Assembly (NCBI RefSeq): GCF_019263705.2 | Contig: NZ_JADQDK010000001.1 | Span: 6,014,001 to 6,078,000 of the forward strand | Direction of reading: 5' to 3' | From: Pseudonocardia abyssalis | GTDB lineage: Bacteria > Actinomycetota > Actinomycetes > Mycobacteriales > Pseudonocardiaceae | DNA: 64,000 nt | In this document: piece by piece, positions 1 to 64,000 of the stretch | Numbering within the stretch: position 1 is the first letter of the stretch | Layout of the letters: each line of letters begins with the position of its first letter | The notes under the pieces: model-generated | Database searches by the model: none | Told to the model about the DNA's origin: nothing | The model's input: only the letters and a program-made list of their open reading frames with translations | Position numbers and translations under genes: made by a program

Positions 1-208
1 CGACGTGCGGATGGTCTCGATGGCCAAGAACCAGGCCGTGGAGGCCTGCGCGCTCGCCGTCGACACCGCGGTGCAGCTCTACGGCGGGATGGGCTACCTG
101 CGGGAGACCGAGGTGGAGATGCACTACCGCGACTCCCGGATCCTCGGGATCGGTGGCGGCACCACGGAGATCATGAAGGAGATCATCGCCAAGCACATCG
201 GCCTCTAG
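1..208 (+). CDS. Acyl-CoA dehydrogenase, C-terminal fragment (cut by window edge)
   Basis: The last 68 or so codons of an acyl-CoA dehydrogenase, a flavoenzyme that desaturates acyl-CoA thioesters. The reading frame is already open at the first base, so the start lies outside the window. The visible part has the C-terminal helices with the YGGMGYLRE motif and the IGGGTTEIMKEIIA loop that contacts FAD in this family. It is followed 46 bp later by a crotonase gene on the same strand, suggesting a shared transcript. Only family membership can be claimed; chain-length or ring specificity is not readable from this fragment. Confidence 0.9.
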   Translation, partial: DVRMVSMAKNQAVEACALAVDTAVQLYGGMGYLRETEVEMHYRDSRILGIGGGTTEIMKEIIAKHIGL

Positions 209-254
209 CCCCGCCCCGACCATTTCTGCGCACATCGACGAGCGAGGAGCTCCC

Positions 255-1058
255 GTGGACTACGACCAGTACGAGTACCTGACCTTCGAACGCCCCTCCG
301 ACGGCGTCCTGCTGATCACCATCAACCGGCCGGAACGGCTCAACGCCACCAACAAGCGGCTGCACTGGGAGCTCGGCAACGTGTGGCTCGACGTCGACGC
401 CGACGACGCGACGCGGATCGCGGTGATCACCGGCGCGGGCAAGGCGTTCTCCGCCGGCGGCGACCTCGACATGGTGGTCGACCAGGTCAAGGACTTCAAG
501 CAGATCGCGGCCATCGCCAAGGAGGCCGCCGACCTGGTCTACAACATCGCCAACTGCCAGAAGGTGGTGATCTCGGCGATCAACGGGGTGGCGGTCGGCG
601 CCGGCCTGGCCGCGGCGCTGATGGCCGACATCTCGGTGATCGCCGAGGACGCCCGGCTCACCGACGGGCACCTTCGCCTGGGCGTCGGTGCGGGCGACCA
701 CGCGGCCATCATCTGGCCGATTCTGTGCGGCATGGCGAAGGCCAAGTACTACCTGCTCACCGCCGAGTTCATCGACGGGAAGGAGGCCGAGCGGATCGGG
801 CTGGTCTCGCTGTGCCGGCCGCAGGCGGAGGTGCTGCCCACCGCGCTGTCCGTCGCGGAGAAGCTGGCTGCCGGCCCGCAGCACGCGCTGCGCTGGACCA
901 AGCGCTCGCTCAACCTCTGGATCCGCGACGCGAGCCCGATCTTCGAGGCCTCGCTCGCCTACGAGATGCTCAACTTCTTCGACGACGACGTCCTCGAGGG
1001 CGCCACGGCCATCAAGGAGAAGCGGGCGCCGAAGTTCCCCTCGGTGACCGGCGGCTGA
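255..1058 (+). CDS. Crotonase-fold enoyl-CoA hydratase/isomerase family protein
   Basis: 267-aa crotonase-superfamily protein. The GTG start is chosen because GAGGAG lies just upstream at 244-249. The oxyanion-hole region FSAGGDLDM is near residues 71-79 and the second glycine-rich turn [13 protein letters not shown] near 113-125. The two glutamates that activate water in true enoyl-CoA hydratases are not at their usual places: the first turn reads GLAAAL and the second region reads [14 protein letters not shown]. It therefore looks like one of the many actinobacterial EchA paralogues whose reaction (hydratase, isomerase or hydrolase) is unassigned. It sits downstream of an acyl-CoA dehydrogenase and ends at a strong hairpin. 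Confidence 0.88.
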
Positions 1059-1064
1059 CCCCGG

Positions 1065-1097
1065 TCCGGCCGGCCCGCGCAGCGCGGGCCGGCCGGA
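1065..1097. terminator. Bidirectional hairpin between convergent genes
   Basis: Perfect 16-bp inverted repeat (1065-1080 and 1082-1097) around a single A, entirely G+C rich, placed between the convergent crotonase and acyl-CoA ligase genes. No U-tract follows on either strand, as is usual for actinobacterial terminators. Confidence 0.7.
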
Positions 1098-1142
1098 ACC
1101 CCGACCGGGCGGTGCACCGCCCCCCTCCGGCGGTGCGGGCCG

Positions 1143-2744
1143 TCAGGTCCCGAAGTGCCCCTTGTGCTGCTCGCGCAGCACGTTCTTCTGGATCTTGCCG
1201 GTCGCGGTCCGGGGCATCTCGTCGGCGAACAGCACCGCCTTGGGCACCTTGAACCCCGACAGCCTGCTCCGCGCCGCGGCGAGCACCTCCTCCTCGGTGA
1301 GCTCCACGCCGGGCTTGGGCGTGACGATCGCGGCGATGGCCTCGGACCAGCGCTCGTGCGGCAGCCCGACGACGACGACCTCCTGGATCCGGGGCTCGGC
1401 CTCGTAGAGCGCCTTCTCCACCTCGATGGACGCCACGTTCTCGCCGCCCGTCTTGATCACGTCCTTCTTGCGGTCGGCGAACCACAACAGCCCGTCGGCG
1501 TCGAACCGGCCGACGTCGCCGGAGTGGAACCAGCCGTGAGCGAACGCCTCGGCGGTGGCGTCGGGGTTGCGCAGGTAACCCTCCATCGCGTGCGGGCCGC
1601 GGTAGACGATCTCGCCGGTCTCGCCGTCGGGCAGCAGGTTGCCGGCGTCGTCCATGATCCCGACCTGGACGTTGGGCACCGGCAGCCCCACCGAGCCGGC
1701 GTGGCTGAGCTGGTACTCGGGCGGGAACACCGTGGTGATCGGGTTCATCTCGGTCTGCCCGAAGCCGAGCGCGAAGTCGCAGCCGAACACCTCTATCGCA
1801 CGGCGCAGGTCCGTGTCGGGCATCGGTGCCATCGCGTAGAGGGCCAACCGCAGCGTGGACAGGTCGCGCTTGTCGATGTCGGGGTGGTCCATCATCATCC
1901 GGTACATCATCGGCAGCCCGAAGATCTGGGTGATCCGCTCGGACTCGATCGTCGCCAGGAGAGCGGCCGGGTCGAACGCGCGCATCAGCACGAGCGTGCC
2001 GCCCATGTAGAGCAGCCCCGTGGTGAAGCCGTTGAGTTGCGCGGTGTGGAACAGCGGCATCATCGCCACCGACCGCTCCTTGCCGTCGATGCCCAGCACC
2101 AGCGGGGCGTTCAGCGACTCGATGTAGACCGCGACGTGGCTGCTGACCACGCCCTTGGGGGCGGAGGTGGTGCCGCTGGTGTAGAGGTAGCTGATCGGGT
2201 CCCGGTCGCCGACCAGGCACTCCGGCTCGCCGGTCCCGGCGTCCCCGAGGAACGTCGCCAGATCCCGCCAGGTGCCCGTCGAGCCGGCGGCCCAGTCGGC
2301 CCCGGTCCCGGGGGCGACGACCACGTCGAGGACACCGCTGCCCTCGACGAGCTGCAGCGCACCGTCGACGAGCCCGGCGAGCTGGCTCTCCACCACCACG
2401 CCGCGAGCCCGGGAGTGCTCCAGGACATAGGAGACCTCGGGCGGCCCCCACGCGAGGTTCACCGGCACGCAGACGACACCGGTCTTGGCGCAGGCGTAGT
2501 AGGTCGCGAGGAACTCCACGCTGTTGCCGCTGGCCAGGGCGAGCACGTCGCCGCGCCGGTACCCGGCGGCCAGCAGTGCGTGGGCCAGCCGGTTGACCTC
2601 GCCGTTGAGCTCGGCGTAGGTGAACCGGCGGGCGCCGTCGACGACCGCCTCGCGGTCGGGGTTGCGCCACGCGCTGCGGGTCAGCATGTCGCCGACGTTG
2701 ACCCGGGTGACGAGGTTGGCGTGCAGGTCGTGGTCGATGGTCAC
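1143..2744 (-). CDS. AMP-forming acyl-CoA synthetase (ligase)
   Basis: 533-aa member of the ANL superfamily that adenylates a carboxylic acid and transfers it to CoA. The ATP-binding loop TSGTTSAPKG is near residues 189-198, the GFGQTEMNP motif lies mid-protein, GWFHSGDVGR follows, and the C-terminal domain carries PRTATGKIQK with the catalytic lysine. A much longer open frame continues upstream, but the GTG at 2744 has GGAGG at the right distance and is where family similarity begins. It is the last gene of a three-gene minus-strand set (thiolase-like, DUF35, ligase). Length is normal for medium-chain or alicyclic acid ligases; the substrate is unknown. Confidence 0.92.
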   Translation of the reverse strand: MTIDHDLHANLVTRVNVGDMLTRSAWRNPDREAVVDGARRFTYAELNGEVNRLAHALLAAGYRRGDVLALASGNSVEFLATYYACAKTGVVCVPVNLAWGPPEVSYVLEHSRARGVVVESQLAGLVDGALQLVEGSGVLDVVVAPGTGADWAAGSTGTWRDLATFLGDAGTGEPECLVGDRDPISYLYTSGTTSAPKGVVSSHVAVYIESLNAPLVLGIDGKERSVAMMPLFHTAQLNGFTTGLLYMGGTLVLMRAFDPAALLATIESERITQIFGLPMMYRMMMDHPDIDKRDLSTLRLALYAMAPMPDTDLRRAIEVFGCDFALGFGQTEMNPITTVFPPEYQLSHAGSVGLPVPNVQVGIMDDAGNLLPDGETGEIVYRGPHAMEGYLRNPDATAEAFAHGWFHSGDVGRFDADGLLWFADRKKDVIKTGGENVASIEVEKALYEAEPRIQEVVVVGLPHERWSEAIAAIVTPKPGVELTEEEVLAAARSRLSGFKVPKAVLFADEMPRTATGKIQKNVLREQHKGHFGT

Positions 2745-2785
2745 GGTTCCTCCGAAGGGGTGCGGGTGGGCCCGGGGTCGGTGGC

Positions 2786-3211
2786 TCAGGACGCGGGCAC
2801 GAAACGGACCAGCCCGATGTCGCCCACGCGCTCGAACGCGGCGCGGACGGCCATCCCGGGCACGACGGAGGCGGGATCGCAGTGCTCGACGGTGGACAGC
2901 ATCTGCGGGCCCTCGGCCAGCCGCACGATCACCACCGGGTACGGGGCGGCCCGCGGCAGGTCGTTCCACGGGGGCCGGCTGACGACCGCGGAGACCACGA
3001 CGGTGGCCTCGCCGGAGACGTCGGTCCAGCGCAGCCGTGCGCAGTGGCAGCGCGGGCAGAACGGGCGCGGGTAGTGGAACAACAGGTCGCACGCGGTGCA
3101 CTGGCGCACCGCGAGCCGGCCCTTCGCCGCGGCCTCGAAGTGGCCGCGGTTGACGTCGTCGACGCGCGGCAGGACCTCGGGGTCGGCCAGGCCGTCCAGG
3201 TAGGTGGTCAC
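2786..3211 (-). CDS. Zn-ribbon/OB-fold protein (DUF35)
   Basis: 141-aa protein with an N-terminal rubredoxin-like zinc ribbon (QCTACD, then FCPRCHC, giving four cysteines) followed by an OB-fold (DUF35/DUF35_N). Such proteins are the small partners of thiolase-like enzymes; in steroid catabolism the DUF35 part of ChsH2 binds the aldolase Ltp2 (established knowledge). The GTG start at 3211 is chosen because GGAGG precedes it and it overlaps the stop of the upstream thiolase-like gene as GTGA. The coupling strongly suggests a heteromeric complex with that protein. Confidence 0.88.
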   Translation of the reverse strand: MTTYLDGLADPEVLPRVDDVNRGHFEAAAKGRLAVRQCTACDLLFHYPRPFCPRCHCARLRWTDVSGEATVVVSAVVSRPPWNDLPRAAPYPVVIVRLAEGPQMLSTVEHCDPASVVPGMAVRAAFERVGDIGLVRFVPAS

Positions 3212-4374
3212 GAGCCCTCCAGTACGACGGTGACATGGCTGCACAACATGGATCCGTAGGCGTGCACGACGGCCCGGTCGGCCCGCTCGACCTGGATACC
3301 GGCGGCCCGGCCGGTCATCTGCTGGTAGGCCTCCAGGATCCCGCAGATCCCCGAGGCCGTGCCGGAGTGCCCGAACCGCAGCAGGCCCCCGTTGGTGTTC
3401 ACCGGCAGCCGTCCGCCCGGCCGCGTGGCGCCCTCGCGGTAGAGCTCGACCGCCTTGCCGCGCTCGGCCAGTCCCAGCTCCTCGATCAGCATCAGCGGGT
3501 TGGAGCTGAACGCGTCGTAGAGCTGCGCGAGGTCCACGGCGGCGGGCCCGAAGCCGGCCTCGGCGAACGCCTTCGCCCCGGAGCGGACCGCCCCGGTGCG
3601 CGACAGGTCGGGCATCGAGGTGAGGAAGCCGTGGGTGTGACCCTCACCGACGCCCACCACGTGCACCGGACGGTGCCGCAGGCCCGCCGCCCGCTCCGGC
3701 GAGACCAGCACGAACGCGCCGCCGCCCTCGCACGGGATCGAGCAGTCGAGATAGCCGAAGGGCCCCGCGATGTGCCGGGCCTCCAGCACCTGCTCCACGG
3801 TGAACGGTCCCGCCCCCGCCCCGATCGCCGTCGGGTGCGCGACGGCCCACTCCTGCTGGGCCGCCACCGCCTCGGCGAACACCTCCCGGCCCTGCCCGAC
3901 CTCGTCGAGCCAGGACTGTGCGATCAGCCCGTACAGGGTGGGGATCGACGGTGCGTAGGGCAGCTCGTAGTCCGGGTGGCAGGTCATCGTCATCAGGTTG
4001 CGGCCGACGTCGCGGATCGGCGGGAACACCCCTGCGGACACGCAGAGCACCGCCGAGCACTGCCCGCTCTGGATGGCCCGGGTGGCGACGCCGAGCATCG
4101 CCAGGTGGCTGCCGCCGCCGAGCTGCACGCCGAGCTGCAGGCTGAGGTTGTGCAGCCCGAGCGAGTCCTGGATCTCCTCGGACAGGAAGGTGTGCTCGAC
4201 GGACTCACCCATCATCGAGCCCACGCACAGCAGGCCGTCGACGTCGTCGGGTGCCATGCCGGCGTCGTGCAGGGCCGCGACGGCGGAATCGAGGTGCAGA
4301 CCGAGGAACGGGCGGTCGAGCCGGCCCGGGGCGACTTCGGCGAAGCCGGCCAGGGTGGCGAGCGGGTCAGACAT
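3208..4374 (-). CDS. Thiolase-like protein, Ltp2-type, lacking the usual nucleophilic cysteine
   Basis: 388-aa thiolase-superfamily protein of the SCPx/lipid-transfer (Ltp) branch. Where degradative thiolases carry the acyl-accepting cysteine this protein reads VQLGGGSHLAML, so no cysteine is seen there. The C-terminal glycine-rich region is LPVNTNGGLLRFGHSGTASG. Loss of the cysteine and coupling to a DUF35 gene match Ltp2-like aldolases that split beta-hydroxyacyl-CoAs by retro-aldol chemistry rather than thiolysis; that function is inference. The ATG is only eight bases beyond a TAACGT -10-like hexamer and has no good ribosome site, so translation may be leaderless. Confidence 0.82.
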   Translation of the reverse strand: MSDPLATLAGFAEVAPGRLDRPFLGLHLDSAVAALHDAGMAPDDVDGLLCVGSMMGESVEHTFLSEEIQDSLGLHNLSLQLGVQLGGGSHLAMLGVATRAIQSGQCSAVLCVSAGVFPPIRDVGRNLMTMTCHPDYELPYAPSIPTLYGLIAQSWLDEVGQGREVFAEAVAAQQEWAVAHPTAIGAGAGPFTVEQVLEARHIAGPFGYLDCSIPCEGGGAFVLVSPERAAGLRHRPVHVVGVGEGHTHGFLTSMPDLSRTGAVRSGAKAFAEAGFGPAAVDLAQLYDAFSSNPLMLIEELGLAERGKAVELYREGATRPGGRLPVNTNGGLLRFGHSGTASGICGILEAYQQMTGRAAGIQVERADRAVVHAYGSMLCSHVTVVLEGS

Positions 4375-4383
4375 GGTTCCAGA

Positions 4384-4400
4384 CGTTAGCAGTGACTAAC
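4384..4400. promoter_or_regulatory. Inverted repeat and -10-like element in divergent promoter
   Basis: GTTAG at 4385-4389 and CTAAC at 4396-4400 form a 5-bp inverted repeat with six bases between, in the 46-70 bp gap between the divergent thiolase-like and thioesterase genes. On the minus strand the repeat contains TAACGT, eight bases before the ATG at 4374. Candidate operator and leaderless promoter; no -35 is convincing. Confidence 0.4.
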
Positions 4401-4444
4401 ATCGCTGACCACCGGCTGCGGTGTGCGGGCCGGGTTCGGATACC

Positions 4445-4987
4445 GTGACGCCGGTGAGCCTGCCTGCCCGTCCGGGCGCCGTCCCGGCCCCCGTAGAGTC
4501 CCCCGACGGCGCCGCGCCGATGTTCAGCATCGAGTTCGGCAAGATGCTGTGCATGGGCTGCCGGCCCGCCGGCCGGTGCCGCTTCGGACTGGTGCTGCGC
4601 CGGGGCGAGAACGGGGCGGTCGAGGGCACGGCCCGGTTCTCCGCCGAGCACGAGGGTGCGGGTGGCGTCGTGCACGGCGGTTCGGTGATGGGCGCGCTCG
4701 ACGAGGCGTGCGGCGCGGTACCGATCGCGGCGGCCGTCCTGTCGGTGACCGCCGAGATGAACGTGGCGTTCCGGCGTCCCGTCCCGCTGGATCGCGAGCT
4801 GGACGTGCGGGCCTGGCCGGAGTCCCGCGACGAGCGCGGGCACTGGATCATCCACGCCGAGCTGTACCTGTCCGGCGACGACCGGCCGCTGTGCCACGCG
4901 CAGGCCCGTTTCGTCGAGCGCGACCCGGAGAAGCACTACGGCCGGTTCAAGGAGTGGCTCGACGGCCGGGAGAACGCCGCGGGCTGA
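4445..4987 (+). CDS. Hotdog-fold thioesterase (PaaI-like)
   Basis: About 180-aa protein with a single hotdog domain. The typical helix entry GGVVHGGSVMGALDEA is present near residues 68-83, followed by beta strands ending in CHAQARFVERDPEKHYGRF. Such enzymes hydrolyse acyl-CoA or release CoA from dead-end intermediates. The N-terminal 35 residues are proline-rich and may be partly untranslated; starts are possible at GTG 4421 or GTG 4445 and neither has a strong ribosome site. CMGCRPAGRC near residues 39-48 gives three cysteines but no recognised metal site. It is divergent from the thiolase-like gene and convergent with the next ligase. Confidence 0.8.
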   Translation: MTPVSLPARPGAVPAPVESPDGAAPMFSIEFGKMLCMGCRPAGRCRFGLVLRRGENGAVEGTARFSAEHEGAGGVVHGGSVMGALDEACGAVPIAAAVLSVTAEMNVAFRRPVPLDRELDVRAWPESRDERGHWIIHAELYLSGDDRPLCHAQARFVERDPEKHYGRFKEWLDGRENAAG

Positions 4988-5005
4988 GCGCGGTCGCCGG
5001 CTCAG
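4984..5005. terminator. Short hairpin between convergent genes
   Basis: CTGAGC at 4984-4989 pairs with GCTCAG at 5000-5005 across a 10-base G+C-rich loop. It overlaps both stop codons of the thioesterase and ligase genes, which are only 14 bp apart. Weak by stem length. Confidence 0.35.
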
Positions 5006-6576
5006 TTCACCCCCCGGTCCTTCCCGGCCCAGTACGGCGCCCGCAGCTCTCGCTTGAGGATCTTCCCCGCGCCGGACTTGGGCAGCGCGTCGGCCCGGAA
5101 GTCCACGGAGCGCGGCACCTTGAAGCCGCCGAGCCTGGCCCGGCAGTGCGCGATCAGGTCCTCCACCGCGGGCTCCGCCCCGGGCCGCGGCACGACGACG
5201 GCGTGCACGCGCTCGCCCCAGGAGTCGTCCGGGACCCCGATCACGGCCGCCTCCAGGACGTCCGGATGGGTGTAGAGCACGTTCTCGACCTCGGCCGAGT
5301 ACACGTTCTCCCCACCTGAGATGATCATGTCCTTGACCCGGTCGACGATGAAGACGTATCCCTGCTCGTCGGCCCACGCGGCGTCCCCGCTGTGGTACCA
5401 GCCCTCGGCGTCGAGCGCGGCCGCCGTCTCCTCCGGACGGTTCAGGTAGCCGACCATGATGTTCGGTCCCCGGGCCCAGATCTCGCCGACCTCCCCGGGC
5501 GCGGCCCGGGTGCCGTCCTCGCGGTGGATCTCCACCTGCACCCCGATCACCGGCGCCCCGGCCGACCGCAGCCGGGCGGCGAACGGCTGCTCGCCGGCCG
5601 CCCCGCGCCGGTGGTCCTCCGGGGTGCACTGGGTGAGCAGCGGGGCGGCCTCGGTCATCCCGTAGAGCTGGCTGAACTCGCACGGCAACAGCTTCATCGC
5701 GGCCTGCTGGAGCTGGTCGGGCATCGGCGAGGCGCCGTAGAGCAGCAGTCGCAGGCTGGACAGGTCGCGGTCGGCCGTCCCGGGGTGGTTCACGAACATG
5801 TTGATCATCGACGGCACGATGAGCAGCAGGGACACCCGCTCGCGCTCGATGACCCGGCCCACCAGGTCGGCGTCGAAGCCGGGGACGAAGACGTGCACCC
5901 CGCCGATCCACGTCACCGCATAGGTCTGTGACCCGTCGGCGAGGTGGAACATCGGCCCGGCGTGCAGGTAGCGCTCGTCCGGGGTGTGCCGGATGGTGAG
6001 CAGCGCGTGCTTCGCGTTCGCGACCAGGTTGCGGTGGCTGAGCAGCACGCCCTTGGGTCGCCCGGTCGTGCCGCCGGTGTAGAAGATGCCGGCGATGTCG
6101 TCGGGGCCCGGGTTCACCGGGGTCGCCGGCGCGTGGGTGACCAGCACGTCGTGGCAGGCCATGCCCTCCGGCGCGGGCCCGGAGCCCATGTGCACGAGCG
6201 TGGTGAGCGTCGGGCACCGGTCGAGCAGCCTGCGCCCCACCTCCAGGTGCACGTCGTCCACGGCCAGTGCCACGGTGCCGCAGTCGTCGACGATGAAGGC
6301 GAGCTCCTCCTCGCTGAGCCGGAAGTTGAGGTCGTTGAGGATGGCGCCGATGGCCGGCACGCCCAGCCAGTACTCCAGGTGCCGGTGCCCGTTCAGGGCC
6401 AGCACGCCGACCACGTCGCCGGTGCCGATGCCGAGTGACTGCAGCCCGCCGCCGAGCGCGTCGACCCGCTCGGCCAGGGTCGTGTAGTCGAACCTGATGT
6501 CGCCGTCGACGACCGCGGTGCGGTCGCCCGCGACGAGCGCGGCCCGCTCCAGCGCCCAGCGCAGGGATTCGGTCAT
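5002..6576 (-). CDS. AMP-forming acyl-CoA synthetase
   Basis: 524-aa ANL-superfamily acid-CoA ligase. Motifs in order: FYTGGTTGRPKG (P-loop), LYGMTEAAPL, GWYHSGDAAW, RVKDMIISGGENVYS and the C-terminal SGAGKILKRELR lysine motif. The ATG at 6576 is preceded by GGAGG and matches the family N-terminus; an open frame 27 codons longer has no such signal. It is transcribed alone, divergent from the MFE-type SDR at 6855 and convergent with the thioesterase. It probably activates a carboxylic acid for the beta-oxidation genes on either side; the specific acid is unknown. Confidence 0.92.
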   Translation of the reverse strand: MTESLRWALERAALVAGDRTAVVDGDIRFDYTTLAERVDALGGGLQSLGIGTGDVVGVLALNGHRHLEYWLGVPAIGAILNDLNFRLSEEELAFIVDDCGTVALAVDDVHLEVGRRLLDRCPTLTTLVHMGSGPAPEGMACHDVLVTHAPATPVNPGPDDIAGIFYTGGTTGRPKGVLLSHRNLVANAKHALLTIRHTPDERYLHAGPMFHLADGSQTYAVTWIGGVHVFVPGFDADLVGRVIERERVSLLLIVPSMINMFVNHPGTADRDLSSLRLLLYGASPMPDQLQQAAMKLLPCEFSQLYGMTEAAPLLTQCTPEDHRRGAAGEQPFAARLRSAGAPVIGVQVEIHREDGTRAAPGEVGEIWARGPNIMVGYLNRPEETAAALDAEGWYHSGDAAWADEQGYVFIVDRVKDMIISGGENVYSAEVENVLYTHPDVLEAAVIGVPDDSWGERVHAVVVPRPGAEPAVEDLIAHCRARLGGFKVPRSVDFRADALPKSGAGKILKRELRAPYWAGKDRGVN

Positions 6577-6683
6577 GGAAGAGCCTCCAGGCAGTTGGGT
6601 GACGGGTGTCACGATGGGCGAGGCAAGGCGCGGTGCACAGGTCCGATCGGGTGGCACGAGTCGGGACTGGCCGGTTTTTCGGT

Positions 6684-6698
6684 GTAATGATTATGCGG
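6684..6698. promoter_or_regulatory. A/T-rich motif in divergent promoter region
   Basis: GTAATGATTATGCGG stands out in a 278-bp gap of otherwise about 70% GC between the divergent ligase and SDR genes. Its right half, GATTATGCGG, resembles GATTACGAGG at the badI/badH divergent promoter and AATTATGAGG before the 40.7-kb operon. Candidate common operator or -10 region; nothing else is recognised in the gap. Confidence 0.35.
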
Positions 6699-6854
6699 TG
6701 ATGATGCGGTCAGGGGGACGGCGAAGTTCTCCCCACCGGCACCGCCCGCCGGGAGCCGGCCGGTCCACCGAGCCGGTCGATGCCGTGGAGCGACGTCATC
6801 GAATGCACACGCCGGGCGGCCGACCGGACGGACGACGAGCGCAGGGAGACGACG

Positions 6855-7736
6855 ATGCCAGGTGTGGACGGACGGGTGGCTGTCGTGACCGGGGCCGGTC
6901 GCGGCCTCGGCCGCAGCCACGCCCTGCGGCTGGCCGCAGGCGGTGCACAGGTACTGGTGAACGATCCGGGGGTGGGTCGGGAGGGGGGTGGCGGCGACAG
7001 CAGCCCCGCGCAGGACGTGGTCGCGGAGATCACCGCGGCCGGTGGGGTCGCGGTGGCGGACCACCACGACATCTCCACCGACGACGGTGCCCGGGCAGCG
7101 GTCGCCGCCGCGGTGGAGGCGTTCGGCGGTGTGCACGTCGTGGTGAACAACGCCGGCATCCTGCGGGACACGACGTTCCACAAGATGACCACCGAGCAGT
7201 GGCAGGCCGTGATCCGGGTGCACCTCGACGGCACGGCGTTCGTCACGAGGGCGGCCTGGCCGCACCTGCGCGAGCAGCGCTACGGACGGGTGGTGATGAC
7301 CACCTCGGGTGCCGGCCTGTTCGGCAACTTCGGGCAGGCCAACTACGCCGCGGCGAAGCTCGGCGTCGTCGGCCTCATGCACACCCTCGCGCTCGAGGGC
7401 GCGCGCTACGGCATCCGCGTCAACTCGGTCGCCCCGGTCGCGCTGACCCGGATGACCGACGGGTTGCTCGACGCCTCCACCGACCTCGACCCGGCCTGGG
7501 TGGCGGCGGCGGTGGGCTGGCTGTGCACCGAGGAGTGCGACCTCACCGCCGAGATCGTCCGGGTCAACGGGCCGCACTTCAGCCGGGTGCGGCTCGTGGA
7601 GTCGCTCGGGGTGGACTTCGCCGAGCCGCCGACGGACGACGCACTGGCCGACCGTTGGGCGGAGATCGCCGACATGGCCGGCGCGAAGCAGGGCGAGGCC
7701 GCCGTGGCCGTCGCCCGCCGGGCCGGATCGTCCTGA
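6855..7736 (+). CDS. SDR, 3-hydroxyacyl-CoA dehydrogenase of the MFE-2/HSD17B4 type
   Basis: 293-aa short-chain dehydrogenase. Visible are the NAD(H)-binding TGAGRGLGRSHAL, the long insert LVNDPGVGREGGGG typical of the dehydrogenase domain of peroxisomal multifunctional enzyme type 2, the NNAGILRD motif, the catalytic Ser in TTSGAG and YAAAK. Such enzymes oxidise 3-hydroxyacyl-CoA to 3-oxoacyl-CoA, and a homologue (Hsd4B) serves steroid side-chain breakdown in Rhodococcus and Mycobacterium. The ATG is preceded by GGAGACGACG. It lies divergent to a ligase and convergent, 34 bp apart, with the zinc dehydrogenase that ends the next operon. Confidence 0.88.
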   Translation: MPGVDGRVAVVTGAGRGLGRSHALRLAAGGAQVLVNDPGVGREGGGGDSSPAQDVVAEITAAGGVAVADHHDISTDDGARAAVAAAVEAFGGVHVVVNNAGILRDTTFHKMTTEQWQAVIRVHLDGTAFVTRAAWPHLREQRYGRVVMTTSGAGLFGNFGQANYAAAKLGVVGLMHTLALEGARYGIRVNSVAPVALTRMTDGLLDASTDLDPAWVAAAVGWLCTEECDLTAEIVRVNGPHFSRVRLVESLGVDFAEPPTDDALADRWAEIADMAGAKQGEAAVAVARRAGSS

Positions 7737-7770
7737 CGGGGCACGCGCACGAGGCCGTCGAACCCCTCCG

Positions 7771-8850
7771 TCACGACCCCGCATCGGGCACCAGGGCGAT
7801 CTTGACCACTCCGTCGCGACGGGAGCCGAACAGCTCGTACGCCTCGTCGGTGGCCGAGAGCGGCATCCGGTGGGTGAACAGTTGCGACAGGTCCGTCGAG
7901 CCGTGCTCGGCGAGCGCGAAGAGCCGGCGCAGGCGGTCGCTCCCCGCCGGACAGAGGCTGGTGACGATCTTGCGCTGGTAGAACCCGAGTCCGATCGGGA
8001 CGTCGAGGCTGCGGTGCGCCGCGTAGACCCCGACGCTGGACACGGTGCCGTCCAGGCGGGTGCACTCCAGCGCCGCGGCGAAGGTCTCCTGCCGGCCGAG
8101 CGCCTCGATCGCGACGTCCACGCCGCGCTTGCCGGTCAGTTCCCGGATGCGGGCCACCGCGCCCTCGGGCTCGACGACGACGTTGGCGCCGAGCCGCAGC
8201 GCCAGCTCGGCGCGCTCCGGTACCCCCTCCACCGCTATCACGAGCCCCGCACCGTGCAGCCGGGCGCCCGCGGTGGCGCAGAGCCCGACGGGCCCCTGGG
8301 CGAAGATCGCGACCGTGTCGCCGGTCTCCACGTTCGCGCGCTCGACCGCGGAGAACCCGGTGGACATCACGTCGCCCGCCAGCAGGGCGCGCTCGTCGGA
8401 CAGGCCCTCGGGCACCTTCGCCATGTTGATGGTCGCGCGCGGCACGACGAAGTGGTCGCCCTGGCAGCCGGCCAGGGCGTTGGAGATGCCCGGCACCCTG
8501 CCCAGGACCAGGCAGGCCTGCAGCTGCCCCCGCAGGCAGTTGCCGCACTCGCCGCAGCCGACCACGCAGGAGGCGACGACGCGGTCGCCGACGGAGAACC
8601 CGCGGACGTTCGCGCCGAGCGCGGCGACGGTGCCGACCGCCTCGTGGCCCATCCCGACCTGCTCGACGCCGCGGGGCATCGGGAACTCGTGCAGGAAGTG
8701 CAGATCCGAGCCGCAGACGGTGGCGAGCCGGGTGCGGAGCACGGCCTCCTCCGGGCCGGGTTCCGGGACGGGGGCCTCGCGCAGCTCGAGCTTGCCCATC
8801 CCGGTCTTCGTCCAGGTCCGGTTGACCGTCGTGGGTGTCGTGGTGGTCAT
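7771..8850 (-). CDS. Zinc-dependent alcohol dehydrogenase
   Basis: 359-aa medium-chain dehydrogenase. Catalytic zinc ligands appear as CGSD and GHE; the structural zinc lobe is CVVGCGECGNCLRGQLQAC, with the usual four cysteines; a Rossmann region follows near the middle. It likely oxidises a secondary or primary alcohol with NAD(P). Two adjacent ATG codons (8853 and 8850) are possible starts; both overlap the stop of the crotonase gene, and the second is better spaced from GGAGG. It is the last gene of the eight-gene operon led by the BadI-like gene. Substrate unknown. Confidence 0.9.
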   Translation of the reverse strand: MTTTTPTTVNRTWTKTGMGKLELREAPVPEPGPEEAVLRTRLATVCGSDLHFLHEFPMPRGVEQVGMGHEAVGTVAALGANVRGFSVGDRVVASCVVGCGECGNCLRGQLQACLVLGRVPGISNALAGCQGDHFVVPRATINMAKVPEGLSDERALLAGDVMSTGFSAVERANVETGDTVAIFAQGPVGLCATAGARLHGAGLVIAVEGVPERAELALRLGANVVVEPEGAVARIRELTGKRGVDVAIEALGRQETFAAALECTRLDGTVSSVGVYAAHRSLDVPIGLGFYQRKIVTSLCPAGSDRLRRLFALAEHGSTDLSQLFTHRMPLSATDEAYELFGSRRDGVVKIALVPDAGS

Positions 8851-9617
8851 CATCGTCCTCCGCTTCGCCTGCGCATCGACCACATCTGTGGTGCCCGCTC
8901 GGTCTGTACCGCCGTGTCCCAGCCGACCGCCGGCGGGCCGGTCTCCATCCGGAAGCTGCGTACCGCGGCCCTGGCCAGCGCCGGGTCCTTGGCCACGCCT
9001 GCGGCGAACTCCATGGCCCGGGCCTCGACGGCGCCGTCGTCGACCGCCTCCCAGGCCAGGCCGAGCGCGACGGCCCGGTCACCGTCGATCTCCGCGCCGC
9101 CCAGTGCCATCGCGGCCGCGGCCTCGCGCCCGGCCAGTCGCGACAGCAGCACGAAGTGCCCGCCGCCGGGGTGCAGCCCGATCCGCAGGAACCCCGACAT
9201 CAGCCGGGCGTTCCCGGCGACCACGCGCATGTCCGTGGCCAGGGCCAGGTTCATCCCCGCACCGACGGCCGCGCCCCGGACCGCGGCGATGGTGAACGCC
9301 CGGACCCGGCCCACCCGGGTGAACGACTCGTAGATGACCGACAGCCCGGTGTAGGTGGCGTCGTCGGCCGGATCGGCACCCGCGCCGGCGAGGGTGCCGG
9401 TGTGCGCCCCGGCGCAGAACCGGCCGCCGGCGCCGCGGATCACCAGCGCCCCGACGCTGTCGTCCGCGTCGACCCGCTCCAGTGCCGCCACCATCTCGCC
9501 GGCCATTTGCGGCGTCAGCGCGTTGCGCCGCTCCGGTGCGTTCAGCGTCAGTACCGCGACACCGTCGCCGACCTCGAGATCTACCTCCACCGTTCCTCCT
9601 GTGCCCCGGTCGGTCAT
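8850..9617 (-). CDS. Crotonase-fold enoyl-CoA hydratase/isomerase family protein
   Basis: 255-aa crotonase. GGRFCAGAHTG forms the first oxyanion-hole segment and RGAAVGAGMNLALATD the second; the second catalytic region reads SGFLRIGLHPGGGH, without the usual glutamate. This pattern is common in actinobacterial EchA proteins of uncertain reaction. Start ATG overlaps the stop of the CaiB-family gene (ATGA) and its stop overlaps the alcohol dehydrogenase start, so the three are translationally coupled. Operon context suggests a hydration or isomerisation step after the upstream acyl-CoA dehydrogenases. Confidence 0.88.
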   Translation of the reverse strand: MTDRGTGGTVEVDLEVGDGVAVLTLNAPERRNALTPQMAGEMVAALERVDADDSVGALVIRGAGGRFCAGAHTGTLAGAGADPADDATYTGLSVIYESFTRVGRVRAFTIAAVRGAAVGAGMNLALATDMRVVAGNARLMSGFLRIGLHPGGGHFVLLSRLAGREAAAAMALGGAEIDGDRAVALGLAWEAVDDGAVEARAMEFAAGVAKDPALARAAVRSFRMETGPPAVGWDTAVQTERAPQMWSMRRRSGGR

Positions 9618-10789
9618 TCCGCGACCACGCCGGTCGCGATCAGCTCGTCGATCTGCTCGCCGGTCATCTCCAGCCCGCCCAGCACCTCCCTGGTGTGCGC
9701 CCCGGGCCGGGTCACCACCGGACCCGCGGTGGTGACCCAGCCGCTCATCCGCGGGACCGGGCCGACCTGGCCGGGCGCAGGCAGCACGCCGCGGCGGTGC
9801 GCGGTGGCGAAGGCGTCGGGGAGCGAGCGGACCGGTGCGACCGCGGTGTCGACCGCGCCGAGCCGGTCCAGCCAGGTGGCCAGCGGGGCGTCGGCGAAGG
9901 TCTCGGTGAACGCCGTGCGCATCTCGTCCCACCGGGTCGGGTCGTTCTGCAGCGCGATCAACTCGGGCCGGCCGAGCGCCGTGCAGAGGTTCGCGAAGAA
10001 CTTCGGCTCCAGTGCGCCCACCGAGATCCACTGGTCGTCGGAGGTGCGGTAGCAGTCGTAGAAGGGCACCGCGCCGGAGAGCAGCCCACCACCCCAGGAC
10101 GGGTCGGGCGCCCCGGCGTCGATCCAGGCGGGGACCACCTGGAGCAGGCTCAGCAGGCCCTCGTACATCGACACGTCGACATGGGTGCCGCGGCCGGTGC
10201 TCGCCCGGCCGGTCAGCCCAGCGAGGATGCCGAACGCGGCCAGCAGCCCGCCGGCGGCGTAGTCGGCGGCCATGTTCAGCGGGATCCCGGGACGCTGTCC
10301 TGCCCGGGTGCTGGCCGAGAGCAACCCGGCCTCGGCGATGTAGTTGAGGTCGTGCCCCGCGTGCTGGGCGAGCTCGCCGGTCTGCCCGTACCCGGTGAGC
10401 GAGCAGTAGACCAGTCCGGGGCTGGTGGTCGACAGGGCCGGGTATCCGAGCCCGAGCCGCTCGCAGACGCCCGGGCGGAAGCCCTCCACGAACACGTCAC
10501 TGCGCGCGGCGATCCGAAGGGCGATGTCCAGGCCGGCCGGATCCTTGAGGTTCACCACGATCGAGCGGCGTGACCGGTGCAGGGGGCTGAGCCCGAGGCG
10601 GCGCGCCTCGCGTCCCCCGTGCACCCCCAGGTCGCTCACGCCGCTCCCGGGCCGGGCCGCGGGCGGGGCCTCGAGCGTGATCACGTCGGCACCGAGGTCG
10701 CCGAGCAGCGTCGTCGCGAACGGGCCCGGCGCGAGCGCCGAGAGGTCGAGCACCCGAATCCCGGCCAGTGGTCCCGTGCCTGCGGTCAT
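9614..10789 (-). CDS. CaiB/BaiF family III CoA-transferase or alpha-methylacyl-CoA racemase
   Basis: 391-aa family III protein. The N-terminal half has IRVLDLSALAPGPFATTLLG, VNLKDPAG near 79-86 and VEGFRPGV near 101-108; the diagnostic AGHDLNY sits at about 144-150. D147 matches the acyl-carrying aspartate of transferases such as formyl-CoA transferase, while the adjacent histidine matches the base of alpha-methylacyl-CoA racemases. A SLTGYGQTGELAQ stretch before it is very like mycobacterial racemases. Either CoA transfer or epimerising a 2-methyl or ring-alpha carbon so that the stereospecific dehydrogenases can act would suit the operon. Both ends overlap neighbours by 4 bp. Confidence 0.85.
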   Translation of the reverse strand: MTAGTGPLAGIRVLDLSALAPGPFATTLLGDLGADVITLEAPPAARPGSGVSDLGVHGGREARRLGLSPLHRSRRSIVVNLKDPAGLDIALRIAARSDVFVEGFRPGVCERLGLGYPALSTTSPGLVYCSLTGYGQTGELAQHAGHDLNYIAEAGLLSASTRAGQRPGIPLNMAADYAAGGLLAAFGILAGLTGRASTGRGTHVDVSMYEGLLSLLQVVPAWIDAGAPDPSWGGGLLSGAVPFYDCYRTSDDQWISVGALEPKFFANLCTALGRPELIALQNDPTRWDEMRTAFTETFADAPLATWLDRLGAVDTAVAPVRSLPDAFATAHRRGVLPAPGQVGPVPRMSGWVTTAGPVVTRPGAHTREVLGGLEMTGEQIDELIATGVVAE

Positions 10790-11826
10790 GTCGTGGGCCT
10801 CCCGTGGTGTGACTGGTGGACCGGACCGTCGAACAACGCCGCGGCCAGGCGGGCCCGGTGCGCGGCCGGCGTCCCGCAGGCGAGCTCGAGCGCCTTGCCG
10901 CGGGTGAGCCACAGGTGCAGGTCGTGTTCCCAGGTGAAGCCGATGCCGCCGTGGCACTGCAGGGCGTGCTCGTTGGCCGCCCTCCCGGCATCGGAGGCGG
11001 CCACCGCGGCAACGGCCGCGGCCGCGGTGGCCTCCGGGTCGTCGGTGGCGAGCAGGTGGGCGGCGACCCGGACGGCGGGTCGGGCCATCTGCACGGCCAC
11101 GTGCGCGTCGGCGAGGCGGTGCTTGACGGCCTGGAAGGACCCCACCGGGCGGCCGAACTGGTGGCGCTGCCCGACGTAGCCGACCGTGACGTCGACCAGG
11201 TGGGACGCGACGCCGAGCAGCAGCGCCGCGTTCGCCACGGCCGCCCGGTCGAGCAGCCGCAGGGCCGGTCCGGTACCGGGCAGCAGCGTGTCCGGCCCGG
11301 TGTCGGCGGTCACGCTCGCCAGCCGCCGGGAGAGGTCGAACGCGGGCTGCGCGACGCTGGTCCAGCGTCCGCGCTCGACGGCGTGCAGGCCGTCGGGTGC
11401 CGCCACGATCAGCAGGTCGGCGTCGGCGGCGCAGGCCACCAGCGGATGGCCGGGCAGCGCCACGGTGGCCACGGCCGCACCCGACGCGATGGCGGGCAGC
11501 CAGCGCTCGCGCTGGTCGGCGGAGCCGTGGTCGGCCAGCGTCAGCGCGGCCAGTGCGGTCTCGGCCAGCGGCACCGGCAGGGCGGCCCGCCCGGCCTCCT
11601 CCAGCAGCACCGCGACCTCCAGGTCGCCGCAGCCCAGGCCGCCGAACCGCTCCGGCACGGCGACGCCGAGGAAGCCGACCTCGGCGAGCTGGGCCCACAG
11701 CGCGCGGTCGAGCCCGGCGCCGTCGTCCCAGGCGGCGCGGACCCGCGACGGGGGGCACTGCGCCGTCAGGAAGGAGCGCGCCCCCGCGGCGAGCGAGCGC
11801 TGGTCCGGGGTCAGGTCGAGGTCCAC
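10786..11826 (-). CDS. Acyl-CoA dehydrogenase, ChsE-like small-type subunit
   Basis: 346-aa acyl-CoA dehydrogenase-like chain. It has the N-terminal helical domain (GFLGVAVPERFGGLG), a shortened middle beta-domain and the C-terminal RHQFGRPVGSFQAVKHRLAD and HGGIGFTWEHD motifs. The absence of a GTSE-type FAD loop at its end and its pairing with a GTSE-containing gene immediately upstream match alpha2beta2 enzymes such as FadE28/FadE29 (ChsE1/ChsE2), where each subunit gives half of an active site. GTG at 11826 is used, since GGGAG precedes it; it overlaps the upstream gene by 16 bp. Predicted to desaturate a bulky acyl-CoA together with the 11811-12986 product. Confidence 0.87.
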   Translation of the reverse strand: MDLDLTPDQRSLAAGARSFLTAQCPPSRVRAAWDDGAGLDRALWAQLAEVGFLGVAVPERFGGLGCGDLEVAVLLEEAGRAALPVPLAETALAALTLADHGSADQRERWLPAIASGAAVATVALPGHPLVACAADADLLIVAAPDGLHAVERGRWTSVAQPAFDLSRRLASVTADTGPDTLLPGTGPALRLLDRAAVANAALLLGVASHLVDVTVGYVGQRHQFGRPVGSFQAVKHRLADAHVAVQMARPAVRVAAHLLATDDPEATAAAAVAAVAASDAGRAANEHALQCHGGIGFTWEHDLHLWLTRGKALELACGTPAAHRARLAAALFDGPVHQSHHGRPTT

Positions 11827-12986
11827 CGGGGCTCCCTCGGCAGGCCGAGCACGCGCTCGGAGATGATGTTGCGCTGCACCTCGCTGGTGCCGGCGAAGAT
11901 GCGGGCCGCCCGCGCGTGCCAGTAGCGGCGGTGCAGCCCCGGCGCGGCCAGGTTCAGCGACGCCTCCGGCGTCAGCTCGGCGAGCGGGCCGAGGATGCGC
12001 AGCGCCGTCTCGAAGATCCGGGCCTCCATCTCCGACCAGTACAGCTTGGTGATGCTCGCCTGGGCGTCGGTCGGTGCACCGGCCGCCATCCGGCCCGTCA
12101 CGAGTTCGACGTGCCGACGGAACTGCTGCACCTCGACGAACCGCGCGGCGACCTCGTCGCGCACCACGGGGTCGTCGGCCACCCCGGCACGGTGCGCCAG
12201 CTCCACCAGGTCGTCGACGTCGCGGGCGAAGCGGGCGTGGTCGCCGAGCCCGCCGCGCTCGAAGCCCAGCGTGGCCATGGCCACCGCCCAGCCGTGCCCG
12301 ATCCCGCCGACGACGTCGGCCAGCGGCACCCGGACCCCGGTGAGGAACACCTCGGAGAAGCCCGGCTCGCCGTGCAGCTGGCGGATCGGACGCAGCTCGA
12401 CGCCGGGGGAGTCCATGGCGATCATCACGAAGGTCAGACCCCGGTGCCGTTGCTGCGCCGGATCCGTGCGGACCAGCGCGAACATCCACTGCGCGAACGC
12501 CGAGAGCGAGGTCCACACCTTCTGCCCGGTGATCACCAGCTGGTCGCCGTCGAGCTCGCCGCGGGTGCGGACCGCGGCCAGGTCGCTGCCGGCGTCGGGC
12601 TCGGAGAAGCCCTGACACCACAGCTGCTCGCAGCTGAGCATCCCGGGCAGCCAGCGCTGCTGCTGCTCGGGCGTGCCGAGGGCCATCACGGTGGGTCCGG
12701 CCATGCCCAGCGCCAGCCGGTTCAGGCGCACCGGAGCGCCCGAGCGCACGTACTCCTCCCCGAACAGGGCCTGCTCGATCAGCCCCGCACCGCCGCCGCC
12801 GTGCTCGCGCGGCCAGTGCAGCGCCGCGTACCCGGCGTCGTGCAGCTGCCGCTCCCACACCCGGTGCGCGGCCACCCCCTCCGCGGTGTAGGGCGGCGGC
12901 AGCGGCTCCGCCGGCACGTGGGCGGCCAGCCAGTCACGGGCCCGCGCGCGGAAGGACGTCTGCGCGGGGGAGTAGGTGAGGTCCAC
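11811..12986 (-). CDS. Acyl-CoA dehydrogenase, ChsE-like large-type subunit
   Basis: 391-aa acyl-CoA dehydrogenase chain. Motifs include WPREHGGGGAG, WCQGFSEPDAGSDLA around the flavin/substrate site, KVWTSLSAFAQW, and the C-terminal FAGTSEVQRNIISERVLGLP that binds FAD. These are the features of the large partner in heterotetrameric ChsE-type dehydrogenases. The GTG start at 12986 lies one base beyond the stop of the preceding dehydrogenase gene. With the 10786-11826 product it forms the first of three such pairs in the window. Substrate likely bulky or cyclic; this is inferred from the subunit type only. Confidence 0.89.
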   Translation of the reverse strand: MDLTYSPAQTSFRARARDWLAAHVPAEPLPPPYTAEGVAAHRVWERQLHDAGYAALHWPREHGGGGAGLIEQALFGEEYVRSGAPVRLNRLALGMAGPTVMALGTPEQQQRWLPGMLSCEQLWCQGFSEPDAGSDLAAVRTRGELDGDQLVITGQKVWTSLSAFAQWMFALVRTDPAQQRHRGLTFVMIAMDSPGVELRPIRQLHGEPGFSEVFLTGVRVPLADVVGGIGHGWAVAMATLGFERGGLGDHARFARDVDDLVELAHRAGVADDPVVRDEVAARFVEVQQFRRHVELVTGRMAAGAPTDAQASITKLYWSEMEARIFETALRILGPLAELTPEASLNLAAPGLHRRYWHARAARIFAGTSEVQRNIISERVLGLPREPRWTST

Positions 12987-12987
12987 C

Positions 12988-14070
12988 TCAGATCCTCGTG
13001 ATCGTCGGCCAGAGCTCGTCCGGACCGGCGGTGACCACCGCGCGTCCGAGCTCGGCGGCCCAGTGCTCGTCGGACCCGAACTCCTCGCGCCACGACCACA
13101 GCCGCCGCGTCAGGTGGTGCAGCCGGTGCTCCTGGGTGAAGCCGATCGCGCCGTGCACCTGGTGGGCGATCCGCGCCGCCGGGCCGGCCACCGCGCTGGT
13201 GCGGGCCTTCGCGGCGGCGACCGCCAGCCCGAGGTCGGCCGGGTCCGAGCCGCGCGAGAGCGAGGCGACGGCCGCGTCCGCGGCCGCACCGGCCGCGGCG
13301 GCCAGGCCCGCGAGCACCGCGACCTGGTGGGCGACGGCCTGGAACCGGCCGATCGGACGACCGAACTGCTCGCGCTCGCCTGCGTAGCGCACGGTCAGCT
13401 CCAGCACCGTGCCCAGCGCGCCGGCCAGCTGCACCGCCCTGGCCAGCGCCCCCAGCCGGTGGAGCTGCGCGGAGGTGCCCGCCGGGACCTCCGCGAGGTC
13501 GTCGGTGGGGATCTCCGACCCGGCCGCGACCAGGTCGTCACGGGGTTCGCCGGCCAGGTTGTCACCGGCGGCCAGCGTGAGATGCGCCGGGTCGAGCAAC
13601 GCGACCAGCTCGGGACGGTGACCCCCGCCGACGCCGGCGACCAGGATGCGGGTGGCGAACCTGGCGTAGGGCACCCGCGGCGCGGTCCCGTCCAGCACCA
13701 CCCCCGCCCCGGTCCGCCGGATCGTCAGCCCGGGACCGAGCGCGACCGTGCTCGGCCCCTGCGGGAACGCCAGCCCGGACACCGCGCAGCCGGCGGCGAC
13801 CGGGAACAGCGCCTCGGCCAGCGGCACCGGCCCGGCGTGCGCGGCGACCACGCGCAGCACGGCCGCCGCGTCGGCCGGCTCCCCGCCGGACCCGCCGAGG
13901 TGCTCGGGCACCCCGACCGCGGTCATGCCGGCCTCGACCAGCGCGGCCCACAGCGGCTCGCTCCACGAGCCCTCGGCGGCGGCGGCGACCTCGGGCGGGC
14001 AGCGGTCGGCCATGATCTCGCCGACGGTCCGCTCCAGCAGCGCCCGGTCGTCGGGCGACCCCGCAATCAT
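12988..14070 (-). CDS. Acyl-CoA dehydrogenase, ChsE-like small-type subunit
   Basis: 360-aa chain resembling the 10786-11826 product. GMTAVGVPEHLGGSGG marks the N-terminal domain, EREQFGRPIGRFQAVAHQVA the third domain, and HGAIGFTQEHRLHH replaces the common HGGIGFTWEHD. No GTSE loop is present. ATG 14070 overlaps the end of the frameshifted dehydrogenase upstream (ATGA). Alanine-rich helices (AAAAGAAADAAVA) fill the region around residues 270-285. It is predicted to pair with the gene at 14067-15256 as a second heteromeric enzyme in the operon. Confidence 0.86.
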   Translation of the reverse strand: MIAGSPDDRALLERTVGEIMADRCPPEVAAAAEGSWSEPLWAALVEAGMTAVGVPEHLGGSGGEPADAAAVLRVVAAHAGPVPLAEALFPVAAGCAVSGLAFPQGPSTVALGPGLTIRRTGAGVVLDGTAPRVPYARFATRILVAGVGGGHRPELVALLDPAHLTLAAGDNLAGEPRDDLVAAGSEIPTDDLAEVPAGTSAQLHRLGALARAVQLAGALGTVLELTVRYAGEREQFGRPIGRFQAVAHQVAVLAGLAAAAGAAADAAVASLSRGSDPADLGLAVAAAKARTSAVAGPAARIAHQVHGAIGFTQEHRLHHLTRRLWSWREEFGSDEHWAAELGRAVVTAGPDELWPTITRI

Positions 14071-15256
14071 CGCAGCCCCAACCCGCGGGCCACGATTCCG
14101 CGCAGCACCTCGTTGGTGCCTCCGCGCAGGGTGAACCCCGGCGCGTGCAGCACGGCGCGGGCCAGCTCGCGGGCGAACGGGTCGGCCGCGGTGGCGCTCG
14201 GCTCCACCGGGGCCACGGAGCGCGCGACGTCGATGATCTCGTTCTCCAGCGTCGTGCCGATGTCCTTGACCAGTGCCGCGGCGACGTCGGGAGCCTCCCC
14301 GCGGTCCAGGGCCGCGGCGATCTGCACCGAGAGCCTGCGCAGTGTCCACAGCTGGGCGACCAGCTGCCCGATCGCCACCGCCTGGCGCCGGTCGTCAGGG
14401 TCGGCCACCCGGACGAGTGCGACCAGCAGCGGCAGCGTGGACAGGAACCGCTCCGGACCGCTGCGCTCGAAGGCCAGCTCGGAGGTGACCTGACTCCATC
14501 CGGAGCCGACCTCGCCGAGGACCATGTCGTCACCCACGAACACGTCCTCGAGGAGGACTTCGTTGAAGTGGTGCTCGCCGTCGAGCAGCCGGATCGGGGA
14601 GATGGTCAGCCCGGCGACCGCAGGTCGACGATGAACTGGCTCAGCCCGTCGTGGCGGGCGGCGTCGTTGCGCGGCGAGCTGCGGCACAGCGTGATCATGT
14701 AGTCGCAGTGGTGGGCCTGGCTGGTCCAGACCTTGGTCCCGTTCAGCCGCCACCCGGCACCGTCGCGCCGCGCCGTGGTCCGCACCGAGGCCAGGTCCGA
14801 TCCACTGTCGGGCTCGCTCATCCCGATCGCGAAGAAGGACCGTCCTCGCGCCATCTCCGGCAGCAACCGCTCGCGCTGCTCCTCGGTGCCGTAGCGCAGC
14901 AGCGCCGGCCCGCTCTGCCGGTCGGTCACCCAGTGCGCGACCACCGGCGCCCCGGCGGCGAGCAGTTCCTCGATCACCACGAAGCGGTGCAACGACGGCT
15001 GTTCGTGGCCGCCGTAGCGGCGCGGCCAGGTCATTCCCAGCCAGCCGCGGTCGCCGAGCCTGGCGGAGAACCCGGTGTCGAACCCGGCCAGCCAGGCGTC
15101 GCTGGTGCTCTGGATGGTGCCGCGATCGCGCTCGGCCCGGAGGAACTCGCGGACCTCGCCCCGCAGCGCCTCGGCCGCCGGTGGCAGCCCGGCGTCGGGC
15201 AGCCGGATCGTCGCGGTCGACGTCGACGTCGACGTCGTCGTCGACGTCGCGGGCAT
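14067..15256 (-). pseudogene. Acyl-CoA dehydrogenase, ChsE-like large-type subunit, one-base frameshift
   Basis: A full-length acyl-CoA dehydrogenase of about 396 aa is readable in two frames. The N-terminal part (MPATSTTT to FIVDLRSPG) stops at 14606-14608; the remainder, starting LTISPIRLLDGEHHFNEV, runs in another frame to LRGGTNEVLRGIVARGLGLR. The break falls in a GGGC run near 14610-14613, and one extra base would restore a normal SPG-LTI junction. Either the gene is recently inactivated or the consensus lost a base. Residues 4-14 are a Ser/Thr stretch encoded by GTCGAC repeats. It should be the partner of the 12988-14070 product. Confidence 0.85.
15216..15250. repeat. GTCGAC hexamer microsatellite in coding sequence
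   Basis: Three perfect GTCGAC copies (15216-15233) followed by degenerate GTC/GAC units. On the coding (minus) strand it encodes a Ser/Thr-rich tail ahead of the acyl-CoA dehydrogenase domain. A similar GACGTC triplet repeat occurs at 19546-19563. Confidence 0.7.
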
Positions 15257-15258
15257 GC

Positions 15259-16068
15259 TCAGCGCCACGGCGAGAAGTCGGGCTTGCGCTTGTCCATGAA
15301 GGCCTGCGAGCCCTCGGTCTGCTCGCCGGAGGCGAAGAAACCGGGGTTGACCTGGTTGAGGATGGTGAACCGCTCCTGCTCCTCGCGGATGTGCGCGGTC
15401 GAGTCGTCGAACGATTTCTTGATCAGCTTGAGGACGGTGGGACTGAGCGCGAGCAGCTCCGCGCACCAGCGTTCGACCTCGGCGTCGAGTTCGTCGGCGG
15501 GCACGACGGCGTTGACCAGGCCCCAGTCCAGCGCCTGCTGCGCGGTGTAGCGGCGGCAGAGCATCCAGATCTCCTTCGCCCGCTTCATCCCGACGACCGT
15601 CCACAGGTGGCTGACCAGCCAGCCCTCCGCCGGGCTGGCCACGCGCGGGCCGTTCTGACCGAACACCGACCGGTCCGAGGCGATCGTGAAGTCGGTGACG
15701 TAGGCCATGTGGTGTCCGCCGCCGATGGCGTAGCCGTCGACGCGGGCGATCACCGGCTTGAGGCACTCGCGGAAGGCGCGGTAGAGCTCCTTCATCAGCT
15801 TGTCGAACGAGTCGTCGCCGGCGCGGAAGGTGTCCTCGTTCTCGACGCTCACGTCGCCGCCCGCGGAGAACGCGCGCTCGCCCGCGCCGGTCAGCACGAT
15901 CACGCCGGCCTGGCTGTCCGCGCCCGCCCGCCAGATCGCGTGTGCGAGCTCCTTGACCGTGTGCGGGGTGAACGCGTTGAGCTTGTCGGGGCGGTTGATG
16001 GTCACCCGTGCGACCGCGTCCTTGACCTCGTACAGGATGTCGGAGTATTCCTCGACCGTTGCGGTCAT
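15259..16068 (-). CDS. badI: BadI-like 2-ketocyclohexanecarboxyl-CoA hydrolase (ring-opening crotonase)
   Basis: 269-aa crotonase that resembles BadI of Rhodopseudomonas palustris and MenB. Shared features are INRPDKLNAF, AFSAGGDVS, KPVIARVDGYAIGGGHH, SVFGQNGPRVASPAEG, KRAKEIWMLCRRYTAQQA and the KRKPDFSPWR tail. BadI hydrolytically opens a 2-oxocyclohexane-1-carboxyl-CoA ring to pimelyl-CoA. In BadI/MenB the segment after GPK reads GSxDxGYG; here it is ASPAEGWL, so the ring substrate may differ. ATG 16068 is preceded by GGGAGG. It heads an eight-gene operon and is divergent from the BadH-like gene, matching their consecutive reactions. Confidence 0.85.
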   Translation of the reverse strand: MTATVEEYSDILYEVKDAVARVTINRPDKLNAFTPHTVKELAHAIWRAGADSQAGVIVLTGAGERAFSAGGDVSVENEDTFRAGDDSFDKLMKELYRAFRECLKPVIARVDGYAIGGGHHMAYVTDFTIASDRSVFGQNGPRVASPAEGWLVSHLWTVVGMKRAKEIWMLCRRYTAQQALDWGLVNAVVPADELDAEVERWCAELLALSPTVLKLIKKSFDDSTAHIREEQERFTILNQVNPGFFASGEQTEGSQAFMDKRKPDFSPWR

Positions 16069-16090
16069 GATCCGGCGCCTCCCTTGTCGG

Positions 16091-16107
16091 GTATGATGAT
16101 TACGAGG
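16091..16107. promoter_or_regulatory. A/T-rich motif in the badI/badH divergent promoter
   Basis: GTATGATGATTACGAGG lies in the 107-bp gap between divergent badI-like and badH-like starts. It contains TATGAT (16092-16097), a plausible -10 for the plus strand, and a GATTACGAGG half shared in form with motifs near 6689 and 40891. Candidate operator of a ring-degradation regulator; no -35 box is clear. Confidence 0.4.
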
Positions 16108-16175
16108 ATCGTAGGGATGTCGTGGGGGCAAAGTCCACCACTCGCCCGGCCCACCGATGACGCTGAGGAGACGAC

Positions 16176-16946
16176 ATGACCGGTGTAGACGGACTGCCCG
16201 CGGACGGGGACGCCCGCCGGGTCGCATTCGTGACCGGCGGCGCCGGGGGTATCGGCACCGCTATCTGCCGGCAGCTCGCGGCGGCGGGCCGCACCGTCGC
16301 CGTAGCCGACCTGTCGCGGGAGGCGGCCGAGAAGGTGGCCGCCGACATCGACGGCATCGGCGTCCCGCTCGACGTGACCGACCCCGACTCCGTGGCGGCG
16401 GCGGTCGCCGAGACCACCGAACGGCTCGGCGCCCCGACGATCGTGGTCAACGTGGCGGGCTGGGACGAGCTGAAGCCGTTCCTGGAGACCGACGAGGACT
16501 TCACCCACAAGGTGCTGGAGATCAACTTGAACGGCCCGATCAGGGTGCTGCGGGCCACCCTGCCGGCCATGGTCGAGGCCCGGTACGGCCGCGTGGTCAA
16601 TATCGCCTCCGACGCCGGCCGCGTGGGATCTTCGATGGAGTCGGTGTACTCCGGGGCCAAGAGCGGCGTCATCGGCTTCACCAAGACCATCGCGCGGGAG
16701 TTCGCGAAGTACGGCATCTCGGCCAACACGGTCTGCCCCGGGCCCACCGACACCCCGCTTCTGCGCCAGATCACCGCCGGTGAGCGCTCCGGCAAGCTCA
16801 TCGCCGCGATGACCAAGGCGGTGCCGATGCGGCGGATGGGCACCCCCGACGACGTCGCGCCGGCCGTGGTGTTCCTCGCCTCGGACGCGGCGGGCTACAT
16901 CACCGGGCAGACGCTGTCGGCCAGTGGCGGGCTGACGATGAGCTGA
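16176..16946 (+). CDS. badH: BadH-like 2-hydroxycyclohexanecarboxyl-CoA dehydrogenase (SDR)
   Basis: 256-aa SDR. It shows TGGAGGIGTAICRQLA (NAD site), NVAGWDELKPF in place of the usual NNAG, VNIASDAGRVGSS, the catalytic YSGAK, and the VCPGPTDTPLL and ITGQTLSASGGLTM segments. The NxAGWD, IASDAxRVGSS and CPGPTDT signatures are those of BadH of Rhodopseudomonas palustris, which oxidises 2-hydroxycyclohexane-1-carboxyl-CoA to the 2-oxo compound. Its product is the substrate type of the divergent BadI-like hydrolase. ATG 16176 follows GAGGAG. It is monocistronic and faces panC. Confidence 0.86.
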   Translation: MTGVDGLPADGDARRVAFVTGGAGGIGTAICRQLAAAGRTVAVADLSREAAEKVAADIDGIGVPLDVTDPDSVAAAVAETTERLGAPTIVVNVAGWDELKPFLETDEDFTHKVLEINLNGPIRVLRATLPAMVEARYGRVVNIASDAGRVGSSMESVYSGAKSGVIGFTKTIAREFAKYGISANTVCPGPTDTPLLRQITAGERSGKLIAAMTKAVPMRRMGTPDDVAPAVVFLASDAAGYITGQTLSASGGLTMS

Positions 16947-17033
16947 CGTGCCCTCGACGGGCCCACGACGCGGTCGACCGTCACGCCGGGTACGTCGCGC
17001 CGGACACCCGACCGAGCCGGTTCCGGTGTGTCG

Positions 17034-17912
17034 CTACAGGTGCAGGCCGATGTTGTCGATGAGGTGGGTCGTGCCCAGCTGCGCGGCCACCAGCAGCCGG
17101 GCCGGGCCGGGCCCCGGGTCCACGTCCAGCGCGGCGCCGCGCAGCTCCAGGTAGTCCACCGCGAGCCCACCGTCCCGGTCGAGTACCGCCCGCGCGGCGT
17201 CGAGCACGGCGGCCGGGCCGTCCGCCGCCGCGGCGGCACCCGCCGTCAGCGCGCGGAACAGCGTCGTGGCGCGGGACCGTTCGGCCGGGGTGAGGTACAC
17301 GTTGCGGCTGGACAGGGCCAGCCCGTCCGGCTCACGGACGGTGGGGACGGGCACCACGGACAGCGGGAAGTTCAGGTCGCGCACCATCCGGGTGATCAGC
17401 GCGAGCTGCTGGTAGTCCTTCTCGCCGAAGTACGCGAGGTCCGGGGCGACGATGTGGAACAGCTTCGCGACGACGGTGAGCACCCCGGCGAAGTGGCCGG
17501 GCCGGACCGCGCCCTCCAGCTGCCCGCCCAGCGGACCCGGCACGACGGTGGTGTCCGCGCCCTCCGGGTACATGTCCGCGACCCCGGGCAGGAACACCAG
17601 CTCGACGCCCTCGTCCCGGCACGCGGCGAGATCGGCCTCCAGCGGTCGGGGATAGCGGTCGAGATCCTCCCCGGCCCCGAACTGCAGCGGGTTGACGAAG
17701 ATCGACACGACCGTCGCAGGGTCGTCGTCGGCCCGGCGGGCGTGCCGGATCAGCTCGCGGTGCCCGGCGTGCAGCGCACCCATCGTCGGCACGAACGCGA
17801 TGCTGCGGCCGGTCGCGCGCAGGGCCCGCACAGCGGTGGAGATGTCCTCGGGGGTGTGGTGGACCTGCGGCCCGCTGCCGGTGCCGTGCACGGGTGTCCG
17901 GGTGCCGTCCAC
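17034..17912 (-). CDS. panC: Pantothenate synthetase PanC
   Basis: 292-aa pantoate-beta-alanine ligase, which makes pantothenate, the CoA precursor. Motifs: VPTMGALHAGHRELI with the HIGH-like HAGH, FVNPLQFGAGEDLDRYPR, GHFAGVLTVVAKLF, YFGEKDYQQLALI and LSSRNVYLTPAER. GTG 17912 is chosen because GGAGGAG precedes it. The N-terminus has about 18 extra polar residues before the first beta strand. It is not next to panB or panD, as it usually is; it sits between a ring-degradation SDR and a monooxygenase. A catabolic-locus copy supporting CoA demand is an inference; it could equally be the only copy in the genome. Confidence 0.95.
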   Translation of the reverse strand: MDGTRTPVHGTGSGPQVHHTPEDISTAVRALRATGRSIAFVPTMGALHAGHRELIRHARRADDDPATVVSIFVNPLQFGAGEDLDRYPRPLEADLAACRDEGVELVFLPGVADMYPEGADTTVVPGPLGGQLEGAVRPGHFAGVLTVVAKLFHIVAPDLAYFGEKDYQQLALITRMVRDLNFPLSVVPVPTVREPDGLALSSRNVYLTPAERSRATTLFRALTAGAAAAADGPAAVLDAARAVLDRDGGLAVDYLELRGAALDVDPGPGPARLLVAAQLGTTHLIDNIGLHL

Positions 17913-17980
17913 TGGTCTCCTCCTCGTCGAGGTTAGGCGGTCGGACGGCGTCTCGGGCCCGCGCAGGCCCGCCGGGCCGC

Positions 17981-19593
17981 TCAGACCGACGGGTGCCGGT
18001 CGAAGCCCTCGTAGCCGTTCGCCGCGACATCCTCGCATGTGCGACGGTAGAGACCGAAGCTGCCGAAGAAGGACAGGGGCCTGCGCGACTTACCGGGGAT
18101 GTTCGCCCCGTCGTACCAGCTCCCCGATGGACCGGCCACGATGCGCTCGGCCTGGGCCCGCACGTGGTCCGCCCAGCGCTGCTGGGCCTCGACCATGGCG
18201 AGGTCGCGGCGCAGGGTGTCCTCGATGCAGGCGGCGATCCACTCGACGTGGTGCTCGATGGACACCGGCAGGTTGCCGAAGGTGGCGCCGGGGCCGGTGA
18301 TGGTGAACATGTTGGGGAACCCGGCGACGGCCAGTCCCAGGTAGGTGCTCGGCCCGTCGGCCCACACGTCGCGCAGCGCCAGGCCGTCGCGACCGGTGAT
18401 GTCGATCCTCGTGAACGGTCCCGTCACGGCGTCGAAACCGTTGGCCAGGACGAGCACGTCGAGTTCGACCTCCCGGTCGTGGTCCGAATGCCCTGCGGGG
18501 TCACCTCCTCGATCGGTGTCTCCCGCAGGTCGACGAGCGTCACGTCGTCGCGGTTGTAGGTCTCGAAGTAGTGGGTGTCGATGATCGGCCGCCGGCCGCC
18601 GGCCGCCGAACGGATGGTGGGCCGGCATCAGCTTCGCGACCGTGTCCGGGTCGGACACGGTCGCGCGGATCTTCTGCCGGACGAAGTCGGCGGCGAGGTC
18701 GGCGGCCCTGATGTCGGTGAGCAGGTCGCGGTAGGAGCCGAACACGAACCGGAACCCGCCCTGCTCCCACAGCTCCTCGAACGTCTCCCGGACCTCCCCG
18801 GGGGTGGCCTCCAGTGCCGAGCGGCCGTTGTGCTGCCACGGGAAGCCGCTGAGCGACCACTTGGCCTTCGCCCAGATCGCGTCGTAGTCGGACCTGATCT
18901 CCGCCAGCACGGCACGGTCGACGGTGTGGTGGCGCGCGGGCACCGTGAACTGCGGGCTGCGCTGGAAGACGTGCAGGTGCGCGGCCTGCTCGGCGATCAC
19001 CGGGATGGCCTGCACCCCGGTGGAGCCGGCGCGATCACCCCGACCCGCCGGCCCGCGATGTCCACGGGCTCGTGCGGCGGCGTCCGGTGTGGTGGCACTC
19101 GCCGGAGAACGTGTCGAGGCCCGGGATGTCGGGCGTGTACGGGGCGGAGGCGAGCAGCCCCATCCCCGTGACGAGGAACCGGGCGCTGACGACGTCACCG
19201 GCGCTGGTCCGCACCCGCCAGATGCCGTCGGCGTCCTGGTACCGCGGCCTCGACGCGGGTGCCGAGGCGGATGTCGCGCAGCAGGTCGAGCCGGTCCGCG
19301 ACGTGCTCCAGGTAGGCGAGGATCTCCGGCTGGCGCGGGAACTTGCCGCTCCACTCCCATTCCTGCAGCAGCTCCTTCGAGAAGGAGTAGCAGTACACGT
19401 AGCTCTCGGAGTCGCAGCGCGCCCCCGGGTACCGGTTCAGATACCAGGTGCCGCCGACCCCGTCGGCCGCCTCGATCACGACGGCCCGCAGGCCGAGCAC
19501 GTCACGCACCCGGTGCAGCATGTAGAGGCCGGTGAAACCGGCCCCGACGTCGACGTCGACGTCGGTGCGGTTCGATCCGGCCACGGTGCTCAT
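17981..19593 (-). pseudogene. Baeyer-Villiger-type flavin monooxygenase, multiply frameshifted
   Basis: A near full-length (about 537 codons) class B flavoprotein monooxygenase of the cyclohexanone-monooxygenase kind, readable only by changing frame about five times (near 19230, 19080, 19030, 18600 and 18490). N-terminal VGAGFTGLYMLHR and GGTWYLNRYPGARCDSES, then GECHHTG, GSTGVQAIPVI, HHPFGGRRP, VLVLANGFDAVTG and the C-terminal YDGANIPGK are all recognisable. The protein is well kept on both sides of each break. Either many consensus indels or recent decay. Its ATG overlaps the stop of a TetR-like fragment (ATGA). Confidence 0.85.
19546..19563. repeat. GACGTC x3 repeat within the monooxygenase N-terminus
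   Basis: Three perfect GACGTC units. On the minus strand they encode alternating Asp-Val just before VGAGFTG, where the first Rossmann beta strand would normally be hydrophobic. Repeat expansion may have altered this strand. Confidence 0.65.
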
Positions 19594-19850
19594 CTCTGGG
19601 TCTGCTGGGCTCGGTTCAGCCCGTCGAGGACGATCTCGACGTATCTGCGGCCGGTGTCGCGGGCGGCCATCGGTCCGGGTGCGGTACCACTGGTAGGCCC
19701 AGGCCGACATGCCGATGATGCCGAGGCCAGCACCCGGGCCGAGGCCACCGGAAGGAACGAGCCGTCGGCGATGCCGGCCTCCAGGATCGTGACCACGTGC
19801 TGGTCGAAGAAGATGGTCTGGTGGGTGGGCTCATCCCGGGGTCGGGTCAC
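19590..19850 (-). pseudogene. TetR-family regulator, C-terminal fragment with frameshifts
   Basis: Only the ligand-binding half of a TetR-like regulator remains, about 85 codons: DEPTHQTIFFDQHVVTIL, then IIGMSAWAYQWYR in a second frame, then GRRYVEIVLDGLNRAQQ in the first frame again. No helix-turn-helix domain is found upstream; the sequence runs into an SDR fragment instead. Its TGA overlaps the ATG of the broken monooxygenase, suggesting that an intact ancestor formed a regulator-monooxygenase operon. Not expected to be functional. Confidence 0.65.
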
Positions 19851-19885
19851 TGACCCGCCGGCGGATGTGCGAGCGGACACCGGTG

Positions 19886-20125
19886 TGTGCTCCGGGCGGC
19901 CGTGGTCGGGCCACGGCTGGACAGTGGGCAGCAGCTCGCGCATCTGCCCCTCCCGGCCCTGGTGCAGCAGCGGGGTGAGGATCACACCCGGGCAGATCGC
20001 GTTGACCCGCACGCGGTGTGCCGCCGGCTCGACCGCTGTCGCCGGCTCAGGTTGATCACCGCGGCCTTCGCCGAGGAGTAGGCCTGGGGTCCGGCGCCGC
20101 CCGGCAGGCCGGCGACGGCCTCCAC
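19886..20125 (-). pseudogene. Short-chain dehydrogenase fragment
   Basis: A piece of an SDR spanning the active site and after: VAGLPGGAGPQAYSSAKAA with the YSSAK catalytic motif, then, after a frame change, RVRVNAICPGVILTPLLHQG and MRELLPTVQPWPDHGRPE. The NAD-binding N-terminus and the C-terminal end are missing. It is joined upstream directly to a ligase fragment and downstream to a TetR fragment, as if internal deletions had fused three neighbours. Confidence 0.65.
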
Positions 20126-20542
20126 CCGGACGGCGGCCCCGTCGGGGCCGAATGTGGTGGACAGGCAGCTCCACACCGCGCCGACCTTGAGCGTGCCGAG
20201 CAGCAGCGCCCAGGGCACGGGCAACCGGGCATCATCGTGAACACGCGGTCGCCCGCCCGGTGCCACCCCGAGCTCGCGCAGCGCACGGCGACCCGGTCGG
20301 AGGTGTCGGCCAGCTCGGCGAAGCCGACGTCGCGCGACGAGCCGTCGGCCCCAGTCAGCGGATCGCTCGTGCCCCGGAGTGACGGTAGCGGTCGCACACC
20401 TGGACCACGAGGGTCATCCGGCCCGGCACCCGCCACCGGAGCCCTGGGCGATCTCGGCGTCGCCGGTGTCGCGCAGAGCTGAGTAGCAGTCCGTGTCGAC
20501 GTCGGTGACGGGGACTCCCGTTCAAGGGGTTGTGACATCATC
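20125..20542 (-). pseudogene. AMP-forming acyl-CoA synthetase, N-terminal fragment
   Basis: Remains of the N-terminal domain of an acetyl-/acyl-CoA synthetase: VGFAELADTSDRVAV, RAGDRVFTMMP and, in another frame, WALLLGTLKVGAVWSCL and FGPDGAAVR. No P-loop or C-terminal domain follows; the sequence passes into SDR sequence near 20117-20128. A possible ATG-ATG start lies at 20542-20537 next to the A/T-rich stretch and the 9-bp repeats. Non-functional by length alone. Confidence 0.6.
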
Positions 20543-20547
20543 AGATT

Positions 20548-20600
20548 ATCGTCCTGATCGTCCTGATCGTCCTGATCGTCCTGATCGTCCTGATCGTCCA
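20548..20600. repeat. Tandem 9-bp repeat (ATCGTCCTG, about 5.9 copies)
   Basis: Five perfect copies of ATCGTCCTG from 20548 to 20592 and a partial sixth to 20600. The repeat lies next to the A/T-rich CATCATCAGATTATC (20536-20550) between oppositely oriented gene fragments. It translates in phase on both strands (Asp-Asp-Gln or Arg-Pro-Asp runs) but no intact protein contains it. Confidence 0.85.
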
Positions 20601-20685
20601 GGTCGGCAAGGGCTGCCCCCATCGGGTGGACGACGTGGATCTCACCCGACCGTCGTCGACCCAGGCGCCGGTGCACGCGCGGGGC

Positions 20686-21040
20686 GCGAGCAGTTCGGGC
20701 AGGCCGACCGGAGACTCGCGGACGATCGCGCAGACTGCCGGCGGACATGCAGACCGCGGCGGACGCCGCCCGCCTGTCGACCTACCGGGCCGCGACGCTG
20801 GTCGCGCGGGACGGCCCGCTCGGCCGCAGGTGGCGATGAGCCGAGCTGTTCCGGTCCGAGACCTTCGTCGACGTCGCGAACGAGGGCATGCAGGTGCTCG
20901 GCGGCTGCTCCTCCATGACGGAGGTTGCGAGGCAGCGCCACGTCCGCGACGTGCGCATCACCATCACCATGGTCACCGCCGACACGTCGCAGATGCAGTG
21001 CAAGCACGTCGTCCAAGGCATGGGCCTGCGTCCGCGCTGA
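20686..21040 (+). pseudogene. Acyl-CoA dehydrogenase, C-terminal fragment with frameshifts
   Basis: The third domain of an acyl-CoA dehydrogenase: REQFGQ, then MQTAADAARLSTYRAATLVA, a frame break near 20838, then ELFRSETFVDVANEGMQVL and RHVRDVRITITMV before a TGA at 21038. The canonical GGxGY and AGTSQIQ motifs are altered to GGCSSM and ADTSQMQ, a sign of true sequence decay rather than only indels. No N-terminal domains precede it. Confidence 0.7.
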
Positions 21041-21115
21041 GCGCGGGCACATGTCCCGTTGCGCGACACCTTCCGCACCCGTTCCTGTCGCACGATGGGC
21101 TCCGGGCGCGTGTGA

Positions 21116-22795
<1,680 letters not shown>

Positions 22796-22799
22796 TCGG

Positions 22800-22837
22800 G
22801 TGCCGTCGGGTCGGCGTCGACGCCGACCCGACGGCAC
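22800..22837. terminator. 38-bp perfect palindrome between convergent genes
   Basis: Bases 22800-22818 are the exact reverse complement of 22819-22837 (19-bp arms, no spacer, centre GTCGAC). It lies just after the stop of the monooxygenase and 46 bp from the thiolase stop, so it can serve as a terminator in both directions. Confidence 0.75.
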
Positions 22838-22882
22838 GGGACCGGGCCCGTCGCAGGGCCGACGGTGGTCCGCTGCGGGGCG

Positions 22883-24070
22883 TCAGTCCCGTTCGGCTCC
22901 GACGATCGAGGCGAACGAGACGCAGGCGCCCGGCGCGCCTCCGAGGTTGTGCGTCATCCCGAGCCGGGGGCTCGCGAGCTGCCGCTCGCCGGCCTCGCCC
23001 CGCAGCTGCAGCCACATCTCGAACAGCATCCGCAGCCCGCTGGCGCCGATCGGGTGGCCGAAGGACTTCAGGCCGCCGTCGGGGTTGACCGGCAGGCCGC
23101 CGTCGAGGTCGAAGAAGCCCCCCAGGACGTCCTTCCAGCCCTGGCCGCGCTCGGAGAACCCGAGGTCCTCCATCAGCACCAGCTCGGTGGGGGTGAAGCA
23201 GTCGTGCACCTCGGCCATCGAGATCTCGGTGCGCGGGTCCTTGACCCCGGCCTGCGCGTAGGCGTCCTCGGCGCAGCGCACGACCTCGGTGAACGTCGTG
23301 TAGTCGTAGGCGGGGTCGAGCGGTCCCTCGGCCGGGCCGGCCACGAACGACAGCGCTTTGATGTAGATCGGCCGATCGGTGTAGCGGTGGGCGTCCTCGG
23401 CCCGCACGATCAGGGCCGCGGCGGCGCCGTCGGACACCCCCGAGCAGTCGAAGATGCCGAGCGGGCCGGCCACCAGCGGCGAGCAGGAGATCGTCTCCTT
23501 GGCGACCTCGGAGCGGAACTGCGCACGGGGGTTCTTCGCCCCGTTGAGGTGGTTCTTCCAGGCGATGTGGGTCATCACCTCCTTCATCACGTCCGCGTCG
23601 ACGCCGTACTTCTTCGCGTACGACGGGGCCAGCAGCGAGAACATCGCGGGTGCGGTGAGCTCGGACTCGGTGCCGTCGTTCGCCGGGGTCGGGATGACCA
23701 GACCGGAGAACCCGGAGTCCTTGAGCTTCTCCACCCCGACGGCCATCACGCAGTCGTAGGCGCCCGACGCCACCGCGTACGCGGCGTTGCGGAACGACTC
23801 CGAACCGGTGGCGCAGTAGTTCTCCACGCGGGTGACGGGCCGGTAGCCGATCTTGAGCGGCCGGGACAGGGTGAGGCCGGAGGACCCCGACGCCATCGTC
23901 CCGAGCCAGAAGGCGTCGATGTCGTCCTTCTCGACGCCGGGCACGGAGCCGATGCACTCGGTGACGGCGTCGATGAGCAGGTCGTCGACCGAGCGGTCCC
24001 AGTGCTCGCCGAAGGGGGTGCACCCCATGCCGACGATGGCGACCTTGTCGCGGATACCGTTGCTGGCCAT
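22883..24070 (-). CDS. Thiolase of the SCP2/lipid-transfer type
   Basis: 395-aa acetyl-CoA acyltransferase-like protein. Unlike the other two thiolase-like genes here it keeps the nucleophile in VENYCATGSESFRNAA (about residue 87) and the GHPIGASG histidine motif, with NLGGAPGACVSF at the end. It should cleave a 3-oxoacyl-CoA with CoA, releasing acetyl- or propionyl-CoA. It follows, by 2 bp, the HMG-CoA-synthase-like/DUF35 fusion gene, a frequent pairing. It closes the eight-gene operon starting at 29242. Confidence 0.9.
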   Translation of the reverse strand: MASNGIRDKVAIVGMGCTPFGEHWDRSVDDLLIDAVTECIGSVPGVEKDDIDAFWLGTMASGSSGLTLSRPLKIGYRPVTRVENYCATGSESFRNAAYAVASGAYDCVMAVGVEKLKDSGFSGLVIPTPANDGTESELTAPAMFSLLAPSYAKKYGVDADVMKEVMTHIAWKNHLNGAKNPRAQFRSEVAKETISCSPLVAGPLGIFDCSGVSDGAAAALIVRAEDAHRYTDRPIYIKALSFVAGPAEGPLDPAYDYTTFTEVVRCAEDAYAQAGVKDPRTEISMAEVHDCFTPTELVLMEDLGFSERGQGWKDVLGGFFDLDGGLPVNPDGGLKSFGHPIGASGLRMLFEMWLQLRGEAGERQLASPRLGMTHNLGGAPGACVSFASIVGAERD

Positions 24071-24072
24071 GA

Positions 24073-25470
24073 CTAGTGCTCCTTCCTGACGGGACGTGCC
24101 TTCCAGAAGTAGTTGTGCACGCCGCCGGCGGTGTGGAAGCGGCGGAAGGTCATCTCCACCCGGTCGCCGATCGCGACCGCGGCCGGGTCGGCGTCGGCGA
24201 GCTGGCACCCGTAGCGGCCGCCGCCGTCGAAGTCGATGACGACGTCGACGACGGGCGGGGCGAGGGAGAAGGCCAGCTTGTCGATGGTGAACGTGGCCAC
24301 GGTGGCCCGGGTGGCCGCGAGCGGGACCGGCTCGGCGCGGTCGACGGCGCCGCAGTGCACGCACACCCGCTGCGGGGGGACGTTGACCGTCGAGCAGGAC
24401 AGGCAGCGCGAACCCTCGAACGCGTACTTCCAGCGCTGCGAGCGCGCCGCCGGCGGTCCGGCCGGTCGCTCCGGGTCGGGGCGGCGCGGGGGCTCGCGGT
24501 CCAGGAACCCGCGCCAGGTCAGGAAGTCCGGGTAGGACACCTCCCGGGAGACGGCGAGCTGGTCGCGCACCCCGTCGCCGGTGGGGCGGCGGGTGATCGC
24601 GTCGGTCACCCGCAGGACGGTGGCGTCGGCCCCGTCGGCGGCCACGACGAGCAGGACGGTGTCACCCGGCGCGGCCCGGTCCAGGACGTCGGCGAGCACC
24701 AGACCGGCATGCGCGGCACCGGCGAACCCGACCTCCTGCTCCAGCGCGTCGGCGCGCGAGGGCTTCGGGAACGCGCCGAGCGCCGCCCGGGCCGCCCGGG
24801 CCTGGGGGGAGGACACGATGACGTGGGTCGGCGCCTCGAGCTGCGCGGACTTCAGGGCCCGCGTCACGGCATCGTTGATCAGCGGCAGGTAGGCCTGGGT
24901 GCCGAAGCGCTCCTCCCACACCCGGCTGTAGGGCTCGCCCGGCACCCTCCAGCGGTCCAGGAACTCCGCGGACACCGAGGCCTGGGCGACGATCTCGGCG
25001 AGGACCCGCTCGCCGGTGCCGAACGCGAACGCGACGGCGCCGTCGCCCCCGGCCGTCTCGTCCGCCGAGCCGGGACGCCCGGTCCGGATGTCGGACAGCA
25101 CGGCCATCCCGCCGGTGGCCGCGGCGGCCCGCAGGGCACCGGACGCGCCACGGACCGCCGCGCCGAGGTCGGTGGCGAAACCCTCCCGGCTGCCGCCCAG
25201 CGCCGCGTGGATCGCGGTGGCGTTGGTCTTGTCGGCGTAGGCGGGTGCGGTGGTGGCGAAGTAGAGCGACTCGGGCAGGGGTGCGCCCCACAGCGCCCGG
25301 CGGGCGGCCTCGACGCCCATCGACGTCGAGTCCTCGTCGTAGGCGGCCACCGTGCGGGTGCCCGTGCCGCCGCCCTGGCCGAGGCTCGCCCGGATCGCCG
25401 CCCGGTCGAGGCGGTGGAAGGGGAGGTAGGCGCCGTAGGAGACGATGCCGCGTCGCCCGTCGGAATCCAT
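24073..25470 (-). CDS. HMG-CoA-synthase-like (KAS III fold) protein fused to a C-terminal Zn-ribbon/OB-fold domain
   Basis: 465-aa two-domain protein. Residues about 1-320 have the thiolase-fold pattern of HMG-CoA synthases and KAS III (GAYLPFHRLDR, then DEDSTSMGVEAARRAL, LYFATTAPAYADKTNA). The usual nucleophilic cysteine position reads FATDLGAAVRGAS, with no cysteine, so condensation is doubtful. Residues about 345-465 are a DUF35 module with a zinc ribbon, CLSCSTVNVPPQRVCVHCG. In related systems such proteins partner the neighbouring thiolase. ATG 25470 starts 2 bp after the MaoC stop. A scaffolding or substrate-channelling role is inferred. Confidence 0.85.
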   Translation of the reverse strand: MDSDGRRGIVSYGAYLPFHRLDRAAIRASLGQGGGTGTRTVAAYDEDSTSMGVEAARRALWGAPLPESLYFATTAPAYADKTNATAIHAALGGSREGFATDLGAAVRGASGALRAAAATGGMAVLSDIRTGRPGSADETAGGDGAVAFAFGTGERVLAEIVAQASVSAEFLDRWRVPGEPYSRVWEERFGTQAYLPLINDAVTRALKSAQLEAPTHVIVSSPQARAARAALGAFPKPSRADALEQEVGFAGAAHAGLVLADVLDRAAPGDTVLLVVAADGADATVLRVTDAITRRPTGDGVRDQLAVSREVSYPDFLTWRGFLDREPPRRPDPERPAGPPAARSQRWKYAFEGSRCLSCSTVNVPPQRVCVHCGAVDRAEPVPLAATRATVATFTIDKLAFSLAPPVVDVVIDFDGGGRYGCQLADADPAAVAIGDRVEMTFRRFHTAGGVHNYFWKARPVRKEH

Positions 25471-25472
25471 GA

Positions 25473-25916
25473 TCACCCCTGCCCGGTCGGGAGCTGCAGC
25501 GTCGCCTCGCTGGGCACGCACGGCCCCTCCTCGCTGGAGACCATCAGCTCCAGGTCGACCAGGCCGGTGCCGTCCACCTCGCGCTTGCCGACGACACGTC
25601 CGGTGAGGGTCGCGGTCTGTCCCGGGTAGATCGACCTGGTCATCGAGATCTTGCGCCGGCGCAGCAGCGCGTCCGGACCGGCCCAGTCGCCGAGCCCGCG
25701 GTCGATGAAGCCGTGGAAGAACAGGGTCGAGAGGTAGATCGTCTGCTGGCCCTGGCTGCGTGCGTACTCGGGATCGTGGTGGCCCGGGAACCAGTCCCAC
25801 GTGGCGGCGGCGTTCATGCAGATCCGCTTGTAGGTGACCGGGATCGAGACCGGGGTGATCTCGTCGCCGACCGCGACGTCGTCGAACCGCAGTCCCGCGG
25901 CGGTGCTGGTGGTCAT
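25473..25916 (-). CDS. MaoC-like hydratase subunit
   Basis: 147-aa single-hotdog protein: FDDVAVGDEITPVSIPVTYKR, then DWFPGHHDPEYARSQG, which contains the D-x4-H-like hydratase segment, and FFHGFIDRGLGDWAGP. Half-sized MaoC chains of this kind act as heteromers, as in ChsH1/ChsH2, to hydrate enoyl-CoAs with bulky acyl parts. ATG overlaps the stop of the next subunit (ATGA), supporting pairing with the 25913-26452 product. Which of the two supplies the active site is not certain; this one has the better hydratase motif. Confidence 0.85.
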   Translation of the reverse strand: MTTSTAAGLRFDDVAVGDEITPVSIPVTYKRICMNAAATWDWFPGHHDPEYARSQGQQTIYLSTLFFHGFIDRGLGDWAGPDALLRRRKISMTRSIYPGQTATLTGRVVGKREVDGTGLVDLELMVSSEEGPCVPSEATLQLPTGQG

Positions 25917-26452
25917 GCCTGCTCCTCGGTCCCGGCTGCGGGGTCGGCGATGTCGTAGCGGAACAGCACGTTCGTGTTGCGCGCGATGACCTCGCCGTGC
26001 TGGTCGCTGTAGGTGGTCAGCGAGGTGATGAACACCCCGGTGCCGATCCGGGTCGTCTTCTCCGGCGACACCGAGACGATCTCCTCGACGATCGACACGT
26101 GGTCGCCGATCCGCGGCCTTCGCTCCAGCTCGGTGGTGGTGGAGGCGTTGATGATGTGGTGTCCGGGCAGCGGCACGTTGAGCGCGAACAGCGAGTCGTC
26201 GCGGTGCAGGTGCTCGGGGGTCCACTGCGGGTTGAAGCCCAAGGTCATCAGCAGGCCGGGCGGGCACTCGTCACCCTCCCAGTACCGCGGGTTCGCGTCC
26301 TCCACCAGCGAGCAGTAGTACAGGACCATCGACCGGTCGATCGGGAACCAGGCCTGCTTGGGCTCCGAGGTGCGACCGGCCCAGGCCCAGCCCTCCTCGA
26401 TCGTCCCGAAGGCCATCCCGAGACCGGTGACGTCGGTGGTCGCAGTGCTCAC
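25913..26452 (-). CDS. MaoC-like N-terminal (FAS1-type dehydratase) subunit
   Basis: 179-aa hotdog protein related to the N-terminal half of FAS1-like dehydratases: TSEPKQAWFPIDRSMVLYYC, YWEGDECPPGLLMTLGF, GHHIINASTTTELERRPRIGD and VFITSLTTYSDQHGEVIARN. It lacks the Asp/His hydratase dyad, as expected for the substrate-binding partner of a heteromeric enoyl-CoA hydratase. GTG 26452 is preceded by AAGGA at proper spacing. It is coupled to the 25473-25916 gene. Confidence 0.82.
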   Translation of the reverse strand: MSTATTDVTGLGMAFGTIEEGWAWAGRTSEPKQAWFPIDRSMVLYYCSLVEDANPRYWEGDECPPGLLMTLGFNPQWTPEHLHRDDSLFALNVPLPGHHIINASTTTELERRPRIGDHVSIVEEIVSVSPEKTTRIGTGVFITSLTTYSDQHGEVIARNTNVLFRYDIADPAAGTEEQA

Positions 26453-26522
26453 GGTCGTCCTTTCCGTCGGTGGTGTGGTCCGGCCGGAGAACCGGACCGG
26501 TCTGCTGGTAGGCCGCCGCGCA

Positions 26523-26963
26523 CTAGGCGATCCGGGCGACGGCGGTCGCCCTGATCGCCGGGTCGCCGTTCTGGCGGGTCACGACCAGCGCGAGGTCGGC
26601 GAGCCGTTCGCCGTCCTGCTCGCGGATGTCGGTGACGGTGCCGGTGAAGCCCAGCACGTCGCCGGGCCAGACCTGACCGGTGAAGCGGATCCGGTAGGCC
26701 CGGACGGCGGCCAGACCCACCCAGGCCGCCAGCCGCTGCCCGAGCAGTCCGCCGTGCAGCAGGCCCATCCCGAACACCCCGGGCATCCCGGCCGAGCGCG
26801 CGAACTCCTCGTCGTGGTGGATCGGGTTGAAGTCCCCGCCGGCGCCGGCGTACCGGACGATGTGCGAACGGGTCAGCGGGCCGAACTCCGAGGCCGGCAT
26901 CTCGTCGCCGACGGCGAGGGCGACGGGGGCGGTGGGGGTCGTCACCCGGGTGCTGCTGCTCAT
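26523..26963 (-). CDS. MaoC-like enoyl-CoA hydratase subunit
   Basis: 146-aa hotdog protein with the clear hydratase motif YAGAGGDFNPIHHDEEFARSAG, giving the catalytic Asp and His, and GMGLLHGGLLGQRLAAWVG. It is the catalytic type of MaoC subunit. It begins 5 bp after the stop of the partner gene (26969-27418), and together they form the second heteromeric hydratase pair of this operon. The 70 bp that follow it before the next MaoC gene hold only a ribosome site. Confidence 0.88.
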   Translation of the reverse strand: MSSSTRVTTPTAPVALAVGDEMPASEFGPLTRSHIVRYAGAGGDFNPIHHDEEFARSAGMPGVFGMGLLHGGLLGQRLAAWVGLAAVRAYRIRFTGQVWPGDVLGFTGTVTDIREQDGERLADLALVVTRQNGDPAIRATAVARIA

Positions 26964-26968
26964 CGGGG

Positions 26969-27418
26969 TCAGCCTCCGGTCTCGACGAGCACGTCGGTCT
27001 GGCGCACGACGAGCTCGCCGCGCTGGTTGGTGAAGTCGGTCTCGATCGAGACCATGGTCATCGTCCCGCCGCGCCTGCCCTCGCGCGTACTGACGCCGGA
27101 CACCCGCCGCGAGGCGGTGAGCTCGTCGCCCACCACCACCGGGCCGTGGTACTCCCAGCCGCACTCACCGTGCAGGACGCGGCGCAGGTCGAGCCCGAGG
27201 GTGGCGACCATGTTGTCCTCCTCCCGCCAGTGGGCGCTGGACACGACGAACGTCGGCGGCACCGGGATGTCGGTGAAGCCCGCGGCGCGTGCCGCGTCGA
27301 CGTCGGTGTAGACCGGGTCGGGATCGCCCAGCGCACGGGCGAACTCGCGGACCTTGGACCGGTCGACCGGGAACGTCATGGTCCCCAGGTCCCGGCCGGC
27401 GAGCGAGGCGTCAGTCAT
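26969..27418 (-). CDS. MaoC-like N-terminal (FAS1-type dehydratase) subunit
   Basis: 149-aa hotdog protein without a catalytic dyad: FPVDRSKVREFARALGDPDP, VPPTFVVSSAHWREEDNMV, GWEYHGPVVVGDELTASRRV and FTNQRGELVVRQTDVLVET. It matches the non-catalytic partner in two-chain MaoC hydratases. Its ATG lies inside the end of the upstream oxidoreductase gene (8-bp overlap), so the two are coupled. Predicted partner: the 26523-26963 product. Confidence 0.84.
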   Translation of the reverse strand: MTDASLAGRDLGTMTFPVDRSKVREFARALGDPDPVYTDVDAARAAGFTDIPVPPTFVVSSAHWREEDNMVATLGLDLRRVLHGECGWEYHGPVVVGDELTASRRVSGVSTREGRRGGTMTMVSIETDFTNQRGELVVRQTDVLVETGG

Positions 27419-28445
27419 CTCCGTCGCCTCCTGCGGTGGGCGCGCATTCGCGGATCATGCTGTCGAGGTTCTCCTGGACGCGCTGCGGGCGCAGCCCGAT
27501 GGACGGTGAGTACAGCATGATGTGGTCGAGTACCCCCTCGTAGCGCTTCAGCCCGGCGCGCACCTGCTCCGCGGTGCCGGCCACGGCCATCGTGTCGATC
27601 ATGTCGTCGGTGACGGCGGCGTACATCGCGGGCAGGTCGCGGCGCCCGAACGCCTCCCGGATGGCCTCGCCCTGGGCGGTGAAGCCGTTGACGTCGAGCA
27701 CCGTGTCGTAGGACTTGACCGAGGAGTAGAAGGCGATCTGCTGGGCGGCCTCGCGCCGCGCGACCTCGGGGTCGTCGTGGATCGCGCAGATCACCATCGA
27801 GATCAGCTCGACGTCGCGCGGGTCCCGCCCGGCGTGCGCGGCCCCCTTCGCGATGGCCGGGCGGACGACCTCCTCCACGTAGGTGGTGGTGAACAGCGGG
27901 TGCCCGGCGAGGCCGTCGGCCACCCGGCCCGCGACCTCGCACATCCGCGGACGCACCCCGGCCGTGACGATCGGGACGGTCCGCTGCGGAGCTTCGAGCT
28001 CGCCGGTCGGCACCAGGTTCATGTGGTAGAAGCGGCCCTCGTGGCGCACCGGGCCCTCGTGCAGGTTCCAGATGCGGCGGATCAGCCCGACGAGCTCCTC
28101 CATGCGCAGGGCGGGCGCGGAGGTGTCGGCGACGCTGTGCCAGTCGCTCATCATCCGCCTCGTGCCGTTGCCCAGGCCCAGCACGACCCGGCCGCCGGAG
28201 AGCTCGTCGAGGTCGCGGGCCTCGGTGGCCAGCACCAGCGGGCTGCGCCCGATGCCGTACATGATCGAGGAACCGAGCCGGCAGCGCTCGGTGCGGCCCG
28301 CCATCGCCGCCATCGAGATGGACCCGGAGCGGGAGTAGAACTCCGAGGCCCAGGCCGCGTCGAAGCCGGCGCGGTCGGCGGCCTGCGCCGTGTCGACGAG
28401 CGTTCTCAGGTCGGCACCGAGGACCGACACGCCGTAGGTGCTCAT
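27411..28445 (-). CDS. LLM-class (F420-dependent type) oxidoreductase
   Basis: 344-aa luciferase-like monooxygenase-family TIM-barrel protein. Recognisable are the N-terminal YGVSVLGADLRTLVDTAQ, the middle SIMYGIGRSPLVLATEARDL and GGRVVLGLGNGTRRMM, and PIVTAGVRPRMCEVAGRVADG. Actinobacterial members usually use F420 to reduce or oxidise C=C or C-OH groups. ATG 28445 overlaps the stop of the SDR upstream. In a ring or side-chain degradation operon it may reduce an unsaturated ring intermediate; this is inference. Length is normal. Confidence 0.87.
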   Translation of the reverse strand: MSTYGVSVLGADLRTLVDTAQAADRAGFDAAWASEFYSRSGSISMAAMAGRTERCRLGSSIMYGIGRSPLVLATEARDLDELSGGRVVLGLGNGTRRMMSDWHSVADTSAPALRMEELVGLIRRIWNLHEGPVRHEGRFYHMNLVPTGELEAPQRTVPIVTAGVRPRMCEVAGRVADGLAGHPLFTTTYVEEVVRPAIAKGAAHAGRDPRDVELISMVICAIHDDPEVARREAAQQIAFYSSVKSYDTVLDVNGFTAQGEAIREAFGRRDLPAMYAAVTDDMIDTMAVAGTAEQVRAGLKRYEGVLDHIMLYSPSIGLRPQRVQENLDSMIRECAPTAGGDGDD

Positions 28446-29242
28446 GCCTTGTAGTACATGCCGCCGGAGATGGTGTGCACCTCTCCGGTGATGTACCTGG
28501 ACTCGTCGGACGCCAGGAACAGCGAGAGCGCGGCGACCTCCTCGGGCTGGCCGGCGCGGCCCAGCGCGGCGGGCTCCACGAGCTTCTGCAGCTCGCCGGG
28601 CGGGTAGATGCGCTCCAGGAAGGGGTTCCAGATCAGGCCGGGCGCGATGGCGTTGACCCGTACGCCCTTGGGGCCGAGCTCGGCGGCCGCGGCGCGGGTG
28701 AGACCCATGACGCCGGCCTTGGCCGCGCAGTAGGCGGACTCGCCCATCGTCGACCCGATGTACCCGGCCACCGAGGCCATGTTGACGATCGAGCCCGAAC
28801 CCTGCTCCATCATCGCCGGCAGCACCGCGCGCAGCGTGCGGAAGGCGGCCTTGAGGCAGATGTCCTGGACGAAGTCCCAGGTCTCGTCGTCCATCTCCCA
28901 GATCGGGGCCAGCTTGTTGATCCCGACGTTGTTGTGCAGCACGTCGATGCGGCCCCACCGGTCGGTGGCCGCGCGCACCATCGCCGCGATGTGCTCGGGA
29001 TCGCGGACGTCGACGGTCATGCCGATCGTCTCGACGCCGTGGGCGTCCTCGATGTCCTTGGCCAGCTGCGCCGGCCGGGAGGCGTGGGCGTCGGTCACGA
29101 CGACCCTGGCGCCCTCGGCCGCGTAGCGTCGGGCGACGGCCTGGCCGATGCCGGCACCCGCCGCTCCGGTGACGATGGCCACCTTGCCGGCGAGCCGGCC
29201 GGTACCCGCGATCTCCAGCGGAGCCGGCATCGCCGCGGTCAT
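28442..29242 (-). CDS. Short-chain dehydrogenase/reductase
   Basis: 266-aa classical SDR: VTGAAGAGIGQAVARRYAAE (cofactor loop), HNNVGINKLAPIWEMDD in the NNAG position, NMASVAGYIGSTMG, the catalytic YCAAK, then NAIAPGLIWNPFLERIYPP and YITGEVHTISGGM. It likely interconverts a hydroxy- and oxoacyl-CoA or ring alcohol. It is the first protein-sized gene of the eight-gene operon, and its ATG overlaps (ATGA) the stop of a 19-codon upstream ORF with a good ribosome site. An extended N-terminus of about 15 residues precedes the first strand. Confidence 0.9.
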   Translation of the reverse strand: MTAAMPAPLEIAGTGRLAGKVAIVTGAAGAGIGQAVARRYAAEGARVVVTDAHASRPAQLAKDIEDAHGVETIGMTVDVRDPEHIAAMVRAATDRWGRIDVLHNNVGINKLAPIWEMDDETWDFVQDICLKAAFRTLRAVLPAMMEQGSGSIVNMASVAGYIGSTMGESAYCAAKAGVMGLTRAAAAELGPKGVRVNAIAPGLIWNPFLERIYPPGELQKLVEPAALGRAGQPEEVAALSLFLASDESRYITGEVHTISGGMYYKA

Positions 29243-29298
29243 GAAGTGGCGCCCTTCCCGATGACCGGGTGCGACAGGTACCGATGGTGGTGTGCCAT
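29239..29298 (-). CDS. 19-aa leader ORF, His-rich
   Basis: ATG 29298-29296 is preceded by GAGGAG six bases upstream and encodes MAHHHRYLSHPVIGKGATS, with its TGA overlapping the SDR start codon (ATGA). It has no relative that I recognise and lacks the C-terminal motif of mycofactocin precursors. It may be a leader that couples or regulates translation of the operon, a small protein, or a chance ORF that merely supplies the ribosome to the SDR. Confidence 0.4.
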   Translation of the reverse strand: MAHHHRYLSHPVIGKGATS

Positions 29299-29327
29299 AT
29301 GCGCTCCTCGTCGAACGGACAGCATGT

Positions 29328-29343
29328 TAACGGCCGTTAGCGT
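29328..29343. promoter_or_regulatory. Palindrome and -10-like hexamer between divergent operons
   Basis: TAACGGCCGTTA (29328-29339) is a perfect 12-bp palindrome. Overlapping it, TAGCGT (29338-29343) is a good actinobacterial -10 for the plus-strand dehydrogenase gene, which would give a leader of about 240 nt. The rest of the 29299-29589 gap shows no gene. Candidate operator for both directions. Confidence 0.45.
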
Positions 29344-29589
29344 ACAACGGTGGAACGGCGAAGGCACTCCTCGGTCCGGTCCGGTCGCGGCGCGCCGCGC
29401 GGCGGGACGGCATCGCCTCGCCGTCGGGCTCGACCACGGCCGACGGCCGGGATCCGCTCCGGGCGGCGACGTTCCGGTGGGCCGGCCGGACGGGGACCGG
29501 GTGTGTCCCGAATCGCGTCATCCGCCCGGCACTACCGCGACCTACCGTCGACCGTGGCCGATCGGGAGAACCGTGTCGAGAGGGACCGC

Positions 29590-30723
29590 ATGGGAGCAAC
29601 GGGGCGCGCTGCGATCTTCTTCGGCGCCGGGAAGCCCTTCGAGCTGGCCGAGTACCCGGTGCTCGACCCCGGGCCGGGCGAGGTGCTCGCCCGGCTGGAC
29701 TACACGAGCATCTGCGGCTCGGACGTGCACTACTGGCGGGGTGAGGACCCGGTCGTGGAGGACCTCGCGGCGAACGGCCTGCTACTCGGCCACGAGACCG
29801 TCGGCCACGTGGAGCGGCTCGGCTCCGGGGTCACCTCCGACTCCGCCGGGCAGCCGCTGGCCGAGGGCGACCCGATCGTCTTCGCCTACTTCCGGCCGTG
29901 CGGGCGCTGTCACGCGTGCACGCAGCGCCGGGCGAACGCCTGCGAGCAGGTGATAGGCGGCCTGCTGCGCCCGCCGTCGCGACCGCCGCACTTCGTCGGC
30001 GGCTTCGCCGACTACTACCACCTGCGCCGCGGCCAGTACGTGCTCGGACTCCCCGAGGGGATGACACCCGAGCACGGCATCAGCGCGAACTGTGCGGCTG
30101 CCCAGTCCTGGATGGGGCTGGTGCGCGGCGGGGTCGGCCCGGGCGAGCGGGTCGTCGTGCAGGGCGCCGGTGGGCTGGGCCTCTACGCGGTCGCCGCGGC
30201 GAAGCGGATGGGGGCGGGCCTGGTCGTCGCCGTCGACGCGATGGCCGACCGGCTCGCCGCCGCCACGGCGCTGGGTGCCGACGCCACCGTCGACCTCACC
30301 GAGATCGGTGACGCGGCAGCACGGGTCGAGCGGGTGCGGGAGCTCACCGGCGGGGGAGCCGACGTCGTCCTGGAGGTCGCCGGGGTGCCGGGCGTGGTCG
30401 ACGAGGGGGTCCGGATGCTCGCCCGCGGTGGCCGCTACATCGAGATGGGGCAGATCACCCGCGGTTCCGACGTGTTCCACGTGCCGGCGCTGGCACTGCT
30501 GATGCGCAACATCTCACTGGTCGGGGTCGCGCTCTACGACCCGCAGATCCTCCGCGACGTCGTCGGGATGCTCGGCGACCTGCGTACCGACCCCGTCATC
30601 ACCCGTCTCGGCTCCGGTCACCGCTACGCCCTCGACGACATCGACGCGGCGTTCGCCGACGCCGTGTCGAACCGCAGTGCCGAACGACCCGTGCTCGATC
30701 TGGCCCAGGGAGGCCCCGCATGA
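29590..30723 (+). CDS. Zinc-dependent alcohol dehydrogenase
   Basis: 377-aa medium-chain dehydrogenase: YTSICGSDVHYW and LLGHETVGHVE for the catalytic zinc, CGRCHACTQRRANAC for the structural zinc, and GAGGLGLYAVAAAKRMGAG for NAD(P). ATG 29590 follows GAGAGGGA. Its stop overlaps the start of an aldehyde dehydrogenase (ATGA) and a ligase follows, so the three probably convert an alcohol to aldehyde, acid and acyl-CoA. An insert around residues 60-85 (GEDPVVEDLAANGL) is longer than in typical family members. Confidence 0.9.
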   Translation: MGATGRAAIFFGAGKPFELAEYPVLDPGPGEVLARLDYTSICGSDVHYWRGEDPVVEDLAANGLLLGHETVGHVERLGSGVTSDSAGQPLAEGDPIVFAYFRPCGRCHACTQRRANACEQVIGGLLRPPSRPPHFVGGFADYYHLRRGQYVLGLPEGMTPEHGISANCAAAQSWMGLVRGGVGPGERVVVQGAGGLGLYAVAAAKRMGAGLVVAVDAMADRLAAATALGADATVDLTEIGDAAARVERVRELTGGGADVVLEVAGVPGVVDEGVRMLARGGRYIEMGQITRGSDVFHVPALALLMRNISLVGVALYDPQILRDVVGMLGDLRTDPVITRLGSGHRYALDDIDAAFADAVSNRSAERPVLDLAQGGPA

Positions 30724-32186
30724 CCCAGGTGACCGACGCCGCCCCGACGCCCGCGCTGCTGGTCGACAGGATGGTCGTGGGCGGGGAACTGCTCGACGCC
30801 CGCAGCGGCGAGACCTTCGCGGTGCACAACCCGGCGGACGGGTCGGTGATCACGCGGCTCCCCGCGGCCGGCGCGGCGGACGTCGACCACGCCGTCGGGG
30901 TCGCGCGCGAGGCGCAGCGCGCCTGGGCGAGGCGGTCGGTCGCCACCCGGGCCGGGCTGCTGCGGCGGTGGGCCGACCTCTGCGAGGAACGGGTGGCGGA
31001 CCTCGCGAAGATCGAGAGTCTCGACGTCGGCAAGCCGATCGCCACGGCCCGCGCCGTGGACGGGTCGATGCTGATGGAGAACATGCGCTACTACGCCGGC
31101 ATGCCCGACAAGCTCGAGGGCCGCACCATCCCGGTCTCCGGCCGGTTCGTGACGATGGTGCTGCGCGAGCCGATCGGTGTCGTCGCCGGCATCACGCCGT
31201 GGAACTTCGCGCTCGTCGGCGCGGCGGGGAAGGCGGTGTCCGCACTGGCCGCCGGCAACGCCATCGTGATCAAGCCGTCGCCGCTCGCGTCCCTGTCCGC
31301 GCTGGCGCTCGCCCAGGTGGCGCTGGAGGCCGGCATCCCTCCGGGGCTGGTGAACGTGGTGACCGACGCCGCGTCGGCGGCGGGCGAGGCACTGGTGCGC
31401 CACCCCGGTGTCGGCCACGTGTCGTTCACGGGCTCGGACGCGGTCGGGCGCAAGGTGGCGGCCACCGCGGGCGGGGAGCTCAAGACCTGCACGATGGAGC
31501 TGGGCGGGAAGTCGCCGCTGGTCGTGTTCGACGCCGCCGACATCGCGGGTGCAGCCAAGGCGGCCTTCCTGGGGATCTTCCTCAACGCCGGGGAGATGTG
31601 CACCGCCAGCTCGCGCCTGCTCGTGCACCGCGCCGTGCACGACGAACTGCTCGACGCCGTGGTCGCCACGGCCGACGGGCTGAGGATCGGCGACCCGGCC
31701 GACGAGTCGACCGTGCTCGGTCCGGTGATCTCGGCCGCGCACCGGGACCGGATCGAGGGGTACGTGCAGGTCGGCCGTGACGAGGGCGGCGATCTCGTGA
31801 CCGGCGGGGCGAGGCCGGACCTGCCCGGCTTCTACGTCACCCCGACGGTGTTCGACAACGTCGAGCCGACCGCGCGGATCGCGCGCGAGGAGATCTTCGG
31901 CCCGGTGTTGTCGGTCATGTCCTTCGCCGACGAGGAGGAGGCGCTGCAGATCGCCAACGACGCGACCTACGGGCTGGGATCGGGTGTCTTCACCGCCCGG
32001 ATCGACCGCGCCCTGCGCTTCGCCGACCGGATCGAGGCCGGGAACGTCTGGATCAACGCCTACAACCTGCTGCACCCCGCGGTGCCCTTCGGCGGGTACA
32101 AGAACTCCGGGTTCGGCCGCGAGGGCGGATTCTCCGGGATGAGCCACTTCACCCGGGAGAAGTCGGTCTGGTTCGCCGCGGGCTGA
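30720..32186 (+). CDS. NAD(P)-dependent aldehyde dehydrogenase
   Basis: 488-aa aldehyde dehydrogenase. ITPWNFALVG near 158-167 and FTGSDAVGRKVA near 236-247 bind the cofactor; the general base is E260 in MELGGKSP and the nucleophile is C294 in NAGEMCTASSR. EIFGPVLSVM and FGGYKNSGFGRE complete the family pattern. It is coupled to the alcohol dehydrogenase upstream. Closest general resemblance is to betaine/aminoaldehyde- and aromatic-aldehyde-type enzymes, but the substrate is not decidable here. Confidence 0.94.
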   Translation: MTQVTDAAPTPALLVDRMVVGGELLDARSGETFAVHNPADGSVITRLPAAGAADVDHAVGVAREAQRAWARRSVATRAGLLRRWADLCEERVADLAKIESLDVGKPIATARAVDGSMLMENMRYYAGMPDKLEGRTIPVSGRFVTMVLREPIGVVAGITPWNFALVGAAGKAVSALAAGNAIVIKPSPLASLSALALAQVALEAGIPPGLVNVVTDAASAAGEALVRHPGVGHVSFTGSDAVGRKVAATAGGELKTCTMELGGKSPLVVFDAADIAGAAKAAFLGIFLNAGEMCTASSRLLVHRAVHDELLDAVVATADGLRIGDPADESTVLGPVISAAHRDRIEGYVQVGRDEGGDLVTGGARPDLPGFYVTPTVFDNVEPTARIAREEIFGPVLSVMSFADEEEALQIANDATYGLGSGVFTARIDRALRFADRIEAGNVWINAYNLLHPAVPFGGYKNSGFGREGGFSGMSHFTREKSVWFAAG

Positions 32187-32250
32187 CCCCACGCGGGCGG
32201 ACCCGGAGTCGTCGCTGCGGCCGAGGATGCGGATCAGACCGTTCGGGGGC

Positions 32251-32278
32251 TGGCACGGCGAGTTGCCGCCCCTAACGT
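32251..32278 (+). promoter_or_regulatory. Putative promoter of the ligase gene
   Basis: TAACGT at 32273-32278 is a fair -10 with a weak TGGCAC 16 bases upstream (32251-32256). The start codon with GAGGAGG lies about 40 nt downstream. This suggests the ligase can be transcribed separately from the alcohol and aldehyde dehydrogenase genes. Confidence 0.35.
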
Positions 32279-32319
32279 ACCCGGCGACGTGCGTCACGTT
32301 CGCTCGATGAGGAGGACCC

Positions 32320-34158
32320 GTGACCGCGACCACCGACACAGCTCCACACCTGGTTCGCTCACCCCTGTGCGGCGAGCCGCTGCCGCTCGACGGGGCGCAG
32401 ACGCTGCCCCAGGTGTTCGCCCGGACGGCAGCCCGATTCGCCGACGACATCGCGCTGCGCACGGTCGGCGAGCAGCGGACGCTGACCTGGAGCCAGTACC
32501 GCGACCGGGTCGCCGACGTCGCCGGGGGGCTCGCCGGTCTCGGCGTGCGCCGCGGCGACAGCGTCGGGCTGATGTTGGCCAACCGGCCGGAGTTCTTCGT
32601 CGTCGACACCGCCGCCCAGTACCTCGGCGCCGCCCCGTTCTCGGTGTACAACACCTCCTCCGCCGAGCAGGTCGGCTACCTGTTCTCCGATGCGGACAAC
32701 CGGGTCGTCGTCACCGAGCGGCAGTTCCTCCCGGTCGCCCAGGCGGCGCTGGCGCTCGGCGGCTCCGTCGAGCACATCGTGGTGATCGACGGGGCCGGCG
32801 ACGACGGGACCCTGACCCTCGACGATCTGGTCGCGGCCGCACACGCGGGTTTCGACCTCGACGAGGTGAGCGCCCGGGTCGAGCCGGGCGACGTGGCGAC
32901 GCTGATCTACACCTCGGGCACCACCGGGCCGCCCAAGGGCGTCGAGCTGACCCACGCCAACCTGGTGGCGCAGTGGAACATGCTGGTGCGCACCTGGCCG
33001 ATCAAGCCGGGCGGCCGGGTCGTGTCCTACCTGCCCGCCGCGCACATCGCCGACCGGCACGATCGGCATCTACCTGGCCAACAACCTCGGCTACACCGTC
33101 ACCTGCTGTCCGGACCCGTCCCGGCTGGCCGCGGCCCTCGCCGAGTGCCGGCCGACGATCTTCCTCGCGGTGCCCCGGGTGTGGGAGAAGCTCAAGGCCG
33201 CGGTAGAGGCGCAGGTCGCGGCCGCCCCGCCGGAGTTCCGGGCCGCCTTCGACGACGCGATGGACGCCCACCTCGCACGGGTACGGGCCGAGCAGGCCGG
33301 CACCGCGCTCGACGAGGCGACCGCGCGCCGGGCCGCCGCGGGGGAGGCGGCGGTGCTGGCCCCGCTGCGCGCCAAGCTCGGCCTCGACGCGGCCGAGGTC
33401 CGGCTGGTCGGCGCCGCGCCCACGCCGATGCCGGTACACCAGTTCTTCGCCGCACTCGGGTTGATGATGGCCGAGGTATGGGGCATGTCCGAGCTCTCGC
33501 CGATCGCCACCTGGAACCCGCCGGGAAGGATCAAACTGGGCACCTGCGGCACGGCGCTCCCGGGGGTGGAGGTGCGGCTCGCCGAGGACGGGGAGGTGCT
33601 CGTCCGGGGCCCGATCGTGATGCGCGGCTACCGCAACCAGCCGGAGAAGACCGCCGAGGCCGTGGACGAGCAGGGCTTCATGCACTCCGGCGACGTCGGC
33701 CGGATCGACGCCGAGGGCTACCTCACGATCATCGACCGCAAGAAGGAGCTGATCATCAACAGCGGCGGCAAGAACATGTCGCCCGCCAACACGAGGCAGC
33801 GCTCAAGTCCGGCAGCCCGCTGATCGGCCAGGCGGTCTGCTTCGGCGACGCCCGGCCCTACAACGTCGCCATCCTCGTGCTGGACGCCGAGGCGGTCCCC
33901 GCGTTCGCCGCCGCCCACGGCCTGGACGGCTCGGACCTGGCGGCCTTCTCCCGGGACCCGGCGGTGATCGCCGAGGTGGGCGACGGCGTCGCCAGGGCGA
34001 ACGCCACGCTGTCGCGGATCGAGCAGATCAAGCGGTGGAAGCTGCTCGCGCAGGAGTGGTTGCCGGCCGGTGACGAGCTGACCCCGACCAGCAAGCTGCG
34101 CCGCAAGCCGATCGCGGCCAAGTACGCGGCGGATATCGAGGCGCTCTACGCGGGTTGA
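32320..34158 (+). pseudogene. Long-chain-type AMP-forming acyl-CoA synthetase, two compensating frameshifts
   Basis: 612-codon span of a long-chain acyl-CoA synthetase. The first part (to YLPAAHIADR, with the P-loop TLIYTSGTTGPPKG) and the last part (LKSGSPLIGQAV to the end) share one frame. The middle, with LAVPRVWEKLKAAVEAQ, WGMSELSPIATWN and RKKELIINSGGKNMSPAN, is in another frame, between about 33060 and 33800. A one-base gain and a one-base loss explain it. Protein similarity is kept throughout, so a consensus error is as likely as real damage. GTG 32320 follows GAGGAGGA. Confidence 0.87.
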
Positions 34159-34166
34159 CCCTCGCT

Positions 34167-34202
34167 ACCCCGGGGACGTCATCCCACCGACGTCCCCGGG
34201 GT
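34167..34202. terminator. Strong hairpin between convergent genes
   Basis: Perfect 14-bp arms (34167-34180 and 34189-34202) with an 8-base loop. It lies right after the ligase stop and includes the stop codon and last codons of the convergent SDR, so it can end transcripts from both sides. Confidence 0.8.
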
Positions 34203-34949
34203 GCCGGTGACCGTGAGGGTCTGGCCGGTCAGGTAGGCGCTCTCCGCACTGCACAGGAACGCGATCACCGGCGCGACGTCCTCGGGGGTGCCCGGCCTGC
34301 CCAGGGTGTTCGTGCGGGACTGCATCTCGTAGAAGGCCCGGCGGCGCTCGGGCGGGATCAACCGCTCATGTCGGTGACCGCTCGGGGTGACACGACGTTG
34401 ACGGTGATGCCGGACGGTGCGACCTCGCGGGCGAGGCTCAGCGAGAAGCCGATGATCCCGGCCTTCGCCGCGGCGTAGTTCGCCTGGCCCACGTTCCCGA
34501 CGAGGCCGGCGACCGATGCGGTGTTGACGATCCGGCCGCCGCGCCCGGTGGCCCGCCAGGCCCGTACCGCCGCCCGGCACACGAAGAACGTGCCGTTGAG
34601 ACTGGCGGTGATCACTGAGTGCCATTCCTCGTCGGACATCTTCGCCACCGTCCGGTCCCGGTTGACGCCCGCGTTGTTCACCACGGCGTCGAGCGGGCCG
34701 AGCGCGGCCGCGGCCTCCAGCACCCGCTCGGCCACGCCGGGAGCGCCGACGTCGCCAGCGGCGACGGCGGCCCGACCGCCCGCCGTCTCGATCTCCGCGC
34801 GCAGCGCCGCGAGTGCGTCCCCGTCACGGGCGTTGAGCGCGACCGCGGCGCCGCGGCGGGCCAGGTCGAGCGCATATCCGCGGCCCAACCCCGCGACTGG
34901 CCCCGGTGACGAGCACGACCCGCCCGTCGAGGCGGACCCCGGCGGCCAT
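34179..34949 (-). pseudogene. FabG-like 3-oxoacyl reductase (SDR), two frameshifts
   Basis: About 256-codon SDR in three pieces. The N-terminus (DGRVVLVTGASRGVG) breaks at a GGG run near 34895. The centre (GRGYALDLARRGAA, NNAGVNRDRTVAKMSDEEW, NTASVAGLVGNVG, YAAAK) ends at a TGA near 34358. The C-terminus (ERLIPPERRRAFYEMQSR, YLTGQTLTVTG) is in another frame. Resembles FabG-type 3-oxoacyl-CoA/ACP reductases. Every motif needed for catalysis is present once frames are repaired. It is the last gene of the minus-strand series from 45 kb. Confidence 0.83.
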
Positions 34950-35090
34950 CAGAACGCCGTCTGATACATCGGGGCGCGTCCGGCCGCCGCGCTCAGGGCG
35001 TCGACGATCCGCCCGCGCTCGCGGAACGGCGTCCGGCCGGATGACGGGGTCGGCTCCTGCGTGATCGTCTCCAGTGCTCGGGAGCGCAGT
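34949..35090 (-). other. Coding-like stretch of unknown origin before the SDR
   Basis: Between the acyl-CoA dehydrogenase and the SDR one minus-strand frame has strongly G/C-biased third positions and reads LRSRALETITQEPTPSSG then RTPFRERGRIVDALSAAAGR and ends APMYQTAF, its TGA overlapping the SDR ATG (TGATG). No start codon with a ribosome site is seen. It may be the end of a lost or frameshifted gene. I do not recognise it. Confidence 0.3.
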
Positions 35091-35165
35091 GGGTGACATG
35101 TCTGCGGTCGGCCGATCCGGGCCGACCCCCGGGTGCCGGGAACGCCTTGTCGGGGCGAGCCGACC

Positions 35166-36332
35166 CTAGTAGGACCGGGGCAGGCCGAGGACGTGCTCGC
35201 TCACGTAGTTGAGCACCATCTCCTGGGAGATCGGCGCGATCCGCATCAGCCGCGCCTCCCGGAAGTAGCGCTCCACGTGGTATTCGACGGCGTAGCCGAA
35301 CCCGCCGTGCGTCTGCACCGCCCGGTCGGCGGCGAAGAACGCCGCGTCGGCCGCCAGGTACTTCGCCGAGTTGGCCTCGCGGGCACAGGGCCGGCCGCGG
35401 TCGTAGAGCCACGCCGCCTTGCGCGCCACCAGCTCGGCCGCGTCCAGCCGCATCGTCGCCTCGGCGAGCGGGAACGCGATGCCCTGGTTCTGCCCGATCG
35501 GCCGGTCGAACACCACCCGCTGCCTGGCGTAGGTCACGGCCCGGTCCACCGCCGAACGGCCGATGCCGACCGACTCGTGGGCGAGCAGGATGCGCTCGGG
35601 GTTGAGACCGTCGAGCAGGTAGCGAAAGCCCTGGCCCTCCTCCCCGATGCGACACGCCTCGGGCACCCGCAGCCCGTCGATGAACAGCTCGTTGGAGTTG
35701 ACCGCGTTGCGGCCCATCTTGGGGATCTCGCGGACGTCGATGGCAGAGCGGTCCATCGGTGCCATAAACAGCGTCATCCCGTCGGTGCGCTTGGCGCAGT
35801 CCTCCAACGGGGTGGTGCGGGTCAGCAGCAGCAGGTACTCCGCCTGCTGGGCCTTGGTGATCCAGACCTTGCGCCCGTCCACGACGTAACCGTCGCCGTC
35901 GCGGCGGGCGCGGGTCGTGATGCGGCTGGTGTCGGTGCCGGCGTCGGGCTCGGTGACCGCGAAGGACACGTGCAGGTCGCCGGACACGACCCGGGGGAGC
36001 AGCTCCCGGCGCAGCTCCGCGGACCCGTGCTTGACCAGCGGGTTCATTCCGAACAGCGTGAGGTGGATGGCGCTGCAGCCGTTCATCGCCGCACCCGAGG
36101 AGGCGACCTCCTGCAGCAGCAGCGCCGCCTCGGTGATGCCCAGCCCGGCGCCGCCGTACTCCTCCGGGATCGCCACGCCGAGCCAGCCGCCGTCGGCGAG
36201 TGTCCGGTAGAACTCGGTCGGGAAGCGGTGCTCGGCGTCGCACGCCGACCAGTACGCGTCGTCGTAGCGGGCGATCAGCTCGCGCACGCCCCTGCGCAGT
36301 GCGTCGTGATCCTCGTCCTGGTCGAAATCCAT
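35166..36332 (-). CDS. Acyl-CoA dehydrogenase
   Basis: 388-aa acyl-CoA dehydrogenase with complete architecture: GWLGVAIPEEYGGAGLGITE, FAVTEPDAGTDTSRI, KVWITKAQQAEYLL, FDRPIGQNQGIAFPLAEA and the C-terminal THGGFGYAVEYHVERYFREAR with APISQEMVLNYVSEHVLGLP. The SQEM in place of the usual TSE/SSE and the H-V-E-R pattern are of the isovaleryl/short-branched or glutaryl-like group, so a homotetramer is likely. It starts 51 bp after the crotonase stop within the same operon. Confidence 0.9.
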   Translation of the reverse strand: MDFDQDEDHDALRRGVRELIARYDDAYWSACDAEHRFPTEFYRTLADGGWLGVAIPEEYGGAGLGITEAALLLQEVASSGAAMNGCSAIHLTLFGMNPLVKHGSAELRRELLPRVVSGDLHVSFAVTEPDAGTDTSRITTRARRDGDGYVVDGRKVWITKAQQAEYLLLLTRTTPLEDCAKRTDGMTLFMAPMDRSAIDVREIPKMGRNAVNSNELFIDGLRVPEACRIGEEGQGFRYLLDGLNPERILLAHESVGIGRSAVDRAVTYARQRVVFDRPIGQNQGIAFPLAEATMRLDAAELVARKAAWLYDRGRPCAREANSAKYLAADAAFFAADRAVQTHGGFGYAVEYHVERYFREARLMRIAPISQEMVLNYVSEHVLGLPRSY

Positions 36333-36382
36333 CGGGTGTCCCCTTCGGTCGGCCACCGCCGACGTGGGTGCCGCGGCAGGTG

Positions 36383-37186
36383 CTACAGCGGGCTCTCGCG
36401 GACGGCGGAGAAGTCGGGTTCGCGCTTCTCGACGAAGGACGCGCGACCCTCCGCGGCGTCGGGACCGGTGATGTCGAGCGTCGCCGAGAGCCACTCGACC
36501 TCGAGGAAGCGCTCCAGCGGCAGGTCGTCGGCGGCGCGGACCATCCCCTTGGTCAGGCGCAGCGCCTCGGCCGGCCCGCGGGCCATGGCCACGGCCATCG
36601 CGACGGCGTCGGTGAGCGCGGCACCCGGCGACGCCTGGTGCGCGACGAGGCCCGCCGCGGCGGCCTCCGCCGCGGTCATCCGGCCGCCGGTGAGCAGCAG
36701 GGCCAACGCCCGTTGGCGGCCGAGCGCCCGGGTCAGGAACCAGGCCGCACCGCCGTCGGGCACCAGCCCGCGCAGCACGAACGGCGCGCCGAACACCGCG
36801 TCCCTGGCCGCGACGACGACGTCACAGGCCAGCGCCAGGCTCCAGCCGATGCCCATGGCCGGGCCCTCGACGGCGGCGAGCACCGGTTTGGGCAGCCGGA
36901 GCAGGTCCTCCAGCACCCGCTGCCCGACGAGCAGCCGCGCCGCGGGCGCCCCGAGCCCGGTGCCGCGCGACGGGGAGGACTTGACGTCCCCGCCGGCGCA
37001 GAACGACCCGCCCGATCCGGTGAGCACCACCGCGCGGCAGCCGTCGTCGGCCGCCACCTCGGCCACCGCGGGCCCCAGCTCCTCCCACGACTGCCATCCG
37101 ACCGCGTTGCGCACGGCCGGCCGGTTCAGGGTGATCACCGCGACGCCCGGCTCCGGTCGGTCGACCAGCACGACCCGCTCGCTCAT
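36383..37186 (-). CDS. Enoyl-CoA hydratase/isomerase, PaaG-like
   Basis: 267-aa crotonase: NRPAVRNAVGWQSW, GGSFCAGGDVKSSPSRGTG, AAVEGPAMGIGWSLALACD and APFVLRGLVPDGGAAWFLTR. The LVPDGGAAW segment and lack of the first hydratase glutamate are typical of PaaG-type Delta3-Delta2 isomerases, which move a double bond in an acyl-CoA. ATG 37186 overlaps the stop of the acyl-CoA dehydrogenase upstream (ATGA). Tail KREPDFSAVRESPL is the usual crotonase C-terminus. Confidence 0.88.
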   Translation of the reverse strand: MSERVVLVDRPEPGVAVITLNRPAVRNAVGWQSWEELGPAVAEVAADDGCRAVVLTGSGGSFCAGGDVKSSPSRGTGLGAPAARLLVGQRVLEDLLRLPKPVLAAVEGPAMGIGWSLALACDVVVAARDAVFGAPFVLRGLVPDGGAAWFLTRALGRQRALALLLTGGRMTAAEAAAAGLVAHQASPGAALTDAVAMAVAMARGPAEALRLTKGMVRAADDLPLERFLEVEWLSATLDITGPDAAEGRASFVEKREPDFSAVRESPL

Positions 37187-38352
37187 CGGTGCGCCCCTCC
37201 CGTCGCCCCGACGGGTTCGGCCGCGCGCCCGGCGCCCGGGGTCGGGTCGGCGAGCGCCCGCAGGTGTGCCGCGAGCGCGCCACGGGCCGCGGCGAGGTCG
37301 GCCCCGCCGCGCCCGGCGAGGGCGGCGCGGTGGAATACGTGCACGCCCTGCTCCCACGTGAAGCCCGCGCCGCCGTGGCACTGCACCGCCGCCTCGCCGG
37401 CCGCGAGGTAGGCGCGCGACGACCACAACCGGCTGGCGACCACGTCGGCGGGCGCGTCGCGCTCGGCCGCGGCGAGGTCCCACGCCGCCCGGTAGGCGAG
37501 CGAGCGGGCGCCCTCGACCTGCACGGTCACGTCGGCCAGCCGGTGCCGGACGGCTTGGAAGGAACCGATCGGGCGTCCGAACTGGACCCGGTCGGTGCAG
37601 TAGGCCACGGTGCGGGCGATCACCTCCGTGCCGCCGCCGACGGCCTCGGCGTCGAGGAACAGGCTGTGCCCGGCCGCGCAGGCGTCCTCGCGCTCGAGCA
37701 GGTCGGGAGGGGCGTGGATCGAGGCGGCGTCGACCGCGACGGCGTCGAGGGTCACGTCGGCCACCGGCCGGCGCAGGTCCACACCGGACGGCTCACCGAC
37801 AATCACGCCGGCCCGGTCGAGCTCGACGATCGCCAGCGCGGGACGCCCGTCGAGCTGCACCGCGACGACGACCGCCGCGGCGCCCGCGGCGCAGGCCACC
37901 CGCGGCAGCACGCCGCTGACCCGTATCCCGTGCGCGTCGGGCGCCGCGGCCGGCCGGACGGCCCGGCGGCGCGGGACGGCGTCCGGGCCGGACGCGTCGA
38001 TGCCGGGGACGAGCGCGGTGACCAGCGACCCGTCGCGCAGCCGGTCGAGCCCGGCGGTCCAGGCGGTAGTCAGGGCCAGCGGCAGCAGGTAGCCGGCGAC
38101 CACGTCGACCGGCCCGGTGACCGGCGCCGCTCCGAAGGCCTCCGCCACGTGCAGCGCCGCGACCCGCACGGCCGGGTCGGCCCGGTCCGCGGAGGAGAAG
38201 TGCTCCAGCCACTCCGATTCGACCAGCTCCCGCCAGGCGTCCAGCCGCGCCGCCGGCCCGGGTTCCGCACCGGGGTCGGGCATCCGCTCGCGCAGGAACT
38301 CCAGCAGCGCCGCGCGCAGCACCGCCGTCTCGTCGTCGATCCGGTGGTCCAT
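37183..38352 (-). CDS. Acyl-CoA dehydrogenase, ChsE-like small-type subunit
   Basis: 389-aa divergent acyl-CoA dehydrogenase chain. The N-terminal and middle domains are poorly conserved and have lost the TEPxxGSD motif; domain three keeps DRVQFGRPIGSFQAVRHRLAD and CHGGAGFTWEQGVHVFHR. This is the pattern of the smaller partner in ChsE-type heterotetramers. The gene starts 16 bp downstream of a GTSE-containing dehydrogenase gene (38369-39508), its likely partner, making a third such pair. Confidence 0.86.
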   Translation of the reverse strand: MDHRIDDETAVLRAALLEFLRERMPDPGAEPGPAARLDAWRELVESEWLEHFSSADRADPAVRVAALHVAEAFGAAPVTGPVDVVAGYLLPLALTTAWTAGLDRLRDGSLVTALVPGIDASGPDAVPRRRAVRPAAAPDAHGIRVSGVLPRVACAAGAAAVVVAVQLDGRPALAIVELDRAGVIVGEPSGVDLRRPVADVTLDAVAVDAASIHAPPDLLEREDACAAGHSLFLDAEAVGGGTEVIARTVAYCTDRVQFGRPIGSFQAVRHRLADVTVQVEGARSLAYRAAWDLAAAERDAPADVVASRLWSSRAYLAAGEAAVQCHGGAGFTWEQGVHVFHRAALAGRGGADLAAARGALAAHLRALADPTPGAGRAAEPVGATGGAHR

Positions 38353-38368
38353 CCCGCTCCTTGTCCGG

Positions 38369-39508
38369 TCAGCCGCGGTCGCTCGGTAGCCCGAGCGACT
38401 TCGCGATCAGGTTGCGCTGGATCTCCGACGTACCGCCGTAGATCGTCTCCGCCCGGCTGAACAGCAGCGCCCGCAGCCAGTCCGACCAGCCGTCCCCGGC
38501 GCCGGTGAGCTCCGGGCCCGCCGCCTCGACCAGGGTGGCGAGCTGGGCCTGGTGGCCCTCGCTCCACAGCAGCTTGGCCACCGGTGCGAGCATCCCCGGC
38601 TCACCCCCGTCGGCGGTCGTCGCGAGGACCCGGCGCACGGTGCTGTCCACCGCGCGGCTGCGCACGAACGCCTCGACCAGGACGTCGTCGGCGTGGCCGT
38701 CGCGGTGCAGCCGGGCGTTCATCAGCACCAGCTCGCGGGACAGTTGCAGGGCCCGCTGGGCCAGCCCGGTCGAACGCTCCCGGGCGAGCGCGTACGTGGC
38801 CACCCGCCACCCGTCGCCGATCCCGCCCACGACGTCGTCGGCGTCGACCGTGACCTCGTCGAGGAAGACCTCGCAGAACTCGCTGGTACCGGTGATGTTC
38901 CGCAGCGGCCGGACGGTGACTCCCGGCCGGTCCAGGTGCAGCACCACCATCGTGACGCCGTCCGGCACCCCGGCGACCCGGACCATGAGGTAGCAGCGCT
39001 GCGCGAACAGGGCGTAGGAGGTCCACACCTTCTGCCCGGAGACGACGAACCGGTCGCCGTCGGGAACCGCCCGGGTGGCCAGCCCGGCCAGGTCGGACCC
39101 GGCCCCGGGCTCGGAGAAGCCCTGGCACCAGATGTCGTCGTGGGCCAGCATCGGGCCGAGGTAGCGGTCCTGCTGAGCCTCGGTGCCGAACGCCATCAGG
39201 GCCGGCGCGAAGATGCCCATCCCGTTGGTGTTCATCTGCTCGGGGGCACCCGCCGCGACCAGCACGTCGAGGAACGCCAGCTGGGCGTCGACGCCGAGCC
39301 CGCGCCCGCCGTGGGCGACCGGCCAGTGCGGCGCCAGCCAGCCGCCGCGGTGCAGCATGCGCCCCCACTCGCGGCGCATCGCGACGTACGCCGCGTCGTC
39401 GCCGGTGCCGACGGGCACGTCACGCCACTGCGCCGGCAGGTGCTCCTCGACCCACGACCGCAGCTCCTCGCGGTAGAATGCCGCCTCGGCGGACAGCGCC
39501 AGGTCCAT
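38369..39508 (-). CDS. Acyl-CoA dehydrogenase, ChsE-like large-type subunit
   Basis: 379-aa chain with WPVAHGGRGLGVDAQLAF, WCQGFSEPGAGSDLAGLATR, KVWTSYALFAQRCYLMVR and the C-terminal IYGGTSEIQRNLIAKSLGLP. It is highly similar in motif layout to the 11811-12986 product, the large partner of the first pair. The ATG shares its A with the TGA of the dehydrogenase upstream (TGATG). Predicted to act with the 37183-38352 product in desaturating a bulky acyl-CoA. Confidence 0.89.
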   Translation of the reverse strand: MDLALSAEAAFYREELRSWVEEHLPAQWRDVPVGTGDDAAYVAMRREWGRMLHRGGWLAPHWPVAHGGRGLGVDAQLAFLDVLVAAGAPEQMNTNGMGIFAPALMAFGTEAQQDRYLGPMLAHDDIWCQGFSEPGAGSDLAGLATRAVPDGDRFVVSGQKVWTSYALFAQRCYLMVRVAGVPDGVTMVVLHLDRPGVTVRPLRNITGTSEFCEVFLDEVTVDADDVVGGIGDGWRVATYALARERSTGLAQRALQLSRELVLMNARLHRDGHADDVLVEAFVRSRAVDSTVRRVLATTADGGEPGMLAPVAKLLWSEGHQAQLATLVEAAGPELTGAGDGWSDWLRALLFSRAETIYGGTSEIQRNLIAKSLGLPSDRG

Positions 39509-40692
39509 CAGGACTTCCGCTGGCTGACGCGCACGCCGGTGACCTCGCCCGCGATCATGTTGCGCAGGACCGCGGTGGTGCCGCCGCCGATGCCCAGGCC
39601 GAACGCGTCGCGCACGTAGCGTTCCATCGGGTACCGGGTGAGGTAGCCCTTGTGACCGAGCAGTTGCAGCGCCTCGGTGGTGACCATGAGGGCCGCCTCG
39701 TTCGCGGCGAGCTTCGCCATCGCGGTCTCCCGGATGCCGGGGAAGCCCTCGACGTCGGTGCGGGCCGCGCGCCAGAGCAGCAGCCGGGCCGCGTCGATGG
39801 CGGTGGCCATGTCGGCGATCTTCCACTGCAGGCCCTGGAACTCCACGATGGGGCGGCCGAACTGCTCGCGCTGCTTGACGTAGGCGACCGCGTCGTCCAG
39901 CGCGCTGCGGGCGAGGCCCAGCGACATCGCCGCGTTGCCGCAGCGTTCCGGGTTGAACTGGCGGATGAGGAACCTGGCCCCGTCCCGGGAGCCCTTCCTC
40001 GGTTCGAGCACGACCTGGTCGGCGCGCACCGGGACGTCGGTGAAGCGCATGATGCCCTCGGCGATGGCGCGGCCGCCCATCTTGGGCTCGGTCTCGATCG
40101 GGGCGAGGCCCTCCACGTCGCGGTCGATCAGGACCGCGCCGATGCCGTCGGGGCCGGCGGTGTCCGGCGCCCGGCAGAAGACGAGGAAGGCATCCGAACG
40201 CAGCGCACCGGTGATGTGGCACTTCTCGCCGTTGAGCAGGAACCCGTCGCCGTTCGGGCTGAGCGTGGTCTGCAGGGCGGTGCCGTCGGAGCCGGCCTGG
40301 GGCTCGGTCATGGCGATCGAGAAGCACACCGAACCGTCCGCGACCCGTGGCAGGTACTCCTTGCGCTGCTTGTCGGTGCCGATCCGGGCGATCACCCGGG
40401 GCGGCCCGTTCACCTGCATCTGGATCGTCATCGCGCTGGCCAGGCAGCCCGCGGACAGTTCCTCCAGCACCAGGCAGGCCTCGAAGGTCCCCAGGCCCTG
40501 GCCGCCGTACTCGACGGGGACCGTGAGCCCGGTCAGGCCGGCCCTGCGCAGGAGGTCGAACTGCTCCTCGGGGAACTCCGCGCGCCGGTCCCACTCCGCG
40601 GCGCGGGGTCGCAGCTCGTTCTGGGCGATCGTGCGGGCACGGGCGACCAGGTCGGCCTGGGCGTCGGTCAGCTGGTCGAGCGGGGTGGTCAT
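39508..40692 (-). CDS. Acyl-CoA dehydrogenase (homotetrameric type)
   Basis: 394-aa acyl-CoA dehydrogenase with all canonical segments: GLTGLTVPVEYGGQGLGTFE, CFSIAMTEPQAGSDGTALQT, KCHITGALRSDAFLVF, KQREQFGRPIVEFQGLQWKI and the end LGIGGGTTAVLRNMIAGEV. Its length and complete motifs point to a self-sufficient enzyme, unlike the paired subunits downstream. The N-terminal GTTAVLRN region resembles the fragment at the window start (GGGTTEIMKE). It begins the part of the operon after the A/T-rich operator at 40884-40898. Confidence 0.9.
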   Translation of the reverse strand: MTTPLDQLTDAQADLVARARTIAQNELRPRAAEWDRRAEFPEEQFDLLRRAGLTGLTVPVEYGGQGLGTFEACLVLEELSAGCLASAMTIQMQVNGPPRVIARIGTDKQRKEYLPRVADGSVCFSIAMTEPQAGSDGTALQTTLSPNGDGFLLNGEKCHITGALRSDAFLVFCRAPDTAGPDGIGAVLIDRDVEGLAPIETEPKMGGRAIAEGIMRFTDVPVRADQVVLEPRKGSRDGARFLIRQFNPERCGNAAMSLGLARSALDDAVAYVKQREQFGRPIVEFQGLQWKIADMATAIDAARLLLWRAARTDVEGFPGIRETAMAKLAANEAALMVTTEALQLLGHKGYLTRYPMERYVRDAFGLGIGGGTTAVLRNMIAGEVTGVRVSQRKS

Positions 40693-40814
40693 GCGGATCC
40701 CTCCGTGGCGGGGTGGACATCGACACCGGCGCAGATCGCGCCGACGGTCGTGCGGCGAACCTCGTCGTCCACGGACGTCATCACCGGCACACCGCCGTCG
40801 GTGAGCTCGTCCAT
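40689..40814 (-). CDS. Small ORF of unknown function upstream of acyl-CoA dehydrogenase
   Basis: 41-codon ORF starting MDELTDGGVPVMTSVDDEV and ending HPATEGSA, with TGA overlapping the dehydrogenase ATG (ATGA). Its third codon positions are almost all G or C, and the bias continues upstream in the same frame (HLSFPLREDAGVTR) back to about 40860. GGAGG at 40878-40874 is ideally placed for ATG 40867, which is out of frame by one. The true gene may therefore be about 60 codons with a one-base error near its start. No family recognised. Confidence 0.45.
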   Translation of the reverse strand: MDELTDGGVPVMTSVDDEVRRTTVGAICAGVDVHPATEGSA

Positions 40815-40883
40815 GCGCGTGACGCCCGCGTCCTCGCGGAGCGGGAAGGAGAGATGACTGTTGCCATCGCATGCCTCCGTTCA

Positions 40884-40898
40884 TCATAAGAATTATGA
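40884..40898. promoter_or_regulatory. A/T-rich palindromic operator
   Basis: TCATAA-GAA-TTATGA is a perfect 6-bp inverted repeat with 3-base centre, in a region otherwise over 70% GC. It overlaps the stop codon of the CoA-transferase gene and precedes the small ORF and three acyl-CoA dehydrogenase genes. Size and symmetry fit a TetR- or MarR-type regulator site. Confidence 0.55.
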
Positions 40899-42122
40899 GG
40901 TAGTGGCCGTGGTGGGGCAATGGGTGGACACCACCCCACCGAGGTGGGGCCGGTGGGACGGGTCGGCGACGGTACGCAGGGCGCGGGCCCGTTCGCCGCG
41001 GCTGAGGCCGCGCAGGTCGACGGCACCGTGCTCGGTGACCACCCACCCGACGTCCGTGGCCGACGTGGTGACGGGGCCGTCGAGCCGCTCGACGATCCGG
41101 GACGCGCCGCGGGTGGTCACCGACGGCACGGCCACGATCCCGAGCCCGCCCGCCGACATCGCGGCTCCGCGCAGGAAGTCGACCTGGCCGCCGACCGCCC
41201 CGAGGTACCGGCCGGCCACCGACTCGGCGCCGACCTGCCCGTCGAGGTCGACCTGCAGCGCCTGGTTCACCGCGACGAACCCGGGTATCGCGGCGGTGAC
41301 CGCGGGCGGGTGGATCTGCTCGACCGGGCGCATCTCGACGCGGGGGTTGCGGTCGAGGTGGCGGTAGAGCCGGTCGGTGCCCAGCGCCGTGCCCGCCACG
41401 ACGGCCGGCGGCCCGTCGCCGGTGACCAGCGCCCCGCACTCGTCCAGATCGACCAGCCAGTCCCCGACCAGCCCGCTGTGCACGCGCAGCCCGCGGTGGC
41501 CCCGCAACGCGCCCGCGACCGCGGTGGCCAGCCCGCCGACGCCCAGCTGCAGCACCGCCCCGTCCGGCACCAGCGCCGCGACGTGCGCGGCGATCCGGGC
41601 CTCGATCTCGCCTCCCGGCCGATCGGGGACCGGCGTCGGCCCGCGGTCCGTGGTCACCGTGGCGGCGAACACCGAGCCGTGCACCCGACCCGGCCCGTGC
41701 GTCACCGGCACCGACGGGTCGACCTCGGCCAGCACCACCCGCGCGGTCCCGACCGCCGCCATGAGGTAGTCCACGCTCACCCCGAGACCGTGGTAACCGT
41801 CCGCGTCGGCCGGTGAGACCTGGCAGAACGCCACGTCCACCGGCTGGCGGCCGGACCGGATGAGTCCGGGGAGCGACGACATGTGGCAGCGCAGCACCTC
41901 CACCGGCCCGCCCGAGAGCACGCCGAGGGCGCCGTAGGAGCGCAGTGCCACGCCGGGCGCCGCGGCGAGCCGGTCGTCGAAGGTCATCCCCACGAACGCG
42001 GTGACCCCGCCCAGCCCCGCTGCCTGGAGCAGCAGCGCACCGATCAACGCCCGCGGCTCGGCGCCCGCCTGCCCCCAGGCCACGGTGTCCCCGGGACGGA
42101 CGAACTCCCGCAGGTCGATCAC
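40893..42122 (-). CDS. Acetyl-CoA hydrolase/4-hydroxybutyrate CoA-transferase family protein
   Basis: 409-aa family I CoA-transferase-like protein in a single chain. N-terminal FVRPGDTVAWGQAGAEPRAL, then DVAFCQVSPADADGYHGLG, LQLGVGGLATAVAGAL, and the C-terminal NQALQVDLDGQVGAESVAGR, GGQVDFLRGAAMS and EHGAVDLRGLSRGERARAL. It may exchange CoA between acids, saving ATP, or hydrolyse acyl-CoA. The region usually HTEM in relatives reads HSGLVGDWL. GTG 42122 lies 13 bp after the ligase stop and has a weak ribosome site. Confidence 0.85.
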   Translation of the reverse strand: MIDLREFVRPGDTVAWGQAGAEPRALIGALLLQAAGLGGVTAFVGMTFDDRLAAAPGVALRSYGALGVLSGGPVEVLRCHMSSLPGLIRSGRQPVDVAFCQVSPADADGYHGLGVSVDYLMAAVGTARVVLAEVDPSVPVTHGPGRVHGSVFAATVTTDRGPTPVPDRPGGEIEARIAAHVAALVPDGAVLQLGVGGLATAVAGALRGHRGLRVHSGLVGDWLVDLDECGALVTGDGPPAVVAGTALGTDRLYRHLDRNPRVEMRPVEQIHPPAVTAAIPGFVAVNQALQVDLDGQVGAESVAGRYLGAVGGQVDFLRGAAMSAGGLGIVAVPSVTTRGASRIVERLDGPVTTSATDVGWVVTEHGAVDLRGLSRGERARALRTVADPSHRPHLGGVVSTHCPTTATTS

Positions 42123-42135
42123 GGCGGGACCGGCG

Positions 42136-43806
42136 TCATCGCTGCGGACGCAGCTGCTCGGCCCGTTCGCGCAGCGAGTACCGCATGAACTTGCCGGTGC
42201 TGGTCATCGGGAAGGACTCGACCAGCTCCACGGCCTCCGGCCACTTGGTGCGGCTCAACCCCTTCTCCTCGAGGAAGGTGGTCAGATCGGCCAGTGCGAC
42301 CTCGTCGCCCGGGGTCGCGGGGACGACGAAGACGGCGGCCCGCTGACCGAGCCGCTCGTCGGGCATGGCGACCACCGCGGCCTGGCCGACCCGGGGGTGG
42401 GTGTAGAGCAGCTCCTCGATCTCCCGCGGGTCGATCTTGTACCCGCCCCGGTTGATCAGGTCGTCGCGGCGCGACACGAAGTAGCCGTAGCCGTCGGTGT
42501 CGATGCGGACGATGTCGGCGGAACGGAACCAGCCGTCGGCGTCGAACATCCGCGCGGTCGTCTCCGGCTGGCCGTAGTAGCCCACCACGAAGTTCGGCCC
42601 GCGCGACCAGAGCTCGCCCTCGCCGGGCGGCTCGACGTCGTCGCCCTCGTCGTCGACCAGTCGCATCTCGACCCCGTCGAGCACCGAGCCGATGCTGCGG
42701 CTGGTGACCGAGATCGGGTCGCCGGGCCGGGTCATGAAGGTGACGCCGGCCTCGGTGTAGCCGTAGAACGCGGCGATCTCGGCACCCAGCTGGGCGTTGA
42801 GCGCGTTGAGGGTCTCGGCCGGACAGGGGGCGCCCGCGTAGCAGATGCCGCGCAGGCTCCGCACCTCGCGGGAGCCGAGGTCGGGGAAGCGGGCGAGGTC
42901 GATGAGCATCGGCGCCGCCCCGAGCAGGTAGGTCGGCTTGTCGCGTTCGAGGAGCTCGACGCACCTGCCCACGTCCCAGCCGGTCAGCAGCGTGAACGCC
43001 GCTCCACGGCGCAGCGCCGAGAGCACGCCCAGGCCCAGCCCGGTCAGATGCGCGATGGGCGTGACGATGATCCACTGTGCGTCGCGGGGGAACTGCTGGC
43101 CCTGCTCGAAGCTCTGGATCCAGAACAGGTTGTTGGCGTGGGTGTGCAGCTCCGCCTTCGGCCGCCCGGTGGTGCCGGAGGTGAACATGATGAAGAACGG
43201 GTCGGCGCCGGTGGGGCGCAGTGCTTCGATGTCCTGCGCCGGCTGCGCCGCGGCCATGTCCTCGAAGGAGAGCAGCCCGTCGCCGCCGTCACCGCCGACC
43301 ACCACGATGTGCTCCAGCACGGCGATCCGCTCGCACATCGTGCGGGCCAGCGGGACGAAGTCGCGCCCGTTGAACGAGGCGGGGACGACCAGCGCGCGGG
43401 CCTCCGTCAGGTTCAGCACGTAGTCGAGGTCGTGCTCGTCGTAGACGACGTGCAGGAACACCGGGATGATCCGGACCCGGGCACAGGCCATCAACGTCAG
43501 GCAGAACTCGCTCGAATTCGGCAGCTGCATCGCGAGCCGGTCGCCGGGCCGCAGGCCGAGACCCAGCAGCGAGCTCGCCAACCGCCGGGTCCGCTGCTCG
43601 TACTCGCCGTAGCTGGTGCGCCGGCCATCCTCGTCGATGATCGCCAGGGAGTCCGGCCGCTCGGCCGCGTGCCGCTCGAGGTCGTGCACGAAACTCTGCT
43701 CGGTCCAGGCGCCCTGGTCGACGTAGCGCTGCAGCACCTCGCGGGTGACCCAGGTGTCGTCGCGGGCGGCCAGCTCGTCGAGTCGGTCGCTGAGCTCGTC
43801 GGTCAT
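42136..43806 (-). CDS. AMP-forming acyl-CoA synthetase (AliA/aryl-CoA ligase-like)
   Basis: 556-aa ANL ligase: IMFTSGTTGRPKAELHTH (P-loop), FYGYTEAGVTFMT, GWFRSADIVR, RRDDLINRGGYKIDPREIEE and the C-terminal PMTSTGKFMRYSLRE. The extra 60-residue N-terminus and RGGYKI motif are like aromatic and cyclohexanecarboxylate ligases (EntE/AliA type). Together with the BadH/BadI-like pair a cyclic acid substrate is plausible but unproven. It starts 28 bp after the stop of the dehydrogenase at 43835. Confidence 0.9.
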   Translation of the reverse strand: MTDELSDRLDELAARDDTWVTREVLQRYVDQGAWTEQSFVHDLERHAAERPDSLAIIDEDGRRTSYGEYEQRTRRLASSLLGLGLRPGDRLAMQLPNSSEFCLTLMACARVRIIPVFLHVVYDEHDLDYVLNLTEARALVVPASFNGRDFVPLARTMCERIAVLEHIVVVGGDGGDGLLSFEDMAAAQPAQDIEALRPTGADPFFIMFTSGTTGRPKAELHTHANNLFWIQSFEQGQQFPRDAQWIIVTPIAHLTGLGLGVLSALRRGAAFTLLTGWDVGRCVELLERDKPTYLLGAAPMLIDLARFPDLGSREVRSLRGICYAGAPCPAETLNALNAQLGAEIAAFYGYTEAGVTFMTRPGDPISVTSRSIGSVLDGVEMRLVDDEGDDVEPPGEGELWSRGPNFVVGYYGQPETTARMFDADGWFRSADIVRIDTDGYGYFVSRRDDLINRGGYKIDPREIEELLYTHPRVGQAAVVAMPDERLGQRAAVFVVPATPGDEVALADLTTFLEEKGLSRTKWPEAVELVESFPMTSTGKFMRYSLRERAEQLRPQR

Positions 43807-43834
43807 GGTGCTCCCCGGTGGTGGTGCGGGCTGG

Positions 43835-44977
43835 TCAGTCGTTGAGGCCGAGCTGCCCGGCGATGATGTTCTTCTGGATCTGCGACGTGCCGCCGAAGAT
43901 GGTCATGACGAGGCTGTCGCGGACGTAGGACTGCATGTCGCTCTCCATGCTGTAGCCCATCCCGCCCATGAACTGCATGCCCTGCAGGGCGGCTTCCTTG
44001 GCCGTCTCGGTGGCGAACAGCTTCGCCATCGAGGCCTCGGCCGGGGCCGGGTCGCCCTCGTCGAGCAGTTCGGCGACGTGCCGGACCAGCAGCCGCGCGG
44101 CGAGCAGCTTGGTGGCCGTCTCGGCGAGCCCGTGCTGCAGCGCCTGGAACCGGCCGATCGGCTGCCCGAACTGGTGGCGGTCCTTCACATAGCGCAGCAC
44201 GTCGTCGAACGCGCGCTGGCCGACCCCGACCGCCTCCGCACCGATGATCATCCGCTCGCTGTTGAGCCCCTGGACCAGCGCCTGCCACCCCGAGTCGATC
44301 CCGCCGACGATGTCGGCGTCGGTGGCCCGGACGTCCGCGTAGCGGGTGATGGTGGTGTCGATGTGCCCGAGCATGTCCAGCTTGGTCACGTCGACCCGGT
44401 CCATCGGCACCAGGAACAGCGAGATGCCGCGGTGCTTGGACGCGTCCGGGTTGGTGCGCGTGACCACCAGGACCCAGCGCGCGTGGTTGGCGTTGCTGGT
44501 GTAGATCTTCTCGCCGTTGATCCGCCAGCCGTCGCCGTCGCGGCGGGCGTGCGTGCGCACCGCCGCGGCGTCCGATCCGGTGTCCGGCTCGGTGATCGCG
44601 ATGGACAGCACGTCACCCCGGGCCACCCCGGGGAGCACGCGCTGCTTCTGCTCCTCGGTACCGAACCTGATCAGCGCCTGGGCGGTGATGACCGTGGTGA
44701 GGTACCCGGTGACCGGCAGGCGATGGTAGGACAGGCGTTCGGTGAGCAGCGCGACGTCGGACAGCTCGCCGCCCGAGCCGCCGTACTCCTCGGGGATGGT
44801 CAACCCGAGCCAACCGGTGGCGGCCAGCTTCCGGTAGAGCGTGTCGTCGTGCGCGACGGTGCCGCCCGCGGTGATCTCGCGCAGCTTGTGCGGCGGGCAC
44901 TCCCGCTCGCAGAATGCATCCACCGCCTTGACGAAGTCGGTCTGTTCCGGGGTGAGCCGCTCCCGAAGGGCTGCCAT
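43835..44977 (-). CDS. Acyl-CoA dehydrogenase
   Basis: 380-aa acyl-CoA dehydrogenase of complete type: GWLGLTIPEEYGGSGGELSD, IAITEPDTGSDAAAVRTHAR, KIYTSNANHARWVLVVTR, DRHQFGQPIGRFQALQHGLA, and C-terminal MGGMGYSMESDMQSY with FGGTSQIQKNIIAGQLGL. It opens the minus-strand series running to 34 kb and is divergent from the alpha/beta hydrolase gene at 45089. The 111-bp gap upstream contains TAGCGT (45021-45026), a possible -10 for the plus strand. Confidence 0.92.
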   Translation of the reverse strand: MAALRERLTPEQTDFVKAVDAFCERECPPHKLREITAGGTVAHDDTLYRKLAATGWLGLTIPEEYGGSGGELSDVALLTERLSYHRLPVTGYLTTVITAQALIRFGTEEQKQRVLPGVARGDVLSIAITEPDTGSDAAAVRTHARRDGDGWRINGEKIYTSNANHARWVLVVTRTNPDASKHRGISLFLVPMDRVDVTKLDMLGHIDTTITRYADVRATDADIVGGIDSGWQALVQGLNSERMIIGAEAVGVGQRAFDDVLRYVKDRHQFGQPIGRFQALQHGLAETATKLLAARLLVRHVAELLDEGDPAPAEASMAKLFATETAKEAALQGMQFMGGMGYSMESDMQSYVRDSLVMTIFGGTSQIQKNIIAGQLGLND

Positions 44978-45088
44978 CTGAAAACCTCGCTGTTTTCCTG
45001 ATAAGGATCACCCGGTACGTTAGCGTCTCCCGGCGACCGCGTCACTAGGCGCGACCCACTGTGCACGACCTCGTTGAGGAGGATCCGG

Positions 45089-46015
45089 ATGAGCACCGTC
45101 GAGCAGGCCCACACCTCGGAGCTGGTGTCCCGGGACGGCACCCGGGTGGTGGTCTACCGGTGGGACCCGGTGGGCGCCCCGCGCGGCGTCGTCCAGATCG
45201 CGCACGGCCTGGGCGAGCACGCGCGCCGCTACGCGGAGACCGCGGCTGCCCTGAACGAGGCCGGCTTCGTGGTCTACGCCAACGACCACCGCGGCCACGG
45301 TGCCACCGCCGGCGACCCGTCCCGGTTCGGGGACTTCGGGGAGGACGGCTGGAACCGCCTGGTCGGGGACGTCGGCGCGCTGGTGGAGAAGGTCCACGAG
45401 ACCCACCCGGGGCTGCCCGTCGTGCTGCTCGGGCACAGCATGGGTTCGCTGGCCACCCAGCAGTACCTGCTCGACCACAGCGACCGCGTCGACGCGGTCG
45501 TGCTGTCCGGGACCACCGCGTTGGACCAGCTGGCCGCGGCCATCGACCTGGACCAGCCGCTGGAGCTCGCCGGGTTCAACGCCGCGTTCGAGCCGGCCCG
45601 CACCGAGTCCGACTGGCTCAGCCGCGACGAGGCGGTCGTGGACGCCTACGTCGCCGACCCGGCCTGTGGCTTCGGCACCGACATCCCCTCGTCCAAGCTC
45701 ATGTTCGGGTCCGGCACCCAACTGGCCGACCCGCAGCGGCTGGGCGGGATCCGCACGGACCTGCCGCTCTACGTGGTCGCCGGTGACCAGGACCCGATCA
45801 ACGCCGGGCTCGCCCTGCTGAACCTGCTCGTCGAGCGCTACCGTGCGGCCGGGCTCACCGAGGTCACGGTCGTCACCTACGAGGGCGGCCGGCACGAGAT
45901 CCTGAACGAGACCAACCGGGCCGAGGTGGTCGCCGACCTGGTGGCCTGGCTGGACCGGGTGCTCGGCGCCCGCCGAGCCGCGACCGACCCGACCACGACG
46001 GAGGCGACGGGATGA
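45089..46015 (+). CDS. Alpha/beta hydrolase, monoacylglycerol-lipase-like
   Basis: 308-aa alpha/beta hydrolase. VQIAHGLGEHARRY near 36-49 forms the oxyanion loop; the nucleophile is S117 in GHSMGS; acid D235 in GDQDP and base H269 in GGRHE complete the triad. HGLGEHARRY and YANDHRGHG are typical of monoacylglycerol lipases/lysophospholipases. ATG 45089 follows AGGAGGAT. Its stop overlaps the next crotonase ATG (ATGA). It may release an acid from an ester before CoA activation, for example a product of a BVMO; inference only. Confidence 0.9.
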   Translation: MSTVEQAHTSELVSRDGTRVVVYRWDPVGAPRGVVQIAHGLGEHARRYAETAAALNEAGFVVYANDHRGHGATAGDPSRFGDFGEDGWNRLVGDVGALVEKVHETHPGLPVVLLGHSMGSLATQQYLLDHSDRVDAVVLSGTTALDQLAAAIDLDQPLELAGFNAAFEPARTESDWLSRDEAVVDAYVADPACGFGTDIPSSKLMFGSGTQLADPQRLGGIRTDLPLYVVAGDQDPINAGLALLNLLVERYRAAGLTEVTVVTYEGGRHEILNETNRAEVVADLVAWLDRVLGARRAATDPTTTEATG

Positions 46016-46800
46016 CCGAGACCGAGTTCCAGCACGTCCGGATCGAGGTCGACCGCGGGGTCGGCCTGCTGACCGTGGACCGGCCGCCGGCGAACGCGCT
46101 GGACCTCGCGCTCGTCCAGGAGATCTCGCTGGCGGCGACCCGGACGGCGGCCCGCGACGAGGTGGGCGCGCTCGTCATCACCGGGGCCGGGCCGCGGTTC
46201 GTCGCGGGGGCCGACATCAAGATGATGAACGCGCTCGACGCGGACGAGATGCCCCGGTTCATCAGCGGCATCCAACGGGCGATGGACGACATCGAGGCCA
46301 TCCCGCTGCCGACCATCGCCGCGGTCAACGGCCACGCCATGGGCGGCGGCATGGAACTGGCACTGGCGTGCGACCTCCGCATGCTCGCGGAGCAGGCGCG
46401 GATCGGGCTCCCCGAGGTGAAGCTCGGGCTGCTCCCCGGGGCGGGCGGCACGCAGCGGCTCGTGGAGGTCGTGGGCAAGGGCAGGGCGTTGGACCTGCTC
46501 TACACCGGACGCCAGCTCGCCGCCGCCGAGGCGTTGGCGTTGGGCCTGGTCAACAGCGTGCACCCGGTCGATCGGCTGGTGGCGGAGGCCGTGGACTACG
46601 CGGCAGGCCTCGCGGCGGGGGCCCGTCCGGCGCTGCGGGAGCTCAAGGCGTGCGTGCTGGCCCATCTCGACGGCGGCCGGCGAGCCGGGATGCGCGCCGA
46701 GGCGTCCGGGATCGACCGGCTCTTCGGCACCGCCGACGCCAGGGAGGGGATCGCGGCGTTCGTCGAGAAGCGGCCGCCACGTTTCGGGCAGGGGACGTGA
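46012..46800 (+). CDS. Enoyl-CoA hydratase with both catalytic glutamates
   Basis: 262-aa crotonase with the full hydratase signature: RFVAGADIKMMNALDADE, NGHAMGGGMELALACDLRML (first glutamate), GLPEVKLGLLPGAGGTQRL (second glutamate). It should hydrate trans-2-enoyl-CoAs to 3-hydroxyacyl-CoAs. Of the crotonases in the window it is the only one with both residues in place. It is coupled to the upstream hydrolase and converges, 12 bp apart, with the ADP-forming synthetase gene. Confidence 0.93.
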   Translation: MTETEFQHVRIEVDRGVGLLTVDRPPANALDLALVQEISLAATRTAARDEVGALVITGAGPRFVAGADIKMMNALDADEMPRFISGIQRAMDDIEAIPLPTIAAVNGHAMGGGMELALACDLRMLAEQARIGLPEVKLGLLPGAGGTQRLVEVVGKGRALDLLYTGRQLAAAEALALGLVNSVHPVDRLVAEAVDYAAGLAAGARPALRELKACVLAHLDGGRRAGMRAEASGIDRLFGTADAREGIAAFVEKRPPRFGQGT

Positions 46801-46812
46801 CCGCTGCGCGGC

Positions 46813-48888
46813 TCAGTCCGAGCTGAGCTCGATCCGTGCGTCGACGGCCAGCGCGGTACCCCGCCGGAGGTCGACCATCACCGGGTTGACCTCGACGGCG
46901 GCGATCCGCGGGTCGGTCACGACGCCGCCCAGCGCGGCCAGCATGTCGGCCAGTGCGTCGGTGACGGCGGGCGTGCGGTCGGCGAGGAAGCGACCGACCC
47001 GGCTGGCCGCGATCGCGCGGCGTGGGTCGGCGCCGGCCGGAACCAACCCGATGTCGTCGAGGTACTCCACTGCCGAACCGCCGGAGCCGAAGAGCAGCAC
47101 CGAGCCGGCGTCCAGGTCTCGCCGGGCACCCAGGAACACCTGCAGTTCCCCGGTGAGCTGTGCCTCGACGATGACCGTGGCCGACGCGGTCGCCGCGTGC
47201 AGCCTGCGCCACGCGGCCCGCACCTGGTCGTCGGCGACCAGGCCGAGCTCGACGAGGCCGGCGGCCGACTTGTGGGTGATCGAGTCGACGTCGGACTTGA
47301 GCACGACCGGTGGACCGATCGCCGCCGCCGCCGCCGCGGCGGCGTCCTCCCCTTCGGCCCGACGCGCCGGGCCGAAGGGGACGCCGAGACCCGCCAGCAG
47401 CTCCCGGACCTCGTGGTAGCCGGTGCCGAGCCGGGCCGGGAGCGTGACCGGTGCCGTCACCGCCGGTGCCACCGCCATGATGGGCGCGGATCCGGACCAG
47501 CGGGCGAGCGCCGCGATGGCTCGGTGCGAGCCGGGCAGCAGCGGTGGGGCGCCCGGTCCGGCGAGCCGGTGCCACCCGTCCAGGGTCGACAGCGGCCACG
47601 CGGTGACCACGAGCCGGTGCCGGTAGCGCGCGAACAGGTCGTCGAGCGCCTCCTGCTGGGCGGGAAGGACGTTCTGGTCGAGCACGTGCCAGGCGAGAAG
47701 CACCCGGTCGAAAGCCGGGTCGTCGAAGAACTGCTCCAGCATCGGGACCAGTAGGTCGGGCTTGCCGAGGATCTCCCCGGACGGATCGAAGGGGTTGGCG
47801 CCCCGGGTCAGGGTGAGATGCTTCCCGACCAGTCCGACGAAGGCGTCGGACGGGTCGGGCATGGCGATCCCGGCCGCGGTGGCCTGGTCGCTAATCAGCG
47901 CGCCCTCGCCGCCGGACAGCGCGACGACGCCCAGGCGTGCCGGTGCGGACGCCGTGCCCCATGCGACGCACAGCGCGGCAACCTCCCACAGCTGGTCGAG
48001 ATCGTCCACGACCAGCACCCCGGCGTCACGCAGCGCCGCGCGCTGCGAGCGCCAGTGCCCGGCGACCGCTCCCGTGTGCGACGCCGCGGCAGCGGCCCCG
48101 CGATCGGAGGTGCCGACCCGGCACAGGACGACCTGCTGGCCGGCCGCGGCCGCCGCGTGGACCCGCGGCCGCCACGCCGCCGCGGGGCCGAGCTCCTCGA
48201 CGATCAGTGCCAGCACCCTGACCCGGTCGTCGGTGGCCAGGTGCTCGACGACGTCCCAGGTCGTGAGGGTGGCCTGAAGCCCGGTGGCGACGGCGAGGCC
48301 CACGGCGAGCCCGTGATCCTGCGCGCGGTTGAACACGATGTTGCTCGACGCGCCGCTCTGCGAGACGACCGCCACCGGTCCAGGCACCACGCCGTCCGGG
48401 CCGATCATGTTTGTGGCCGCGCGCGGAACGTAGCGGTCGAACAGGTTGACGACACCCGTGGTGCTCGGTCCCAGCAGGGTGATCCGGTGCCGGTCCAGGA
48501 AGGCGTCGAGTGCCCGTCGTCGGGCCAGGCCGGCCGGTCCCGCCCCGCCCTCGCCGAAACCCGACGCGGCGACGATCACGTTGTCGATCCCGGCGGCGAC
48601 GCAGTCCTCCAGCACCGGCAGCACCCGGTCGGCACCGACGAGCAGCACGGCGGAGTCGACCGGACCGGGCACCTCGGCCAGGCTCGGGTGGCAGGTGAGG
48701 CCGAGCACCTCGGCGCGCCGCGGGTTGACCGGGTGGATCCGGCCGGTGAACCCGTAGCGCAGCAGGTTGTGCACGCAGGACCCGGTGAAGCCACCGAGAC
48801 CCTCCGACGCCCCGACGACCGCGACCGACGCCGGTGCGAGCAGGCGCGCGAGCGCAGGCCGGTGACCGACGCCGGCCGGCACGCTCAC
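46813..48888 (-). CDS. ADP-forming acyl-CoA synthetase-like protein (CoA-binding, ligase and ATP-grasp domains)
   Basis: 691-aa protein of the NDP-forming acetate-CoA ligase/Pat-like family. Residues about 10-135 are the CoA-binding Rossmann domain (SVAVVGASEGLGGFTGS, GRIHPVNPRRAEVLG). The middle is succinyl-CoA-synthetase-like flavodoxin domains (AVVSQSGASSNIVFNRAQDHG, GGEGALISDQATAAGI). Residues about 460-690 are an ATP-grasp domain (GPPVVLKSDVDSITHKSAAG, EAQLTGELQVFLGARRD, VEVNPVMVD). It makes or uses acyl-CoA with ATP and phosphate. GTG 48888 overlaps the permease stop (GTGA). Last gene of the nine-gene operon. Confidence 0.88.
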   Translation of the reverse strand: MSVPAGVGHRPALARLLAPASVAVVGASEGLGGFTGSCVHNLLRYGFTGRIHPVNPRRAEVLGLTCHPSLAEVPGPVDSAVLLVGADRVLPVLEDCVAAGIDNVIVAASGFGEGGAGPAGLARRRALDAFLDRHRITLLGPSTTGVVNLFDRYVPRAATNMIGPDGVVPGPVAVVSQSGASSNIVFNRAQDHGLAVGLAVATGLQATLTTWDVVEHLATDDRVRVLALIVEELGPAAAWRPRVHAAAAAGQQVVLCRVGTSDRGAAAAASHTGAVAGHWRSQRAALRDAGVLVVDDLDQLWEVAALCVAWGTASAPARLGVVALSGGEGALISDQATAAGIAMPDPSDAFVGLVGKHLTLTRGANPFDPSGEILGKPDLLVPMLEQFFDDPAFDRVLLAWHVLDQNVLPAQQEALDDLFARYRHRLVVTAWPLSTLDGWHRLAGPGAPPLLPGSHRAIAALARWSGSAPIMAVAPAVTAPVTLPARLGTGYHEVRELLAGLGVPFGPARRAEGEDAAAAAAAAIGPPVVLKSDVDSITHKSAAGLVELGLVADDQVRAAWRRLHAATASATVIVEAQLTGELQVFLGARRDLDAGSVLLFGSGGSAVEYLDDIGLVPAGADPRRAIAASRVGRFLADRTPAVTDALADMLAALGGVVTDPRIAAVEVNPVMVDLRRGTALAVDARIELSSD

Positions 48889-49712
48889 CGGCCCCCGCCG
48901 TGCTGCCAGGCGAGCGCGCTCCGGGTGGCCAGCGCGACCACCCGGTCGAGCCCCAGCCCGATCAGCAGCAGCGTCGCCACCGCGGCCAGGGTGCCTGCGG
49001 TGTTGAACTGGCCCGCGTTGAAGCTCACCAGGTAGCCGAGGCCGCGGTTGCCGGCCAGGATCTCCGCGGTGACCACGCCGACCAGAGCCTGCGGTACCGA
49101 GATCCGCATTCCCGCGACGATCCACACGAAGGCCGAGGGCAGCCGTACCTTGAACGCCACGTCCGCCCAGCCGCCGCCCATGATGCGCACCCCGTCGATC
49201 AGGGCAGGCTTGACCTCCCGGATGCCGTAGAAGGTGTTGTAGAACAGCAGCAGGAACACGATCAGCGCGCAGACGACCAGCGACAGCCCCGCACCGACGC
49301 CCACCCAGATGATCAGCAGCGGGATGATCGCCACCTTGGGCAGCGCGTACAGCGCGGTGATGAACGGCTCCGCCACCCCCGCCCAGAACCGCGAGACGCC
49401 GAGCAGGTAACCGAACACCACCGCGGACAGCCCGCCGATCAGGAAACCGGCCACCGCGACCCGGAACGTGGCGACCGCGTGGTGGAGGAGCGTGCCGTCC
49501 GCGATCCAGCGGACGACAGTGTCCCACACCGCGACCGGGGAGCTGATGAACAGTGGCGCGACCCAGCGTCCCGAGGCGTACTGCCACAGCAGCAGGAAGG
49601 CGACCAGGATCGCCGCCTGCAACAGGTGGCGGGCCACCCGGTCCCGGATCCCCGATGCTAGTACCGGCTTGGTCGCCACAGCACGGGCGCGACCGTTCAT
49701 GGTGTCAGTCAT
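48885..49712 (-). CDS. ABC transporter permease, SsuC/TauC type
   Basis: 275-aa integral membrane permease with about six hydrophobic segments (for example AAILVAFLLLWQYASG and VVCALIVFLLLFYNTFYG) and the cytoplasmic EAA-like loop around GVRIMGGGWADVAFKVRLPS. It resembles permeases for sulfonates, taurine, thiamine precursors and aromatic acids. ATG 49712 overlaps the end of the ATPase gene. With the ATPase and lipoprotein it forms a complete importer in the middle of a CoA-activation operon, so the cargo is probably the operon's carboxylic acid. Confidence 0.92.
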   Translation of the reverse strand: MTDTMNGRARAVATKPVLASGIRDRVARHLLQAAILVAFLLLWQYASGRWVAPLFISSPVAVWDTVVRWIADGTLLHHAVATFRVAVAGFLIGGLSAVVFGYLLGVSRFWAGVAEPFITALYALPKVAIIPLLIIWVGVGAGLSLVVCALIVFLLLFYNTFYGIREVKPALIDGVRIMGGGWADVAFKVRLPSAFVWIVAGMRISVPQALVGVVTAEILAGNRGLGYLVSFNAGQFNTAGTLAAVATLLLIGLGLDRVVALATRSALAWQHGGGR

Positions 49713-50496
49713 CGTCCTCCTCCGCGGTGTCCAGGGCGCGGCGCACGGCCAGCTGGGCTGCGAGGTACTCCTCGCTGAGCCGCAGCCGACGGAGGTCGCG
49801 ATTCGCTCCGAAGGGCATGGTCAGCTCGGCGACCACGCGGCCGGGTCGGTGTCCGAGCACCAGGACGCGGTCCGAGAGCAGCGCGGCCTCGGCGACGTCG
49901 TGGGTCACGAACAACACGGTCTGGTCCGCCTGCTCCACCGCCCGACGCACCTCGTCGTGCAGTCCTTCCCGCAGCCTCGCGTCGACGGCGGCGAAGGGCT
50001 CGTCCATCAGCAGCATCCGAGGCTCGTAGATCATGCTGCGGGCCAGCAGGGCTCGCCGCTTCATACCACCCGACAGCTGGGCCGGGTACCGGTCCGCGGC
50101 GTGCTCGAGGTCGAGCAGCCGTAGGTAGGTCTGGACCCGGTCGGCGATCTCGGGGCGCGGGACGCCGCGCATCCGCAGCGGCATCGCCACGTTCGCCCGG
50201 ACCGTACGCCAGGGCAGCAGGGTGTCGTCCTGGGTCATGTAGCCGATCCGGGTGTTGATCCCCGAGATCGCCTTCCCGTCGAACCGCACCTGACCCGAGC
50301 TGGGGACGAGCAACCCCGCGACGATGTTGAGGAGGGTCGACTTCCCGCATCCGCTCGGACCGAACAGCGTGACGAACTCACGCTCGCGCACCTGGATCGA
50401 GGTGGGCGCGAGGACCTCGGTGTCGCCGAAGCGGACGCTCACGCCGTCGAGACCGACGAGTTCCGCACGTGTCGCGGTCACGGTGCCGCCGCTCAC
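49705..50496 (-). CDS. ABC transporter ATP-binding protein, SsuB/TauB type
   Basis: 263-aa ATPase: Walker A GPSGCGKST near 46-54, Q-loop YMTQDDTLLPWRT, signature LSGGMKRR, Walker B MLLMDEPFAAVD and the switch histidine in FVTHDVAEA. It energises the adjacent permease. The GTG start at 50496 overlaps the stop of the binding-protein gene (GTGA). An acidic DTAEEDDD tail ends the protein. Confidence 0.94.
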   Translation of the reverse strand: MSGGTVTATRAELVGLDGVSVRFGDTEVLAPTSIQVREREFVTLFGPSGCGKSTLLNIVAGLLVPSSGQVRFDGKAISGINTRIGYMTQDDTLLPWRTVRANVAMPLRMRGVPRPEIADRVQTYLRLLDLEHAADRYPAQLSGGMKRRALLARSMIYEPRMLLMDEPFAAVDARLREGLHDEVRRAVEQADQTVLFVTHDVAEAALLSDRVLVLGHRPGRVVAELTMPFGANRDLRRLRLSEEYLAAQLAVRRALDTAEEDDD

Positions 50497-51533
50497 GAGC
50501 GGGCGATCGGCGCGACGTCGTCCTCGAAGCCGATCCCGTCGTAGGGCTTCCCTGTGGTCTGGGTCTGGAATTCCAGCGATGCGGTGAGCTGCTGGGGACT
50601 CAGGGCGCCGTCGAGGATCCAGGCCGGTGCGACCTGATCCCAGGACAGCCGGTAGACCTCGTCGGGAAGGTCGGGGAAGTACCTGTCCTTCACCGCGGCG
50701 CGGGTCTCCTCGCCCCGGTCGGTGATGGCGGTGCCCGCCGCCCGCAGCGCGGTGACGAACTGCTCCACCCGGGCGGGGTCGTTCTCGAGTGTCTCGGTGC
50801 GCACCAACGCCGTGGCGAACACGATGTCCTCGAGCTCCGGGACGTCACCGCGAGGCAGGTTGACCATGGGGACGGCGGTGCCGTCCGCGTAGTTGGTCTG
50901 CATCACCCCGGTCCCGTAGAAGGCGGCGTCGATCCCGTCGTTCTGGAGCCCGGCGACGATCGCGGTCGGCTCGGACGGGACGATGGTCGCGTCGGTGTCG
51001 GGGTTGAGGCCGTAGAGGGTGAACAGGGAGCGCAGCATCTGGTAGTTGGCCGACCCGGTCCGTGCGGTGGCGATCGTCAGCCCGCGCAGCGCCTGCACCC
51101 GCTGCTCGATCGGCGAGGTCTCGGTGATCCCGAGGCGCTGCGCCACGTCGGTGCGCATGCCGAGCTCGCTGGTGTTCCCGGCGATCGCGGCGACGACGAC
51201 GAGGGGCGCTCCCTCCTGCAGGGCGTCCCATCCCGACGCCGCGCCGACCAGCGCGACATCGGCGGCACCGGCGCTCAGCGCGGCGATGGTGTTGGGGCTG
51301 TTCCCGGCGAAGTCGGTGTACTCGTAGGCGATGCCGGCTTGGGCGAAGGTGTCCAGGGCCATCGCCGCCAGGAGCGGTCCGGCGCTGAGGCTCGAGCTGG
51401 CACTCGCGATCCGCAACGGGCCGCCGGCCGCGCCGGGGGCGGCTCCGCCGCCGCATCCCGCGAGCAGCAACGCCATGGTGAGCAGGACCGCGGGCAGGCG
51501 GAGCCTGCGGCCGGGGGAGGGTGACCGGGTCAT
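50493..51533 (-). CDS. ABC transporter substrate-binding lipoprotein (NMT1/SsuA-like)
   Basis: 346-aa periplasmic-type binding protein anchored as a lipoprotein: basic N-terminus, hydrophobic stretch and lipobox LLAGC with C27. The mature protein has the two-lobed NMT1/SsuA-like pattern (DTFAQAGIAYEYTDFAGNSP, GAADVALVGAASGW, LRGLTIATARTGSANYQMLR). Such proteins bind sulfonates, nitrate, pyrimidine precursors or aromatic/aliphatic carboxylates. Its ATG overlaps the stop of the crotonase upstream. The ligand cannot be predicted, but the operon suggests an organic acid. Confidence 0.91.
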   Translation of the reverse strand: MTRSPSPGRRLRLPAVLLTMALLLAGCGGGAAPGAAGGPLRIASASSSLSAGPLLAAMALDTFAQAGIAYEYTDFAGNSPNTIAALSAGAADVALVGAASGWDALQEGAPLVVVAAIAGNTSELGMRTDVAQRLGITETSPIEQRVQALRGLTIATARTGSANYQMLRSLFTLYGLNPDTDATIVPSEPTAIVAGLQNDGIDAAFYGTGVMQTNYADGTAVPMVNLPRGDVPELEDIVFATALVRTETLENDPARVEQFVTALRAAGTAITDRGEETRAAVKDRYFPDLPDEVYRLSWDQVAPAWILDGALSPQQLTASLEFQTQTTGKPYDGIGFEDDVAPIARS

Positions 51534-52285
51534 GATCGTCCTTTCGCCGGGGCGGTTCGGGTGCCGGGGGTCGCCGCGCCCTGCAGCGCCACCGCCTGTG
51601 TAAGCGCTTCGAGGGAGAGGTCGGAGTGCTGCGGGGCGGCGAACGCCCGCTTGGTGAGGGCGATCGTGTGCGCCCCGCGACCGACGAGATCAGCGGCGAG
51701 CTCGGTCACCCTGCTCACCAGCTCGTCGTCGGAGGTGACCGCATCGACGAGCCCGCAGCGCAGGGCCTCGTCGGCGTCCAGGTCGGCGCAGGTGAGGGCG
51801 AGCGCCAGCGCACGACGCCTGCCGATCGACTCCACGAGGTGGCGGGTGAGACCGGCGTCGGGGACGAGGCCCCTCGCCCCGAACAGCAGGGCGAACCGGG
51901 CCGACCCCGCCGCTACCACGATGTCGCAGGCCAGGGCCAGGGAGACCCCACCGCCGGCGGCGATCCCGTTGACCGCGGCGACCGTCGCAAGGCGGCTGCG
52001 GCGCATCCGTTCGACCAGCCGTTGGGTGCGCTCCACCCGGGCCACGGAGGTCAGGAGGTTCTCGACCTCGCCCGCGGCGGCCAGCTCGCGGGTGTCCGCC
52101 CCGGCACAGAACGCCCGACCGGTACCGGTCAGCACCAGGCAGGCCGCACCCGGATCGTCCTCAGCCCGCTCCAGCGCGGCGAGCAACTCGTCCTTGAGCG
52201 CGGTCGTGATGGCGTTGAGCACCTGTGGCCGGTTCAGCCGCACCCAGTGGGTGCCGCCGACGACCTCGACCTCGAGATCAGCCAC
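51530..52285 (-). CDS. Enoyl-CoA hydratase/isomerase, PaaG-like
   Basis: 251-aa crotonase: LNRPQVLNAITTALKDE, GRAFCAGADTRELAAAGE, NGIAAGGGVSLALACDIVVA and ARGLVPDAGLTRHLVESIG. The first hydratase glutamate is absent (GGGVSLAL) and the LVPDAG segment is of the isomerase type. It begins inside the end of the SucD-like gene (8-bp overlap). In the operon it could isomerise or open the ring of a CoA-activated substrate. Confidence 0.88.
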   Translation of the reverse strand: MADLEVEVVGGTHWVRLNRPQVLNAITTALKDELLAALERAEDDPGAACLVLTGTGRAFCAGADTRELAAAGEVENLLTSVARVERTQRLVERMRRSRLATVAAVNGIAAGGGVSLALACDIVVAAGSARFALLFGARGLVPDAGLTRHLVESIGRRRALALALTCADLDADEALRCGLVDAVTSDDELVSRVTELAADLVGRGAHTIALTKRAFAAPQHSDLSLEALTQAVALQGAATPGTRTAPAKGRS

Positions 52286-53153
52286 GGGTCAGCTCCCGCA
52301 GCGCGTCGCGGGCCGCCCACAGGGTGGGGACCACCACCGCACCGGCCTCGGCGAGCGCTGACTCCTTGCCGGCCGCGGAGTCCGCGCCCGACGAACTCAG
52401 GGCGCCGAGGTGCCCCATCCGCCGGCCCGGCGGTGCCGTACGGCCGGCGATGAACGCCACCACCGGGGTCCGCATCCGCGTCACCTGCTCCGCCGCGGCG
52501 GCCTCCATGGTCCCGCCGATCTCGCCGAGCACCAGTACCGCATCGGTGTCCGGGTCGGCCTCGAACAGCTCCAGGTAGCGAGCCTGGCTCGTGCCGAGAA
52601 CCGGGTCTCCGCCGATCGACACCGCCGTGGACTGGCCGATGCCCGCACCGGTCAGCGCCCGCAGCATCTCGATCGCCAGGCTGCCGCTCTTGGAGATCAG
52701 CCCGACCCGGCCGGGTGTGGTGCAGCCCGGGGGCAGCATGCCGAGCAGGGCGGACTCGGGAATGATCGCGCCGACACAGTTGGGCCCGACCAGGGTCGTT
52801 CCGGCTGCGCGCGCGTGTTCGACGATCTCGAGGGTCTCGTGGACCGGAACCCCCTCCGTCACGAGTACGACCGGGTCCAGGCCGGCCTCGATGGCCTCCA
52901 GCGCGGCGCCGGTCGCCGCTCGGTCGCGCGGGGGGACGTGCACGATCGAGGCGGTCGCGCCGGTGGCCGCGACGGCCTCCGCGACCGTGTCGAAGATCGC
53001 GACGTCGTCGACAGTCGTGCCGCCGCGGCCGGGCGTCACGCCGGCGACCGCGGGGGTACCGAACTCGGCGAGAGCCCGCAGCTGGCGCCGTCCGGCGGAG
53101 CCCGTGGCGCCCTGGACCAGAACGCGGGTGCTGCGGTCGGCGAGGATGCTCAT
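52278..53153 (-). CDS. SucD-like acyl-CoA synthetase alpha subunit
   Basis: 291-aa homologue of succinyl-CoA synthetase alpha: VLVQGATGSAGRRQLRALAE (CoA-binding Rossmann), VGPNCVGAIIPESALLGMLP, LISKSGSLAIEML (power helix), SIGGDPVLGTSQARYLELFE, and the phosphorylated histidine H248 in RRMGHLGAL, usually GHAGA. It should act with the next gene as an NDP-forming acid-CoA ligase. The MGHLG and KSGSLA substitutions set it apart from housekeeping SucD, so another diacid or hydroxyacid is likely. Confidence 0.87.
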   Translation of the reverse strand: MSILADRSTRVLVQGATGSAGRRQLRALAEFGTPAVAGVTPGRGGTTVDDVAIFDTVAEAVAATGATASIVHVPPRDRAATGAALEAIEAGLDPVVLVTEGVPVHETLEIVEHARAAGTTLVGPNCVGAIIPESALLGMLPPGCTTPGRVGLISKSGSLAIEMLRALTGAGIGQSTAVSIGGDPVLGTSQARYLELFEADPDTDAVLVLGEIGGTMEAAAAEQVTRMRTPVVAFIAGRTAPPGRRMGHLGALSSSGADSAAGKESALAEAGAVVVPTLWAARDALRELTRG

Positions 53154-54232
53154 GACGCTGCCTCCGTGTCCGGACGTGTTGCCGCGCCAGCCAGCTCGGC
53201 TGCACGGGAGATCGCCTGTTCCAGTTCGGGCCGCACGTCGACGCCGAGCCCGGCCAGCTCGCCCAGCAGGTCCCCGGTGTCCGAACGAGCCGCCCCGCTT
53301 CCGAAGTAGGCGACGGCGGGGACGTCGAGGCCGACCTCGACGATCACGTCACGGATCACGCTCAACACGCCGCCGAGCGGGGTCAGCGACACGGACAGCA
53401 CGATCAGGACCGCCGCGACGTCGTCGTCGCGGCACCGGTGCAGGACCTGCCGGGCGACGTGGGTCAGCCGTTGCGTGGTGACCCCGCCGACGATGTCGGC
53501 GAAGTTGGCCGGTGGGGTGCCGAGATGGTGCAGCATGTCCGCCACCGCCATGCCCAGCCCGGCGCCTCCACTGAGCACGGCGACCGGGCCGGGGCGCGGG
53601 AAGTAGACCGTGCCGTCCTCGGCCTCGTGCTCGAAGGTACGCAGCTTCGCGTCGGCGAGCACGAACCGCGCCCCGTCCCAGATCAACGGGTTGATCTCCA
53701 GCAACTCTCCCTGGTGGCGTCGGAACAGGTCCCACAGCCGGACGAGCAGCGCCCCGGCGGCAGCCGCCTCGTCGGCCGGCAGGCCGACCCGGTGCGCCAG
53801 CTCGGCCCCGTCCTCCGCCCGGACCCCCCGGGCCATCGAGATGTCGGTCCGGGCCAAGAGGGCGGGGTCGCCCGACTCGATCTCGATCCCGCCCCGCGCG
53901 CCGAACACCGCGTAGGGCCGCCCGGCCGCGGTGTCCAACCCGATCGCGACGTAGCGCTCGGACCGGGTCGGGACGGCCAGCTCCACCAGCTGGTCGGCCT
54001 CGGGTGCCACCTGCCGGATCGCCTCGCCCGCAGCCAGCAGCCCGGCCTCGTCGTCGGCCCGGCGGACCAGCCCGCCCTTGCCGCGTCCGCCGTAGGGCAC
54101 CTGCGCCTTGACGTACCACGGGCCGGTCTCCCCGACCAGCGGCACGGCCTTGCCGGTGCAGAGCCTGCCCACCGGCACGGGCAGCCCCGCCGCGGCCAGC
54201 ACCGACTTCGCCTCGTGCTCCAGGTAGATCAC
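53150..54232 (-). CDS. SucC-like acyl-CoA synthetase beta subunit
   Basis: 360-aa ATP-grasp protein homologous to succinyl-CoA synthetase beta: YLEHEAKSVLAAAGLPVPVG, WYVKAQVPYGGRGKGG, LLEINPLIWDGARFVLADAK, VLSGGAGLGMAVADMLHHLG and ANFADIVGGVTTQRLTH. The phosphate-transfer GAGL and EINPL metal-binding features are present. GTG 54232 overlaps the stop of the CoA-transferase-like subunit (GTGA), and its end overlaps the alpha-subunit gene. Shorter than E. coli SucC (388 aa). Not adjacent to TCA genes, so a dedicated catabolic ligase is inferred. Confidence 0.86.
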   Translation of the reverse strand: MIYLEHEAKSVLAAAGLPVPVGRLCTGKAVPLVGETGPWYVKAQVPYGGRGKGGLVRRADDEAGLLAAGEAIRQVAPEADQLVELAVPTRSERYVAIGLDTAAGRPYAVFGARGGIEIESGDPALLARTDISMARGVRAEDGAELAHRVGLPADEAAAAGALLVRLWDLFRRHQGELLEINPLIWDGARFVLADAKLRTFEHEAEDGTVYFPRPGPVAVLSGGAGLGMAVADMLHHLGTPPANFADIVGGVTTQRLTHVARQVLHRCRDDDVAAVLIVLSVSLTPLGGVLSVIRDVIVEVGLDVPAVAYFGSGAARSDTGDLLGELAGLGVDVRPELEQAISRAAELAGAATRPDTEAAS

Positions 54233-54975
54233 GAGGCGGCCTCCCGCAGCAACCCACCGGGGTCGACGACCGAGCGCAGCACCGAGATCTCCTCGGGCGT
54301 CGGCTCGGGGGTGCAGGGCGGAGGTTGGTCGGGGAGCGGCCAGCCGGTGTCGCGTCGGACCGCGGCCCAGTCCCGGGTGCCGTGGGTGCTGCGTGCCAGC
54401 AGTTCGCCCCCGTCGGGGGCGAAGAGCACCGACGGCGTGACGAGCACGGCGGGCCCGAGGTTGGGCATGCCCAGCTCGGCACGGGTGCGCCTGCGGATGC
54501 GCAGGCCGGCGATCGAGACGAAGTCGACGTGCTCGACGAGCACTCGCGGGTCGTGGCGCTCCAGCCAGAGCAGGATGCGTCCCGCGGTGTGGCCGAAGGA
54601 GGTGTTGGCGACTCCCGGCCCCCGCAGCCGTCCCTGAGGGCGGTCCACCCAGTGCAGGTTGACGTTGCCGAACCGGTCGATCTGCAGGCCGCTGTGGAAG
54701 ATCGCGTCGATGCCCCGCTCCGTGGTCTGGTAGACGTCGACGAAGTCGCCGGTGGCCTCGGGGCGGCAGTCGAGTCCGGCGGCGAGCGCCACCAGCCGCC
54801 GGGGGTTGGTGTAGATGCCTCCGGCCAGCACGGTGAGGTCCGGGGCGTGCGTGGCCTGGGCCAGCAGGCAGGCCGCCGCCGGCACCAGCGAGCGGACGCC
54901 CGTCCCTACGGTCCACCCGTCACGCAGCTCGCGGGCCAGCAGGACGGCCATCCGTTCCCTGGATCCCAGGTTCAC
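54229..54975 (-). CDS. CoA-transferase family I beta-type subunit, IpdB-like, lacking the catalytic Glu
   Basis: 248-aa chain similar to glutaconate CoA-transferase beta and IpdB. It has TVGTGVRSLVPAAACLLA, DRFGNVNLHWVDRP, GPGVANTSFGHTAGR and VEHVDFVSIAG. In glutaconate CoA-transferase the acyl-accepting glutamate lies in the IIVESG segment; the same place here reads TVLAGG, so the residue is absent. IpdAB of steroid-degrading actinobacteria is a transferase-fold hydrolase that opens the last steroid ring; a similar hydrolytic role is inferred. GTG 54975 overlaps the alpha-subunit stop. Confidence 0.82.
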   Translation of the reverse strand: MNLGSRERMAVLLARELRDGWTVGTGVRSLVPAAACLLAQATHAPDLTVLAGGIYTNPRRLVALAAGLDCRPEATGDFVDVYQTTERGIDAIFHSGLQIDRFGNVNLHWVDRPQGRLRGPGVANTSFGHTAGRILLWLERHDPRVLVEHVDFVSIAGLRIRRRTRAELGMPNLGPAVLVTPSVLFAPDGGELLARSTHGTRDWAAVRRDTGWPLPDQPPPCTPEPTPEEISVLRSVVDPGGLLREAAS

Positions 54976-55844
54976 GCGAGTGCCTCCGTCTCGAGTGTGC
55001 GCAGGTGCGGGTGGCCGATCAGCTCGGCGTACTCCGCTGGCCGCTCCGCCCGGCAGTAGCGCTGCAGGTACTCCTGAGCCGCCCCGGTCCGCACGGCCCG
55101 CACGTACTCCGCGAGATGGCGCACGTCCGCGCTGTAGCACCCTCCGCTCGCCGTGGGGTGCGCTGCAAACGGGGCCGCGACGATGCCGTCGACGAGGTGA
55201 CCCGGTACGCCGATGCCGACCCGGCGGACGACCGAGGTCGGCACGATCGCGTCGACCTGGGCGTAGACCCGGGTGCTCGCGCGAGCCAGCAGCAGATCGG
55301 CGTAGCGGCTGCCGAGATAGGCGAGGTTGCCCGCGCTGTCGCCGAGCGGGGCGTGCAGGAACGCGACATCGGGGTGGCAGGCCGCCACCACGCGGTGCCC
55401 GTCGCGCGTGTCGAGCAGCGGGTTGTCGTCGAGCACGTCGTTGGCGCCGAGCTTGTGCAGGACCTGGTAGGGGGAGTCCTCGGCCGCAGCGATCAGGCTG
55501 CCTATCAGCACCGCCTCGTCTAGGTCCTCGAACACCACGCCGGCGTCGGCGGCCGCGCGCACGCCGGGGGCCAGACCCGCCTCGCCAAGGGAGACGTGCG
55601 GGATTCTCAGCCGCTCCACGAGCCCGGCGACCAGCAGCACATCCGCGTCCCAGGACGCCGCCGGGCTGGAGGTGAGCACCCGTGTCCGCAACCCGGCCCG
55701 CACGGCCGCCCGGACGAGGGTGGCCGGCCGGTTCTCCAGGGCCAGGCCACCGAGCGCCAGCACGTCGACCGGCGGCAGCGACGCGATCACCTGTGCCGGG
55801 TCGGTCACCTTCGTGCCCGGTCCACGGGCCGTCACAGCAGTCAT
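54972..55844 (-). CDS. CoA-transferase family I alpha-type subunit, IpdA-like
   Basis: 290-aa partner of the gene above. DVLALGGLALENRPATLVRA is the glycine-rich N-terminal motif of the family, followed by LGANDVLDDNPLLDTRDGH, FLHAPLGDSAGNLAYLGSRYADLL and GCYSADVRHLAEYVRAVR near the end. The DSAGN-like turn and C-terminal Tyr-rich helix resemble IpdA. ATG 55844 follows AGGAGG and is the first gene of the nine-gene operon, 134 bp from a divergent TetR gene. Confidence 0.83.
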   Translation of the reverse strand: MTAVTARGPGTKVTDPAQVIASLPPVDVLALGGLALENRPATLVRAAVRAGLRTRVLTSSPAASWDADVLLVAGLVERLRIPHVSLGEAGLAPGVRAAADAGVVFEDLDEAVLIGSLIAAAEDSPYQVLHKLGANDVLDDNPLLDTRDGHRVVAACHPDVAFLHAPLGDSAGNLAYLGSRYADLLLARASTRVYAQVDAIVPTSVVRRVGIGVPGHLVDGIVAAPFAAHPTASGGCYSADVRHLAEYVRAVRTGAAQEYLQRYCRAERPAEYAELIGHPHLRTLETEALA

Positions 55845-55923
55845 CGTCGCCTCCTGCAGTCGTGCTGACCGTAGGTGCCCGATCGGCGAATCGTCAACCA
55901 TCCGGTCGAAGTATAGAAGGATC

Positions 55924-55940
55924 GTCGGTAATCGACCGAC
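55924..55940. promoter_or_regulatory. Palindromic operator for the adjacent TetR regulator
   Basis: GTCGGT-AATCG-ACCGAC: perfect 6-bp arms around 5 bases, in the middle of the 134-bp gap between the divergent tetR (start 55979) and the nine-gene operon (start 55844). Position and symmetry fit autoregulation and operon control by that TetR protein. Confidence 0.65.
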
Positions 55941-55978
55941 TGGTAGCATCGACCCGGCGATCACGGGACGGAGCGGCG

Positions 55979-56629
55979 ATGACAGGTGTGCGCGGGGCGG
56001 TCGGCTCGGCGGAGCAGCCCACGGGGGGGCGGGTTGCGCGGCGGCGCGACCGCAAGGTCCAGGACATCCTCGCCGCGGCGGCGGTGGTGCTCGCCGAGCG
56101 CGGGTACCACGGCCTGAGCCTGGACGAGATCGCCGAGCGGCTGGACCTCACCAAGGCGTCGCTCTACCACTACTTCCCGAGCAAGGAGGAGCTCGTCAGC
56201 TCCTGCCTCGAGCAGCTCGGCAGCTCGCTCAACGGCGAGCTGCGGGACCTGGTGGTCGCACACCCGGGCACCGCGACCGAGCAGCTCACCCTGCTGATCA
56301 CGCGACAGCTCGAGCTGATCGTGCGCACCCGCCCGGAGATGGCCCGGCTGTTCCTCCAGCCGCTGGACTGGCCCGAAACCTACCGGCGGCGGACCCGCCG
56401 GCTGCGTGAGGGACACGACGCGATCTTCCGGGCGGTCGTGCGCCGCGGCATCGCCGACGGGGAGTTCGACGTGGACGAGGACGTGGCGATGCACAACCTC
56501 TACGGGGCGATGAACTACGTGCCGGTGTGGTTCCGCGGCCGCCGCAAGCGGGACTTCGACGCGGCGTCCGCCGCGGTCGCGGCGAACCTGCTGCGGCTGT
56601 TCCGTCCCGGAGCCGGTCCCGGCGGCTGA
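55979..56629 (+). CDS. TetR-family transcriptional regulator
   Basis: 216-aa repressor. The DNA-binding domain is clear: RKVQDILAAAAVVLAERGYH, LSLDEIAERLDLTKASLYHY with the helix-turn-helix, and FPSKEELVSSCLEQ. The C-terminal ligand-binding domain of about 150 aa resembles the TetR_C group of KstR2/FadR-like regulators that respond to acyl-CoAs (VRTRPEMARLFLQPLDWPE). ATG 55979 is chosen, as upstream codons lack family similarity. Divergent from the IpdAB-like operon with a palindrome between; likely its repressor. Confidence 0.93.
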   Translation: MTGVRGAVGSAEQPTGGRVARRRDRKVQDILAAAAVVLAERGYHGLSLDEIAERLDLTKASLYHYFPSKEELVSSCLEQLGSSLNGELRDLVVAHPGTATEQLTLLITRQLELIVRTRPEMARLFLQPLDWPETYRRRTRRLREGHDAIFRAVVRRGIADGEFDVDEDVAMHNLYGAMNYVPVWFRGRRKRDFDAASAAVAANLLRLFRPGAGPGG

Positions 56630-56632
56630 AGG

Positions 56633-56647
56633 GCCCGGCGGCCGGGC
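56633..56647. terminator. Short GC hairpin between convergent genes
   Basis: GCCCGGC-G-GCCGGGC, a 7-bp perfect inverted repeat right after the tetR stop and 24 bp before the DUF35 stop. Confidence 0.45.
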
Positions 56648-56670
56648 GTGGCCGCCCACCCCGATGTCCG

Positions 56671-57081
56671 TCACGAGCCGACCACGCCGGTGAAGCGGAG
56701 CTCCGTCCACCCCTCGTGATCGACGAAGTGGGGAACGACCCGGGCGTCTAGGGGCACCCCGTCGGCCATCCTGGCGATCATGCGGCCGCCTCCGTCGAGG
56801 TCGACGGTGGCGACGGAGTAGGGCACCTCGGCGGCGAAGGCCGGGTCCAGGGTCCGGTGCACCGTGATCGAGGAGTAGACGGTGCCGGTGCCGGGCGCAT
56901 CCTCCCACCGCGATTCCGGGTGCGCGCAGTACGGGCACGCCGGCGTGGGCGGGAACCGGCGCCGGTCGCACGCTGCGCAGGCCTGCAGCGCCAGGCGGTG
57001 CGCGCGCAGGTTCGCCCAATGCGGCTCGCTGTCGACGTCGGTGTTCGGCGGGGGCGGCCCGGGGCGCTCGGGGGTCGGCAC
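56671..57081 (-). CDS. Zn-ribbon/OB-fold protein (DUF35)
   Basis: 136-aa DUF35 protein with zinc ribbon ACAACDRRRFPPTPACPYCA and OB-fold strands GTVYSSITVHRTLDPAF, YSVATVDLDGGGRMIARM. Fits the small partner of the thiolase-like protein at 58170. GTG 57081 has GAGGAGG upstream and follows the crotonase stop by 11 bp. The thiolase-like gene is divergent rather than adjacent, unlike the 2.8-4.4 kb pair, but the three genes share the promoter region near 58.0 kb. Confidence 0.87.
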   Translation of the reverse strand: MPTPERPGPPPPNTDVDSEPHWANLRAHRLALQACAACDRRRFPPTPACPYCAHPESRWEDAPGTGTVYSSITVHRTLDPAFAAEVPYSVATVDLDGGGRMIARMADGVPLDARVVPHFVDHEGWTELRFTGVVGS

Positions 57082-57092
57082 GGCGGTCCTCC

Positions 57093-57914
57093 TCAGCGCC
57101 CGGTGAAGGATGGCCGGCGCTTCTCGGCGAAGGCGACCAGGCCCTCCTCGGCGTCGTGGCTGGTCAGGCAGTAGCGGCTGGTGACCTCACGCTCCAGGCG
57201 TATTCCGGCGGCCACGCCGGTGCCGTCCCATAGGGCGGCGTTGAGCACCCGCTTGGCGTTGCCCACCGCCAGCGGCGACTTCTTCGCCACCTCCGCGGCG
57301 AATGCGGTTCCCGCTGCGACGAGTTCCTCGTCGGGCACCACCTTCGACACCAGCCCCCAGTCCAGGGCCTCCTGGGGCCAGAGCAGCCGACCGGACAGGA
57401 TGAGCTCGCGCGCCCTGGCCGGGCCGACCGCGCGCGGCAGCAACGTGAGCACCCCGCCCCCACCCATCTGGCCGAACGTGAGGTGCGCGTCGCCGATCCT
57501 GGCCGAGGTGGAGGCGATGGCGAGATCGCAGGACAGCAGCAGCTCGATCCCGCCGGCCACGGCGACGCCGTTGACCAGGGCGACGAACGGTTTCGGGTAC
57601 TGGCCTATCCGGGCGAACACCTCAGTGGCGTCGCTCAGGAACTGGGGAAACGCGGCCGGGTCACGCTGCAGTTCCCGGTACTTCTTCATGTCCCCACCCG
57701 CGGAGAACGCCCGCCCGGCGCCGGTCACCGCAACGACCCGGACACGGTCGTCGCCGGCCAGCTCGTCGAACACCCGGCCCAGCTCCAGCGCCGTCGGCCA
57801 GTCCAGCGGGTTCATCTCGGCTGGCCGGTTGAGGGTGACCAGGCCCATCTCGTCGTCCCCGTCGCCGAGCCGTACCCGGTCGACGAGGATCCCGGCCTGC
57901 TGCTGTGTGGTCAT
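57093..57914 (-). CDS. Crotonase-fold enoyl-CoA hydratase/isomerase family protein
   Basis: 273-aa crotonase: LNRPAEMNPLDWPTALELG, RAFSAGGDMKKYRELQRDP, NGVAVAGGIELLLSCDLAIA and GDAHLTFGQMGGGGVLTLLP. The first glutamate (GGIELLL) is kept; the second position is DAHLTF, without glutamate. This mix occurs in crotonases that act as hydrolases or isomerases on cyclic CoA esters. ATG 57914 follows GGAGGCC-like sequence. Divergent from the thiolase-like gene across a 255-bp gap that has a 19-bp tandem repeat and an operator-like palindrome. Confidence 0.88.
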   Translation of the reverse strand: MTTQQQAGILVDRVRLGDGDDEMGLVTLNRPAEMNPLDWPTALELGRVFDELAGDDRVRVVAVTGAGRAFSAGGDMKKYRELQRDPAAFPQFLSDATEVFARIGQYPKPFVALVNGVAVAGGIELLLSCDLAIASTSARIGDAHLTFGQMGGGGVLTLLPRAVGPARARELILSGRLLWPQEALDWGLVSKVVPDEELVAAGTAFAAEVAKKSPLAVGNAKRVLNAALWDGTGVAAGIRLEREVTSRYCLTSHDAEEGLVAFAEKRRPSFTGR

Positions 57915-57952
57915 GTACGGCCTCCGCGGTCTGCGCTGCTGTCGGTGGCGGC

Positions 57953-57999
57953 GACCGCTCGCGATGGCGGGGACCGCTCGCGATGGCGGGGACCGCTCA
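57953..57999. repeat. 19-bp tandem repeat
   Basis: Two perfect copies of GACCGCTCGCGATGGCGGG (57953-57971, 57972-57990) and a partial third to 57998. It lies just upstream of the minus-strand crotonase gene, outside coding sequence. Confidence 0.8.
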
Positions 58000-58073
58000 C
58001 CGGTCGCGGCCCGCCGCGGCCGGCGTCGGACCAGGCCCGACGGTTCCGCCGTCCTGACTCAATGGACGGAATC

Positions 58074-58091
58074 TTAACACTTAGCCGTTAA
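58074..58091. promoter_or_regulatory. Palindromic operator candidate
   Basis: TTAAC (58074-58078) and GTTAA (58087-58091) around 8 bases, about 32 bp upstream of a strong promoter. Read on the minus strand it gives TTAACGGC, the same as half of the palindrome at 29328-29339. Confidence 0.45.
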
Positions 58092-58122
58092 CCAACGCCA
58101 ACGAAAAAGTTCGAATCGCCGG

Positions 58123-58151
58123 TTGACGAACCGGGTCCGCCGCCCTAGCGT
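58123..58151 (+). promoter_or_regulatory. Sigma70-like promoter of the thiolase-like gene
   Basis: TTGACG at 58123-58128 and TAGCGT at 58146-58151 with the ideal 17-base spacer. The start codon at 58170, with GGGAGG before it, follows 18 bp after the -10. The best promoter match in the window. Confidence 0.65.
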
Positions 58152-58169
58152 CCTCGACCGGGAGGCGAC

Positions 58170-59318
58170 ATGAGAGACGTGGCGGTGTCGGGCGTCGGGT
58201 ACTCGGCGTTCAGCAAGGCCTCCGGGCGGACGGTGCTGGACCTGGCGACCGAGGCGGCGCGCGCCGCCACGCTCGACGCGGGCCTGCGGCCCGTCGACGT
58301 CGACGGGGTGGTCAGCTTCAGCGTTCTCAACGACTCGGTGTCGAGCGAGGCGGTGGCCACCACGCTCGCCGTACCCGGGCTGCGCTTCGTGATGGACTTC
58401 CAGCAGGGCGGACAGTCGCCGTGCTTCATGGTGCAGCAGGCCGCGATGGCGGTGGCCCAGGGCTACGCGGAGAACGTGGTGGTCTTCCGCGCGCTCAACG
58501 GCCGGTCCGGGGTTCGCGTCGGCAGCACCGCCTTCGGCAGTGGCGCGGCGCAGTACCGGTACCCGATCGGCTACTCCGCGTACCTTATGTACATCGCGAT
58601 GTGGGCCCGGCGCTACCTGCACGAGACCGGCGGCGACGAGCGCGACCTGGCGGCCGTCGCGCTGGCGCAGCGGGTCTACGCGCAGGCAAACGACCGTGCC
58701 ATCCAGCGCCGCCCGCTGGACCTGCCCGGTTACCTGGACTCGCCGATGATCGCCGAGCCGTTCCGGGCCGCCGACTGCACCAGCGAGGTCGACGGTGCCT
58801 GCGCGGTGCTGGTGACCAGCCTGGACCGGGCTCGCGACCTGCCGCACCCGCCGGCGGTGGTGGCATCGGCCGCCTACCGGGCCGACGCCCGGCCGGGCCT
58901 GGACATTGGCGACCAGCTGCTGCACGACGACTACACCCGCAACTTCACCCACGGGCTGCGCGACGAGCTGTACGGCCGGGCCGGCATCAGCGCCACCGAC
59001 GTCGACTTCGCCGAGATCTACGACTGCTTCACCAGCGTGGTGCTGATGGGGCTGGAGGGCCTGGGCTTCTGCGATAGGGGAGAGGCCGGCGCGTTCGTCC
59101 GGTCCGGGGCGACCGCACGCGACGGAACGCTTCCGGTCAACACCCACGGCGGCCTGCTCGCCGAGGGCTACCTGCACGGCATGAACACGGTCGCCGAGGC
59201 GGTGCTGCAGATCCAGGGTCGTGGTGGTGACCGGCAGGTGCCGCGCCACGAGGTCGGCGTCGTCACCTCCGGCGCGCTGACCGACGGCTCGGCCCTGGTG
59301 CTGACGGCTGATCGTTGA
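58170..59318 (+). CDS. Thiolase-like protein, SCP2/Ltp type, atypical active site
   Basis: 382-aa thiolase-fold protein: VAVSGVGYSAFSKASGRTV, GGQSPCFMVQQAAMAVAQG (C84 close to but not in the usual context of the nucleophile), EIYDCFTSVVLMGLEGLGF, and LPVNTHGGLLAEGYLHGMN, where the GHP-x-GAxG histidine motif is missing. Such proteins with a DUF35 partner can be aldolases (Ltp2) rather than thiolases. ATG 58170 follows GGGAGG. Function as retro-aldolase on a branched 3-hydroxyacyl-CoA is inferred; a degenerate thiolase is the alternative. Confidence 0.84.
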   Translation: MRDVAVSGVGYSAFSKASGRTVLDLATEAARAATLDAGLRPVDVDGVVSFSVLNDSVSSEAVATTLAVPGLRFVMDFQQGGQSPCFMVQQAAMAVAQGYAENVVVFRALNGRSGVRVGSTAFGSGAAQYRYPIGYSAYLMYIAMWARRYLHETGGDERDLAAVALAQRVYAQANDRAIQRRPLDLPGYLDSPMIAEPFRAADCTSEVDGACAVLVTSLDRARDLPHPPAVVASAAYRADARPGLDIGDQLLHDDYTRNFTHGLRDELYGRAGISATDVDFAEIYDCFTSVVLMGLEGLGFCDRGEAGAFVRSGATARDGTLPVNTHGGLLAEGYLHGMNTVAEAVLQIQGRGGDRQVPRHEVGVVTSGALTDGSALVLTADR

Positions 59319-59541
59319 CCCGGAGGACCCGGCGACCGGTCTGACCATCCGGTTCACCGCTCTGCTCGGCATCCGGTGCATCGCCAGCCATCCGTCGCCG
59401 AACCGGGCCGCCCGCCGCATCGAGGAGTCGCTGTGGCCGCCGACCCAGTGGGTGGTGTGCGGCGGCGGGCAGGAGCGCGGGCCCGTGCGCAGACCACCGC
59501 GTGGCTCACCCGTATCCGGCGGCTCCCCGGCCAGGCGCTGA
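59305..59541 (+). other. Coding-like stretch without a start codon
   Basis: The 308 bp after the thiolase-like gene contain an open frame to TGA 59539-59541 with G/C in nearly every third position: GLTIRFTALLGIRCIASHPS, then RRIEESLWPPTQWVVCGGG. It has no ATG or GTG before the tryptophan-rich part and no ribosome site. Possibly a remnant of a gene whose 5' end has been lost. Not recognised. Confidence 0.3.
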
Positions 59542-59731
59542 TCCCCTGTCAGCATGGCGGGACTCCAGCACGTGATCGTAGAACGACATCTCGGGCGAAC
59601 TTCGAACTGACGGTTGAGAGAATGGGGTGGCGTCCTACCTCGCCCGAGCTCGACCGGACGTCTATGGTCCGGGGCATGGTCGATACCAACCTCTTCGGTC
59701 CCGCCCCGACGGCGACGATCAGCTCCCGCTC

Positions 59732-60592
59732 GTGAACGGCGTCCGCCCGGGTGAACGGGCCGTGTTCGACGGGGCCGCCGGCAAGATCGTCGGGGACCGC
59801 TGGGACGGGGTCGGCGAGCGTCGCGGAGCCGTGCTGTTGCTGCACGGCGGTGGGCAGACCCGGCACTCCTGGTTCCGCACGGCCGCCGCGTTGGCCGACA
59901 ACGGCTGGACCGCGCTCGCGCTGGACGCCCGCGGCCACGGCGACAGCGACTGGGCACCCGACGGCGACTACGGCATCGACGGGCTGGTGGCCGACCTGGC
60001 GTCCGTGGTGGGCGCACTGGAGGAGCGCCCGCTGCTGATCGGAGCGTCGATGGGCGGGATGACCTCGCTCGTCGCGCAGGGCGAGCGGGGGGACGTGGCC
60101 CGCGCGCTCGTGCTCGTCGACATCGTGCCGCGGGCGGAACCCGCGGGCGTCGCCCGGATCATGGCCTTCATGAGCGCGAATCCCGACGGGTTCGGTTCGC
60201 TGGACGAGGTCGCGGAGGCCGTACGGGCCTACAACCCGCACCGGAAGCGCGCGCCGACTCCCGAGGGTCTGCGCAAGAACGTGCGGCAGCGGGAGAACGG
60301 CCGGTGGTACTGGCACTGGGACCCGGCGTTCCTGCAGATCGACTCCGAGCCGCGCCGGTCCACCAGCCACGAACGGGCCGCCGCCGCGGCGCGGCGGGTC
60401 ACGGTGCCGACCCTGCTGGTGCGCGGGGAACAGTCCGACATCGTGAGCGACGAGGGTGTCGCGGAGTTCCTCGAGCTCATCCCCGGTACGCGGCACGTGG
60501 ACGTGTCCGCCACCGGGCACATGGTCGCGGGCGACGACAACGACGCCTTCACCTCCACGGTGCTGGGGTTCCTGGCCGACAGCGACATCTGA
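59732..60592 (+). CDS. Alpha/beta hydrolase
   Basis: 286-aa alpha/beta hydrolase: AVLLLHGGGQTRHSW (oxyanion loop), LDARGHGDSDW, nucleophile Ser in IGASMGGMTS, LLVRGEQSDIVSD with the acid and SATGHMVAGDDN with the histidine. Of the epoxide-hydrolase/C-C-hydrolase-like group. The start is uncertain: GTG 59732 overlaps the TGA of a 19-codon ORF beginning at ATG 59676 (MVDTNLFG), which is seven bases from a TATGGT -10. One base gained would join MVDTNLFG to RPDGDDQLPLVNGV, so a frameshift at about 59700 may hide the true N-terminus. Confidence 0.85.
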   Translation: MNGVRPGERAVFDGAAGKIVGDRWDGVGERRGAVLLLHGGGQTRHSWFRTAAALADNGWTALALDARGHGDSDWAPDGDYGIDGLVADLASVVGALEERPLLIGASMGGMTSLVAQGERGDVARALVLVDIVPRAEPAGVARIMAFMSANPDGFGSLDEVAEAVRAYNPHRKRAPTPEGLRKNVRQRENGRWYWHWDPAFLQIDSEPRRSTSHERAAAAARRVTVPTLLVRGEQSDIVSDEGVAEFLELIPGTRHVDVSATGHMVAGDDNDAFTSTVLGFLADSDI

Positions 60593-60635
60593 ACCGGCGG
60601 CCCGCGGGCCGGCTGTGGGAGTGAGGCGTCCAGCG

Positions 60636-61463
60636 ATGACGAGCGGCGACGGTCTGCGGTTCCGTACCGCGATCACCGAGATGGACGACGAGGAGATCTA
60701 CGTCCGGGGCTACCCGCTCTCGGACCTGATCCGCGGCCGCGGCTACGCCGAGTGCACCTGGCTGACCCTGCGCGGCGAGCTGCCCACCGCCGCGCAGGCC
60801 GCGGTGTTCGAGGCCGCGCTGTGCGGGCTGATGTCGTACCCGGCCGCGCGCGGACCGAACATCCTCGCCGGGCGCATCGCGATCTCGGTGCACCCCGACC
60901 CCTCCGTCGGGATCCTCGCGGCGCTGTCCTGCGCGGGGCGCCGGACGATCTCGCCGGAGCACACGGGGGAGATGCTGTCCGCCGCACTGGAGCGTCTCGG
61001 GGACGACCGGACCGACGCCGGTCTGTCGGCCGTCGCCGCCGCCGTGGCACAGGAGCGCCGCGACGCAGGGGAGCCGCTTCCGGGGGCCGGGCACCCGGAG
61101 TTCACCGACCGGGACCCCAGGGCCGTGGCGGTGCTGGCGGTCGCCCGCCGGCACGGTGTCGAGGGCACGGTCAGCCGGCTGCACGAAGCGATCCTCGCCG
61201 CGTACAACGCGTTGCGGCCCGGCCGGCGGCCGCTCCCGCTCAACATCGACGGCGCCATGGCCAGGGTGCTCACCGAGCTCGGGTTCGGGCCGCCGCAGAT
61301 GTACGTGGCCAGCCTGATCTCGTTCCTGCCCGGGATCGCGGCGCACATGCTCGAGGAGATCGAGAGCGGGGACCGGTTCCGGATGCTGGCGCCCGACCGC
61401 GAGGACTACGTCGGGCCGGCGCGGCGCCCGCTCCCGCCGCGGGCGCCCCCCGAACCGGGCTGA
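60636..61463 (+). CDS. Citryl-CoA lyase/citrate-synthase-like protein
   Basis: 275-aa protein of the small citrate-synthase-like family that includes citryl-CoA lyase. Features: FRTAITEMDDEEIYVRGYPL, RGYAECTWLTLRGELPT, AISVHPDPSVGILAALSCAG, GAGHPEFTDRDPRA (the GHPxxxxxDPR motif) and LNIDGAMARVLTELGFGP, LISFLPGIAAHMLEE. It may cleave or form a hydroxy-tricarboxyl- or hydroxydicarboxyl-CoA such as citryl- or citramalyl-CoA. ATG 60636 is taken; GTG 60621 is an alternative. Follows the hydrolase by 43 bp. Confidence 0.82.
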   Translation: MTSGDGLRFRTAITEMDDEEIYVRGYPLSDLIRGRGYAECTWLTLRGELPTAAQAAVFEAALCGLMSYPAARGPNILAGRIAISVHPDPSVGILAALSCAGRRTISPEHTGEMLSAALERLGDDRTDAGLSAVAAAVAQERRDAGEPLPGAGHPEFTDRDPRAVAVLAVARRHGVEGTVSRLHEAILAAYNALRPGRRPLPLNIDGAMARVLTELGFGPPQMYVASLISFLPGIAAHMLEEIESGDRFRMLAPDREDYVGPARRPLPPRAPPEPG

Positions 61464-61520
61464 GGGGAACGTCCGGAGCCTGCAACGCGCCACCGCAGCG
61501 CACCAGGACGAGGTGTCGCG

Positions 61521-62819
61521 ATGTCGTACACGTCGGCGTCGCCTACGCCTTCTACCGTGACCTGCATGGACAAGGACCACCAGGTCGGTGCCGCGCTGGC
61601 GGAGCTGCGACGCGGACGGATGGTCCTCGTCGTCGACGACGAGGACCGCGAGAACGAGGGCGATCTCATCGCCGCCGCTGAGCTGGCGACCCCGGAGATG
61701 CTCGCATTCGTCATTCGCCACACCAGCGGCCTCGTCTGCGTCGGCATGGACGCCGCGCTCGTCGACAGGCTCGAGTTGCCTCCGATGGTCGCGGAGAACG
61801 ACGACCCGAGAGCGACGGCCTTCACCGTCTCGGTCGACCTCAAGAACGTCACCAGCACCGGGGTGTCGGCCACCGACCGTGCGGCGACGATCCGGGCACT
61901 CGCCGATCCAGGGACGGGGCCGGGGGACCTGTCCAGGCCCGGACACATCTTCCCCTTGCGGGCCCGCGAGGGCGGCGTGCTGCGGCGGGCCGGGCACACC
62001 GAGAGCGCCGTGGACCTCTGCCGGCTCGCGGGGCTCGCACCCGCCGGTCTGCTCGCCGAGGTCACCAACGCCGACGGCGCCATGGCGCGACGTCCCGAGC
62101 TGGCCCGGTTCGCCCAGCGGCACGGGCTGGTCTCGATCACCGTCGCGGACCTGGTGCGGTACCGCCTGCGTACGGACACCCTTGTGGTGCGCCAGGCCTC
62201 CGGCCGGGTGCCCAGCCCGTACGGCGAGTTCACGGTCACGACATACCGTTCGGAGCTCGATGACAGCGAGCACGTCGCACTCGTGATGGGTGACGTGAGC
62301 CAGGCCGAGGAGCCGGCCTCCGACGACAACGTACTGGTGCGCGTCCACTCCGAGTGCCTCACCGGGGACGTGTTCGGGTCGCGCCGCTGTGACTGCGGCG
62401 AGCAGCTCCAGGCGGCGATGGAGCGCATCGGGATGGTCGGCCGCGGTGCTGTCGTCTATCTGCGCGGCCACGAGGGCCGGGGGATCGGGCTCAGCCACAA
62501 GCTCCGCGCCTACACCCTGCAGGACGGGGGCATGGACACCGTCGAGGCGAACCTCGCCCAGGGGCTGCCCGTCGACAGCCGGGAGTACGGGATCGGCGCA
62601 CAGATCCTGCGTGACCTCGGCGTGCGACAGGTGTGCGTGATGACCAACAACCCGGCGAAGTACCACGGGCTCGCCGGGCACGGGGTGAGGATCGCCGCCC
62701 GCGAACCGCTGATCATCGCCCCGAATGCGGACAACATCGCCTACCTGACGACCAAGCGGGTCCGCATGAACCACGAGATGGGGTTCGTGGCCGACCCGGA
62801 TGCGACGGCGCTGCGGTGA
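61521..62819 (+). CDS. ribBA: Bifunctional 3,4-dihydroxy-2-butanone-4-phosphate synthase/GTP cyclohydrolase II
   Basis: 432-aa two-domain riboflavin enzyme. Residues about 16-215: VVDDEDRENEGDLIAAAE, RHTSGLVCVG, STGVSATDRAATI, GHIFPLRAREGGVL, RAGHTESAVDL (DHBP synthase). Residues about 220-425: VRVHSECLTGDVFGSRRCDC with the zinc cysteines, YLRGHEGRGIGL and EYGIGAQILRDLGV (GTP cyclohydrolase II). It supplies the two precursors of FMN/FAD. No FMN riboswitch is apparent in the 57 bp upstream. It is separate from other rib genes and coupled to a flavin reductase. ATG 61521 used; ATG 61566 is possible. Confidence 0.95.
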   Translation: MSYTSASPTPSTVTCMDKDHQVGAALAELRRGRMVLVVDDEDRENEGDLIAAAELATPEMLAFVIRHTSGLVCVGMDAALVDRLELPPMVAENDDPRATAFTVSVDLKNVTSTGVSATDRAATIRALADPGTGPGDLSRPGHIFPLRAREGGVLRRAGHTESAVDLCRLAGLAPAGLLAEVTNADGAMARRPELARFAQRHGLVSITVADLVRYRLRTDTLVVRQASGRVPSPYGEFTVTTYRSELDDSEHVALVMGDVSQAEEPASDDNVLVRVHSECLTGDVFGSRRCDCGEQLQAAMERIGMVGRGAVVYLRGHEGRGIGLSHKLRAYTLQDGGMDTVEANLAQGLPVDSREYGIGAQILRDLGVRQVCVMTNNPAKYHGLAGHGVRIAAREPLIIAPNADNIAYLTTKRVRMNHEMGFVADPDATALR

Positions 62820-63313
62820 GTGCGGAGGACCCTCCGCCTGCGCCAGCGGGGCTGCACCTGTTCAAGGACGCCATGGCGTCCTTCCCGAGCGGGGTCACGA
62901 TCGTCACGACGGCTGACCCGTCGGGCCGCTGGTGGGGCTTCACAGCGACGTCGTTCTGCTCGGTCTCGATGGAGCCGCCGCTCGTGTTGGTGTGCCTGGC
63001 GAATGGCGCCGAGTGCGCCCCGGTCTTCCAACGCGCCACGAGATGGATCGTCCACGTGATCCATCCCGAGCACGCGCAGCTCGCGATGCGCTTCGCCACC
63101 CGCGGCGCGGACAAGTTCGCCGACGCCGGCTTCGTCGCCGACGACAACGGACTCCCGGTGCTCGACGTCGCATCGGTGATCCTCGAGTGTGCGATGCACG
63201 ATCGTTATCCCGGCGGAGATCACACGATCCTGGTCGGCCAGGTCCAGAACGTGCGGACGGGTCCGGAGACGCCTGCAGTGTACTTCCGGCGCGCGTTCCA
63301 CCTCCTGCCGTGA
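62816..63313 (+). CDS. Flavin reductase-like FMN-binding protein
   Basis: 165-aa flavin reductase of the HpaC/HsaB type: MASFPSGVTIVTTADPSGRW, GFTATSFCSVSMEPPLVLVC, WIVHVIHPEHAQLAMRFATR and YPGGDHTILVGQV. Such proteins pass reduced flavin to a separate monooxygenase. No two-component oxygenase is seen in the window; the BVMOs do not need one. GTG 62816 overlaps the ribBA stop (GTGA), linking flavin synthesis with flavin reduction. Confidence 0.9.
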   Translation: MSAEDPPPAPAGLHLFKDAMASFPSGVTIVTTADPSGRWWGFTATSFCSVSMEPPLVLVCLANGAECAPVFQRATRWIVHVIHPEHAQLAMRFATRGADKFADAGFVADDNGLPVLDVASVILECAMHDRYPGGDHTILVGQVQNVRTGPETPAVYFRRAFHLLP

Positions 63314-63314
63314 C

Positions 63315-63336
63315 GTGGAACGTCGGTAGGTTCCAC
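63315..63336 (+). terminator. Hairpin after flavin reductase gene
   Basis: GTGGAAC (63315-63321) and GTTCCAC (63330-63336) with an 8-base loop begin directly after the stop codon. Confidence 0.5.
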
Positions 63337-63578
63337 GGCGTGCGGCCCGGCCGCCGTGGCTCTGCGGCCGCCTCCTGATTCGCCGACGTCCACCCCCGGG
63401 CTCTGCGGGGACCTCCAGGGCGTCGCGTACCTCCCTGACGGACGGCCGCTCGTCGGGGATGTCTCCCGCCTGCTCCTCGGGGGAGTGGTGCAGAACGGGT
63501 CACTCCGATGCCCACCACAGGTCGACCCGGCGCCGATCGAACCCGGGGTCGTCGGGTCTCCGCATCGAGCCCGCAGGC

Positions 63579-63595
63579 GTGTCACGAAGTGACAC
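63579..63595. promoter_or_regulatory. 17-bp perfect palindrome before ligase gene
   Basis: GTGTCAC-GAA-GTGACAC, 7-bp arms and 3-base centre, 24 bp upstream of the -10-like TAGCGT at 63619-63624 and 63 bp before the ATG at 63658. A typical site for a dimeric repressor; the regulator is not in the window next to it. Confidence 0.6.
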
Positions 63596-63657
63596 ACGCC
63601 ACTTCCTCCCCCGATGGCTAGCGTCGACCAGCGGATGGACCGAGCTCGGAGGTGGGC

Positions 63658-64000
63658 ATGGACGGCCTGATCATGGATCGGCCGCTGCTGATGAAGCAGC
63701 TGCTCTGGCGTGCGGAACGGGTGTTCGGCGACAAGCGCATCATCTCCCGGACCGGTGCCGGCGAGGACCTCAGCTACACCTACGCCGAGTACGCGGTACG
63801 GGCGCGCAAGCTCGCCCAGGCGTTGACCGCGCTGGGCGTGCAGCCCGGCGACCGGGTCGGGACGCTGGCGTGGAACACCCACCGCCACTACGAGGCCTAC
63901 GTCGGTGTGCCGTGCATGGGCGCCGTGCTGCACACCGTGAACCTGCGGCTGTTCGACGAGCAGATCGCCTACATCATCAACCACGGTGACGACCGGGTGC
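63658..64000 (+). CDS. AMP-forming acyl-CoA synthetase, N-terminal part (cut by window edge)
   Basis: First 114 codons of an ANL-superfamily acid-CoA ligase: MDGLIMDRPLLMKQLLWRAE, GAGEDLSYTYAEYAVRARKL, WNTHRHYEAYVGVPCMGAVL and VNLRLFDEQIAYIINH. This start resembles medium/long-chain ligases such as AlkK-type enzymes. The ATG follows CGGAGG at good spacing. The P-loop and later motifs lie beyond the window. Confidence 0.88.
   Translation, partial: MDGLIMDRPLLMKQLLWRAERVFGDKRIISRTGAGEDLSYTYAEYAVRARKLAQALTALGVQPGDRVGTLAWNTHRHYEAYVGVPCMGAVLHTVNLRLFDEQIAYIINHGDDRV

Follow-up and report, generated by a model that had tools for sequence, protein, structure and literature searches.

Which compound is handled by nine tightly coupled genes that join an importer, two NDP-forming CoA ligases and an IpdAB-type pair, and how far does the unit to which they belong extend? 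The question is raised by a stretch of 64,000 nucleotides of the Pseudonocardia abyssalis genome (contig NZ_JADQDK010000001.1, positions 6,014,001 to 6,078,000), here called the window, to which all coordinates refer. We hold it to be on balance probable that the genes belong to an accessory cassette of 13 genes, the subject of a recent exchange between species, that serves the catabolism of an imported organic acid, probably a cyclic or branched one.

The coupled operon and its divergent regulator

The operon consists of nine coding sequences on the minus strand (55844-46813), which encode, in this order, an IpdA-like and an IpdB-like subunit, a SucC-like and a SucD-like ligase subunit, a crotonase-fold protein, a substrate-binding lipoprotein, the ATPase and the permease of an ABC importer, and a fused ADP-forming-type acyl-CoA synthetase (ACD). 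From the IpdA-like gene to the synthetase gene all eight junctions overlap, by 4, 4, 4, 8, 4, 4, 8 and 4 bp, respectively, and the preliminary description, which had claimed nine coupled genes with overlaps of 4-8 bp, is borne out at each of them. Because the genes overlap, all nine can be assumed to be co-transcribed. A scan of positions 46700-58300 gave no match to a sigma-70-type promoter or a terminator. A divergent TetR-family regulator of 216 aa, assigned by its family match, is encoded on the plus strand (55979-56629), and the perfect palindrome GTCGGT-AATCG-ACCGAC (GTCGGT-N5-ACCGAC) lies at 55924-55940, both as had been described before. The palindrome is probably the TetR operator, from which the regulator would exert repression. 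At zero mismatches it is a single copy in the 6.3-Mb genome; with arms of 6 bp, in a gap of 134 bp between the divergent genes, it is weak evidence taken alone, and operator-like sites with up to two mismatches are not above chance in the window (nine, the palindrome included, versus 9.25 expected).

The block shared with a sister genome and its recurrence

The nine-gene coupled operon is real but is not the whole unit, which comprises 13 genes (~12.5 kb), as the block common to the sister genome G023 extends past the operon and continues through the genes for TetR, a DUF35 protein, a second crotonase and a thiolase-like protein to ~59.3 kb. Mismatches against G023 amount to 1.1% in 46350-59650, the low-divergence block that we take to be the exchanged cassette, versus 5.9% in the remaining aligned part from 34 kb on, and silent-site divergence is 62/3356 (0.019) in the 13 block genes versus 348/2788 (0.125) in nine flanking genes. 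The cassette is absent from the same site in four other close relatives (G059, G056, G038 and G035), two of which have kept a lone TetR homologue (L117, L118). Two related species seem to have exchanged the cassette as a single unit not long ago. The lone TetR genes favor an old presence followed by loss, the 99% identity of G000 and G023 favors a recent exchange or a common donor, and both may hold. Since the cassette borders are sharp and genomes with and without the cassette at one site exist, a growth comparison is possible, provided that the strains are obtainable.

The full set of the nine families, whose co-occurrence was to be checked according to the preliminary description, was found only in the window genome and G023, whereas the five-gene core IpdA-IpdB-SucC-SucD-crotonase is also present, in the same order and with 43-55% identity, in Nocardioides caldifontis. 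Genes of a TRAP importer come after the core there, along with one for an acyl-CoA dehydrogenase and one for an AMP-binding-domain protein. Neither the ABC importer nor the ACD proteins had a match in the fetched Nocardioides stretch. Since Nocardioides has TRAP and AMP-binding-domain proteins, the ABC importer and the ADP-forming synthetase are not fixed parts. Of the former claim of acid import with ADP-forming activation, it holds that one operon couples the IpdAB-type pair and both NDP-forming ligases to an importer, but the ADP-forming activation is not a constant feature. A further locus, L035, combines genes for TetR, IpdAB, the thiolase-like protein, crotonase and DUF35 protein with 66-77% identity. 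IpdB-, SucC- and binding-protein homologues are found on database contigs of equal size (12910, 11978 and 6702 bases), and from these sizes we infer that they share the same contigs, on which the five-gene core would then recur. In the plasmid collection all matches to the IpdB-like and SucC-like proteins had less than 60% identity (91 and 103 records, respectively). As had been claimed earlier, no described pathway with such a gene combination was among the papers listed for the literature searched, which includes few subscription journals.

Enzymes and importer of the cassette

The IpdA-like alpha subunit (54972-55844, minus strand, 290 aa) and the IpdB-like beta subunit (54229-54975, minus strand, 248 aa) form an alpha/beta pair of the class I CoA-transferase fold; the former matches Pfam CoA_trans, and the latter gives no Pfam match, its alignment profile matching GctB at 3e-21. 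In the alignment of eight of the nine IpdA-like rows (the paralogue L101 was left out), which was anchored by the RHA1 IpdA E105A mutant chain, the Glu aligned with IpdA Glu105 is invariant (8/8; Glu110 in the window protein). None of the 25 IpdB-like sequences aligned, i.e., the window protein and 24 of 107 homologues, has a Glu at the position of GctB Glu54, which is occupied by Gly (11), Ala (8), Cys (4) or Ser (2); the window protein has Ala51 where RHA1 IpdB has Gly57. On these residues an ordinary class I CoA-transferase, which would move CoA between acids, is rejected. Such a function would fit the CoA_trans match and the label glutaconate CoA-transferase that several relatives carry from their source, but it is highly improbable, as the catalytic Glu is missing from 25/25 sequences and IpdAB with Gly at this position showed no CoA-transferase activity in the tests described in PMC5380842. 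The pair might also be a decarboxylase of the AibA/AibB type acting on a glutaconyl-type CoA thioester, so that a branched short-chain acid is degraded or built without ring opening. AibA is the best match in the profile search with the alpha subunit (6.8e-42, followed by GctA with 1.1e-39 and IpdA with 3.5e-38), and Cys, which replaces the Glu as Cys56 in AibB, is present in 4/25 IpdB-like sequences; however, AibA has Gly where the window family has its invariant Glu, and the window protein has Ala rather than Cys at the AibB position, which makes this function unlikely. PMC7756340, from which the AibB residue is taken, also treats the need for Cys56 in AibAB itself as disputed. We therefore prefer to regard the pair as an IpdAB-like hydrolase.

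The SucC-like beta subunit (53150-54232, minus strand, 360 aa, ATP-grasp_2) and the SucD-like alpha subunit (52278-53153, minus strand, 291 aa, CoA_binding and Ligase_CoA) form the first NDP-forming ligase. SucD-like has kept the phosphohistidine stretch of succinyl-CoA synthetase (RMGHLGAL, with GHLGAL aligned to GHAGAI). The [GA]GI loop, which we take to have its role at the acyl site of SucC, is missing from all nine SucC-like sequences aligned (the window protein, seven of 65 homologues and one from L036), which have S-x-T instead (S282-x-T284 in the window protein), and is present in 31/37 control loci (absent in three, partial or without letters in three). A TCA succinyl-CoA synthetase is thus rejected on residues, and another SucCD-like pair in the genome (C1:5807267-5809315) is 36% and 44% identical to the window pair. 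The second ligase, the fused synthetase (46813-48888, minus strand, 691 aa), combines CoA_binding_2, Succ_CoA_lig and ATP-grasp_5 like an ACD, and its His motifs SHTGA and HKS align with those in solved relatives; presumably the second His is catalytic as well. The first catalytic His is described in PMC6388921.

The crotonase-fold protein of the operon (51530-52285, minus strand, ECH_1) was correctly recognized before as a crotonase; more exactly, it is PaaG-like (GLVPDAG), and a hydratase is not favored for this reason. A hydratase role is assumed for the second crotonase-fold protein (57093-57914, minus strand, ECH_1), which has homologues with 72-74% identity in L035 and L100, close to the IpdAB genes there. 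The thiolase-like protein (58170-59318, plus strand) and the DUF35 protein (56671-57081, minus strand, zf-ChsH2 and OB_ChsH2_C, ChsH2-C type) both have 6ok1 (Ltp2/ChsH2-DUF35) as best PDB match (2.6e-76 and 2.1e-16, respectively). With Tyr at the positions of the catalytic Tyr294 and Tyr344 of TcLtp2 and with the DUF35 partner present, they can be predicted from sequence to be an Ltp2-ChsH2(DUF35)-type pair.

The binding lipoprotein (50493-51533, minus strand, lipobox recognized by eye), the ATPase (49705-50496, minus strand, family match) and the permease (48885-49712, minus strand, BPD permease match) together make up a NitT/TauT-type importer with an NMT1/SsuA-type binding protein, and score under the NCBIfam cut-offs for named importers. 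The PDB sequence search with the binding protein, which was aligned with 20 of 21 homologues, gave no match; its model fits the structures of SsuA, TauA, CmpA, Thi5 and PqqT, and the fold points to no ligand. This fit would agree with a substrate such as a sulfonate or some other small anion, the CoA enzymes treating an organosulfur acid, but the ligands of the SsuA/TauA fold class are very diverse and no desulfonating or desulfinating family is found among the 13 proteins (Pfam; NCBIfam for those scanned), and we consider such a substrate improbable.

Proposed route and comparison with known systems

On balance, the cassette probably serves the catabolism of an imported carboxylic acid by way of C-C hydrolysis, which is likely to affect a ring. 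We infer the following reactions and their order. The importer would take up the acid, and the fused synthetase would convert it to the CoA thioester. An unsaturated side chain may then be hydrated by the crotonase at 57093-57914 and lose a short acyl-CoA via retro-aldol cleavage by the thiolase-like/DUF35 pair, and the PaaG-like protein may shift a double bond into position. The IpdAB-like enzyme would then hydrolyze a C-C bond beside a keto-acyl thioester, so that the ring is opened and a new carboxylate is set free, onto which the SucCD-like ligase, its acyl site presumably having lost the resemblance to the succinate site, would transfer CoA, or run in reverse to make ATP. That one or both ligases run backwards, releasing acids and recovering thioester energy as ATP instead of activating a substrate, is rather doubtful: NDP-forming synthetases work either way (PMC6388921, PMC12890257) and two of them per operon otherwise look redundant, but the importer in the same operon favors activation, and the AMP-binding-domain protein nearby in Nocardioides also counts against the reverse direction. 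Reverse running of the SucCD-like pair is compatible with the route preferred here. Tentatively, with less confidence than in the cassette as such, we propose that an IpdAB-type hydrolase and an Ltp2/DUF35-type aldolase act outside steroid breakdown in a self-contained swapped cassette, where a SucCD-type ligase with a novel specificity would put CoA back on the carboxylate that ring opening yields. If true, this would be an undescribed route to mineralize a cyclic acid, with importer (ABC or TRAP) and first ligase replaceable. An IpdAB relative with the same Glu, joined to a SucCD-type ligase and an importer, is a concrete candidate enzyme for hydrolyzing C-C bonds or rings in other acids, and the small SucC family offers a well-defined place to look for a CoA ligase of new specificity.

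IpdAB is the COCHEA-CoA hydrolase of steroid ring catabolism according to PMC5380842, and the literature consulted ties its hydrolase activity to the last steroid rings. The window pair resembles it in having two subunits of the class I CoA-transferase fold and no transferase Glu, in the Glu105 counterpart and in a crotonase-fold partner gene. It belongs to a separate subfamily and differs in that the alpha subunit is just 24-27% identical over the structural alignment and in that counterparts of ipdC, ipdF and fadA6 are missing from the nine-gene operon, which has SucCD-like, ABC and ACD genes instead. The 3-methylglutaconyl-CoA decarboxylase AibA/AibB (PMC7756340) has the same fold and the alpha subunit nearest by sequence, but differs in both residues discussed above. 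The thiolase-like/DUF35 pair resembles the steroid side-chain aldolase Ltp2-ChsH2(DUF35) (6ok1, PMC12329534) in its best PDB match and both catalytic Tyr positions, but its DUF35 protein stands alone (136 aa, without a MaoC domain) and YDCF replaces YDHF. The fused synthetase shares three Pfam domains and the catalytic His with the feruloyl-CoA synthetase FCS1 (PMC6388921) and the 4-hydroxybutyrate-CoA ligase, but its match is far under the NCBIfam cut-off (202.5 of 1300 bits). The SucCD-like pair is a two-subunit ADP-forming-type ligase like SucCD and the re-purposed SauCD and HpfYZ, for which new substrates are already known (PMC12890257); unlike SucC, the SucC-like proteins are short (352-362 aa) and carry S-x-T where most SucC have [GA]GI, and they form a distinct rare family.

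Organization of the operon and rarity of its families

The nine minus-strand genes running from 55844 to 46813 code for an IpdA-like, an IpdB-like, a SucC-like and a SucD-like protein, a crotonase, a binding lipoprotein, an ABC ATPase, a permease and a fused ADP-forming synthetase. They are present where the preliminary description had put them, the short overlaps it reported amount to 4 or 8 bp at all eight junctions, and the gene families it named are borne out by Pfam and NCBIfam. The IpdB-like beta subunit had no match in the Pfam scan, and a profile of it built from 25 relatives matched GctB (3e-21), AibB (6.6e-17) and IpdB (8.3e-10) in the PDB. The perfect palindrome that had been described next to the divergent TetR gene, GTCGGT-N5-ACCGAC, was located at 55924-55940. 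A genome scan revealed it as the single occurrence at 0 mismatches, and with at most one mismatch 30 genome sites were found versus 9 for the reversed control pattern.

The SucC-like family is present in two of 100 genomes of one search, the window's own and the sister genome G023, and in one of 396 genomes of a phylum sample, again its own (574 bits, next best 145). IpdB-like matches of >150 bits occur in three of 394 genomes of a class sample (own, G318, G128) and in one of 397 of an order sample (own), the best five or six candidates per genome being scored in these profile counts. Database contigs of 12910, 11978 and 6702 bases are sizes common to IpdB, SucC and binding-protein homologs, those of 3956 and 4867 bases to IpdB and SucC, 13813 to SucC and the binding protein, and 18882 to IpdB and the binding protein; we take this to mean that the homologs lie on the same contigs. 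The window's genome has a second IpdB-like gene (G000:C1:5254489-5255211, in locus L101), whose alpha partner is devoid of the Asp-Glu motif and which has matches at E 1e-20 or better in 101 of the 397 order-sample genomes.

A larger block shared with the sister genome

The window and contig C39 of G023 are colinear, and a low-divergence block spans 46350-59650 (borders to 50 bases), with 1.1% mismatches inside versus 5.9% elsewhere in the alignment from 34 kb onward. The block is ~99% identical to G023 and both flanks ~94%. The originally proposed extent of nine genes holds for the operon itself; the block shared with G023 is larger and comprises 13 genes, adding the divergent TetR, a DUF35 gene, a second crotonase and a thiolase-like gene. 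Silent changes affect 62 of 3356 sites in the 13 block genes and 348 of 2788 in nine flanking genes (Fisher p 6e-66, with sites that are incompletely independent). Since selection at the protein level would not reduce silent change so far, the block was probably exchanged recently or acquired from one donor.

The left flanking gene has a close counterpart (E 1e-75 or better) in six of 62 genus genomes, and in each of the six that contig also bears the right flanking gene. The distance between the two matches is ~12.8 kb for the window's genome, ~13.0 kb for G023, and ~82, 932, 1358 and 225 bp for the relatives G059, G056, G038 and G035, respectively. No operon gene was detected at E 1e-5 in these four short sites, where crotonase queries matched the flanking crotonase only. 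G056 and G038 carry lone TetR genes, 83% identical to that of the window, between the same flanking genes (L117:2865-3494 and L118:2852-3487), and in G038 14 of the 17 operator bases are kept.

Relatives carrying parts of the gene set

A single pattern scan across named bacterial genomes, queried with the IpdB-like alignment, returned six loci. L034, taken as G023 contig C39, has all nine operon genes with 98-100% protein identity. L036 of Nocardioides caldifontis keeps IpdA-IpdB-SucC-SucD-crotonase in this order (43-55% identity), followed by TRAP DctP, DctQ and DctM, an acyl-CoA dehydrogenase and an AMP-binding-domain protein. L035 of a Pseudonocardia sp. contains genes for TetR, IpdAB, the thiolase-like protein, a crotonase and DUF35 (66-77% identity); IpdB is followed by what by eye is an apparent zinc alcohol dehydrogenase and then by the contig end, at which any SucC/SucD genes would be cut off. 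In L037, L038 and L039 IpdAB was found and SucC/SucD had no match >60 bits; an ACD-type synthetase is present in L037 and in L038, the latter copy truncated where the stretch ends. A recurrent arrangement in these three loci is a gene for a 746-756 aa protein after the IpdAB-like genes (L037:10792-13032, L038:10799-13048, L039:10796-13066), and the L037 copy, the one scanned, shows acyl-CoA dehydrogenase domains, the C-terminal domain being matched in two stretches. The more distant IpdAB loci L099 (G318) and L100 (G128) gave no SucC/SucD at E 1e-6; L100 has a DUF35 protein of 46% identity and a crotonase that shares 72% identity with the second crotonase of the window. Near its IpdAB pair lie two tandem ORFs of equal length with identical first 70 residues (L100:3551-5029 and 5254-6732), by eye a duplicated transposase.

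Enzymes and a proposed pathway

The SucC-like family is small, with eight database proteins of at least 45% identity, the window's own counted, plus the Nocardioides copy. All nine rows carry S-x-T, with S282 and T284 invariant, in a loop that we take to contact the acyl group; [GA]GI stands there in 31 of 37 control SucC loci. The phosphohistidine loop is retained in the SucD-like subunit, as are both His motifs in the fused synthetase. For the operon crotonase, PaaG is the best match both among PDB entries (6.1e-34) and in NCBIfam (159 bits, below the cut-off of 345), and the crotonase keeps the Asp of the PaaG GLIPDCG stretch, a presumably functional residue.

The thiolase-like and the DUF35 protein both match PDB 6ok1, the TcLtp2-ChsH2(DUF35) steroid aldolase, best. 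Tyr294 and Tyr344 are reported as the catalytic residues of TcLtp2 (PMC12329534), and the window protein has Tyr at both positions, counted along the PDB alignment. The second crotonase (best NCBIfam match EchA19, 183 bits, below the cut-off of 400) is assumed to be a hydratase feeding such an aldolase. At the end of the thiolase-like gene and past it, 59253-59471 (minus strand) resembles an F420-dependent LLM oxidoreductase (E 2.7e-7, below cut-off) and is possibly a gene remnant. Elsewhere, at 21140-22795 (plus strand), two consecutive same-frame ORFs look by eye like one Baeyer-Villiger-type monooxygenase split by a stop codon.

Beside the observed families, residues, gene order and block borders, we infer a set of reactions and their order: an acid would be imported, activated by the ADP-forming synthetase and trimmed by hydration and retro-aldol cleavage, and after a double-bond shift and C-C (ring) hydrolysis the SucCD-like pair would ligate CoA to the newly freed carboxylate. 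The structure model of the binding protein (pLDDT 89) fits a fold class with ligands of many kinds. That the 13 genes form a catabolic cassette for an imported acid, working by this mechanism as a whole, is a reading to which we lean slightly.

A literature search for such a combination, with most subscription journals outside its scope, showed among the papers listed none that joins IpdAB-type and SucCD-type genes in one pathway. Each enzyme kind in the cassette is already known, and SauCD and HpfYZ are SucCD-like. Both are ADP-forming CoA ligases for unusual acids (PMC12890257).
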